Shown here: positions 1 to 33,199 of the stretch, piece by piece
Layout: every line of letters begins with the position of its first letter
Position numbering within the stretch: position 1 is the first letter of the stretch
Assembly: GCA_017515425.1 (NCBI GenBank)
Contig: JAFWFU010000027.1
Coordinates: forward strand, 1 to 33,199
DNA from: Mogibacterium sp.
GTDB lineage: Bacteria > Bacillota > Clostridia > Peptostreptococcales > Anaerovoracaceae
Direction: 5' to 3'
DNA length: 33,199 nucleotides
Program-made: the position numbers and the translations under genes
Notes under the pieces: generated by a model
What the model saw: the letters and a program-made list of their open reading frames with translations, nothing else
Databases searched by the model: none
Told to the model about the DNA's origin: nothing

Positions 1-18
1 AATATATATATATATATT
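1..18. repeat. short AT dinucleotide run at window edge
   Basis: The window opens with about eight alternating AT units. The next 190 bases up to the first gene are T-rich on the plus strand, and I see no supported gene in them. Confidence 0.6.
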
Positions 19-212
19 ATTGCTGCGACTTTGCAGAACTTCTTTTCTCGATAATTATTTAACTTCCTCTACGAGCGCCCTTTATTTTATGATTTGCTAT
101 CTTATTTATAGTTATATCTTTAGGGAACCCGTTCCTCACTTTATTATTGCAGCACCGCCTCTTCCTTTTTTATTTTTATATGTCTATATGCGCCGCCTCT
201 CTTTTTCTTTTC

Positions 213-1508
213 CTACAGAGATTTGCTTCTCCTAATTATCCTTTCCACAGCGTCTCGAATATATAAATCACTGCTATCCGCAAGCCTTCCTATCTCTACC
301 TCGAGACAGGAAATCTCACAACCCGCCTCTTTCAGCTCCCCTATTGCGCGCCTATGCTCTTTCAACTCGGAAGCCGCGCAGCAGTCCTCAAGAATACATA
401 CCTCATAGCCTCTATTTTTAAACCCCAGCGCAGTCTCCAGCACCGCCGTATGCGTTTCCGCTCCCGATACCAGCACGCGTCTTGAATCAATCAGCCCCGT
501 ATGCCTTTCCATATCCTTGGCAAACCACGGATTCATCTGAACTCTCTCCACAATCTCAGAGCGGGGCGAATGCTCCCTGACTCCCTCTATAATATCGCCC
601 TTTCCGTACTGCTCAGTGAGAAGGATAGGCATATCCATGCGTTCTATGCAGCAAGCCAACGCGTTCAGCTTGCTCTCAAATGCAAATTTCTCCTCAATCT
701 CATCGAGCATATCCGCCTGAGCGTCAACTATGACGGTCAACACCTTGTCTGTGGCGTATGCGCTTTGGAGCCTCGACAGTGAGATATGGTCTGTCATGGA
801 CGTGGGGATCGGAGAAATAGCGGCATATCCCGCTTCAACAGCGTCAAAATCATATTTGATACTGTCTCCAAGCCTTGCCGGATGAGACATCATCTGGAAA
901 GTCCCATCAACCTGCTTCACGAAGTCGTAAGTCTCCCCATAGCCGAAGGGCGCCGCCTCTACCACCTTATATCCTTTGACCTTATCAGGCGGCAGTTCAG
1001 GCGCATTCACGCTTATTATTACGTCATTTTCCACCAGTGAAGTCATATCCATCAGCATTGGGATTAGACTTGTAATATATTCAAACTCCGTCGCGTCAAA
1101 TACCGCGTGGTCTCCTTCGGAAAGCGCGATTGAATGTATGCCGCTCAGAGCTCCCTCTCTCGCCGCCGCCAATGTGCCTGAATAATAAGCGGCGAGCCCG
1201 GTATTCATGCCGTGATTGATACCGCTGAAAATGAAGTCCGGCTTAATGCCTTCCTCTTTCAGCATGACAAGCCCCCATTTGACGCAGTCCACAGGCGTGC
1301 CGTCCACCGCATATGCGCAGACCGCACCCTTCATCTCGCGCTTTTCGGGCTTTATGGGACGCAGAAATGTAATGCTATGCGCTTTCGCGCTCTGCTGTTC
1401 CTGCGGCGCCACCACATAGACGTCTGCCAAAGGTGCTAGAGCTTCCACTAGCGTCTTAATCCCCAGAGCGTCTATTCCGTCGTCGTTTGTTACTAATACT
1501 TTTTTCAT
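213..1508 (-). CDS. surE: SurE 5'-nucleotidase fused to an isochorismatase-like domain
   Basis: A 431-residue protein with two domains. Residues 1-255 are a SurE-type nucleoside 5'-phosphatase: NDDG at 8-11 (metal-binding D9, D10), S40 in the family's conserved serine position, VDGTPVDC near 68-75, and SGIN at 95-98 followed by a YSGTLAAA motif. Residues 257-431 resemble cysteine hydrolases of the isochorismatase/nicotinamidase family, with the acid (D262 in VDAQADM) and the lysine (K303 in TEQYGKG). The place where the family has its nucleophilic cysteine reads GAETHTAV, so the residue is Ala355 and this domain is probably not a hydrolase. The start at 1508 gives the SurE-like N-terminus MKKVLVTNDDG, with GAGAGG 11 bases upstream; an ATG three codons earlier lies too close to that site. 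SurE is normally a stand-alone protein of about 250 residues. The gene follows apbE in the same direction. What the second domain does is unknown. Confidence 0.85.
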   Translation of the reverse strand: MKKVLVTNDDGIDALGIKTLVEALAPLADVYVVAPQEQQSAKAHSITFLRPIKPEKREMKGAVCAYAVDGTPVDCVKWGLVMLKEEGIKPDFIFSGINHGMNTGLAAYYSGTLAAAREGALSGIHSIALSEGDHAVFDATEFEYITSLIPMLMDMTSLVENDVIISVNAPELPPDKVKGYKVVEAAPFGYGETYDFVKQVDGTFQMMSHPARLGDSIKYDFDAVEAGYAAISPIPTSMTDHISLSRLQSAYATDKVLTVIVDAQADMLDEIEEKFAFESKLNALACCIERMDMPILLTEQYGKGDIIEGVREHSPRSEIVERVQMNPWFAKDMERHTGLIDSRRVLVSGAETHTAVLETALGFKNRGYEVCILEDCCAASELKEHRRAIGELKEAGCEISCLEVEIGRLADSSDLYIRDAVERIIRRSKSL

Positions 1509-1541
1509 TATCAACATATCCTCTCAATAATATTATTATTT

Positions 1542-1576
1542 GGATCCCTTGACTCACTTCGCTCATTCGGATGACA
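1542..1576 (-). repeat. dispersed TGTCATCC...GGATC repeat, copy 1
   Basis: The minus strand reads TGTCATCC, then GAGCGAAGTGAG, then GTCAAGGGATCC. It is related to the copies at 4741, 8762 and 11732. It overlaps the 3' end of apbE, whose last codons and stop lie inside the repeat. Confidence 0.75.
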
Positions 1577-2666
1577 TTATGGTAGATGTCTGCTTTACGC
1601 TTCCGTCTTTCAGAATGAAAACGCCTTCGACTCCGTCCGTTTGCTCTATAAGCTTCATGGCTTTCTCCGAGCCTTTGATAAGGCAAATCGTGCTGAGTGC
1701 GTCGATATCCGCAGAGCGTCCTTTATCCGCTACGAGAGTAACCGCGTCGAGGTCAGTCTCAGCCGGATACCCCGTCTTAGTGTCTAGTATATGATGATAT
1801 AGTTTGCCGCCTACTTCGATTTTTCTCTCATAAACGCCCGATGTAACGAGAGTTTTATCACGCACTTTCACCTTCCCGATTATTTCCGTTCGGTCACTAA
1901 ACGGTGTTTCCACGCCTATTACAAAGTCTTCAGGCTCTCCTCCTTTGGGCTTTCCGCCAATGCATATAACATTACCGCCCAGATTTATTATAGCGGATGT
2001 GACGCCGGATGCTTCAAGACTTTCCGTCATTCTGTCCCCAATATACCCCTTGGCTATTCCACCGAGGTCGATCTGAGTCTCAGGGTCTTTAAGCCTGACT
2101 TTACTCCCTTCGATTTCTATTCCGTTAAAATCTATATGCTTAACCGCCTCTGTCAAATCCTCTTCATCAGGGAGCTTCTCCTTCCCCTCCGCCGCGTGGA
2201 AATCCCATGCTTCCGTAATGCTGCCGCAGCTTATATCGAAATCTCCACCTGATAATTCCGCATAATCTATGCCTTTTTTAATAATTGAAAGCGTATCATC
2301 TCCGACCTCCGTCCATTCACCCTCTGCGGCATTAAGCCTGCTTATATCCGAAGTCTTGCGAGTGCGGCTGAGTTTATCCTCTAATTCTCCGCAAATCCTA
2401 AACGCCTCATCTATCGCTGCATTCGCTTCGCTCTCCATATCGCGAGCCGATTTAGCCTCGCCTGCCTCATCTTTCATTTCATAAATCGAAATATTACATA
2501 TTGTATCAAGGCAGAACTCCTCACGCGTGATAGGCTCTGTCGCTGCACCACTCCCTGTTTTTCCACAGGCGGCAGCCACGAATACAAGCGTCACGATTAT
2601 CACCGCCAAGGTAATTCTAGCAGACAAATACCCTCTATTATATTTCTTAAAAAAATTCTTTCTCAT
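1563..2666 (-). CDS. apbE: ApbE-family FAD:protein FMN transferase (lipoprotein)
   Basis: ApbE enzymes move FMN from FAD onto a Ser/Thr in the DxxSGAT motif of FMN-binding domains, on the outer face of the membrane. The start at 2666 gives a lipoprotein signal: KKYNRGYLSARIT, a hydrophobic stretch and the lipobox VAAAC, with GGAG about 12 bases upstream. The mature part carries family hallmarks: EFCLDTICNISIY, the KGIDYAELSGGDFDISCG block, QIDLGGIAKGYIGDRM, NLGGNVICIGGKP, and the C-terminal TGYPAETDLDAVTLVADKG...ADIDALST block. Length 367 is normal. Its likely substrates are the four flavinylation motifs in the two FMN-binding proteins encoded at 5705-7472. It lies 170 bases downstream of the Tp47-like gene. 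The last residues (MSSE) come from an inserted dispersed repeat, so the natural C-terminus may have been replaced. Confidence 0.93.
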   Translation of the reverse strand: MRKNFFKKYNRGYLSARITLAVIIVTLVFVAAACGKTGSGAATEPITREEFCLDTICNISIYEMKDEAGEAKSARDMESEANAAIDEAFRICGELEDKLSRTRKTSDISRLNAAEGEWTEVGDDTLSIIKKGIDYAELSGGDFDISCGSITEAWDFHAAEGKEKLPDEEDLTEAVKHIDFNGIEIEGSKVRLKDPETQIDLGGIAKGYIGDRMTESLEASGVTSAIINLGGNVICIGGKPKGGEPEDFVIGVETPFSDRTEIIGKVKVRDKTLVTSGVYERKIEVGGKLYHHILDTKTGYPAETDLDAVTLVADKGRSADIDALSTICLIKGSEKAMKLIEQTDGVEGVFILKDGSVKQTSTIMSSE

Positions 2667-2760
2667 ATACTTTTCTGTCTCTCCGCTTCTCTCGATGTTT
2701 CCTTCAGATGATATATCTTTCAGAGAAAACAATAATTGAAGCCTCTTAAATATAACACGA

Positions 2761-2792
2761 ATGCGCACCGGCGTCATGCAGCCAATGCGCAT
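2761..2792 (-). terminator. strong hairpin between the Tp47-like gene and apbE
   Basis: Perfect arms ATGCGCA/TGCGCAT (2761-2767 and 2786-2792) enclose a second five-pair stem, TTGGC/GCCGG, around an 8-base loop. The inner stem pairs fully only in the minus-strand RNA, using two G-U pairs, which points to a role in that transcript. The bases after it are U-rich but not a clean U-run. It may be a partial terminator or an RNA-processing/stability hairpin that tunes apbE. Confidence 0.5.
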
Positions 2793-2836
2793 CCTTTACT
2801 TTATTTACCTGTTATTCATCAGATTTAAGCTTTCAC

Positions 2837-4597
2837 CTACTTCTTAATCTTAACTTTTTTAACGGCAGACCATTTGGCCACGGTCTTATTCACTCCTGTG
2901 CCTTTGACATTTCTGACACGGACATAATATGTCTTACCCTTCGTCAGTTTCTTTACTGTAGTTGACTTCTTAGTCTTAGACACCATGACTCTCTTGGTAT
3001 TTGCCTTATCGAATTTCTTATCGGTGCAAACCTGAATCTCGACTTTGTCGAACTTCTTGAGTTCTTTCTTCGCGGCTTTCTTCCATGTAATTTTGACGCT
3101 CTTCTTGGCAGCTTTGACCTTTAATTTCTTCACCGCCGAGATACCCTTGTCGATAGTTCCGTTCCATTCCAGAGCCTCAGCCTTGGCTTTCTCCTCTGCC
3201 TCTTTTTTCGCCTTTTCCTCAGCTTCTTTTCTGGCTTTTTCCTCGGCTTCTTTTCTGGCTTTTTCCTCGGCTTCTTTTCTCGCTTTTTCCTCGGTTTCCG
3301 CTCTCAGTCTCGCCTCTTCCTCGGCTCTCGCTTTTTCCTCTGCTTTCGCCTTTGCCTCTGCCGACGCGTAGCTCTCGAACTGCACTTCCGGGAATCCTGT
3401 AGATGTTACCACGACGGTGACCTTATCCTCCGCTGACGCTGCGTCAGTTTTACTGAAGTCGAGGCTTCCGTCTTCCTGAACGATTTTCGCGATATTTCTG
3501 CCACGTCCCCTAGGCATATATTCAGTGCCATTTACTGCGACCTTGCTGATATTCGCGATAAAGCTTGCAAACATTTCACTGCTTACACCCTCAGCCGCCA
3601 AAAGCTTGCTTCCGTCGAATTTTGCCGGGACAGTCTTTGTAGATATATTGAATGTTCCTGTGAAGCTGTTATATTTATCATTTTTACCCTTTACAGTTAC
3701 CGTGTGGCTTCCAATGCTTGCGCCTGTTATGGCAAACTTGCCGCCGGACAGTGCTACATCTACGCCGTCTAACTGAAGTGCCACATCATAGTCGTCCGGC
3801 AGGTTATTGAATGAGATTGTGGTGTCAGAAGCACCATACTCAGCATCCGCTACCTCTGCCGTCGCGTTCGTATAAGTCGGGACTTTGATATCTGCGGTCA
3901 AAGTCTTATATCCGTCCGCATAGATTGTAACTTTATACATGCCGGGATTCAGCACACCGCCCGTATAGAAATCATCAAATCGTTTTACGAGCGTATCCGT
4001 TCCGCAGACAGTTTTACCAGAATTAAGTGCGATCTCAACTTTGTTATAATGCGTACCCGCTGTCGCTTTCTCACCGTAGAAGTCAATCCACGGAAGTGCG
4101 CCCACCGTAGTTGTGCCGTCGCTGATAGTCACAGCATAAATCGCCATGAGGTAGTCGCTCCACACATAGTCTTCAACTGTATCATCCGGATATACGATGA
4201 GTTCATCGCTTCCATACTGTTTTTCTATGGCTTTGCCCTTGAAGGTCTCCCATGTCGCTGAGCCTAATTTAACTTCCTTTGTTCCCGGGGAAACTGTCGA
4301 TTTAACTCCGTCAAGTGCTACATTCTTTGGCTTTTCTGCGTTTTCAGGATTCTCCTCTAAAACCTTTTTGTTTACTACTTCCGGAATGTGCTGATAGTGA
4401 ACATTCGGACCGATTTTGGTAGCTGTCGTCACCGCGTCGTAATAGCCTTCAGTCTCCGCAGCCGTAAAGCTGGGTATCAGTTCTTCATACAGCTCCTTCC
4501 AAGTCTTAACCTCTCCGTCCGCAAAGGCTACCGAAAGCGATAAGCTAAATAGCATCGCTGTCGTCACCGCTAAAGACAATATTCTTTTTCTAATCAT
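2837..4597 (-). CDS. secreted Tp47-like surface protein with HID-like and FN3 domains
   Basis: A 586-residue exported protein. Residues 1-26 are a signal peptide ending AFA. Residues about 27-240 resemble treponemal Tp47: WKELYEEL, YYDAVTTATK and a final GMYKVTIYADGYKTLTADI that matches the Tp47 GYYRLTLIANGYRDVVADV block. Residues about 325-408 (ISKVAVNGTEY through VVVTSTGFPEV) resemble the hemoglobin-interacting-domain/DUF1533 fold. Residues about 409-475 are a charged helix built from EEKARKEA octads. Residues about 485-586 are a lysine-rich fibronectin type III domain. There is no LPXTG anchor; the basic C-terminus could bind the wall. The start at 4597 has AAAGGAG nine bases upstream; a TTG two codons earlier is too close. 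A metal-type operator at 4654 lies in its promoter region. It probably works with the FMN-binding/NapH-like redox proteins. Its ligand is unknown; iron or heme capture is an inference. Confidence 0.7.
   Translation of the reverse strand: MIRKRILSLAVTTAMLFSLSLSVAFADGEVKTWKELYEELIPSFTAAETEGYYDAVTTATKIGPNVHYQHIPEVVNKKVLEENPENAEKPKNVALDGVKSTVSPGTKEVKLGSATWETFKGKAIEKQYGSDELIVYPDDTVEDYVWSDYLMAIYAVTISDGTTTVGALPWIDFYGEKATAGTHYNKVEIALNSGKTVCGTDTLVKRFDDFYTGGVLNPGMYKVTIYADGYKTLTADIKVPTYTNATAEVADAEYGASDTTISFNNLPDDYDVALQLDGVDVALSGGKFAITGASIGSHTVTVKGKNDKYNSFTGTFNISTKTVPAKFDGSKLLAAEGVSSEMFASFIANISKVAVNGTEYMPRGRGRNIAKIVQEDGSLDFSKTDAASAEDKVTVVVTSTGFPEVQFESYASAEAKAKAEEKARAEEEARLRAETEEKARKEAEEKARKEAEEKARKEAEEKAKKEAEEKAKAEALEWNGTIDKGISAVKKLKVKAAKKSVKITWKKAAKKELKKFDKVEIQVCTDKKFDKANTKRVMVSKTKKSTTVKKLTKGKTYYVRVRNVKGTGVNKTVAKWSAVKKVKIKK
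3198..3293. repeat. 24-bp tandem repeat, four units
   Basis: Four units of 24 bp within the surface-protein gene encode the EEKARKEA octads. Two adjacent units (3222-3245 and 3246-3269) are identical, so unit number could change by slippage or recombination without shifting the frame. Confidence 0.85.
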
Positions 4598-4653
4598 AAT
4601 CAATAACTCCTTTCTTTTACATATATATGCAGCTATGATTAAAACTGCATATA

Positions 4654-4669
4654 GTTAGCATTGCCTAAC
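4654..4669. promoter_or_regulatory. DtxR/IdeR-like operator, site 3
   Basis: GTTAGCATTGCCTAAC is an interrupted palindrome (GTTAG-N6-CTAAC) 57 bases upstream of the Tp47-like gene. It matches the two sites between 7532 and 7568 in both arms and in the base after the left arm. DtxR/IdeR boxes contain TTAG-N6-CTAA, so a metal-dependent repressor is the likely binder. A degenerate relative (CTATGATTAA core) lies at 4629-4642. Confidence 0.65.
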
Positions 4670-4686
4670 CTTGGTATATTTTTTTA

Positions 4687-4704
4687 TCCTCCGAAATCGG
4701 AGGA
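4687..4704. other. small hairpin carrying SD and anti-SD sequences
   Basis: TCCTCCGA and TCGGAGGA form an 8-bp inverted repeat with two bases between. On the minus strand it is followed by an A-run, not a U-run, so it is not a standard terminator. It lies just upstream of the operator at 4654. Confidence 0.4.
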
Positions 4705-4740
4705 CTATAAATATCTGTATAAGTTTCTAATGATACATGG

Positions 4741-4797
4741 CTGTCATCCTGAGCGAAGCGTGCCGCCGGGCACGCGGAGTCGAAGAATCTTTTTTTC
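4741..4797 (+). repeat. dispersed TGTCATCC...GAATC repeat, copy 2
   Basis: The plus strand reads CTGTCATCCTGAGCGAAGCG, then a perfect hairpin GCGTGCC/GGCACGC (4758-4775), then AGTCGAAGAATC and a T-run. It lies between the NapH-like gene and the Tp47-like gene. The hairpin is an insert not seen in the other copies. Confidence 0.8.
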
Positions 4798-4826
4798 TGT
4801 TATTTGCCTATGAGCATTTGCAGCCT

Positions 4827-5705
4827 TTAGACTCCTATACTTTTCAATAGAACGAACAGCATCCCTGCGCGAAGAATAGTGAACCACATCTCATTACCGC
4901 GCAGAATCTTTAATCCACAATGCACATTGCTCTTAGGGCATATACCTATGCATTTCTGGCATTGGAAGCAGTCGCTGCTGACCTCTAAACTGCCATCATT
5001 TGGAAGTTCCACATCCGAGGGGCATATATTGGTACATGCAGCGCATCCTTTTATACACTCTCCTCGCGTTCTCCTTAAAGAGAAGAACGGCAGAGCCGGC
5101 ATTATCGCAAATACAGCGCCCATGGGGCATAGCACTCTACAGAAAAACCTCTCCTCTGTCATCATGCCTAATGCTATGGCTATGAGAACTGCCACGCCTA
5201 CTGCATAGCCTGCAATGTCAATCGAACCGCTGCGAAGCTTCGCGAAGAGTTCCCAAGGGCTTATGCCGTGAAATTTATCGTATTGGGAAACCGCGCATAA
5301 TATGACTATCAATATGAGATTCACATATTTTATATAGGACAGCCATTCCATGATGTTTGGCGGGATTATATTCCACTTCTTGCCGCGTTTTCCTCTTCTA
5401 AAGACTTTACGAGAAATCCACATCCTAAGTCCATACAGCCAGTCTCCTGCGCTGCCGAACGCGCAGGCATATCCGCAGAAGAATCTGCCGAATATTATCG
5501 TATATATCAGTAACGCTATCAGCGCAGCGATAAATGGCGTGAAGCCTATGCTCTCGGTCATCCCTATCTGCATGAATATATATCTGACTCCGGCGAAAGC
5601 CGCAGAGTATGCCGAGGGGATAAATGTGAAAAAGAGTATTTGTATCGCTAACCTGAGCGCCGCGTGTATTTTCTTTAGATTGTTTTTACTTATGTTCAGC
5701 GTCAT
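4827..5705 (-). CDS. NapH/MauN-like 4Fe-4S membrane protein
   Basis: A 292-residue membrane protein with several hydrophobic segments between about residues 15 and 190. Each half has a cysteine pair next to a membrane helix (FFCGYACAFG and FFCRVLCPMG), the signature of the NapH/CcoG-like family. A C-terminal ferredoxin part carries two 4Fe-4S sites: CIKGCAACTNICP and CFQCQKCIGICP. Such proteins pass electrons between the quinone pool or cytosolic donors and redox partners outside the membrane; in NosR the same module is joined to an FMN-binding domain. Here the FMN-binding domain is the separate gene just upstream: its stop and this ATG overlap by one base (TAATG), so the two are translationally coupled and probably form one complex. 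The electron donor and acceptor are not shown by the sequence. Confidence 0.85.
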   Translation of the reverse strand: MTLNISKNNLKKIHAALRLAIQILFFTFIPSAYSAAFAGVRYIFMQIGMTESIGFTPFIAALIALLIYTIIFGRFFCGYACAFGSAGDWLYGLRMWISRKVFRRGKRGKKWNIIPPNIMEWLSYIKYVNLILIVILCAVSQYDKFHGISPWELFAKLRSGSIDIAGYAVGVAVLIAIALGMMTEERFFCRVLCPMGAVFAIMPALPFFSLRRTRGECIKGCAACTNICPSDVELPNDGSLEVSSDCFQCQKCIGICPKSNVHCGLKILRGNEMWFTILRAGMLFVLLKSIGV

Positions 5706-6184
5706 TACTGCCCCTCTATTGCTTGATTAAGCGCGATACTCGCTGCGTTTATGATTCCAACAGATGACATCGTCGCACCGCTTATCGAATCTACCGCTGT
5801 AGTCTGCGCTTCTATCATCTTCGGAAGCAGAGCCTCCGCCATGCTGAGATAGGCAGAGTCTTCGCCGGGCGCAGATAGTATCTTAATATCGGTTATATTC
5901 CCACCGCTGACTGTCAGCTCCACGCTGATTAAATCGCCATAGCCCTTCGACTCACCCTCATATACTCCGTCCTTATATCCGCTATTCGTGCTTGCGTTCC
6001 CGCTCGCCTGCGTACCGCTTGACGAAGCTGTCCCGGCTCCTTCATATGCCGCTTCGAGTTCCGCTGTCAGCTTCGCGATTTCCTCATCCTTTTCTCGCAT
6101 AGAAAGCGTCACATTGTAACCGGAGATTGCCGCTATGCACAGGGCAAATGCGATAATTCTTATCACTATGTCTGTATCTTTCAT
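5705..6184 (-). CDS. membrane-anchored single FMN-binding domain protein (RnfG/NqrC-like)
   Basis: A 159-residue protein with an N-terminal membrane anchor (residues about 8-28), a short charged helix (REKDEEIAKLTAELEAAYE), a Ser/Thr/Gly linker and one FMN-binding domain. That domain starts at YKDGVYEGESKGYGD and ends with the flavinylation motif DSISGAT followed by MSSVGI; ApbE attaches FMN to the Thr of this motif. It sits between the triple-domain protein (22 bases upstream) and the NapH-like gene (one-base overlap). It is probably the flavin subunit that takes electrons from the NapH-like protein and passes them outward. Ribosome-binding site GGAG lies 13 bases before the ATG. Confidence 0.88.
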   Translation of the reverse strand: MKDTDIVIRIIAFALCIAAISGYNVTLSMREKDEEIAKLTAELEAAYEGAGTASSSGTQASGNASTNSGYKDGVYEGESKGYGDLISVELTVSGGNITDIKILSAPGEDSAYLSMAEALLPKMIEAQTTAVDSISGATMSSVGIINAASIALNQAIEGQ

Positions 6185-6206
6185 AAAAATCTATTTTCTC
6201 CGCTTT

Positions 6207-7472
6207 TTAATTGCTCTTCTCTGCCTTTTTTATAGCTTCAGTGCAGGCATTAAGTATCGCTCTAGATGTAAAAGTCGCGCCTGATACAGCGTCAACCCCG
6301 TCCGGTTTTCCGTCCTTTATAGCCCTTCCTTTCAGCTTTTTCGACAGTTCCCCCACCGCATAGTCGATATACGCTTGATTGCTGCCGTCATCATCAGTAT
6401 TGACCTCTTTTAATCCTTCTATCTTATCTCCTGCAAGGCTTATGACGAGGCTCAAATTATATGCGTCGAAATTGCCTGCATCATCTATGCAAAGTGCCGT
6501 TCCGCTATAACTACCGTCCGTATATTTTTGGTCTTGAGGCTGCGTGCCTCCGCCATTATTCGGGTCGTCATTTGAGTTGCCTCCCGCTTCGCCTGCATTC
6601 TCGTTAGCCTTCTGTTTCGCCTTTTCCAAAGCGTCCTCTACTGCCCCGATTATCCCGGCAGAGCTCCTCGTCGCTCCGCTTACTGCATCGACTTTACTCG
6701 TCTGATTATTTATTATGCTGTTTATAACAGCCCTCGCTCTGTCAAAGAAGGTCTGATCGTCGCTATGAGATATAATCCTTATGTCCTTTATTCTTCCGCC
6801 TGCAAGTTCCACCTCAACTGTAACAACGCCGGAGAACCCGAAGGCGGAGCCTTGATAAACCCCATCAGGATAGGGGAAATTCTGAACGCTCTCGTCGGCA
6901 GTTTTATCCTTATTCTTATCTTTATCCTTGTCTTTTTTCTTCTTATTTTTTTTGCCATCGTTTTTATTCTTTTTTACCTTAGCTTTACTGAGCGCATTTC
7001 TTACTGCCTTGACTATCCCTGCCGAACTGTAGGTTGCTCCGGAGACGGCATCGACATTAGTGCTTTGCTTTTTTATAATGCTGCCTATCACAGCCCTCGC
7101 CCTCGACAGATATGAGCCTGTTTCGTTATGAGACACTATGCTTATACTTGCGATTTTTCCATTTTTTATCGTCACTTTTACTTTGATTTTTCCACCAAAG
7201 CCCGTGGCACTGCCGTAATATACGCCGTCTTTGTATGTTACGTCTTTATCTTCCTCCTCTTTTCCTATCTGCGTGCTCCCCTTAGGCGATGTCTTCGCTA
7301 TCTCAGGTCTTTCGATAAGCTTCACGGGCGAAACCGTCTGTGCTGTCACCGCCGCAGGCGTCCTTGCCTCAATTTTAAAATCAGGCATCTCATACCCCGC
7401 CAGCGAAGAACCGACTATTGCACATGTTATTAAAGAGACCAAAATAGGCGTATAAATCTTTATATTCTTCAA
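6207..7472 (-). CDS. extracytosolic protein with three FMN-binding domains
   Basis: A 421-residue exported protein and first gene of the minus-strand flavin operon. The N-terminus (KNIKIYTPILVSLITCAIVGSSLAG) is a signal or membrane anchor. Three FMN-binding domains follow, each opening with a YxDGxYxG box and closing with an ApbE flavinylation motif: DAVSGAT plus YSSAGI near residue 145, DAVSGAT plus RSSAGI near 263, and DAVSGAT plus FTSRAI near 393. The first two are separated by a very lysine/aspartate-rich linker (about 163-195), the last two by an Asn/Gly-rich linker (about 290-315). The layout resembles the multi-flavin lipoprotein PplA of flavin-based extracellular electron transfer, although I see no lipobox. 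The start is TTG at 7472 with AGAGG five bases upstream. Two operator palindromes (7532-7568) lie just upstream. Confidence 0.88.
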   Translation of the reverse strand: MKNIKIYTPILVSLITCAIVGSSLAGYEMPDFKIEARTPAAVTAQTVSPVKLIERPEIAKTSPKGSTQIGKEEEDKDVTYKDGVYYGSATGFGGKIKVKVTIKNGKIASISIVSHNETGSYLSRARAVIGSIIKKQSTNVDAVSGATYSSAGIVKAVRNALSKAKVKKNKNDGKKNKKKKDKDKDKNKDKTADESVQNFPYPDGVYQGSAFGFSGVVTVEVELAGGRIKDIRIISHSDDQTFFDRARAVINSIINNQTSKVDAVSGATRSSAGIIGAVEDALEKAKQKANENAGEAGGNSNDDPNNGGGTQPQDQKYTDGSYSGTALCIDDAGNFDAYNLSLVISLAGDKIEGLKEVNTDDDGSNQAYIDYAVGELSKKLKGRAIKDGKPDGVDAVSGATFTSRAILNACTEAIKKAEKSN

Positions 7473-7509
7473 TCTTTCCTCTGATACTTGCGTAAAAAGC
7501 GATATTTTT

Positions 7510-7538
7510 ATTATATTTATCGGGGCAGGTAGTTAGCT
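7510..7538 (-). promoter_or_regulatory. candidate promoter of the flavin operon
   Basis: The minus strand has a consensus -10 TATAAT at 7515-7510. At 17-bp spacing the -35 region (7538-7533) is poor and falls inside operator site 1, so a bound repressor would block RNA polymerase. The start point is not shown. Confidence 0.4.
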
Positions 7539-7568
7539 ATGACTAACCGCCGGTTAGCATATTCTAAC
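7532..7568. promoter_or_regulatory. paired DtxR/IdeR-like operators, sites 1 and 2
   Basis: Two interrupted palindromes, GTTAGCTATGACTAAC (7532-7547) and GTTAGCATATTCTAAC (7553-7568), have centres exactly 21 bp apart, two helical turns. Their facing arms also make CTAACCGCCGGTTAG, itself an inverted repeat. They sit between the divergent flavin operon (minus) and the NusG-domain-II gene (plus). Site 1 covers the likely -35 region of the minus promoter. They match the single site at 4654. Binding by a metal-dependent repressor is inferred from likeness to DtxR boxes. Confidence 0.7.
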
Positions 7569-7606
7569 AGGAGTTAAGAAGAGCGTCAAGTTTTCTTTTA
7601 CATATA

Positions 7607-7615
7607 TGCTATAAT
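7607..7615 (+). promoter_or_regulatory. extended -10 promoter of the NusG-II gene
   Basis: TGCTATAAT is a perfect extended -10 (TGn plus TATAAT), 31 bases upstream of the ATG at 7646. No good -35 is present, as is common with extended -10 promoters. Confidence 0.6.
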
Positions 7616-7645
7616 GGTGCAGTCAAAAGGGATTATTTATCGGAA

Positions 7646-8212
7646 ATGTCTATATTAAAAAAATATATTCGTAAATCAGATATAGTTTTATTCTTCGCGC
7701 TGACGGGGATAGGTCTTTTTATTTCTGTCTTTTTATTTGTCCGGGCAAATAGCACAAGCGACGTGAACGCCAAGAATGCCAAGGTTGCAATCAAATCGGG
7801 CGGCTCTGTGTATGCTGTCTGTGCGCTGAACGAGGAGAGAACTTTTATAGTTCCTTCGCCGAAGCAAAATAAAATGGATGCGCCTGCTCCAAATACAGAA
7901 AGCAGCGGCAAAGACAGTTCAGGAGGCAGCACTGAAAGTAATGCGGAAGTCAGTTCAGAAAACAGCGCAGAAAGCAATGCAGAACAAAACGCTGAGAAGC
8001 ATTATGATTATTATAATGTTGTAATCATTTCAGGTGGGACGGTCGTAGTCAGCGAAGCGAGCTGCAAGAATCAGGTCTGTGTAAAACACAGCGCTATCTC
8101 AAAGCCCGGAGAGAGCATAGTATGCCTGCCGAATAGGCTGACGGTAAATATAGAGAAGAGCGGTGAAGATAGTGAAGAAGAGGGAGGTGGATATGACAGC
8201 ATCACCTCATAA
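7646..8212 (+). CDS. NusG domain II-containing membrane-anchored protein
   Basis: A 188-residue protein. One N-terminal membrane helix (about residues 12-32) is followed by an extracytosolic NusG-II-like fold. The C-terminal half shows the family signature: YNVVIISGGTVVVSEASCKNQ, then CVKHSAISKPGESIVCLPNRL with three conserved cysteines. Between the two halves of the domain (about residues 72-118) is a Ser/Asn/Glu-rich insertion not usual for this family, whose members are about 120-130 residues long. In Clostridia such genes sit next to the Gx transporter, ApbE and FMN-binding genes, as here. The ribosome-binding site is weak. The role is unproven; a part in redox-cofactor or flavin handling outside the membrane is inferred from context. 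Confidence 0.8.
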   Translation: MSILKKYIRKSDIVLFFALTGIGLFISVFLFVRANSTSDVNAKNAKVAIKSGGSVYAVCALNEERTFIVPSPKQNKMDAPAPNTESSGKDSSGGSTESNAEVSSENSAESNAEQNAEKHYDYYNVVIISGGTVVVSEASCKNQVCVKHSAISKPGESIVCLPNRLTVNIEKSGEDSEEEGGGYDSITS

Positions 8213-8759
8213 CATCGATAAAAATAAGCTCAATGAGTCGCAATATTCTGAGAAATCTAACGAAAAAACGAGCGGTGCTGCTTTTATAGCAAGGGCGGGT
8301 CTCATGGCTGCTTTGGCATTGATATTCTCATATGTCGAAGCCGTCATTCCCTATGCTCCGACTGTTCCAGGCATAAAGCTCGGCTTGGCGAATATCGTTA
8401 CGGTGGTGGCACTATACAGATTCGGAGTCAGGGACGCCATTTCGGTCAGCGCGGTCAGAGTCATGTTATCCGGTCTTCTTTTCAACGGGCTCTTTGGTAT
8501 GCTATACTCCATGGCAGGAGCCCTGCTCAGCCTTGTGGGCATGGCTGTTCTCAAAAGGACGCGCCTGTTCTCTATAGTAGGCGTCAGCATGGCGGCGGGA
8601 GTGCTCCACAATATGGGACAGCTCGTAGTGGCTGCGGTGCTGATAGAGGATTTTAGGATATTCTTCTATTTCCCTGTTCTGATGTTCAGTGGAATCGCCG
8701 CAGGGATAGTCGTTGGGATTGCCGCGACTGTCATCATCAAGTCGATGAAAGGTCAATAA
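8193..8759 (+). CDS. Gx transporter family membrane protein (heptaprenyl diphosphate synthase component I-like)
   Basis: A 188-residue polytopic membrane protein: RAGLMAALALIFSYVEAVIPYAP, PGIKLGLANIVTVVALYRFG, VRVMLSGLLFNG and a C-terminal helix GIAAGIVVGIAATVII are typical of the family annotated as Gx transporter or heptaprenyl diphosphate synthase component I. These look like small substrate-binding transport components. The start at 8193 is chosen because GGGAGGTGG lies just before it; a GTG 30 bases upstream has no such site. It overlaps the NusG-II gene by 20 bases, so the two are probably translated together. The neighbours link it to extracytosolic flavin or quinone metabolism. Its substrate is unknown. 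Confidence 0.82.
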   Translation: MTASPHNIDKNKLNESQYSEKSNEKTSGAAFIARAGLMAALALIFSYVEAVIPYAPTVPGIKLGLANIVTVVALYRFGVRDAISVSAVRVMLSGLLFNGLFGMLYSMAGALLSLVGMAVLKRTRLFSIVGVSMAAGVLHNMGQLVVAAVLIEDFRIFFYFPVLMFSGIAAGIVVGIAATVIIKSMKGQ

Positions 8760-8761
8760 AA

Positions 8762-8788
8762 AATCCTTCGACTGCGCTAAGGGCGTCA
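8762..8788 (-). repeat. dispersed repeat, half copy 3
   Basis: ATCCTTCGACTGCGC on the plus strand is the 3' half of the dispersed repeat read on the minus strand. It fills the gap between the converging Gx transporter and uvrA genes, and the uvrA stop codon lies at its edge. Confidence 0.6.
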
Positions 8789-11656
8789 CATTTCCAATAT
8801 CCTTTTCAAATACTTCCCTGTATATGACTTCTTGACTTTCGCGACTTCTTCCGGTGTGCCCTCACAGACTATGCGCCCGCCTTCATCACCGCCCTCGGGA
8901 CCGAGGTCTATGATATAGTCCGCCTGTTTTACAACATCGAGATTATGCTCTATGACAACTACGGTATTGCCCTCGTCCACAAGACGGTTCAGGACGTAGA
9001 GGAGCTTATCGACATCAGCGAAATGAAGCCCCGTCGTAGGCTCGTCCAAAATATAGAGCGTCTTTCCCGTGCTCCTCTTGGAAAGCTCCGTGGCGAGCTT
9101 AATTCTCTGCGCCTCTCCGCCCGAAAGCTGGGTCGAAGGCTGCCCGAGGCTGATATATCCGAGCCCGACATCATCTAAAGTCTTGAGGTATCTGACTATA
9201 CTCGGCTGGTTTTCAAAGAAGCTCAGCGCCTCGTGCACCGTCATATTCAGCACCTCGGATATATTCTTGCCCCTGTATTTGACCTCAAGCGTCTCGTGAT
9301 TGTAGCGCGCGCCTCCGCAGACTTCGCAGGGCACGAATACATCAGGCAAGAAGTTCATCTCCACCTTGATAATCCCGTCGCCATTGCAATGGTCGCAGCG
9401 TCCGCCCTTGACGTTGAAGCTGAACCTTCCCTGTTTGTAGCCCCTGACCTTCGCCTCAGGCATCTCGGAAAAGAGGTTTCTAATATGCGTGAACATACCC
9501 GTATATGTCGCGGGATTGGAGCGCGGCGTCTTGCCTATAGGCGACTGGTCTATATTGATGACCTTGTCGAAATTCTCAACACCCTTTATCTCTCGGAACT
9601 TGCCCGGTCTTTCCTGCGTGCGGTTTGTGATACGCGAAACGCCCTTGTAAAGTATCTCGTTTACGAGGCTCGACTTCCCCGAGCCCGAGACCCCTGTAAC
9701 GAGTACGAGTTTGCCCGCTGGAATCTTCACATCTATATCTTTCAGATTGTTCTCAGAGGCTCCGAGTATTTCAAGGTATTCACCGCTGCCCGCGCGGCGG
9801 CTTTCGGGCACCTCAATACGCCTCTTGCCGGAGAGATACTGACCGGTGATCGACTTCTTGCATTTCTTAATCTCATTCACGCTGCCCTGACAGACAAGCT
9901 CGCCGCCGTTTACCCCTGCGCCGGGACCAATATCCACGATATGATCCGCCGCATACATGGTATCTTCGTCATGCTCGACTATTATAAGCGTGTTTCCCAT
10001 ATCCGTAAGGCTCCTAAGCGAAGCGAGGAGTTTGTCGTTATCGCTCTGGTGCAGCCCTATGGACGGCTCATCTAATATATAGAGAACCCCGACGAGCCCC
10101 GAACCTATCTGAGTCGCCAGGCGTATGCGCTGGGACTCTCCGCCGGAAAGAGTGGACGCCGTTCGTGACAGAGTGAGATAACCGAGACCGACATTCTTGA
10201 GAAATCTGAGCCTCGACTTAATCTCCTTGGTGACCATCTCGCTTATCTTCCTGTCTCTATCGCTGAGTTTATCGTCAAGTTCGTCAAAAAACTCTATCGC
10301 CTGCACGACGGAGAGGTCGGTCAGATCTATGATATTCTTATCGCCGACAGTAACCGCAAGTACCGTATCTTTCAGCTTCTTTCCCTTGCAGACGGGACAT
10401 TCCTCTTCGGTCATCATATCGCTGATTTTTTCCTTTATATAGTCCGAATTGGTCTCTCCCCAGCGACGCTCTAAATTCGGTATGACTCCCTCAAATGTGT
10501 GATTCATATGAGAGACCCTGCCTGCCTTGCTCGTATATGTGTATTTAATCTTGCGGCTTCCCGTGCCGTGGAGCAGCTCATCAATGAAAGCCTCCGGCTG
10601 ATCCTTGTATGGAATGGAGAGATCCGTGCCGTGGTCTATAGCCAGGGTATTCAGCATATGACGACTCCAGCCCATAGCGTCGAGCGAGGAAAAAACATTC
10701 CCCATTGCGCCGTCGAGAAGGCTTTTATTCGGATCGCTGACGACAGCCTCGTCCGTAATCCTCAGCGTAAATCCGAGCCCGCTGCAATTCTCGCAGGCGC
10801 CGTATGGCGCGTTAAAGGAGAACATGCGAGGCTCCATTTCCTCCATGCTGACGCCATGCTCAGGGCATGAGAGCATAGTGGAATAAGTCTGCTCTGTCTC
10901 GCTTTGCCCGCCTTTCTTGCCGCCTTCGGGCTTCGGGGGATTGAAGAGGACATTGCAAATACCCTCGCCTTCCTTAATGGCTAATTCCAAGGCTTCGGCA
11001 ATTCGGCTTCTATTGTCCTCGCGCAGAACTATCCTATCAATGACTATATCAATATTATGCTTGTTGTTCTTTTCAAGCCTGATTTCGTCCTCGTCGAGTC
11101 TCTTTATCTCTCCGTCAACTCTGACTCTCGTGTATCCGTCGCGGCGAATTCTGTCGATAACGGATTTATGCTCACCCTTCCTGCCGCGTATCACGGGGCC
11201 GAATACGGTGAGCCTCGTACCCTCTTCATGGCTTTGGATATTTTCTATTATGCTGTCTATGCTCTGGCTTTCTATCACGCGCCCACAGATAGGGCAATGC
11301 GGTATTCCTATCCTCGCATAGAGGAGTCTCAGATAATCGTAAATCTCGGTAACCGTTCCGACTGTAGACCTCGGGTTTTTATTTGTGGTCTTTTGGTCTA
11401 TGCTGATAGCAGGCGAAAGCCCCTCTATCGACTGCACATCAGGCTTTTTCATCAAGCCGAGAAACTGACGCGCATATGAAGAGAGGGATTCAACGTATTT
11501 CTTCTGCCCCTCTGCATATATCGTATCAAAGGCAAGTGAGGATTTACCCGAGCCCGAAAGTCCCGTCAGCACCACCATTTTGTCCCTCGGTATGCTTACA
11601 TCAATATTTTTCAGATTGTGCTCTCTCGCACCTTTTATTACTATCTTCTTGTCCAT
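8786..11656 (-). CDS. uvrA: excinuclease ABC subunit A
   Basis: UvrA finds bulky DNA damage and loads UvrB in nucleotide excision repair. The 956-residue protein has both ABC ATPase modules: Walker [21 protein letters not shown] near the N-terminus with signature [14 protein letters not shown] and [10 protein letters not shown], then [10 protein letters not shown] with [14 protein letters not shown] and [10 protein letters not shown]. Zinc-binding cysteine pairs are present ([21 protein letters not shown] and CEVCGGARY). The start at 11656 ([19 protein letters not shown]) matches the family; no strong Shine-Dalgarno is visible. It is separated from uvrB by about 3.6 kb, whereas the two are often adjacent in Firmicutes. 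I saw no LexA-type box upstream. Its stop lies at the edge of a dispersed repeat. Confidence 0.97.
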
Positions 11657-11731
11657 GAAGGCTATTCTACTATTTACATTATTAAAGAGCAATAACAATA
11701 TTGCCCTTTAATAATCCCGAACGCTTACTAA

Positions 11732-11811
11732 AGATTCTTCGACTGGGCGCACTAAGGCACGGTCACTCAGAATGGCAGGTCTGTCATCCCGAGTGAAGTC
11801 GAAGGATCTTT
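11732..11811. repeat. dispersed repeat, copies 4a/4b as a head-to-head palindrome
   Basis: The left half is the reverse complement of the right half: AGATTCTTCGACT pairs with AGTCGAAGGATCT, and TCACTC-G-ATG-CA pairs with TGTCATCCCGAGTGA. The unit can fold into one long hairpin. It lies between the HipA-like gene and uvrA, where it may reduce read-through. Confidence 0.8.
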
Positions 11812-13329
11812 TTATTTCAACAGCTCTGCGACGCGTTCCTGCACCACTTCCTCTAGCGCCTCTATCCTCCAGCGCGGAAACGCCGATACATCGCTGTCCT
11901 CGAACTTAAAATTGATGAGTTTTCTGAGCATATTCCTCTGCCTCTTACCCATTATGCGTTTGGCAAGCGGGATGAATTGATTATCATACCCGTATGGATT
12001 GGTTCTCTCTCCGATATATTTTTTCAGTTTGTTTTCCTCAAAATCATCCTTCATTGCGTAACAAAGCAGTGATACTCCGTTATCAAAGACGGGAGCAGGC
12101 GCAATTATCTTCCCGCTCTTATTGTCTCTCAGCACACCGAAATTGCCATAGTGCCTGTCTTCGTTGATGATGACCGCGTCGAATACAAGCATATCCACGA
12201 GCTGCTCATAGAAAGATTCTCCTTGGTTTTTGTAATAGTCCAAAACTGCATCGATACCTCCCTCCGTAACGACTCTTCCTATTGGGATATATGCGGTATC
12301 TATATCGGTAAAAAGCTTACACTTAGATGCAAGTATTCCCTGCCAGTTTTCAATATCATAGTGTATTGCATTTATACCCATTCTCTCTGCCACCTGTGCG
12401 GCATAATGTTCCGAATATGGCTCGTTGCCGGAATTTGCGAAGCCAAATGTCCCTCCTTTATACAGCCATATATTATCAAGTCCGAAAAATCTCCACGCCT
12501 TACGGAGCATTCCGCCTGTCGTTAATTCGGGAGTTGTTCTGAGTTTCTTTTCCAATCCCATATAGTTGCCCGTATAGGCTATCAGGGCAAGCGCGCCCGA
12601 AAACTCATTTTCGTAGAGATTCATTTCCGCATAGGTTTTTTCTAATGATTTCTGTGGCACCCAATAGCTGTCATTAAGAGAGAGACCCATGCAGACGTCA
12701 ATAATTCCCTTAATGTCTCCTTTTGAGATTCCCAAAGAATCGAGAATATCCCCCACCTTTTCACGATGTTTGGGAATAGTGCGGTGAGAAAGCCAGTTCA
12801 TAATACCCTGCGGGGTCAGTTCCAAATCGAGCGGAAAAACTTCCTTACGTTTTTCATTCACCTTTAGGATTTCTATTTTAAGGCTTGGCGTTCTCTCCAT
12901 GGAAAACTCAAGAAGTGTCTCATCATATATCTTTAGGCAATATCTTGAATAGTCGCCGTATTCCAATTCGAGAATCTCTCTAAGCATCATCACAGGTTCC
13001 TTGCCGAGCGCATAGGCAATATCGTCGACATAGTCGAGCGTTAGGTTTTGCTTGCCGCTCTCTATTCTGGAAACGCTGGATTTTTGCGTACCCAAACGTT
13101 CAGCCAGCTCCTCCTGACTAACCTGACTCATCATGCGCTCTACGGCGAGTTCCCTGGCAACTTTGTAGCGAAAACTGCTTGAATCAGGCTCGTTCCGCTT
13201 CTCTTTCCTATTCTGGCTCTTGCTATCGTTCAGCTTCGATTTCTGACTCTTTCTATCGTTCGTCTTCGACTTTTCACTCCTGATATCATTCATCTTCGAT
13301 TTTCGGCTCTTGCTATCGTCAGTCTTCAT
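11812..13329 (-). CDS. HipB-HipA-like fusion: XRE DNA-binding domain plus HipA-type kinase
   Basis: A 505-residue single chain that joins antitoxin-like and toxin-like parts. Residues 1-45 are a lysine-rich tail made of 10-residue repeats. Residues about 52-112 are an XRE/HTH domain (SQEELAERLGTQKSSVSRIESGKQNL). The C-terminal half is a HipA-like Ser/Thr kinase: NEDRHYGNFG near residue 390 gives the catalytic Asp and metal-binding Asn, and VFDNG near 415 stands in for DFG. HipA kinases phosphorylate tRNA synthetases or other targets and are usually held in check by a separate HipB. Here the HTH is part of the kinase, so control may be within the chain. Two palindromic operators overlap the promoter, as expected for self-repression. 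A stop codon two codons upstream rules out an earlier start. The target is unknown. Confidence 0.8.
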   Translation of the reverse strand: MKTDDSKSRKSKMNDIRSEKSKTNDRKSQKSKLNDSKSQNRKEKRNEPDSSSFRYKVARELAVERMMSQVSQEELAERLGTQKSSVSRIESGKQNLTLDYVDDIAYALGKEPVMMLREILELEYGDYSRYCLKIYDETLLEFSMERTPSLKIEILKVNEKRKEVFPLDLELTPQGIMNWLSHRTIPKHREKVGDILDSLGISKGDIKGIIDVCMGLSLNDSYWVPQKSLEKTYAEMNLYENEFSGALALIAYTGNYMGLEKKLRTTPELTTGGMLRKAWRFFGLDNIWLYKGGTFGFANSGNEPYSEHYAAQVAERMGINAIHYDIENWQGILASKCKLFTDIDTAYIPIGRVVTEGGIDAVLDYYKNQGESFYEQLVDMLVFDAVIINEDRHYGNFGVLRDNKSGKIIAPAPVFDNGVSLLCYAMKDDFEENKLKKYIGERTNPYGYDNQFIPLAKRIMGKRQRNMLRKLINFKFEDSDVSAFPRWRIEALEEVVQERVAELLK

Positions 13330-13360
13330 CTTTCAACCCCCGTCATCGTTCGTCTTCAGC
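13211..13360. repeat. 30-bp degenerate tandem repeat, five units
   Basis: Five units of exactly 30 bp start at 13211, 13241, 13271, 13301 and 13331, each with a TATCGTT-like and a CTTCGAT-like block. Four encode the basic N-terminal tail of the HipA-like kinase. The fifth lies upstream of its ATG and carries an in-frame stop, so the array straddles the start codon. Confidence 0.8.
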
Positions 13361-13400
13361 CTCGCATTCCACACCTTTAGATAATACTAAAGCGCCGCTA

Positions 13401-13456
13401 AGTTATCATATATGGTAACTTGGTCGAAGGTTATCATATATGATAACCTCTGTCAA
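13401..13456 (-). promoter_or_regulatory. promoter and twin palindromic operators of the HipA-like gene
   Basis: The -35 TTGACA (13456-13451) is followed at 17 bp by TAACCT (13433-13428). The perfect 20-bp palindrome GGTTATCATATATGATAACC (13429-13448) fills the spacer and -10. A second copy with one mismatch (13401-13420) lies 28 bp downstream, near the start point. The TATC-N6-GATA core recalls E. coli HipB operators. The fusion protein's own HTH is the likely binder. Confidence 0.75.
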
Positions 13457-13460
13457 TATA

Positions 13461-13489
13461 ATAAAACGAGCAGCATTTCGCGCTGCCCG
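13461..13489 (-). terminator. rho-independent terminator after the CDF gene
   Basis: On the minus strand an 8-bp stem (CGGGCAGC/GCTGCTCG, one G-U pair) with a 7-base loop is followed by TTTTATT. It lies 20 bases after the CDF stop and separates that operon from the HipA-like promoter. Confidence 0.75.
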
Positions 13490-13508
13490 CCTTATCTAAT
13501 TATCATAA

Positions 13509-14645
13509 TCAGCTTCTCGTCTCAAGGTCTTCGCTGAAATCGGTGTCCATCGCCACTTGCAGCGTGTATCCGGGATAGAGCTTCTGAACTTTTTCGCAAA
13601 CCTCTTGGAATACCTGCTTTCGATCTTCCGCATCAAAACTGATGACGATATCAAACCTCAGCGTCTTTTCCACCTTATCTAGGTAGAAGGCATGCATCTG
13701 AAGGATATACGGATGCTCCGTTACTACCGCATGCACCTTTTCCCTGACCGCCACCGACTCCGGATCCTTCGTATTGACAGAATAGACCCCGATAGCAGTA
13801 AGAAGGACGTTGTGCTGCGCCAGAACGTCGAGCGTGATTTTGCGAATGAGTTTATCCACATAGTCAGCAGAGAGCGTGTCCGGCACTTCAATATGAACAG
13901 AGCCATTGTGCGAGTCCGGGCCATAATTATGCATGACTAAATCATATACGCCGCTGACCTCAGGATAGCTGCCTATCGTCGCCTTGATATTTCTGGCGAG
14001 TTCGGCATCCACCCTTTCGCCGAGAATTTTCGACAGCGTATCGCCGAGCATATCGACTCCCGCCTTTATGATGACCAAGGCTATAACCGCGCCGAGCCAT
14101 GCCTCGAGCGAGATTCGAAGACTCAAATATATCCCTGCCGCAACGAGGGTAGAAGCAGATATCACCGAGTCCAAAGTCGCGTCCTCGCCCGAATTAACCA
14201 GAGAATCCGAATTCACCTTTTCGCCGACGCGCTTCACATATCTTCCAAGTATAATCTTGACCACAACGGCAACCGCTACAATCACGAGAGTCGCCACGCT
14301 GTAGTCCGGCTTGTCGGGATTGATGATTTTCTTCACCGACTCCACGAGGGCTGTAATTCCTGCATAAAGAACGAGCATAGAAATTACCATTGCGCTCAGA
14401 TACTCGACCCTGCCGTAGCCGAAGGGGTGTTTTCTATCCGGCTCCTTGCCCGCCAGCTTCGTGCCTACAATGGTGATTGCAGAGCTTGCAGCGTCCGAGA
14501 GGTTGTTGACCGCATCCAAAACGATAGCGATAGAATTCGACGCCATGCCGACCGCTACCTTAAACGCAGAGAGGAAAATATTCGCCAAGATGCCAATGAC
14601 GCTGGTTCTTATTATTATCCGGCTGCGGTTGTCCTGATTGTCCAT
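13509..14645 (-). CDS. cation diffusion facilitator metal exporter
   Basis: CDF proteins export divalent metal ions in exchange for protons. The 378-residue protein has about six membrane helices in residues 12-210 and a cytosolic C-terminal domain. The family signature SNSIAIVLDAVNNLSDAASS is in helix 2, and KHPFGYGRVEYLSA follows. The metal site reads N47/D51 in helix 2 and D155/D159 in helix 5. Zinc exporters usually have HxxxD in helix 5, so this all-oxygen DxxxD site suggests manganese or iron rather than zinc (inference). The C-terminus is longer than usual and seems to hold a second ferredoxin-like unit (about 290-378). Its Shine-Dalgarno GGAG lies inside the last codons of the glutathione peroxidase gene, so the two are coupled. 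A terminator follows. A link to oxidative stress through manganese or iron would fit. Confidence 0.9.
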   Translation of the reverse strand: MDNQDNRSRIIIRTSVIGILANIFLSAFKVAVGMASNSIAIVLDAVNNLSDAASSAITIVGTKLAGKEPDRKHPFGYGRVEYLSAMVISMLVLYAGITALVESVKKIINPDKPDYSVATLVIVAVAVVVKIILGRYVKRVGEKVNSDSLVNSGEDATLDSVISASTLVAAGIYLSLRISLEAWLGAVIALVIIKAGVDMLGDTLSKILGERVDAELARNIKATIGSYPEVSGVYDLVMHNYGPDSHNGSVHIEVPDTLSADYVDKLIRKITLDVLAQHNVLLTAIGVYSVNTKDPESVAVREKVHAVVTEHPYILQMHAFYLDKVEKTLRFDIVISFDAEDRKQVFQEVCEKVQKLYPGYTLQVAMDTDFSEDLETRS

Positions 14646-14648
14646 GAT

Positions 14649-15200
14649 TTATTTCTCCAGCTCGGATAGTACAGCCGCTTTTACTTCATCCATATCCACT
14701 GTGGGTTCAAATCTGGAGATTACATTTCCCTGACGGTCAATCAGGAATTTGGTGAAATTCCACTTTATATAAGCCTTGTCGCCGAACTTCGCATTGTTAG
14801 CGTCTGCATACTTTTTCAAGGCTGCGTTCTTAAGCCCTTTTCCGAAGCCTTCAAAAGGTTTCTCCGTTGCCATGAATGCAAAGAGTGGCTCAGCGTCATC
14901 ACCGTTGACCTCTATCTTTGTAAACTGCGGGAATTCCGTTCCGAATTTCAAGGTGCAGAATTCGTGAATTTCATCATCTGTACCCGGCGTCTGGTTGGCG
15001 AACTGATTGCAAGGGAAATCAAGAATTTCAAAACCCTGATCCCTGAGTTCTTTATACATCGCTTCCAGAGGCTCATAATGCGGAGTAAATCCGCAACCCG
15101 TCGCCGTGTTCACAATAAGCAGCACCTTGCCCTCATACGAGCTAAGCTCCACATCGTTACCCATTCTATCCTTTACCGTAAAATCATATACTGTTGCCAT
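14649..15200 (-). CDS. glutathione peroxidase family thiol peroxidase
   Basis: A 183-residue peroxidase that reduces hydrogen or lipid peroxides. Motifs are VNTATGCGFTPHYEPLE with the peroxidatic Cys36 (cysteine, not selenocysteine; no TGA at this site), FPCNQFANQTPGTDDEI, and WNFTKFLID. Bacterial members like this usually take electrons from thioredoxin rather than glutathione. The start at 15200 has AAGGAGG about eight bases upstream. The stop is three bases before the CDF exporter ATG, so the two genes form an operon. The pairing suggests a peroxide and metal stress unit. A possible -10 (TATAAT at 15237-15232) lies upstream, without a clear -35. Confidence 0.93.
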   Translation of the reverse strand: MATVYDFTVKDRMGNDVELSSYEGKVLLIVNTATGCGFTPHYEPLEAMYKELRDQGFEILDFPCNQFANQTPGTDDEIHEFCTLKFGTEFPQFTKIEVNGDDAEPLFAFMATEKPFEGFGKGLKNAALKKYADANNAKFGDKAYIKWNFTKFLIDRQGNVISRFEPTVDMDEVKAAVLSELEK

Positions 15201-15277
15201 ATCGGTTCCTCCTTAAATTTTATACCGCGCAATTATACACCTTGCACGGCGAATTGTGTAGGGATTTTAATCCTCTG

Positions 15278-17254
15278 CTAGGCTCTTTTGCTGGCGCGGA
15301 GTTCAAAGAGCACGTCGCGGAGCTCAGCCGCCCGTTCGAAGTCAAGTTGCTTCGCGGCTTCCTTCATATTCTTCTCCACCTCTCTGATAGTATCACGAAG
15401 CTCGGAAGCCGTCATGCTCTTCGCGTCCTTAAAGTCACGCTCACCCACATACTCGCTCGTAGCTCTCGCAATCTCACGAATCGGCTTGACGATAGTCCTA
15501 GGCACTATGCCATTTGCCTTGTTATACTCAGCCTGAGCCGCACGACGCCTCGCCGTCTCATCAATGCAGACCCTCATCGCCTTGCTTATCTTATCCGCAT
15601 ACATGATTACGCGCCCGTCCGCATTACGCGCGGCACGCCCGACGGTCTGTATCAGCGAAGTCTCCGTCCTGAGGAAGCCTTCCTTATCCGCGTCAAGTAT
15701 CGCAATAAGCGATACCTCCGGCAAATCCAGCCCTTCTCTGAGGAGGTTGATACCCACCAGCACATCAAATTTTCCCATACGCAGGTCGCGTATTATCTCC
15801 AGCCTCTCAAAATTATCAATTTCGGAATGCAGATACCTTACCTTGATACCTTCGCCCTGCAGGAACTTCGTCAAATCCTCCGCCATTCTCTTGGTGAGAG
15901 TGGTGACGAGCACGCGCTCACCCTTGTCAGCAGTCCTGTAAATCTCTCCGATTAAATCGTCTATCTGCCCCTCCACGGGTCTGACCTCTATCTTAGGGTC
16001 GAGCAGCCCCGTCGGTCTTATCAGTTGTTCTGCGGTAATGCCACTCGATTTCTCGAGCTCGTATGCTGCGGGAGTTGCCGAAACATATACCGTCTGATTG
16101 GTTAGCTTCGTAAACTCATCGAATTTGAGCGGTCTGTTGTCGAATGCCGAGGGCAGACGGAATCCGTATTCCACCAGCGATTCCTTTCTCGATCGGTCGC
16201 CATTATACATCGCGCGAAGCTGCGGCAGCATGGCGTGCGACTCATCAATAATCGTCAGGAAATCGCCGTCAGGGAAATAGTCAAGCAGCGTATAGGGTCT
16301 TTCACCAGGTTTCAGGAAGTTGATATGCCTCGAATAATTCTCAATTCCCTTGCAGCTTCCTATCTCCATCATCATCTCTATATCGTAATTCGTGCGCTGC
16401 TCCAGCCTCTCAGCCTCCAGCAGCTTCCCGTTCGCGCGCAGCCACGCGAGCCTCTCCGACAGCTCCTCTCTAATCGAAGCCACCGCCATCTGCATATCTT
16501 CCTTGCTCGTAACATAGTGGCTCGCCGGGAATATAGCGATATGTGTTCTGACGCCCGTCACCTCGCCCGTGAGAGGGTCAATCTCTCTAATGCTCTCTAT
16601 CTCGTCGCCGAACATCTCGATTCTGACCGCATTCTCCCCGCCTGCCGGATAGATGTCCACAATATCCCCGCGCGCGCGGAAAGTCCCCCTCGCGAAGTCC
16701 ATATCATTCCGATTATACTGAATATCCGTAAGCCTCCTCATCAGGCTCATTCTGTCCATCTCCATGCCGGGTCTCAGGCTAATGAGCTGGTTCCGGTAGG
16801 ACGAAGGGCTTCCGAGTCCGTATATACAGGAAACCGAGGCAACTATGATGACATCACGCCTCTCAAGCTGAGCCGCAGTCGCCGAATGCCTCAGTTTGTC
16901 AATCTCGTCATTTATATCCGCGTCCTTTTCTATATACAAATCCGTCGAGGGCACATAAGCCTCCGGCTGATAGTAGTCGTAATATGATACGAAATATTCC
17001 ACGGCATTGTCGGGGAAAAACTCCTTGAACTCTCCATGAAGCTGAGCCGCCAATGTCTTATTATGTGAAATCACAAGCGTCGGTTTCTGCACAGCCTCGA
17101 TAATTTTTGCCATGGTAAACGTCTTGCCGGAACCCGTCACACCCATTAGGGTCTGTGCCTGCCTGCCCGCAAGTATGCCGTCCGCAATCCTCTTAATCGC
17201 CTGCGGCTGGTCGCCCGTCGGCGCAAATTCACTTTTTACTTTAAATACTCCCAT
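15278..17254 (-). CDS. uvrB: excinuclease ABC subunit B
   Basis: UvrB verifies DNA damage and recruits UvrC in nucleotide excision repair. The 658-residue protein has Walker [13 protein letters not shown], the beta-hairpin region [21 protein letters not shown], the DESHA box ([11 protein letters not shown]), helicase motifs [17 protein letters not shown] and [19 protein letters not shown], and a C-terminal UVR motif ([18 protein letters not shown]). Length is normal. The start at 17254 has AAAAGGAT nine bases upstream. It lies 58 bases after the TIM-barrel gene and could be read from the carbon operon or from its own promoter; I found no LexA-type box. The peroxidase-CDF pair follows 77 bases later. 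Confidence 0.97.
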
Positions 17255-17312
17255 GAGGGTTATCCTTTTGGAAAGTTATTCTTTAGAATAGTTTTTCGGC
17301 TGGTTAATCTGC

Positions 17313-18242
17313 CTAGATTACCATTGCTTCCTTTAGGACTTTGATAGATGTAAGGTGTCCGTCCAACATGGGCATTGTCAAGTCTTCCATTTCGAGAGAG
17401 ATGACATCATCATAACCGCTCATGCGAAGGACCGAGACGAATTCCTTCCACCAGAGCACATCATGCCCGCAGCCGACAGCCACATAGTTCCATGAGCGCT
17501 TCGCATACTCCTCAATGCCCTTTGTATCCATTATCCCGTTCACGCCGATATATCGGCGCTCGGGTCTCGAATCCTTTCCGTGGACATAATAGAGTGCGCC
17601 TTCCTCTCCCAAAACCCGAGCCGCCTCAATGGGATCTCCGCCCATCCAAAAGAGATGAGAAGGGTCGAGGTTCATGCCGATAAGGGAATCGCCTGCGGCG
17701 TCTCTGAGGCGAAGGCATGTCTCGGGGTTATAGACGAGCTGCTGCGCGTGATTTTCAAGAGCTATCTTTTCTATACCTCTATCCCTGGCGACAGCGACTA
17801 TCTCCTTCCATTTAGGGATTGCCACCTCTTCCCATTGATATTTTAAAACATCAAGGACTTCAGGCGGCCAGGAGCCCGTAACCCATACGGGAGTCTTATC
17901 GCCGGGGCAGCCCACAGGAAGCCCGCTCATCATAACGACAGTTCTGACTCCGAGCCTCTCAGCCAGCTCAAATGTTTTCAGCATGATATTCCAATCGCTC
18001 TCATAGGCTAATTGATTGCCAGAGCAATTAAGGGCGCAGAGCTCGAGCCCCGCGTCCTTAATCTTTCCATGCCATTCGTCTCTTGCGGCTTCGCTTTTAA
18101 TCATCATATCCAGGTCAATATGAGGCGCCGCCGACCAATTACCTGTCCCTATTTCCAAAGCTTCTATTCCCTGCCCTGCGCAGAATCTGAGCATATCGTC
18201 AAAGCTCATGTCCAGCGTGCAGGTCTTTATACCAAGTCTCAT
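17313..18242 (-). CDS. sugar phosphate isomerase/epimerase-like TIM-barrel protein
   Basis: A 309-residue protein of the xylose-isomerase-like/AP-endonuclease-2 TIM-barrel family that includes IolE, IolH and IolI. Probable metal ligands are in ALENHAQQ, GMNLDPSHL, YYVHGKD and SLEMEDL. It is the last gene of the inositol cluster, nine bases after the IolG-like dehydrogenase, with AGAGG before the ATG. It may be an inosose isomerase that brings other inositol isomers into the pathway, or an IolH-like protein. It could also act on the four-carbon product in the transketolase route proposed here. The sequence does not decide its substrate. Confidence 0.8.
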   Translation of the reverse strand: MRLGIKTCTLDMSFDDMLRFCAGQGIEALEIGTGNWSAAPHIDLDMMIKSEAARDEWHGKIKDAGLELCALNCSGNQLAYESDWNIMLKTFELAERLGVRTVVMMSGLPVGCPGDKTPVWVTGSWPPEVLDVLKYQWEEVAIPKWKEIVAVARDRGIEKIALENHAQQLVYNPETCLRLRDAAGDSLIGMNLDPSHLFWMGGDPIEAARVLGEEGALYYVHGKDSRPERRYIGVNGIMDTKGIEEYAKRSWNYVAVGCGHDVLWWKEFVSVLRMSGYDDVISLEMEDLTMPMLDGHLTSIKVLKEAMVI

Positions 18243-18251
18243 AATGCCTCT

Positions 18252-19280
18252 TTATTTATACATCTCGGGTTTTTCAATCATGTCGATTTTCTTGAACTCT
18301 GATGTGCCGCGCGATGCGTTCAGGGCGTCTCCCGCTACGCAGGCGACATATCCGTCCCATGAGGAAGGCCCTCTCAGAGCACCTTCATGTATCGCATTCA
18401 CCCAATCCGTAAACTCAATATCATATGCGTCGATAAATCTATCCTTCCAATCGACCATGATAGGCATATTCTCTCCCGGCAGCCTGTTTGGATCCGGACG
18501 GGATCTTCTGACTACCGCATACGGGTCTGGGAGCTTCACCGTTCCGTTCTCGCAGACGACCTCGCATTGAATATCATAGCCATAGCCATCGGCGACCTGC
18601 ACCTCTACATCTATGAAGCAGCCGTTCTTCGTTCTGAGGAGAACCACCTGCGGATTGTCGTATTCCTTTGAATTTGACGACTGACGCACCCTTACCACCT
18701 GTCCGTCCTCATACTCGTCACCGAGGAGCCATCGGCAGATGTCGAGCTCGTGAATAGCCACATTGGTAATTCCGTTCTCGGTTTTAAATCCGGGGCCCTG
18801 TGATACATTGCGGTGAGCGGCTTTGATGAGGAGCGGCTTGCCAATCTCTCCGCTGTCGATTATCCTCTTCATCTCCGCATAGCCCGTATCATAGCGGCGC
18901 ATGAAGCCTACCTGCACGAGTTTCTTGCCTATCTCCTGTTCCCTTGCCATGATTTCCTCGCAGTCCTTCGCGTTCTGCGAGAGCGGCTTTTCGCAGAAGC
19001 ACCACTTCTCCTCAGCCAGCGTTTTCATAACATAGTCATGGTGAGTCGGGTCGATTGACGTGATGACTACCGCCTCTACGTCCGGGTCTTTAATCATGCC
19101 GTCGCAGTCGTTTCCGTATGATTTTATTCCGTAAGCTGCGGCTGTTTCGTCCGCTGCCTCCGCCACATAGTCACTGACCGCCACCACAGTGCAACCGGCG
19201 ATATTGTTGATAAGACGTCTGCAATGGTCTTTGCCTATCGCACCGCAGCCGACAATTCCGATTTTAAGTTCTTTATCCAT
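18252..19280 (-). CDS. iolG: Gfo/Idh/MocA oxidoreductase, probable inositol 2-dehydrogenase
   Basis: A 342-residue NAD(P)-dependent dehydrogenase. The N-terminal Rossmann fold has KIGIVGCGAIGKDHCRRL, the EKP motif is in WCFCEKPLSQN, and the active-site block is TNVAIHELDICRWLLGDE. Inositol dehydrogenase oxidises myo-inositol to 2-keto-myo-inositol, the first step of the pathway. The IolG call rests on family plus position directly after IolE, IolB and IolD; it could use another inositol isomer. The start at 19280 has AAAGGA seven bases upstream; an earlier in-frame ATG lacks this spacing. Confidence 0.78.
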   Translation of the reverse strand: MDKELKIGIVGCGAIGKDHCRRLINNIAGCTVVAVSDYVAEAADETAAAYGIKSYGNDCDGMIKDPDVEAVVITSIDPTHHDYVMKTLAEEKWCFCEKPLSQNAKDCEEIMAREQEIGKKLVQVGFMRRYDTGYAEMKRIIDSGEIGKPLLIKAAHRNVSQGPGFKTENGITNVAIHELDICRWLLGDEYEDGQVVRVRQSSNSKEYDNPQVVLLRTKNGCFIDVEVQVADGYGYDIQCEVVCENGTVKLPDPYAVVRRSRPDPNRLPGENMPIMVDWKDRFIDAYDIEFTDWVNAIHEGALRGPSSWDGYVACVAGDALNASRGTSEFKKIDMIEKPEMYK

Positions 19281-19318
19281 TGTAAATCCTTTCTGTATGT
19301 TTTCCATAAAGATTCTTA

Positions 19319-21247
19319 TTAGTATTTGCGCGCTGTTTTCAGGTGTTCGAGCATATCCTTATATGCCGCTCTGTTTCCAGGAAGATTGGAGACCTCCGTA
19401 TCTCCGCAGCGCCACCACGCGCCATAGCCCTCCGTCATGGTCTTAGGCAGAACCTTGATGTCAAAGAGCACCGGCTGATTTTTCACCTTCTTGGCATCTA
19501 TCAGTGCCGCGGTGAGTTCTTCCAATGTTCGAATCGAATAGCTCTTGCAGCCATAGCCCTCCGCCACCTTGGCATAGTCAACATTCATAAATTTGCCCGT
19601 GAGTCCCGACTTGGTGCGATAACGCATTTCCGTCGCGAGCGTCTTGTTGCCATGACCCACCTGCAAATTGTTTATGCAGCCGAAGCTTGCATTGTCGAAG
19701 AGGCAGATATTTATTTTCTTTCCTTCCTGAACGGCGGTCAGAAGCTCACTATGCATCATATTAAAGCTTCCGTCACCCACGAACGAATAGACCTCTTTGG
19801 CATCTCCCACGGCGAGCTTGACGCCAAGCGCACCGGAAACCTCATATCCCATGGTGGAATATCCGTATTCCATATTATAGGTATCGACGGCATTCGGACG
19901 CCACATTCTCTGCATATCCCCCGGGAGCGAGCCCGAAGCACCGATTGCGACATCTTCCGGGTTAATCATTGCATTGATAAGCCCTAGCGCCTCTGTCTGG
20001 GTGAGCTCTGCATTTAAATCCTCGGCAAATCTATGTGCGGAGTCCATATTCTCGTCCTGCACAATCGCCTTCCAAGTCTTGGTATTCTTGTATTTGAAAT
20101 TATCCAGCCTGTCGAGCTCCTTCGCCCATTTGTCGCGAGCCTTCTTAATCTCATCCTTATAGCCTGCCTTATAGCCCTTGAGAAGCTTGGCGAGCTCCGG
20201 AAGAGCCACCTTAGCGTCAGCGAATACCGGAACGGCGTCCAGCTTCAGAGCCTGGAACTGACTGATATTTATGTTTACGAATTTGGCAGTTTCCTTGAAG
20301 AGCCAGCGCGAAGCCGTCGTGAAATCCGTATACCTGGTGCCAACACCGATAATGAGGTCTGCCTTTTTTGCGATTTCGTTTGCCGCAGAGCAGCCCGTAA
20401 CACCAATGCCTCCGAGGTTGAGCGGGTGAGTCCAAACAACTGCGGATTTTCCCGCCTGAGTCTCACCGAACGGAATATTGAATTTCTCGGCAAATTTCAC
20501 AAACTCCTCATGCGCCTCTGAATAGCGAACACCGCCACCGCAGATGAGGATAGGTCTCTTCGCATTCTTAATCGCCACTGCCGCTTGTTCGAGCACCTCC
20601 GCCTGTGGTGCGCGGCGATCGAGCGTCCATACGCGCTTAGCGAAGAAGGACTCGGGATAGTCATACGCCTCGCCCTCTACGTCCTGCGGGATTGCGATAC
20701 ATACTGCGCCCGTATTTGCAGGGTCTGTCAGAGTTCTGAAAGCGTTGAGCATAGCACTCATAAGCTGCTCAGGTCTTACGATCCTGTCCCAATAACGGCA
20801 AACCGCCTTGAATGCGTCATTCGTCGTAATCGCCATGGACTGTAGCTGCTCCACCTGTTGCAGCACGGGATCCGGCTGACGGCAGGCATATGTATCTCCC
20901 GGCAGTACGAGCAGCGGGATATTATTCGCAGTCGCAGTTCCGCAGGCTGTAACCATATTGGCAGCTCCCGGACCTACCGATGATGTGCAGGCGAAAATCT
21001 GCTTGCGCTTCATCTGCTTAGCGAAGGCAACAGCCGCCTGAGCCATGCCCTGCTCATTCTTTCCTTGGTAAATCTCAAGGTGTTTAGCCTCCTGTGTCAA
21101 TGCCTGTCCGAGCCCCAGCACATTTCCATGTCCCGGAATCATAAACACGCCTTTTACAAAACGGACTTCTTTTCCGTCATAGGACAGATATTGGTTTTCC
21201 ATGAAGCGAACCAATGCCTGTGCCATTGTCAAACATACGGTTTTCAT
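19319..21247 (-). CDS. iolD: 3D-(3,5/4)-trihydroxycyclohexane-1,2-dione hydrolase
   Basis: IolD opens the inositol-derived ring to give 5-deoxy-glucuronate, using thiamine diphosphate. The 642-residue protein is of family length with ALVRFMENQYLS, the GHGNVLGLGQAL and YQGKNEQGMAQAAVAFAKQ blocks, and the ThDP/metal motif GDGSFNMM ending near LFDNASFGCINN. The C-terminus (KTMTEGYGAWWRCGDTEVS) is also typical. AGGAGG precedes the ATG at 21247. It is 23 bases after iolB and 38 before the IolG-like gene, so all are probably on one transcript. Confidence 0.95.
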   Translation of the reverse strand: MKTVCLTMAQALVRFMENQYLSYDGKEVRFVKGVFMIPGHGNVLGLGQALTQEAKHLEIYQGKNEQGMAQAAVAFAKQMKRKQIFACTSSVGPGAANMVTACGTATANNIPLLVLPGDTYACRQPDPVLQQVEQLQSMAITTNDAFKAVCRYWDRIVRPEQLMSAMLNAFRTLTDPANTGAVCIAIPQDVEGEAYDYPESFFAKRVWTLDRRAPQAEVLEQAAVAIKNAKRPILICGGGVRYSEAHEEFVKFAEKFNIPFGETQAGKSAVVWTHPLNLGGIGVTGCSAANEIAKKADLIIGVGTRYTDFTTASRWLFKETAKFVNINISQFQALKLDAVPVFADAKVALPELAKLLKGYKAGYKDEIKKARDKWAKELDRLDNFKYKNTKTWKAIVQDENMDSAHRFAEDLNAELTQTEALGLINAMINPEDVAIGASGSLPGDMQRMWRPNAVDTYNMEYGYSTMGYEVSGALGVKLAVGDAKEVYSFVGDGSFNMMHSELLTAVQEGKKINICLFDNASFGCINNLQVGHGNKTLATEMRYRTKSGLTGKFMNVDYAKVAEGYGCKSYSIRTLEELTAALIDAKKVKNQPVLFDIKVLPKTMTEGYGAWWRCGDTEVSNLPGNRAAYKDMLEHLKTARKY

Positions 21248-21270
21248 TTTCCTACCTCCTCAGTAAGCTT

Positions 21271-22074
21271 TTATTTATTCGGATAGATATGCTCGTTCGC
21301 GTCGTCCTTCCAGAGCCATTCATGCTCCTTATCGTCAATACGGGTCTTTTTCCACGGGTCGCCCTCAAGATGTCTTATACCCCACGCATAGCACATGGCA
21401 TATCCCGGTGCAGCCGTCTGCGAGTGGAATGCTTCGGTAATCGCAATCATTCCGTTATGCGTGGTCTTGAAGATTTCCCCGTTCGCAAAGCCCGCTCCGA
21501 AGCCCTGCGGCTCATCAAATCTGTAGAAATAAACCTCAGGCTGCGGGTGGTGATGTGGCGGATATGACGACCATTTACCCGGATAGTTCAGAACCTCTCC
21601 GAGCACCATATTGGAAAACGGCGCATTGTCGTAGTCGAAGAAGGTCTTGATCTCCCTCTGCATACAGCCCATGAGCTCTCCGTTTGAGCCCGCGTGCTGC
21701 ACCTGCACAGTCTCGGGTGTATACATGACCGACTCATATTTGTTCGTATTCTTGGTAGCCTGAACGTAGATCTCGCTATGCGCCTTCGCTTTAATCTTAA
21801 TCTCCGTGTCGCAGCTTGCCAGCAGGCAATACGCCTCGTGATGAAATGAGTTCGGTCTGTCCGCCTCAAGGCTCTTGCCGTCCCATTCGTAAACGACATT
21901 CCCTTCAAAGAGGAGAAGAGCCACTTCCTTTTCGGCTTCACAGTAAGTCCAGACATCACCCTCTTCCATAATCAGGAGTCCCACGTCCATCAGCGTACCG
22001 AGGTCATCCGCGTCGCTGTCGATATAGACATTATAGCCCTGCTTTAAATCATTCTTTTCAATATATGAACTCAT
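21271..22074 (-). CDS. iolB: 5-deoxy-glucuronate isomerase
   Basis: IolB converts 5-deoxy-glucuronate to 2-deoxy-5-keto-gluconate (DKG). The 267-residue double-cupin protein shows the metal-binding block YPPHHHPQPEVYFYRF and the C-terminal PGYAMCYAWGIRHLEGDPW with a later HEWLWKDD. Length is normal for the family. It is 81 bases after iolE, across a short tandem repeat, and 23 before iolD. Its product DKG is where the standard pathway needs the kinase IolC, which is absent here. Confidence 0.95.
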   Translation of the reverse strand: MSSYIEKNDLKQGYNVYIDSDADDLGTLMDVGLLIMEEGDVWTYCEAEKEVALLLFEGNVVYEWDGKSLEADRPNSFHHEAYCLLASCDTEIKIKAKAHSEIYVQATKNTNKYESVMYTPETVQVQHAGSNGELMGCMQREIKTFFDYDNAPFSNMVLGEVLNYPGKWSSYPPHHHPQPEVYFYRFDEPQGFGAGFANGEIFKTTHNGMIAITEAFHSQTAAPGYAMCYAWGIRHLEGDPWKKTRIDDKEHEWLWKDDANEHIYPNK

Positions 22075-22088
22075 ATATCGCTTTCCTT

Positions 22089-22142
22089 TCTCTGCTATCT
22101 CTGCTATCTCTGCTTTCTCTGATTTCTTTGCTTTCGTTGCTT
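22089..22142. repeat. 9-bp tandem repeat between iolE and iolB
   Basis: Six 9-bp units (two identical TCTCTGCTA, then four variants) lie just upstream of the iolB ribosome-binding site. On the mRNA strand they are purine-rich (AGCAGAGAT-like). Unit number could vary and change the leader length. Confidence 0.8.
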
Positions 22143-22155
22143 TCCGTATGAACGA

Positions 22156-23064
22156 TTACAGTCCCGTATGCTCGCGGATATACGCGCGTCCCTTCATGGC
22201 GTATTCCAATGGATTAGCCTTTGCCGGATCCTGCTCCGCCTCTACCAAAAGCCAACCACTATAGCCTGCGTCAGCCAGCACCTTGAAGATTGGATCAAAG
22301 TCCACATCTCCGTCTCCCGGCACGGTGAACGCACCGCTTCTTACCGCCTGCAAAAAGCTCATCTCATTCTTTCTGACCTCTTCAACGACAGGAAGCCTCA
22401 TATCCTTGAGATGAACATGACCTATGCGGTCTGAGTATTTTTTGAGCATAGTCAGAGGATCTTCGCCGGCGAAGGTGAAATGCCCCGTATCATAGCAGAG
22501 GAATACGAGATCGGGATCTGTATTCGACATCATGCGGTCAGTCTCCTCGCTCGTCTGAACGACAGTGCCCATATGATGATGAAAACAGAGCTTAAATCCG
22601 CGGTCTTTGGCGATCCTGCCGAGATGGTTCAGCCCCTTGCAGAAAATATCCCACTCCTCGTCATTCATAATATATTTATTATTCCCCGTGAGAATGGGAA
22701 CTTCCATTTTGCCCTGAATGGAATAACTCTGCTCGCTGACGTTAATGCGATTTGCGCCTACCGCAGCCAGGAAATCCAAATTGGCTATGAAGTCCTTTTC
22801 CTCTTCCTCAATCGGTCTTGTAATAATAAATGATGAATACCAGCGGCTGGCAATCCTCATGCCGCGCAGATCCAGCGCCTTTTTAAGCTCCACCGGGTCA
22901 GTCGGATATTTGTTTCCGATCTCGCAGCCCGTAAAGCCCGCCAATGCCATTTCACTTACTATCTGCTGGAAGGTATTCTCCCCGCCCAGCTCCGGCATAT
23001 CGTCGTTGCACCAGCCAATCGGTGCTATTCCGAGATGCACTTCCTTTTCATTGAACATACCCAT
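22156..23064 (-). CDS. iolE: inosose dehydratase (myo-inosose-2 dehydratase)
   Basis: IolE removes water from 2-keto-myo-inositol to give the trihydroxycyclohexane-dione. The 302-residue TIM-barrel protein has the family opening LGIAPIGWCNDDMPELGGENTFQQ (split here by a few residues), GCEIGNKYP, CFHHHMGT, YDTGHFTFAGEDP, HVHLKDMR and LVEAEQDP, which include the metal ligands. The ATG at 23064 has GAGGAG eight bases upstream. It is the first of the iol genes and lies 149 bases after the transketolase, the longest internal gap in this stretch, where a separate promoter could sit. Confidence 0.94.
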   Translation of the reverse strand: MGMFNEKEVHLGIAPIGWCNDDMPELGGENTFQQIVSEMALAGFTGCEIGNKYPTDPVELKKALDLRGMRIASRWYSSFIITRPIEEEEKDFIANLDFLAAVGANRINVSEQSYSIQGKMEVPILTGNNKYIMNDEEWDIFCKGLNHLGRIAKDRGFKLCFHHHMGTVVQTSEETDRMMSNTDPDLVFLCYDTGHFTFAGEDPLTMLKKYSDRIGHVHLKDMRLPVVEEVRKNEMSFLQAVRSGAFTVPGDGDVDFDPIFKVLADAGYSGWLLVEAEQDPAKANPLEYAMKGRAYIREHTGL

Positions 23065-23213
23065 TGCATATTCTCCTCATATATTTATTATTTTGCTAAT
23101 TGCTGCCTGTTTTACAGTTAAAATTATTTATTGGGATTGCGCTCGAGACCACTCCTAAGATTGCGCTCAATACCGCGATTGATACCACGCTCAATCCCAT
23201 GCTCGGCTTCTCG

Positions 23214-24152
23214 CTATTTAAGCCCTTTTACGACCTCTGCGATATGGTCGCACGTAAGGTCAAATCTCTTACGCAGATAGTCCTGAGGCCCGACCTCGCC
23301 GAACTCGTCCTCTACCGCCACATATCCGAATTTCAGCGGCAGTCCGCATACAGCCTCCTGAACGGCTGATGTGAGTCCGCCAATGCGATTGTGGTTCTCA
23401 GCAACTACCACCATGCCCATCTTTTCGGCATATTCGCGAATCGTCTTGACGTCGAGCGGCTTGATTGTTATTGGGTCAATAACCGTCATCTCAATCCCGT
23501 CCTTTGCCAGAGCCTCGGCAGCCTGAAGCGCCTCATGCACCATGATACCGCTTGCAACGATAACTCCGTCCTTTCCTTCGCGAAGCACAACCGCCTCTCC
23601 GGGTGTGAACTTCGTGCCGTCCGCATAAACCTGATAGGAGTCCTTCCTCGGAACCCTGATATATTTAACGCCCGGCATATCCTTGGCTTTTTTAAGAGCG
23701 TCGACGAGCATTGGCACATCAGTTATGTCGAAAATCGTTGCTCCCGGCAGTGCGCGGTAAAGCGCGACGTCCTCGAAAGGCATATGAGTTCCGCCGTTAA
23801 ATGCAGCCGTAATCCCCGGGTCTGTTCCAATCATTGTTATTGGGTTGTTCGCATAGCCTGCTGCCAAAAATACCTGGTCGAAGCAGCGACGCGAAGCGAA
23901 AGGCCCGAAGCTGTGAGCATAAGGCTTCATTCCGGAAGCGGAAAGCCCCGCCGCAATTCCTGCCATATTAGCCTCTGCGATACCGCAGTTAATAACGCGA
24001 GCGTCATCAATCTTGTTTGTTCCGCTGCAACCCATGAGGTCGGCGTCAAGCCATACGACTTTATCATCTTCCTTTAGGAGAGCCTCGACAGTCTCCCCGA
24101 TAATATTCTTAAATTGACGAGAATCTTTTTCTCCGTTGTATACAATCTTCAT
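23214..24152 (-). CDS. split transketolase, C-terminal subunit
   Basis: A 312-residue protein with the pyrimidine-binding and C-terminal domains of transketolase. INCGIAEANMAGIAAGLS holds the glutamate that activates thiamine diphosphate; SFGPFASRRCFDQV, NGGTHMPFEDVALYRALPG and the C-terminal AENHNRIGGLTSAV are typical. It works only with the N-terminal subunit encoded 14 bases upstream. Split transketolases are common in Clostridia, and several are specialised for catabolic ketoses (sulfofructose or apulose-4-phosphate transketolases). Position directly before iolE, iolB and iolD raises the idea that it acts on the IolB product. An ordinary pentose-phosphate role remains the simpler alternative. 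Confidence 0.88.
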   Translation of the reverse strand: MKIVYNGEKDSRQFKNIIGETVEALLKEDDKVVWLDADLMGCSGTNKIDDARVINCGIAEANMAGIAAGLSASGMKPYAHSFGPFASRRCFDQVFLAAGYANNPITMIGTDPGITAAFNGGTHMPFEDVALYRALPGATIFDITDVPMLVDALKKAKDMPGVKYIRVPRKDSYQVYADGTKFTPGEAVVLREGKDGVIVASGIMVHEALQAAEALAKDGIEMTVIDPITIKPLDVKTIREYAEKMGMVVVAENHNRIGGLTSAVQEAVCGLPLKFGYVAVEDEFGEVGPQDYLRKRFDLTCDHIAEVVKGLK

Positions 24153-24166
24153 CTGCCTGCACCTCC

Positions 24167-24994
24167 CTATGCTTCCAGGGCATTCAGATTGCCCTTAATC
24201 TCTTCAATCCAAGCGTCAAACACTTCGGCTGCCACGGTCATGGAGTGGTTGCCCGCAGCCTTCTCGACCTCGGACACGCCCTTGCCCTTCACGGTGTCGA
24301 GGATAATGGCAATCGGCTTGTCTGTCGGCTCCTTCGACAGTGCTGCTTTGAGCTGCGTCACGTCATTTCCGTCAATAGTGCAGGCGTCAAATCCGAACGC
24401 TCTGAACTTCTCCTCGAAGTCAAAAGGCTCAAGTATATCCGAAACATATCCGTCAAGCTGCTTCTTATTCCAATCGACGAGCCATACGAGGTTCGTCAGC
24501 TTCTTAGCTGCCGTAAACATTGCGGCTTCCCAAACCTGTCCTTCGTTAGCCTCTCCGTCACCTACAAGGAGATACGTCTTGCAGTCTCTGCCTTGGAGCC
24601 TGTCTCCAAGCGCGAGACCTACAGCCTCGGAAGTTCCCTGTCCGAGAGAACCCGTAGTCATATCCACTCCCACAGTCTTGTTCATATCGCAATGTGACGG
24701 GAAATTAGTTCCCGGCTGGTTCAGAGTAAGGAGCTCTTCTCTTGGGAAGAATCCCTTGAGTGCGAGCGTCGCATATACCGCAGGGCCCGCATGTCCCTTT
24801 GAGCTTACCAGCTTGTCTCTATCCGGTTTCTTTGGGTTTTTCGGATCCACGTCCATGATTTCTCCGTAAAGAACTGCCAATGCGTCACATACGGAGAGGC
24901 TTCCGCCTATGTGTCCGAATCCTCTGGACTTGATACATTCAACTGTAGCAAGCCTTATCTCCAGAGCAAATTTTTCTAACTCCTTTGTGGTCAT
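24167..24994 (-). CDS. split transketolase, N-terminal subunit
   Basis: A 275-residue protein with the pyrophosphate-binding domain of transketolase: GHIGGSLSVCDALAVLY, SSKGHAGPAVYATLA, TGSLGQGTSEAVGLALG, and the ThDP/magnesium motif GDGEANEGQVWEAA ending near WLVDWNKKQLDG. It pairs with the downstream C-terminal subunit to form one active enzyme, which moves a two-carbon ketol group from a ketose to an aldose. The ATG at 24994 has AGGAGG just upstream. It follows the malic enzyme gene by 51 bases. Confidence 0.9.
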   Translation of the reverse strand: MTTKELEKFALEIRLATVECIKSRGFGHIGGSLSVCDALAVLYGEIMDVDPKNPKKPDRDKLVSSKGHAGPAVYATLALKGFFPREELLTLNQPGTNFPSHCDMNKTVGVDMTTGSLGQGTSEAVGLALGDRLQGRDCKTYLLVGDGEANEGQVWEAAMFTAAKKLTNLVWLVDWNKKQLDGYVSDILEPFDFEEKFRAFGFDACTIDGNDVTQLKAALSKEPTDKPIAIILDTVKGKGVSEVEKAAGNHSMTVAAEVFDAWIEEIKGNLNALEA

Positions 24995-25045
24995 ATCTCT
25001 CCTCCTGATGATTACACTAATACTATGCTAACATTTTTACCGTTT

Positions 25046-26218
25046 TTATATTCTCGCGACGCCCGTCCTTCTTGCTGCCTCAGCGACCGCCTTTGCAACT
25101 GCAGGTCCCACCGCAGGGTCAAACGCCTCAGGGATTATATAATCCGCCGAAAGCTTATCGTCCGGAATCAGCCCCGCCAGAGCCTCCGCAGCCGCAATCT
25201 TCATTTCCTCGTTGATTTCCTTAGCCCTGCTGTCGAATACTCCGCGGAAAATGCCCGGGAATGCAAGCACATTGTTAATCTGATTTGGGAAATCACTTCT
25301 TCCCGTGGCTATAACAGCGGCGCCGCCCGCCTTCGCTTCATCCGGGAATATCTCCGGCGTCGGATTCGCGCAGGCGAAGATGATTGCATCTTTATTCATC
25401 GTCTTTACCATTTCCGTCGTAACCTGCCCCGGTGCCGAAACGCCGATGAATACGTCGGCGCCCACCAGCATTTCCGCAAGGCTGCCGCTTCTTTTCTCCC
25501 TATTCGTCATCTGCGCCATTTCTTCCTTAATCCAATTCAAACCGTCTCTTCCCTCATAGATAGCGCCCTTGCGGTCACACATAACCACATCTTTATATCC
25601 TGATGACAGCAGCAGTTTAACGATAGCAATGGCGGCAGCTCCGGCTCCAGATGTTACAATCTTCACATCTTCCTTTTTTTTGCCCGTAATCTTCATGGCA
25701 TTTGTAAGCCCGGCAAGCGTGATTACGGCAGTTCCGTGCTGGTCGTCATGGAAGATTGGAATATCGCATTTTTCCTTGAGCTTACGCTCTATCTCAAAAC
25801 AGCGAGGAGCCGAAATATCCTCTAAATTTATTCCGCCGAAGGAGCCCGAAATCAGATAAACCGCATTTACAAATTCGTCTACATCATGCGTCTTTACGCA
25901 GAGAGGAAATGCGTCCACTCCGCCAAAAGCTTTAAATAGTACGCATTTGCCTTCCATTACGGGCATACCGCCCTCAGGTCCAACATCTCCGAGACCGAGC
26001 ACGGCGGTTCCGTCCGTGATAACGGCACAGAGATTGTGGCGGCGCGTCAAGTCGTAAGACTTTTCCACGTCCTTTTGAATTTCGAGACAGGGCTCAGCCA
26101 CGCCCGGCGTATAAGCCAAGGACAAATCTTCCTTGGAAGCCACGGGCACGGTGGAGATTACCTCTATCTTGCCCTTCCATTCCTCATGCAGTCTTAACGA
26201 CTCCTTTGCATAGTCCAT
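25046..26218 (-). CDS. malic enzyme (NAD-dependent, short form)
   Basis: The enzyme turns L-malate into pyruvate and CO2 with reduction of NAD(P). The 390-residue protein is the short bacterial form: SLAYTPGVAEPCLEI, AVITDGTAVLGLGDVGP, PIFHDDQHGTAVITLAGL with metal ligands, the Rossmann motif GAGAAAIAI, and IFACANPTPEIFPDEA. It is followed closely by the transketolase genes and preceded by a LarA-family racemase. In the proposed pathway it would remove malate formed from inositol. Whether it prefers NAD or NADP cannot be read safely. Confidence 0.92.
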   Translation of the reverse strand: MDYAKESLRLHEEWKGKIEVISTVPVASKEDLSLAYTPGVAEPCLEIQKDVEKSYDLTRRHNLCAVITDGTAVLGLGDVGPEGGMPVMEGKCVLFKAFGGVDAFPLCVKTHDVDEFVNAVYLISGSFGGINLEDISAPRCFEIERKLKEKCDIPIFHDDQHGTAVITLAGLTNAMKITGKKKEDVKIVTSGAGAAAIAIVKLLLSSGYKDVVMCDRKGAIYEGRDGLNWIKEEMAQMTNREKRSGSLAEMLVGADVFIGVSAPGQVTTEMVKTMNKDAIIFACANPTPEIFPDEAKAGGAAVIATGRSDFPNQINNVLAFPGIFRGVFDSRAKEINEEMKIAAAEALAGLIPDDKLSADYIIPEAFDPAVGPAVAKAVAEAARRTGVARI

Positions 26219-26277
26219 AAGTATATTTTCCTTTCTTTAATAATTCCTTACATTATTGATTGTCAATCATTTCACAA

Positions 26278-27537
26278 TCATAAAGATAAATCCCTTGCTA
26301 TCGGCAATGTCGCGCCGCCAAACGGCATGGCTATCACGCTCGCATCCTCGCCGTATTTCTCAAAAGCCTCATCAAACGCCTCTTGCGCACTTGGCTGAGG
26401 GTTTAAAAATATGCTTCGCACAAAATCATCTTCCATATCGGATACGAGGTCAATATCCGCGTTCTCAAGCACCATGGCGATTGCCGCAGCCTTATGTCCG
26501 CCGAGCTGAAAATGCCTCTCGATTCTTTCAATCATTGAATGCGCCGTTGGCGCATTCACGAGCCATTCCTCGAAATGCGCGGAGCCAAGCCCTTCCTTGC
26601 ACGAACCAATCAGGATAATCCTTCCGCCCTTCTTGACGGCGTGCTTGGCATTGTCGAGAGCCTTCTGCGTCTGATATAGATTTGCGTCCTTTGGCGCACC
26701 GCCCTGAGAAACGATTACTATATCCGCCCTTTCGGGGATTTCAACGCGGTACATCTTATCAAGGTATTCGCAGCCTGCCCTATGCGCCTTCACGACATCA
26801 CCGGCGACCGCATAGACTATATTCTTGTGCTCGTCCAATACCGCATTTACTATATAGTCGATTCCGACCTTTTCACCCGCCTCTTCAATATCCGCGCGCA
26901 CGGGGTTTCCTTCGAGCCTACCTGCGCAGGCATCTTCGGAGACCATCATGCTGTGATTTGCCTGTATCGCTTCCGGCGTAGACACGCCCGGCATTATAGC
27001 CTTGGCGCCGCCCGAATAGCCGGCGAAATAATGGAACTCAATATTGCCAAGGCAAATACGCCTGTCAGCCTCAGCCACCGACCTCGTGATGTCAACAGGC
27101 GTCCCATTCTTCGTCTCTCCCATATGAACACAGTTATCAACTTCGGAGTCCACGCATTTGACGCGTTCAAATACCGCGTCCCCAACGAGGTGACGCATTT
27201 CTTCCTCGGTCTGCTTTCTATGCGAGCCGAGCCCGAACACCACGGTTATATCTTCGTCCGGAACTCCCGCAGCCGAGAGCTCGTCCAGCACGGCAGGTAT
27301 GACATCATAGCTCGGCAAGGGTCTTGAGATGTCGCTCGTTATAATCGCTATCTTCTCTCCCGCATTCACCTCGTCTCTGAGCAGCCCTTTTCCGATAGGG
27401 TGTGCAAGGGCGTAGCGGACTGCGTCCTCGCCTTTTCTCTTATGCTCCATTTCGTTGGCTTTCAGAGTGGCTATCAGGTTTTTATCAGGCACTACTACCT
27501 CTTGGATTCCATTCCCGAATCCGAATTCCAATTTCAT
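26278..27537 (-). CDS. larA: LarA-family nickel-pincer 2-hydroxyacid racemase
   Basis: LarA enzymes use a nickel-pincer nucleotide bound covalently to a lysine to racemise or epimerise 2-hydroxyacids. The 419-residue protein keeps all key residues with the spacing of Lactobacillus LarA: H106 (GLGSHRKQT), H169 and K179 (FHYFAGYSGGAK) and H195 (IQANHSMM), plus SDISRPLP. The family includes lactate, malate and other racemases and a gluconate epimerase, so the substrate is open. Its place 59 bases before malic enzyme makes malate a good candidate. LarB, LarC and LarE, needed to build the cofactor, are not in the window. It is 15 bases after pgk, with TAGGAG 12 bases before the ATG. Confidence 0.85.
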   Translation of the reverse strand: MKLEFGFGNGIQEVVVPDKNLIATLKANEMEHKRKGEDAVRYALAHPIGKGLLRDEVNAGEKIAIITSDISRPLPSYDVIPAVLDELSAAGVPDEDITVVFGLGSHRKQTEEEMRHLVGDAVFERVKCVDSEVDNCVHMGETKNGTPVDITRSVAEADRRICLGNIEFHYFAGYSGGAKAIMPGVSTPEAIQANHSMMVSEDACAGRLEGNPVRADIEEAGEKVGIDYIVNAVLDEHKNIVYAVAGDVVKAHRAGCEYLDKMYRVEIPERADIVIVSQGGAPKDANLYQTQKALDNAKHAVKKGGRIILIGSCKEGLGSAHFEEWLVNAPTAHSMIERIERHFQLGGHKAAAIAMVLENADIDLVSDMEDDFVRSIFLNPQPSAQEAFDEAFEKYGEDASVIAMPFGGATLPIARDLSL

Positions 27538-27552
27538 TCCTAAACAATTCTC

Positions 27553-28812
27553 CTACTTCTCTGCTCCGAATTTTGAGCCTGCGTGACGAAGCGCCTTTAC
27601 CACAGGCAGTTCCTCGCCCGTCAGGAAGCGGATAAGCGCCCCGCCGCCCGTACAGACATAGCCGAGTCTATCCGTCACCTTATACTTCTTCGCAGCCGTC
27701 ACGCTGTCTCCGCCGCCGACCACCGTATAGGCGTCGGTATCCGCTAACGCCTCAAATACAGCCTTCGTGCCCGCCTCACTCGGCTCCTGCTCAAAGACTC
27801 CCATAGGTCCGTTGACAAATACCGTCTTTGCCTTTGCAATATGCTCCTCATAGAGTCTGATAGTCTCAGCGCCAATATCCACCGCGCTTATCTCACCCAT
27901 AGCCTCACCGACAGCAGCTTCCTTCCTCTCGCCGTTCTCTACAAAGGCAATATCCACAGGAAGCACTATCTTGTCGGCGTATTTCTCATAAAGAGCCTTC
28001 GCCTTGGGGATATAATCCTCGTAATTCTTCGCATAGATGAAGTCCACGCTGCCCTTTCCGACATCTTTGCCTATTCCATGCAGCAGTATCTGTCCGACCA
28101 GCCCACCTGTGAGCACCTTGTCTGCAACGCCCTTCCCGAGCACCGTCTCCATCATTATGAATGCGTCGGAGATCTTCGCTCCGCCAAGCACAAATACGCA
28201 AGGTTTGTCGGGAGACTCCATGAGCTCGGAGATTACCACATATTCCTTTTCAAACAGCCTTCCCATGGCTGAGGGCATAAGCTGCTCAAATCCGCAGAGA
28301 GTCGGCTGGTCTCTATGTGAGGCGGCGAATGCGTCGCAGACATAGAGGTCGCCAAGCGGTGCGAGCTTCTGAACCACCTGAGTCTTAGCCTGCTCCTCAT
28401 GCGTGAGTTTCAACTTCATCTCGAAAAGCGTCTGCTCCTCAGAGCAATAGCGCACATTGTCCAAAAGGAGCACCTCTCCTTCATTCAAAGCTGTGATAGC
28501 CTCTCGCGCGGCAGGTCCGCAGACGTCGTCCACCCATTTAACCTCTTTGCCGAGAAGCCCCTCGAGCACCTTCGCATGAGGTCTGGTATTGTAAAAATTC
28601 TCATATTCTATATCACTTCCCTGATGTGCCAGAACGACCAATTTGGCTCCGGCGTCAGAGATTTCCTTTAAAGTCGGCGCACATGCCTCGATTCTCGCCG
28701 TGCTCCTGAGGGAATCGTTCTCCCAATCAACAGGCTGATTCATGTCCACGCGGCAAAGCACCGTCTTACCCTTTAGATTAAATTCATCTAATGTGCAGAT
28801 ACCGAAACGCAA
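27553..28812 (-). CDS. pgk: phosphoglycerate kinase, archaeal-like
   Basis: PGK makes ATP from 1,3-bisphosphoglycerate in glycolysis. The 419-residue protein has VLCRVDMNQPV, LAHQGSDIEYENFYNTRPHA, DAFAASHRDQPTLCGF, VFVLGGAKISDAF, VNGPMGVFEQEP, VVGGGDSVTAAKKY and CTGGGALIRFLTGEELP. Several of these (DMNQPV, the LAHQG block, AFAASHRDQP) look closer to archaeal PGK than to the usual bacterial RVDFNVP type; a tree would be needed to prove it. The start is TTG at 28812 with AAGGAG six bases upstream; the open frame before it has no such site. It follows a type II GAPDH, which is also archaeal-type, across a terminator-like hairpin. Confidence 0.92.
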   Translation of the reverse strand: MRFGICTLDEFNLKGKTVLCRVDMNQPVDWENDSLRSTARIEACAPTLKEISDAGAKLVVLAHQGSDIEYENFYNTRPHAKVLEGLLGKEVKWVDDVCGPAAREAITALNEGEVLLLDNVRYCSEEQTLFEMKLKLTHEEQAKTQVVQKLAPLGDLYVCDAFAASHRDQPTLCGFEQLMPSAMGRLFEKEYVVISELMESPDKPCVFVLGGAKISDAFIMMETVLGKGVADKVLTGGLVGQILLHGIGKDVGKGSVDFIYAKNYEDYIPKAKALYEKYADKIVLPVDIAFVENGERKEAAVGEAMGEISAVDIGAETIRLYEEHIAKAKTVFVNGPMGVFEQEPSEAGTKAVFEALADTDAYTVVGGGDSVTAAKKYKVTDRLGYVCTGGGALIRFLTGEELPVVKALRHAGSKFGAEK

Positions 28813-28833
28813 TTTACTCTCCTTCCCGTTTTC

Positions 28834-28879
28834 AAAAAAGAAAACACTAGGGAGAGGGGGCATTCCCCCATCTCCCCTA
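28834..28879 (-). terminator. terminator/attenuator between GAPDH and pgk
   Basis: On the minus strand a GC-rich stem (GGGGAGATGGGGG against CCCCCTCTCCC, small bulges) is followed by GTGTTTTCTTTTTT. It has the shape of a rho-independent terminator. Since pgk and the rest of the cluster follow, it probably stops part of the transcripts and gives GAPDH higher expression. Confidence 0.7.
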
Positions 28880-28893
28880 ATTTATCAATCGTC

Positions 28894-29952
28894 CTATTTC
28901 TTAAAATTACCAATGCCGAGGTATTTGTTGGTCTCCGCAGTTCCCTCTTCGCGGGTTTTCTGAACTCCCATCAGAGCGCGAACAGCGTCAATCGTCTCAG
29001 GAATTGTGACGGATTCCTGCGGAATATGAATAGCATACATGATGTCATTTCCGGACTCTACGAGAGAATCCTCCCAGAGACCGATTTCGTAAATATCTCC
29101 CCTGCGGTTTCCGAGATCGCGACCATATTTAAAGAAGGAAGCATTCCCGCTGAACCCTTCGTCGATTCTCACGACGCGAATACGCGGATGTTTCTGGAAC
29201 GCCGCCAGAGCCTCTTCCTTTGTAATCTTCTTTCCGTCCTTGCCGGAAGCGAGCACGGTTATGATATGTCCGTGCGTTACAGGCGTATGCACCAAAATAC
29301 CTGTAGCCTCTACATGCGGCATGATTGTCATAAGGTCTACCGCCTGATGTGACGGTGCCTTGTCCATCTGGAGCGCGTTGGTGAGCCCTCTGTGATAATC
29401 TCCTGGGTCTGCTACACGGCGAATGATAGTGATTGCAACCTTGCCGACTCCAAACTCACGGTCGAGGCAGTCGACTGTACGAATGAGACCCGTCGTATTG
29501 CAGGAAGTCAGCTTGAGATAATCCTGTCCGAGTCCCTCTTCGTAATTGGCATAGCCGTGGAAAAATACGTCAGCCACGGAGTTCTTCTCTCCGCCCTGGA
29601 AAATCGCCTTAACGCCGTATTTCTCATAGTAGTTCTCTTTGTTCTTCGCGCCTACTCCGCCCGGCGAGGAGTCGAGCATAACGTCTACATTCTTGCAAAG
29701 CTCCTCGAATGTGCCTGCTACGGGAATATCCTTAGCCTTGAATGCGTCCTTGTTCGCTCCGTCTACGAGATAAACTTTGTACTCGACGCCGTTGGCACCG
29801 ATCATATCCTTTTCTCTGAGAGCCTGAAGCGATAATGTGGGGGCGAGATCTGCAATGCCTACGAGCTCCATATCTCCCTGCATGGCAACTCCGTCTGCAA
29901 GTCTCTGTCCGATTGTACCGTATCCTGCTACGCCTACTTTGATTTTACTCAT
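28894..29952 (-). CDS. type II (archaeal-type) glyceraldehyde-3-phosphate dehydrogenase
   Basis: A 352-residue GAPDH that oxidises glyceraldehyde-3-phosphate to 1,3-bisphosphoglycerate. It is not the usual bacterial GapA but the type II family known mainly from Archaea: N-terminal KVGVAGYGTIGQRLADGV, LDSSPGGVGAKN, catalytic C151 in KLTSCNTTGLIRT, and RRVADPGDYHRG. The ATG at 29952 has GGGAGG about nine bases upstream. It heads the long minus-strand cluster; a good promoter lies about 190 bases upstream. An archaeal-like PGK follows, so the pair may have been gained together by transfer. It might also oxidise another aldehyde of the cluster, but nothing in the sequence shows this. Confidence 0.93.
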   Translation of the reverse strand: MSKIKVGVAGYGTIGQRLADGVAMQGDMELVGIADLAPTLSLQALREKDMIGANGVEYKVYLVDGANKDAFKAKDIPVAGTFEELCKNVDVMLDSSPGGVGAKNKENYYEKYGVKAIFQGGEKNSVADVFFHGYANYEEGLGQDYLKLTSCNTTGLIRTVDCLDREFGVGKVAITIIRRVADPGDYHRGLTNALQMDKAPSHQAVDLMTIMPHVEATGILVHTPVTHGHIITVLASGKDGKKITKEEALAAFQKHPRIRVVRIDEGFSGNASFFKYGRDLGNRRGDIYEIGLWEDSLVESGNDIMYAIHIPQESVTIPETIDAVRALMGVQKTREEGTAETNKYLGIGNFKK

Positions 29953-30141
29953 AACAAATTACCTCCCTATGTTATGTTTTGGTGATTTGTTTTATTTCAG
30001 GATCCGACGGCAGCCCCCTGCTATCCGCAAGAACTTCATAAAACTAAGAAGTTTATATTAAATTGTAAATTTTCGGCAAACCGAGTATATCAGTCAGCCT
30101 TCGCAAAATGCCCCCATATAGGATCATCATGCGGTCAACAA

Positions 30142-30171
30142 ATTATAACACTTACCAAGCCCATTCTTCAA
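30142..30171 (-). promoter_or_regulatory. promoter of the GAPDH-led cluster
   Basis: The minus strand has TTGAAG (30171-30166), an 18-bp spacer, and the extended -10 TGTTATAAT (30150-30142). It would give a leader of about 180 bases before GAPDH. Confidence 0.6.
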
Positions 30172-30224
30172 CAGACATATGTGTTTGAAAATGTGTTTTT
30201 TATGTGTTTGCCACTCAGAAAGAC

Positions 30225-30295
30225 GGGCGCACTCGTTTGCAGCCCGCCCTTGGACTTTCTTGCTCTAATCCACAGCCCGCCCAGGCTCGCGCTAT
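30225..30295 (-). repeat. 70-bp GC-rich repeat, copy A
   Basis: This 71-base segment matches 31624-31693 with three substitutions and a one-base indel. It contains GGGCG/CGCCC arms that can form a hairpin and is much richer in GC than its surroundings. Both copies have the same orientation and flank the nucleotidyltransferase unit. Confidence 0.85.
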
Positions 30296-30484
30296 GCTCC
30301 TATCTCTTTTTCAAGCTCCTTGCGGGACTTTGTCGGCAGATATTTCTTCATGTCGTATTTTCGTGCATACTTTATTTGCATCATATAGCATAAACACATA
30401 TCAACATTAAGCAACCTTCAATAGGAGCCGCAGCGCCCGTCCTTGTTTCCTCAATGCCTCTCGCAGTATTCCTCTACCGCCGCC

Positions 30485-31141
30485 TCAAGAAGATTGTATA
30501 AATTCATCCATGAATTCTTGGACTCTGCTTTTGTATTTCTTTGTCAGCCCCTCTCTAATACGTTCAAATTCTTCCTTGTCTATATGATGATACATATTGA
30601 GTATTGTACTTCTGTCTTTATCAGCTTTGAACTCGCTTCTTTCGTCGTTTATTACCATCTTGTTGATAATATAAGCTTCAGGCTTCGGCACGCTTACCTT
30701 CATTCCAAGATAAGATATCTCAATACGATTATTGGCTAATATACTGAACTCTCTCATAGCCTGCGCTGTAACACCGAGATTCGTTTTCATATATCTTTCC
30801 GTGCCACTCCCAAGCATCTGAATCAAAAACTCAACTTCAAACCCCGTTGCTGTATCGAAAAGCTTGGTAACACCCGTAATCCTGTCTGTCTCAACAATGA
30901 ACCCTAATTCTTTGAAGAGCGCACTCGCGTCTTTAGGTGGATTTGGTTTTCTTGCATTGCAGATTAGAAAATCGAGATCAAGAGTCCTTATTCTTGACTC
31001 ATAGTCCGGCAGAAAGCCTGATGCAGAATAAAGATAATCCGCCCACGAGCCTATTAACATCATATGTTCAAGACATCCTGTCTCTTCAAGCTTTTGCAAT
31101 ATTTCTACAACTTTTCTCCACTGATTCTCTCTTATCGACAT
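30485..31141 (-). CDS. polymerase-beta-type nucleotidyltransferase, possible toxin
   Basis: A 218-residue protein with a minimal nucleotidyltransferase core: GSWADYLY (G31-S32), then TLDLDFLI with catalytic D55 and D57, and a likely third acid in GFEVEFLIQ (about 100-103). Proteins of this type include AbiEii and MenT toxins, which add nucleotides to tRNA and block translation, but also harmless housekeeping and resistance enzymes. The context favours a toxin-antitoxin role: it is co-transcribed, 17 bases downstream of a small basic protein, behind a promoter full of operator-like boxes, and lies in accessory DNA flanked by direct repeats. It has no strong likeness to a named family that I can give with certainty. 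Confidence 0.7.
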   Translation of the reverse strand: MSIRENQWRKVVEILQKLEETGCLEHMMLIGSWADYLYSASGFLPDYESRIRTLDLDFLICNARKPNPPKDASALFKELGFIVETDRITGVTKLFDTATGFEVEFLIQMLGSGTERYMKTNLGVTAQAMREFSILANNRIEISYLGMKVSVPKPEAYIINKMVINDERSEFKADKDRSTILNMYHHIDKEEFERIREGLTKKYKSRVQEFMDEFIQSS

Positions 31142-31158
31142 ATATATCCTCTTTGGTA

Positions 31159-31494
31159 CTAGAGTTCAGCAATATGTGACTTTATGAAATCCTTGCCGAG
31201 ACTCGTCTCTAGTCTTTTCATATCCCTCTTATTCGCACGCAGATTCTTCTCAAGTTCCTGTCTGCGCCTTACCATATCTGACAGCATCTCAACATCTTGT
31301 TGGGAAATATATTTTGATTTAATCTTATCTCCTTCTCTCCACTGCAAATAAAACGAATCCCTGCCGCGTATTTTCTTCTTTGATACATAGCCTTTAGGCA
31401 AAGACTGTAGTTCTTTGTAGATTCCGTCAATCATTCGGGAGAGTCGTGAATACTCTTCCAAAAGCACCATTTGAAGTACACTTTCATTCGCCAT
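31159..31494 (-). CDS. small DUF6788-like protein, possible antitoxin or regulator
   Basis: A 111-residue basic protein. The N-terminal and C-terminal parts are helical and charged (LLEEYSRLSRMIDGIYKEL; RRRQELEKNLRANKRDMKRLE), and the middle is a short strand-rich block, LPKGYVSKKKIRG then FYLQWREGDKIKSKYIS, that resembles DUF6788 proteins of Clostridia. The function of that family is not known to me. The start at 31494 has AGAGG about five bases upstream; the open frame continues upstream but through the promoter. As the first gene of a two-gene unit with a nucleotidyltransferase, it may be the antitoxin and may bind the three AACCTAC boxes in its own promoter. Confidence 0.7.
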   Translation of the reverse strand: MANESVLQMVLLEEYSRLSRMIDGIYKELQSLPKGYVSKKKIRGRDSFYLQWREGDKIKSKYISQQDVEMLSDMVRRRQELEKNLRANKRDMKRLETSLGKDFIKSHIAEL

Positions 31495-31507
31495 ATCAAC
31501 CTCTACT

Positions 31508-31581
31508 TGCAACCTACTTATTATTAAAAACAAAAAGTGTAGGTTGAGCAGATTATAAATACTGCAACCTACATTTGTCAA
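31508..31581 (-). promoter_or_regulatory. promoter with three AACCTAC operator boxes
   Basis: TTGACA (31581-31576), an 18-bp spacer and TATAAT (31557-31552) form a fully consensus promoter. GTAGGTTGCAG lies in the spacer (31562-31572), GCTCAACCTAC in the opposite sense follows the -10 (31539-31549), and GTAGGTTGCAAG lies just before the ribosome-binding site (about 31508-31516). The layout suggests tight self-repression. Confidence 0.7.
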
Positions 31582-31623
31582 GTTGACATTCTCCTTGTTA
31601 AAAGATGTTGTACTGCCTTGCTA

Positions 31624-31693
31624 GGGCGCGCTCGTTTGCGCCCGCCCTTGAACTTTCTTACTCTAATCCACAGCCCGCCCAGGCTCGCGCTAT
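31624..31693 (-). repeat. 70-bp GC-rich repeat, copy B
   Basis: This is the second copy of the repeat at 30225-30295, in the same orientation and about 96% identical by eye. It lies between the two-helix membrane protein gene and the promoter of the DUF6788-like gene. Confidence 0.85.
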
Positions 31694-31757
31694 CTGAACA
31701 AAAGATAGCAGTTCTACAAGAAAATAACCGCCCAAGCACTCCAACTAAAGCGGCTAC

Positions 31758-32024
31758 CTACTTAACTCCTATCTCCTCTTCAAGCTTCTTTTCTTTATTT
31801 CTAAGTACAAAATGTAAGATTAAGCCTATTATAACTACATTTATAATGTTAAAAACCAGATTAACTATTGTATTTGTTTGCATTTTGGAAATAGAGTGTC
31901 CTTGCCACCAATCCATATAGAATTGAATTGCAGTAATTGTTATTACAATAAGCGGGGCTATTATACGATTAAACATCTTGCGTATCTTCCTGTACTTTTC
32001 CAACTGTTTCATCTTGTCGTCCAT
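31758..32024 (-). CDS. small membrane protein with two helices
   Basis: An 88-residue protein with a basic, helical N-terminus (MKQLEKYRKIRKMFNR), two hydrophobic segments (about residues 21-38 and 51-74) and a charged tail ending EKKLEEEIGVK. GGAGG lies eight bases before the ATG at 32024, which supports it as a real gene. I do not recognise the family. Small membrane proteins next to effector or toxin genes are sometimes immunity proteins, but nothing here proves this. Confidence 0.65.
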   Translation of the reverse strand: MDDKMKQLEKYRKIRKMFNRIIAPLIVITITAIQFYMDWWQGHSISKMQTNTIVNLVFNIINVVIIGLILHFVLRNKEKKLEEEIGVK

Positions 32025-32187
32025 TTTTCAAACCTCCATGCCATATTATTATCATTGTATCATGCGTTCATTATAGTCTATAATCATTTTTATTTTTCAT
32101 GGCAGTCATCTAATCACTCGAATAGGAACAGCATTTTCTACTATTTGTTTCTAACTTCATTTATTGGAATTTGCGGCAAGTGGGTTT

Positions 32188-32865
32188 CTAAATCGTATTT
32201 TTTGCAAGTATGAGTTGTAAGACAATTATAAAATAATACGGAAAACACATTCCTATAATAACTGATAGCAACATTATCAGTATAAATATATCTATATATG
32301 AGGATATAGACATTAAAACTATTATACCAACAGCCCTAGTTCCCCCATCCTGCATTAACCTCATGTAAATGGATATAATTTCACATCCGCTTTTTGAGAT
32401 AGTAGGATTTGTATTGTTCTGTACCGTCCATTTTTTCAAAGCATAGATTGCAACAAGAAAAGATGTTGCTAATAAAGACGCAATTATACCTGTGCTTACT
32501 AAAAATAACGATACGCCAAATTTAAAAAAAACAAGAGTTAAGAATGCAAAAGCAAGGGATATAAGTATATTTAATTCGTGTGTAATTCTCGAAATTAAAA
32601 ATTCAGTTTCTGAGAGATCCTTTGATAGTATTTTTCTTACTCTCTTTTCCGACAAAATACCTATGATAATGCACGTCCATGAAAGAAGTATAGCAAAAAT
32701 AATAGTTATATAATTATTTCCGTTCCTCTCAATCCATAGGAATAATACCGAAACAAAAATCAAGAGGATTATCCCAGCTACTCTCGTCCTTTTAACTCTT
32801 TTTATACTATCAAGATACCAATTACAGCTTACAAAATCCTTTATTGTTTTTATATTATTTTTCAT
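32188..32865 (-). CDS. polytopic membrane protein of unknown function
   Basis: A 225-residue protein with about six hydrophobic segments (two near 30-70, two near 95-145, two near 175-220) and short polar loops. The start at 32865 has AGGTG close upstream; three earlier codons use a non-ATG start. It begins nine bases after the stop of the upstream open frame, so the two are co-transcribed. No family is recognised. Its position right after a Gly/Ala-rich C-terminal protein fragment resembles an immunity gene after a secreted effector; this is inference. Confidence 0.65.
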   Translation of the reverse strand: MKNNIKTIKDFVSCNWYLDSIKRVKRTRVAGIILLIFVSVLFLWIERNGNNYITIIFAILLSWTCIIIGILSEKRVRKILSKDLSETEFLISRITHELNILISLAFAFLTLVFFKFGVSLFLVSTGIIASLLATSFLVAIYALKKWTVQNNTNPTISKSGCEIISIYMRLMQDGGTRAVGIIVLMSISSYIDIFILIMLLSVIIGMCFPYYFIIVLQLILAKNTI

Positions 32866-32874
32866 CTCAAGCAC

Positions 32875-33199
32875 CTAGTCTAAACTGTTCCAAGCTTTCT
32901 TAATATCGTCACTGAATGCTAGTTCGAGTCCGATTATTATTGCACCTGCCGCCAATCCTATTGGTCCAGAGACCGCCAATCCTACAGCAACCCCAGCAGC
33001 AGCGAATCCAGCATTGACTGCCATATTTGTCATTTTTTTGCTCGTGGATAGCCCCGCCTTAGTATCACTTCTATAGTCCAAAGCAACACTAACGCCTGCT
33101 GCAATTGCTCCCGGTCCCGCCTTAGCTAACTTCGTTGCAGCTTTAGACTTTGATACGACCTTTGCCATATCAGAAGTCTTTTTTATTTCAGTTTTGACA
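32875..33199 (-). CDS. 3' end of a Gly/Ala-rich protein, cut by the window edge
   Basis: An open frame that runs into the right edge with no stop. An ATG at 33168 would give a 97-residue protein, but no ribosome-binding site precedes it and the frame continues upstream (VKTEIKKTSD), so this is probably the C-terminus of a longer protein. The visible part has a basic stretch (SKSKAATKLAKAG), a glycine-zipper-like hydrophobic region (AGFAAAGVAVGLAVSGPIG, then LAAGAIIIGLELAF) and a charged end, DDIKKAWNSLD. Such regions occur in membrane-active toxins and some polymorphic-toxin C-termini. The family cannot be named from this part alone. Confidence 0.55.
   Translation of the reverse strand, partial: VKTEIKKTSDMAKVVSKSKAATKLAKAGPGAIAAGVSVALDYRSDTKAGLSTSKKMTNMAVNAGFAAAGVAVGLAVSGPIGLAAGAIIIGLELAFSDDIKKAWNSLD

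Follow-up and report, generated by a model that had tools for sequence, protein, structure and literature searches.

Inositol breakdown in a gut Mogibacterium, probably by an undescribed route through a split transketolase and D-malate

Introduction

How does a bacterium complete the breakdown of inositol when the usual lower genes are not found beside the upper ones? The question is raised by a stretch of Mogibacterium sp. DNA of 33,199 nucleotides (positions 1 to 33,199 of contig JAFWFU010000027.1, assembly GCA_017515425.1), referred to here as the window. The locus has in common with the standard IolG-E-D-B-C-J-A pathway the upper part, which leads to 2-deoxy-5-keto-gluconate (DKG), and an NCBIfam scan of 27 ORFs of the window called none of iolC, iolJ and iolA, as an earlier reading made from the sequence alone had stated. 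That sequence-only reading suggested a transketolase-based route from inositol to D-malate, a proposal that the sequence comparisons described below support. The evidence comes from the genes themselves, their conservation as a module, the mutual exclusion with iolC, and substitutions in the transketolase and in two further enzymes, here called PGK2 and GAPII. Judging from its gene content, this gut bacterium probably degrades inositol along a route so far undescribed.

The gene run

Genes were called with the curated cut-offs of NCBIfam and with Pfam, and eleven of them form one minus-strand run (29952 to 17313), separated by gaps of 9 to 149 bases:

28894..29952, minus strand: GAPII, type II (archaeal-type) glyceraldehyde-3-phosphate dehydrogenase, a proposed phosphorylating D-malate-semialdehyde dehydrogenase (NF003251, 394 bits, cut-off 185)
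27553..28863, minus strand: PGK2, divergent phosphoglycerate kinase, a proposed ATP-forming malyl-phosphate kinase (PF00162, 377 bits)
26278..27537, minus strand: LarA, nickel-dependent malate racemase of the LarAH6 family, proposed to convert D-malate to L-malate (NF052593, 570 bits, cut-off 500)
25046..26218, minus strand: malic enzyme, proposed to convert L-malate to pyruvate and CO2 (PF00390 and PF03949, over cut-off)
24167..24994, minus strand: TKn, thiamine-diphosphate half of a split transketolase (PF00456, 139 bits)
23214..24152, minus strand: TKc, pyrimidine-binding and C-terminal half of the split transketolase (PF02779 and PF02780)
22156..23064, minus strand: IolE, myo-inosose-2 dehydratase (TIGR04379, 408 bits, cut-off 290)
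21271..22074, minus strand: IolB, 5-deoxy-glucuronate isomerase, whose product is DKG (PF04962, 152 bits, over cut-off; TIGR04378, 91 bits, under cut-off 205)
19319..21247, minus strand: IolD, trihydroxycyclohexanedione acylhydrolase (TIGR04377, 890 bits, cut-off 715)
18252..19307, minus strand: IolG-like inositol dehydrogenase, nearest to the myo-/D-chiro-inositol type (NF052679, 369 bits, under cut-off 540)
17313..18242, minus strand: TIM-barrel isomerase-like protein, possibly an inosose isomerase (PF01261, 107 bits)

GAPII is the first gene of the run and the TIM-barrel gene the last. IolB and IolG fall under their NCBIfam cut-offs, yet these models are the top NCBIfam matches of both proteins. 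The last gene was considered as a second clear IolE and rejected, since the IolE model gives it just 23 bits and it belongs with the xylose-isomerase-like TIM barrels. Promoter-like and terminator-like sites occurred no more often than in shuffled sequence. The NCBIfam and Pfam calls confirm that iolG-like, IolE, IolD and IolB genes share one strand with a split transketolase, malic enzyme and LarA, as had been claimed from the sequence alone. The accompanying remark that no clear semialdehyde dehydrogenase was visible holds for the stretch then considered, which ended at 27537; the candidates, PGK2 and GAPII, were not included in it and adjoin it on the same strand, 15 bases beyond.

A proposed route from DKG to pyruvate

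We infer every reaction from DKG onward. IolG, IolE, IolD and IolB would convert inositol to DKG, which would not be phosphorylated by IolC. The split transketolase would instead transfer the two-carbon unit of DKG to glyceraldehyde-3-phosphate; the products would be xylulose-5-phosphate and D-3-hydroxy-4-oxobutanoate (malate semialdehyde). Using NAD(P) and phosphate, GAPII would then oxidize malate semialdehyde to 1-phospho-D-malate, from which PGK2 would transfer the phosphate to ADP, yielding D-malate and ATP. Finally, LarA would racemize D-malate to L-malate, and malic enzyme would decarboxylate the L-malate to pyruvate. The stereochemistry is our own reasoning from Fischer projections: read as a ketose, DKG has the D-threo arrangement, and the four-carbon product falls in the D series like D-glyceraldehyde-3-phosphate. 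D-malate semialdehyde differs from D-glyceraldehyde-3-phosphate in bearing a carboxylate where the latter has its phosphoester, and GAPII and PGK2 would therefore fit as malate-semialdehyde dehydrogenase and malyl-phosphate kinase. We assign a probability of roughly 0.72 to the reading that these genes specify an additional form of inositol catabolism, in which DKG is taken to D-malate with formation of ATP by way of transketolase, GAPII and PGK2. With odds only a little better than even, GAPII and PGK2 may form a second, non-glycolytic pay-off phase which, with a carboxylate-accepting transketolase, would make up a portable module fermenting DKG, and probably hexuronate-type keto-acids, via D-malate or tartrate with substrate-level phosphorylation.

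Substitutions in GAPII, PGK2 and the transketolase

GAPII is an extra glyceraldehyde-3-phosphate dehydrogenase (GAPDH) in its host genomes. Each of the 19 genomes checked that have GAPII or PGK2 also shows a type I GAPDH match, 18 of them above the cut-off; in the Mogibacterium genome itself (G000; 1.73 Mb, 90% complete) the type I gene lies at G000:C14:2319-3287. A weak GAPII match at G000:C25 was dismissed as a housekeeping GAPDH, the gene being a diaminopimelate dehydrogenase. The best solved relatives of GAPII are 2czc, 1cf2, 2yyy and 1b7g, all of which we take to be archaeal. Catalytic Cys151 and His227 are retained in 99 of 99 loci, and in the same 99 a Q203-A204 pair replaces the His-Gly found in the three archaeal structures aligned. 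The His-Gly position of type II GAPDH is presumably substrate-binding, and from the alignment we presume that GAPII is changed at its substrate site.

PGK2 is likewise an extra phosphoglycerate kinase (PGK) in its own genome, 36% identical to the ordinary PGK at G000:C45:20751-21911; its best solved relative is 2cun, which we also assume to be archaeal. Asp23, Asn25, Arg38, His62 and Arg122 are retained in 89 of 89 loci, as is Arg170 in all 88 that have a letter at that position. The position of Arg65 holds Ser in the window and Ser, Asp or Gly across the 89 loci (75, 13 and 1, respectively), compared with Arg in four and Lys in one of the five ordinary PGKs of the alignment. In pig PGK, arginines 65, 122 and 170 are described as binding the 3-phosphate of the substrate (PMC7729029), so that PGK2 has lost Arg65 and kept two of the three phosphate-binding arginines.

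In TKc, Asp111 and Asn119 replace the usual His and Asp in all 58 module loci where TKc was matched. Among split transketolases outside the module, Asp occupies the head-group His position in just 1 of 20 loci (1 of 16 distinct), and the combined Asp/Asn signature was seen at one locus, L036. The head-group Ser position holds Cys in 47, Ser in 9 and Met in 2 of the 58, and the usual N-terminal Arg of transketolase aligns in just 45 of them. The closest parallel is the sulfo-TK pathway for sulfoquinovose (SqwGH), in which a split transketolase likewise moves the two-carbon unit of an unphosphorylated anionic ketose to glyceraldehyde-3-phosphate (PMC11659671). According to the portion of that paper available to us, the His-to-Asp head-group change of the sulfofructose enzyme is the one shared by the 58 module sequences; its Ser-to-Ala change is not, Ala occurring in none of them. 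The sulfo-TK substrate bears a sulfonate rather than a carboxylate, and its four-carbon product is isomerized and cut again (PMC11659671). As we read the available text, sulfo-TK apparently lacks a GAPDH/PGK pair of its own, unlike the module.

The sequence-only reading had counted it against itself if the pair should prove to be the only transketolase and to act only on pentose phosphates. The pair is the sole transketolase found in its own genome, and therefore probably also serves the pentose phosphate pathway. The module TKn is the sole Transketolase_N match in G000, G017, G020 and the single-contig genome G063, and from this we conclude that the pair must also handle sugar phosphates there. 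Phosphoketolase was considered as a drain for xylulose-5-phosphate and rejected: XFP_N was matched in 7 of 19 genomes, over its low cut-off of 23.7 bits in 5 and never above 35 bits, and all nine XFP_N places listed for the 19 genomes coincide with transketolase places.

The malate racemase

The window LarA exceeds the curated cut-off for LarAH6 malate racemase. LarAH6 enzymes were assayed as malate racemases, and the report, as far as its available text goes, left their role in vivo open (PMC7583248); tartrate is also epimerized by malate racemases (PMC11770544). The larC gene, needed for the NPN cofactor of LarA, was found in 11 of the 19 genomes with GAPII or PGK2 (including G017 and G019) and in 9 of 12 others; the searches of the 19 did not find it in G000 nor in 7 more.

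Recurrence of the module and exclusion of iolC

Many genomes from gut and rumen, most of them of Clostridia, hold the module as well; the sequence-only reading had proposed looking for the same gene set elsewhere. The locus census named the best 80 of 469 GAPII relatives, 23 of the 80 loci being shorter than 12 kb. Back-end partners in these best 80 were PGK2 (72), LarA (60), TKn (48), TKc (46) and malic enzyme (32), and front-end partners were IolB (48), IolE (47) and IolD (42), in each case on the same strand except for one instance each of TKn, TKc, IolD, IolE and IolB. TKn was thus not found in 32 of the best 80, a set that includes the 23 short loci. It is missing from four spirochaete loci (L109, L115, L116 and L119), of which L109, L116 and L119 have a LarA with 33-35% identity to that of the window; the one scored, that of L109, reaches 363 bits, under the malate racemase cut-off of 500. 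At L149, from Oscillibacter valericigenes An411, GAPII and PGK2 stand together with no other module partner inside 10 kb. A phosphoglycerate-mutase-like gene is present in 23 of 98 loci and could point to ordinary lower glycolysis. Replacement of LarA and malic enzyme by a tartrate/D-malate dehydrogenase was set aside as main evidence, as it occurs in 1 of 98 loci (L168).

An even draw of 391 genomes of the host's class gave 28 with iolD. Outside the window, GAPII occurs at 17 places in the 391 genomes, accompanied by PGK2 at 16, LarA at 13, TKn at 10, IolD at 8 and malic enzyme at 6. Among the 28 iolD genomes, 12 have GAPII, 11 have iolC, none has both and 5 have neither, so that iolC over cut-off is found in 0 of 12 iolD genomes with GAPII versus 11 of the remaining 16. 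The exclusion gives a Fisher p of 0.00025 within the 28, uncorrected for kinship; the 12 GAPII genomes span ten families. The full-genome search suggested by the sequence-only reading gave no iolC match over cut-off in the 90% complete Mogibacterium genome (best 41 bits, cut-off 300). The companion search for iolA was less telling: the gene had no match in the own genome, but it fails as a discriminator, being over cut-off in 1 of 12 iolD genomes with GAPII (G372) and 2 of 11 with iolC. IolD over cut-off is absent from 4 of 16 GAPII genomes, and the back end therefore probably serves other sugar acids too.

Alternative explanations

GAPDH and PGK commonly travel together, and GAPII with PGK2 could simply be an extra lower glycolysis that drains the glyceraldehyde-3-phosphate and xylulose-5-phosphate which the transketolase produces, malate semialdehyde being oxidized by an unlinked dehydrogenase. 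The retained catalytic residues of both enzymes, Arg122 and Arg170 of PGK2, and the mutase-like gene in 23 of 98 loci would all suit this idea. We consider it unlikely, however, because a type I GAPDH is already matched in 19 of 19 such genomes and an ordinary PGK in the own genome, because Arg65 is lost in 89 of 89 PGK2 sequences and the altered GAPII residues are identical in 99 of 99, and because LarA, for which plain glycolysis has no need, shares the locus in 60 of the best 80 of 469. Even less credence goes to the view that the product of the iol genes enters a standard IolC-IolJ route whose genes lie elsewhere, with transketolase, LarA and malic enzyme serving another substrate. Genes may be missing from a genome that is 90% complete, and IolA is over cut-off in one genome with iolD and GAPII, G372; nevertheless, the contrast of 0 of 12 with 11 of 16 for iolC speaks against this view, as do the single tight stretch formed by the run and the adjacency of iol genes to the same partners in other genomes.

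A broader alternative, doubtful in our view though clearly the strongest of the three, is that the back end handles six-carbon keto-acids with the fructose configuration in general, with DKG as one feed and D-fructuronate or related keto-acids as others, which would lead to tartrate rather than malate. At locus L081 the full back end is accompanied by genes for a TRAP permease, a mannonate oxidoreductase that passes its cut-off and a Zn-dependent dehydrogenase that does not; the genome, G199, has no iolD match above cut-off. Loci L107 and L113 carry GAPII-PGK2, a transketolase and IolN/IolO-like genes with no IolE/D/B, L168 pairs GAPII-PGK2 with the tartrate/D-malate dehydrogenase family gene, and malate racemases are described as epimerizing tartrate (PMC11770544). 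Against this, IolE, IolD and IolB are the front end more often found linked (47, 42 and 48 of the best 80 of 469), the window LarA is over the malate racemase cut-off, and IolN-like and IolO-like genes occur in just 3 and 2 of 98 loci.

Comparison with known pathways

The standard Iol pathway yields malonic semialdehyde and dihydroxyacetone phosphate, whereas here no iolC is over cut-off and a cleavage into C4 and C2 units is proposed. The IolM-IolN-IolO route of Thermotoga is an alternative to IolC/J; the window has IolE/D/B instead, and the IolN/IolO-like genes of L107 and L113 stand beside GAPII. The glycolytic GAPDH-PGK pair has the same folds and presumably the same chemistry, from aldehyde to acyl phosphate to ATP, but the module pair consists of extra copies with altered phosphate-site residues, tied to a malate racemase and iol genes. 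A synthetic malyl-phosphate pathway is said to be engineered and to run from malate to the aldehyde with ATP spent, whereas the route here is proposed to be natural and ATP-forming. To our knowledge, the malic semialdehyde enzyme of carnitine degradation is not a GAPDH/PGK pair. Malate semialdehyde is also a natural intermediate on the way to malate in carnitine degradation, where the accessible part of the source names L-malate (PMC11353897), and malyl phosphate and malate semialdehyde are likewise intermediates of the synthetic pathway to 2,4-dihydroxybutyrate (PMC12104201, PMC5481828). In Anaerostipes, likewise among gut Clostridia, inositol is fermented to propionate (PMC8355322); that pathway uses IolC, IolJ and a 3-oxoacid CoA transferase, and the sections of the paper available to us make no mention of transketolase, malate or a racemase (PMC8355322). 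Searches of one open-access library gave no account of the present route, and subscription papers may hold one.

Plant diets are rich in inositol and phytate, whose fermentation by gut and rumen bacteria matters for short-chain fatty acids and for the release of phosphate. If the proposal is true, it would provide a further inositol pathway, a role for the LarAH6 malate racemases, and a natural example of a GAPDH-PGK pair whose ATP comes from a different aldehyde than glyceraldehyde-3-phosphate. Genomes of this kind would then be scored as incapable of inositol use wherever iolC is made a requirement.

The inositol gene run and its proposed route

Eleven head-to-tail genes occupy the minus strand of the window from 29952 down to 17313, with intergenic spacing of 9 to 149 bases and the transcription order GAPII, PGK2, LarA, malic enzyme, TKn, TKc, IolE, IolB, IolD, an IolG-like dehydrogenase and a TIM-barrel isomerase-like protein. 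The interval of the sequence-only reading took in the genes of this run up to 27537, but left outside the two that open it. The genes most discussed here are:

28894-29952, minus strand: GAPII, type II GAPDH
27553-28863, minus strand: PGK2, divergent phosphoglycerate kinase
26278-27537, minus strand: LarA, LarAH6-family malate racemase
24167-24994, minus strand: TKn, one half of a split transketolase
23214-24152, minus strand: TKc, the other half

The inositol genes would deliver 2-deoxy-5-keto-gluconate (DKG), which, read as a ketose, is a plausible transketolase donor because its C3/C4 arrangement matches that of fructose by Fischer projection. Removal of C1-C2 by the transketolase would leave D-3-hydroxy-4-oxobutanoate, which shares the CHO and D-CHOH groups of D-glyceraldehyde-3-phosphate, with CH2COO- replacing CH2OPO3. 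A GAPDH step on this compound would give 1-phospho-D-malate, a PGK step would yield D-malate plus ATP, and LarA followed by malic enzyme would convert D-malate to pyruvate. With non-oxidative pentose-phosphate recycling, 3 inositol would become about 5 pyruvate and 3 CO2. A phosphoketolase was found in none of 19 genomes, where the few XFP_N matches all coincide with transketolase genes.

Beyond the end of the run, at a distance of 58 bases, lies uvrB (15278-17254), on the same strand as uvrA (8786-11698); between the two stands an HTH/HipA-like gene (11812-13329) whose 505-residue product has HTH_3 close to its N terminus and a C-terminal region that matches HipA under cut-off, together with genes for a cation efflux transporter and a glutathione peroxidase-like protein. 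At 213-1517 a SurE nucleotidase domain is fused with an isochorismatase-like domain. An ApbE-like flavin transferase and a NapH-like ferredoxin protein, neither of which reaches its NCBIfam cut-off, are among the electron-transport-like genes (1563-2792 and 4827-7472), as are FMN-binding proteins, of which one has three FMN-binding stretches.

Recurrence of the module and exclusion of iolC

An evenly drawn set of 391 genomes from the class contains strong GAPII (identity of at least 64%) in 16 of its members, at 18 places altogether; the remaining matches are weak, at most 40% over a part. Leaving aside the window, 17 places remain: PGK2 lies in the same stretch at 16 of them, LarA at 13, TKn at 10, IolD at 8 and malic enzyme at 6, always on the strand of GAPII; a single place (L073) has none of these five.

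The gene set likewise recurs among named species genomes. For the best 80 of 469 stretches encoding GAPII relatives, a selection biased towards near relatives of the window, the partner counts are PGK2 72, LarA 60, TKn 48, IolB 48, IolE 47, IolD 42 and malic enzyme 32, and five have no partner. TKn is absent from 32 of these 80, 23 of the 80 being under 12 kb. Among 30 loci of at least 20 kb the counts are PGK2 29, LarA 26, IolD 26, IolB 26, IolE 25, TKn 20 and malic enzyme 17. By record title, most hosts of the best 80 of 469 are Clostridia, often of rumen or gut origin; also among the hosts are four Spirochaetes MAGs, one Synergistaceae and one Coriobacteriia MAG, and the isolate Oscillibacter valericigenes An411. 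Recurrent neighbours fit with inositol use: a gene cluster (45 of 98 loci) whose scored representative is over the IolG cut-off, ribose-type ABC transporter genes (13 loci) and HAD phosphatases (20 loci), the last of which could release inositol from its phosphates.

Over the 391 class genomes, iolD exceeds its cut-off in 28 and iolC in 13. The 28 iolD genomes comprise 12 with GAPII, spread over ten families, 11 with iolC, none with both and five with neither, one of which (G096) has a truncated-looking iolC (283 bits) adjoining iolD. With kinship ignored, the exclusion of GAPII and iolC within the 28 gives a Fisher p of 0.00025, and the association of GAPII with iolD over all 391 a p of 2e-12.

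The window's own genome

The assembly to which the window belongs, as contig 40, measures 1.73 Mb and is 90% complete. The sequence-only reading had noted that iolC, iolJ and iolA are not in the window; in the whole of this assembly nothing is over cut-off for iolC (best 41 bits, cut-off 300), and there is no match for iolA. GAPII is not the housekeeping GAPDH of the genome, since a type I GAPDH is present on contig C14 (405 bits, cut-off 367), and type I matches occur in 19 of 19 checked genomes carrying GAPII or PGK2 (over cut-off in 18). Similarly, PGK2 is not the sole PGK of the genome, since an ordinary one, a 36% match to PGK2, sits on C45. In this genome and 39 relatives, some PGK match was found in 39 of the 40; PGK2-like copies, at least 84% identical to that of the window, occur only in the own genome (G000) and in G017, G019 and G020, the G019 copy being cut short by the end of its contig. 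These four genomes also have the window-type transketolase at 91% or more; elsewhere the figure is at most 54%. Weighing against the proposed route, no transketolase other than the TKn/TKc pair was found in G000, G017, G020 and the single-contig G063, and the pair therefore must be bifunctional there. No LarC was found in eight of the 19 genomes, G000 among them.

Altered residues in three enzymes

In pig PGK, Arg65, Arg122 and Arg170 hold the substrate's 3-phosphate (PMC7729029). None of 89 PGK2 loci has Arg at position 65 (Ser 75, Asp 13, Gly 1), and the remaining counted substrate residues are kept; in five ordinary PGKs the residue there is Arg or Lys, and in the solved relative 2cun it is Lys. 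All 99 GAPII loci retain the catalytic Cys and His, and GAPII has Gln-Ala at the position of His-Gly in three archaeal enzymes, a pair annotated in databases as contacting the substrate. In TKc, the usual His is Asp and the usual Asp is Asn in 58 of 58 module loci; outside the module this signature occurs in one of 20 loci, or one of 16 distinct (L036). The usual N-terminal transketolase Arg aligns in 45 of the 58. The same His to Asp change is found in the sulfofructose transketolase, whose authors tie it to a substrate with another head group (PMC11659671). The second change of that enzyme, Ser to Ala, is not found in the module, which has Cys in 47, Ser in 9 and Met in 2 of 58. With Arg65 lost, Gln-Ala in GAPII and His to Asp in TKc, all three enzymes thus differ where a phosphate would be held.

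Relation to published work

In searches of one open-access library, no paper was found that joins inositol, transketolase and malate racemase, nor any with four of inositol, type II GAPDH, PGK, transketolase and D-malate. Both iolD and transketolase occur in PMC12130570 and PMC7736159; in the relevant passages of the former, transketolase is treated as a pentose phosphate enzyme in other species and the iol genes as those of Megamonas on phytate, and the two are not linked. Among papers dealing with malate semialdehyde or malyl phosphate, the pathways named in the available excerpts are engineered dihydroxybutyrate or related synthesis, or carnitine. Thermoanaerobacterium LarAH6 is an assayed malate racemase whose role is left open (PMC7583248). 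By term search, transketolase, malate, racemase and iolC are absent from PMC12482443, which deals with inositol metabolism in the gut and dates from 2025. A 2026 pig-gut study reports that of 40 isolates able to grow on inositol just 19 had known iol clusters, and proposes an unknown route (PMC12838507); its isolates are other organisms, and no tie between them and this module is drawn.

Other settings of GAPII and PGK2

At L168:9305-13479, GAPII-PGK2 has behind it a gene of the tartrate/D-malate dehydrogenase family (TIGR02089, over cut-off) and ahead of it one for a protein of the Asp/Glu racemase family, a type also present in L076, L080 and L135. A pyruvate-dehydrogenase-type E1 alpha gene lies near GAPII in L098, L099, L106 and L108; L099 also has, ahead of GAPII-PGK2-LarA, an E2-like gene that scores under cut-off. 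Phosphoglycerate-mutase-like genes occur in 23 of 98 loci. The one example aligned, of the 2,3-bisphosphoglycerate-independent type and upstream of GAPII (L126:7376-8941), is circularly permuted with its halves swapped, and in that single alignment some substrate-site residues appear altered.

Four genomes (G199, G294, G306 and G414) have GAPII and no iolD over cut-off; in G306, GAPII adjoins an IolN-like gene and PGK2 is not in the stretch. At L081:4051-13966 the full back end (transketolase, GAPII, PGK2, LarA and malic enzyme) is accompanied by genes for a mannonate oxidoreductase, a Zn-dependent dehydrogenase and a TRAP permease; its genome has no iolD over cut-off, and conversion of a sugar acid into tartrate or malate is possible there. 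At L107:7987-16649 and L113:6996-14153, IolN-like and IolO-like genes, preceded by ribose-type ABC transporter genes, adjoin GAPII-PGK2 and the transketolase in place of IolE/D/B, and L107 additionally has LarA and malic enzyme. The gene partners at L081, L107 and L113 therefore suggest that the back end is a module serving several keto-acids.
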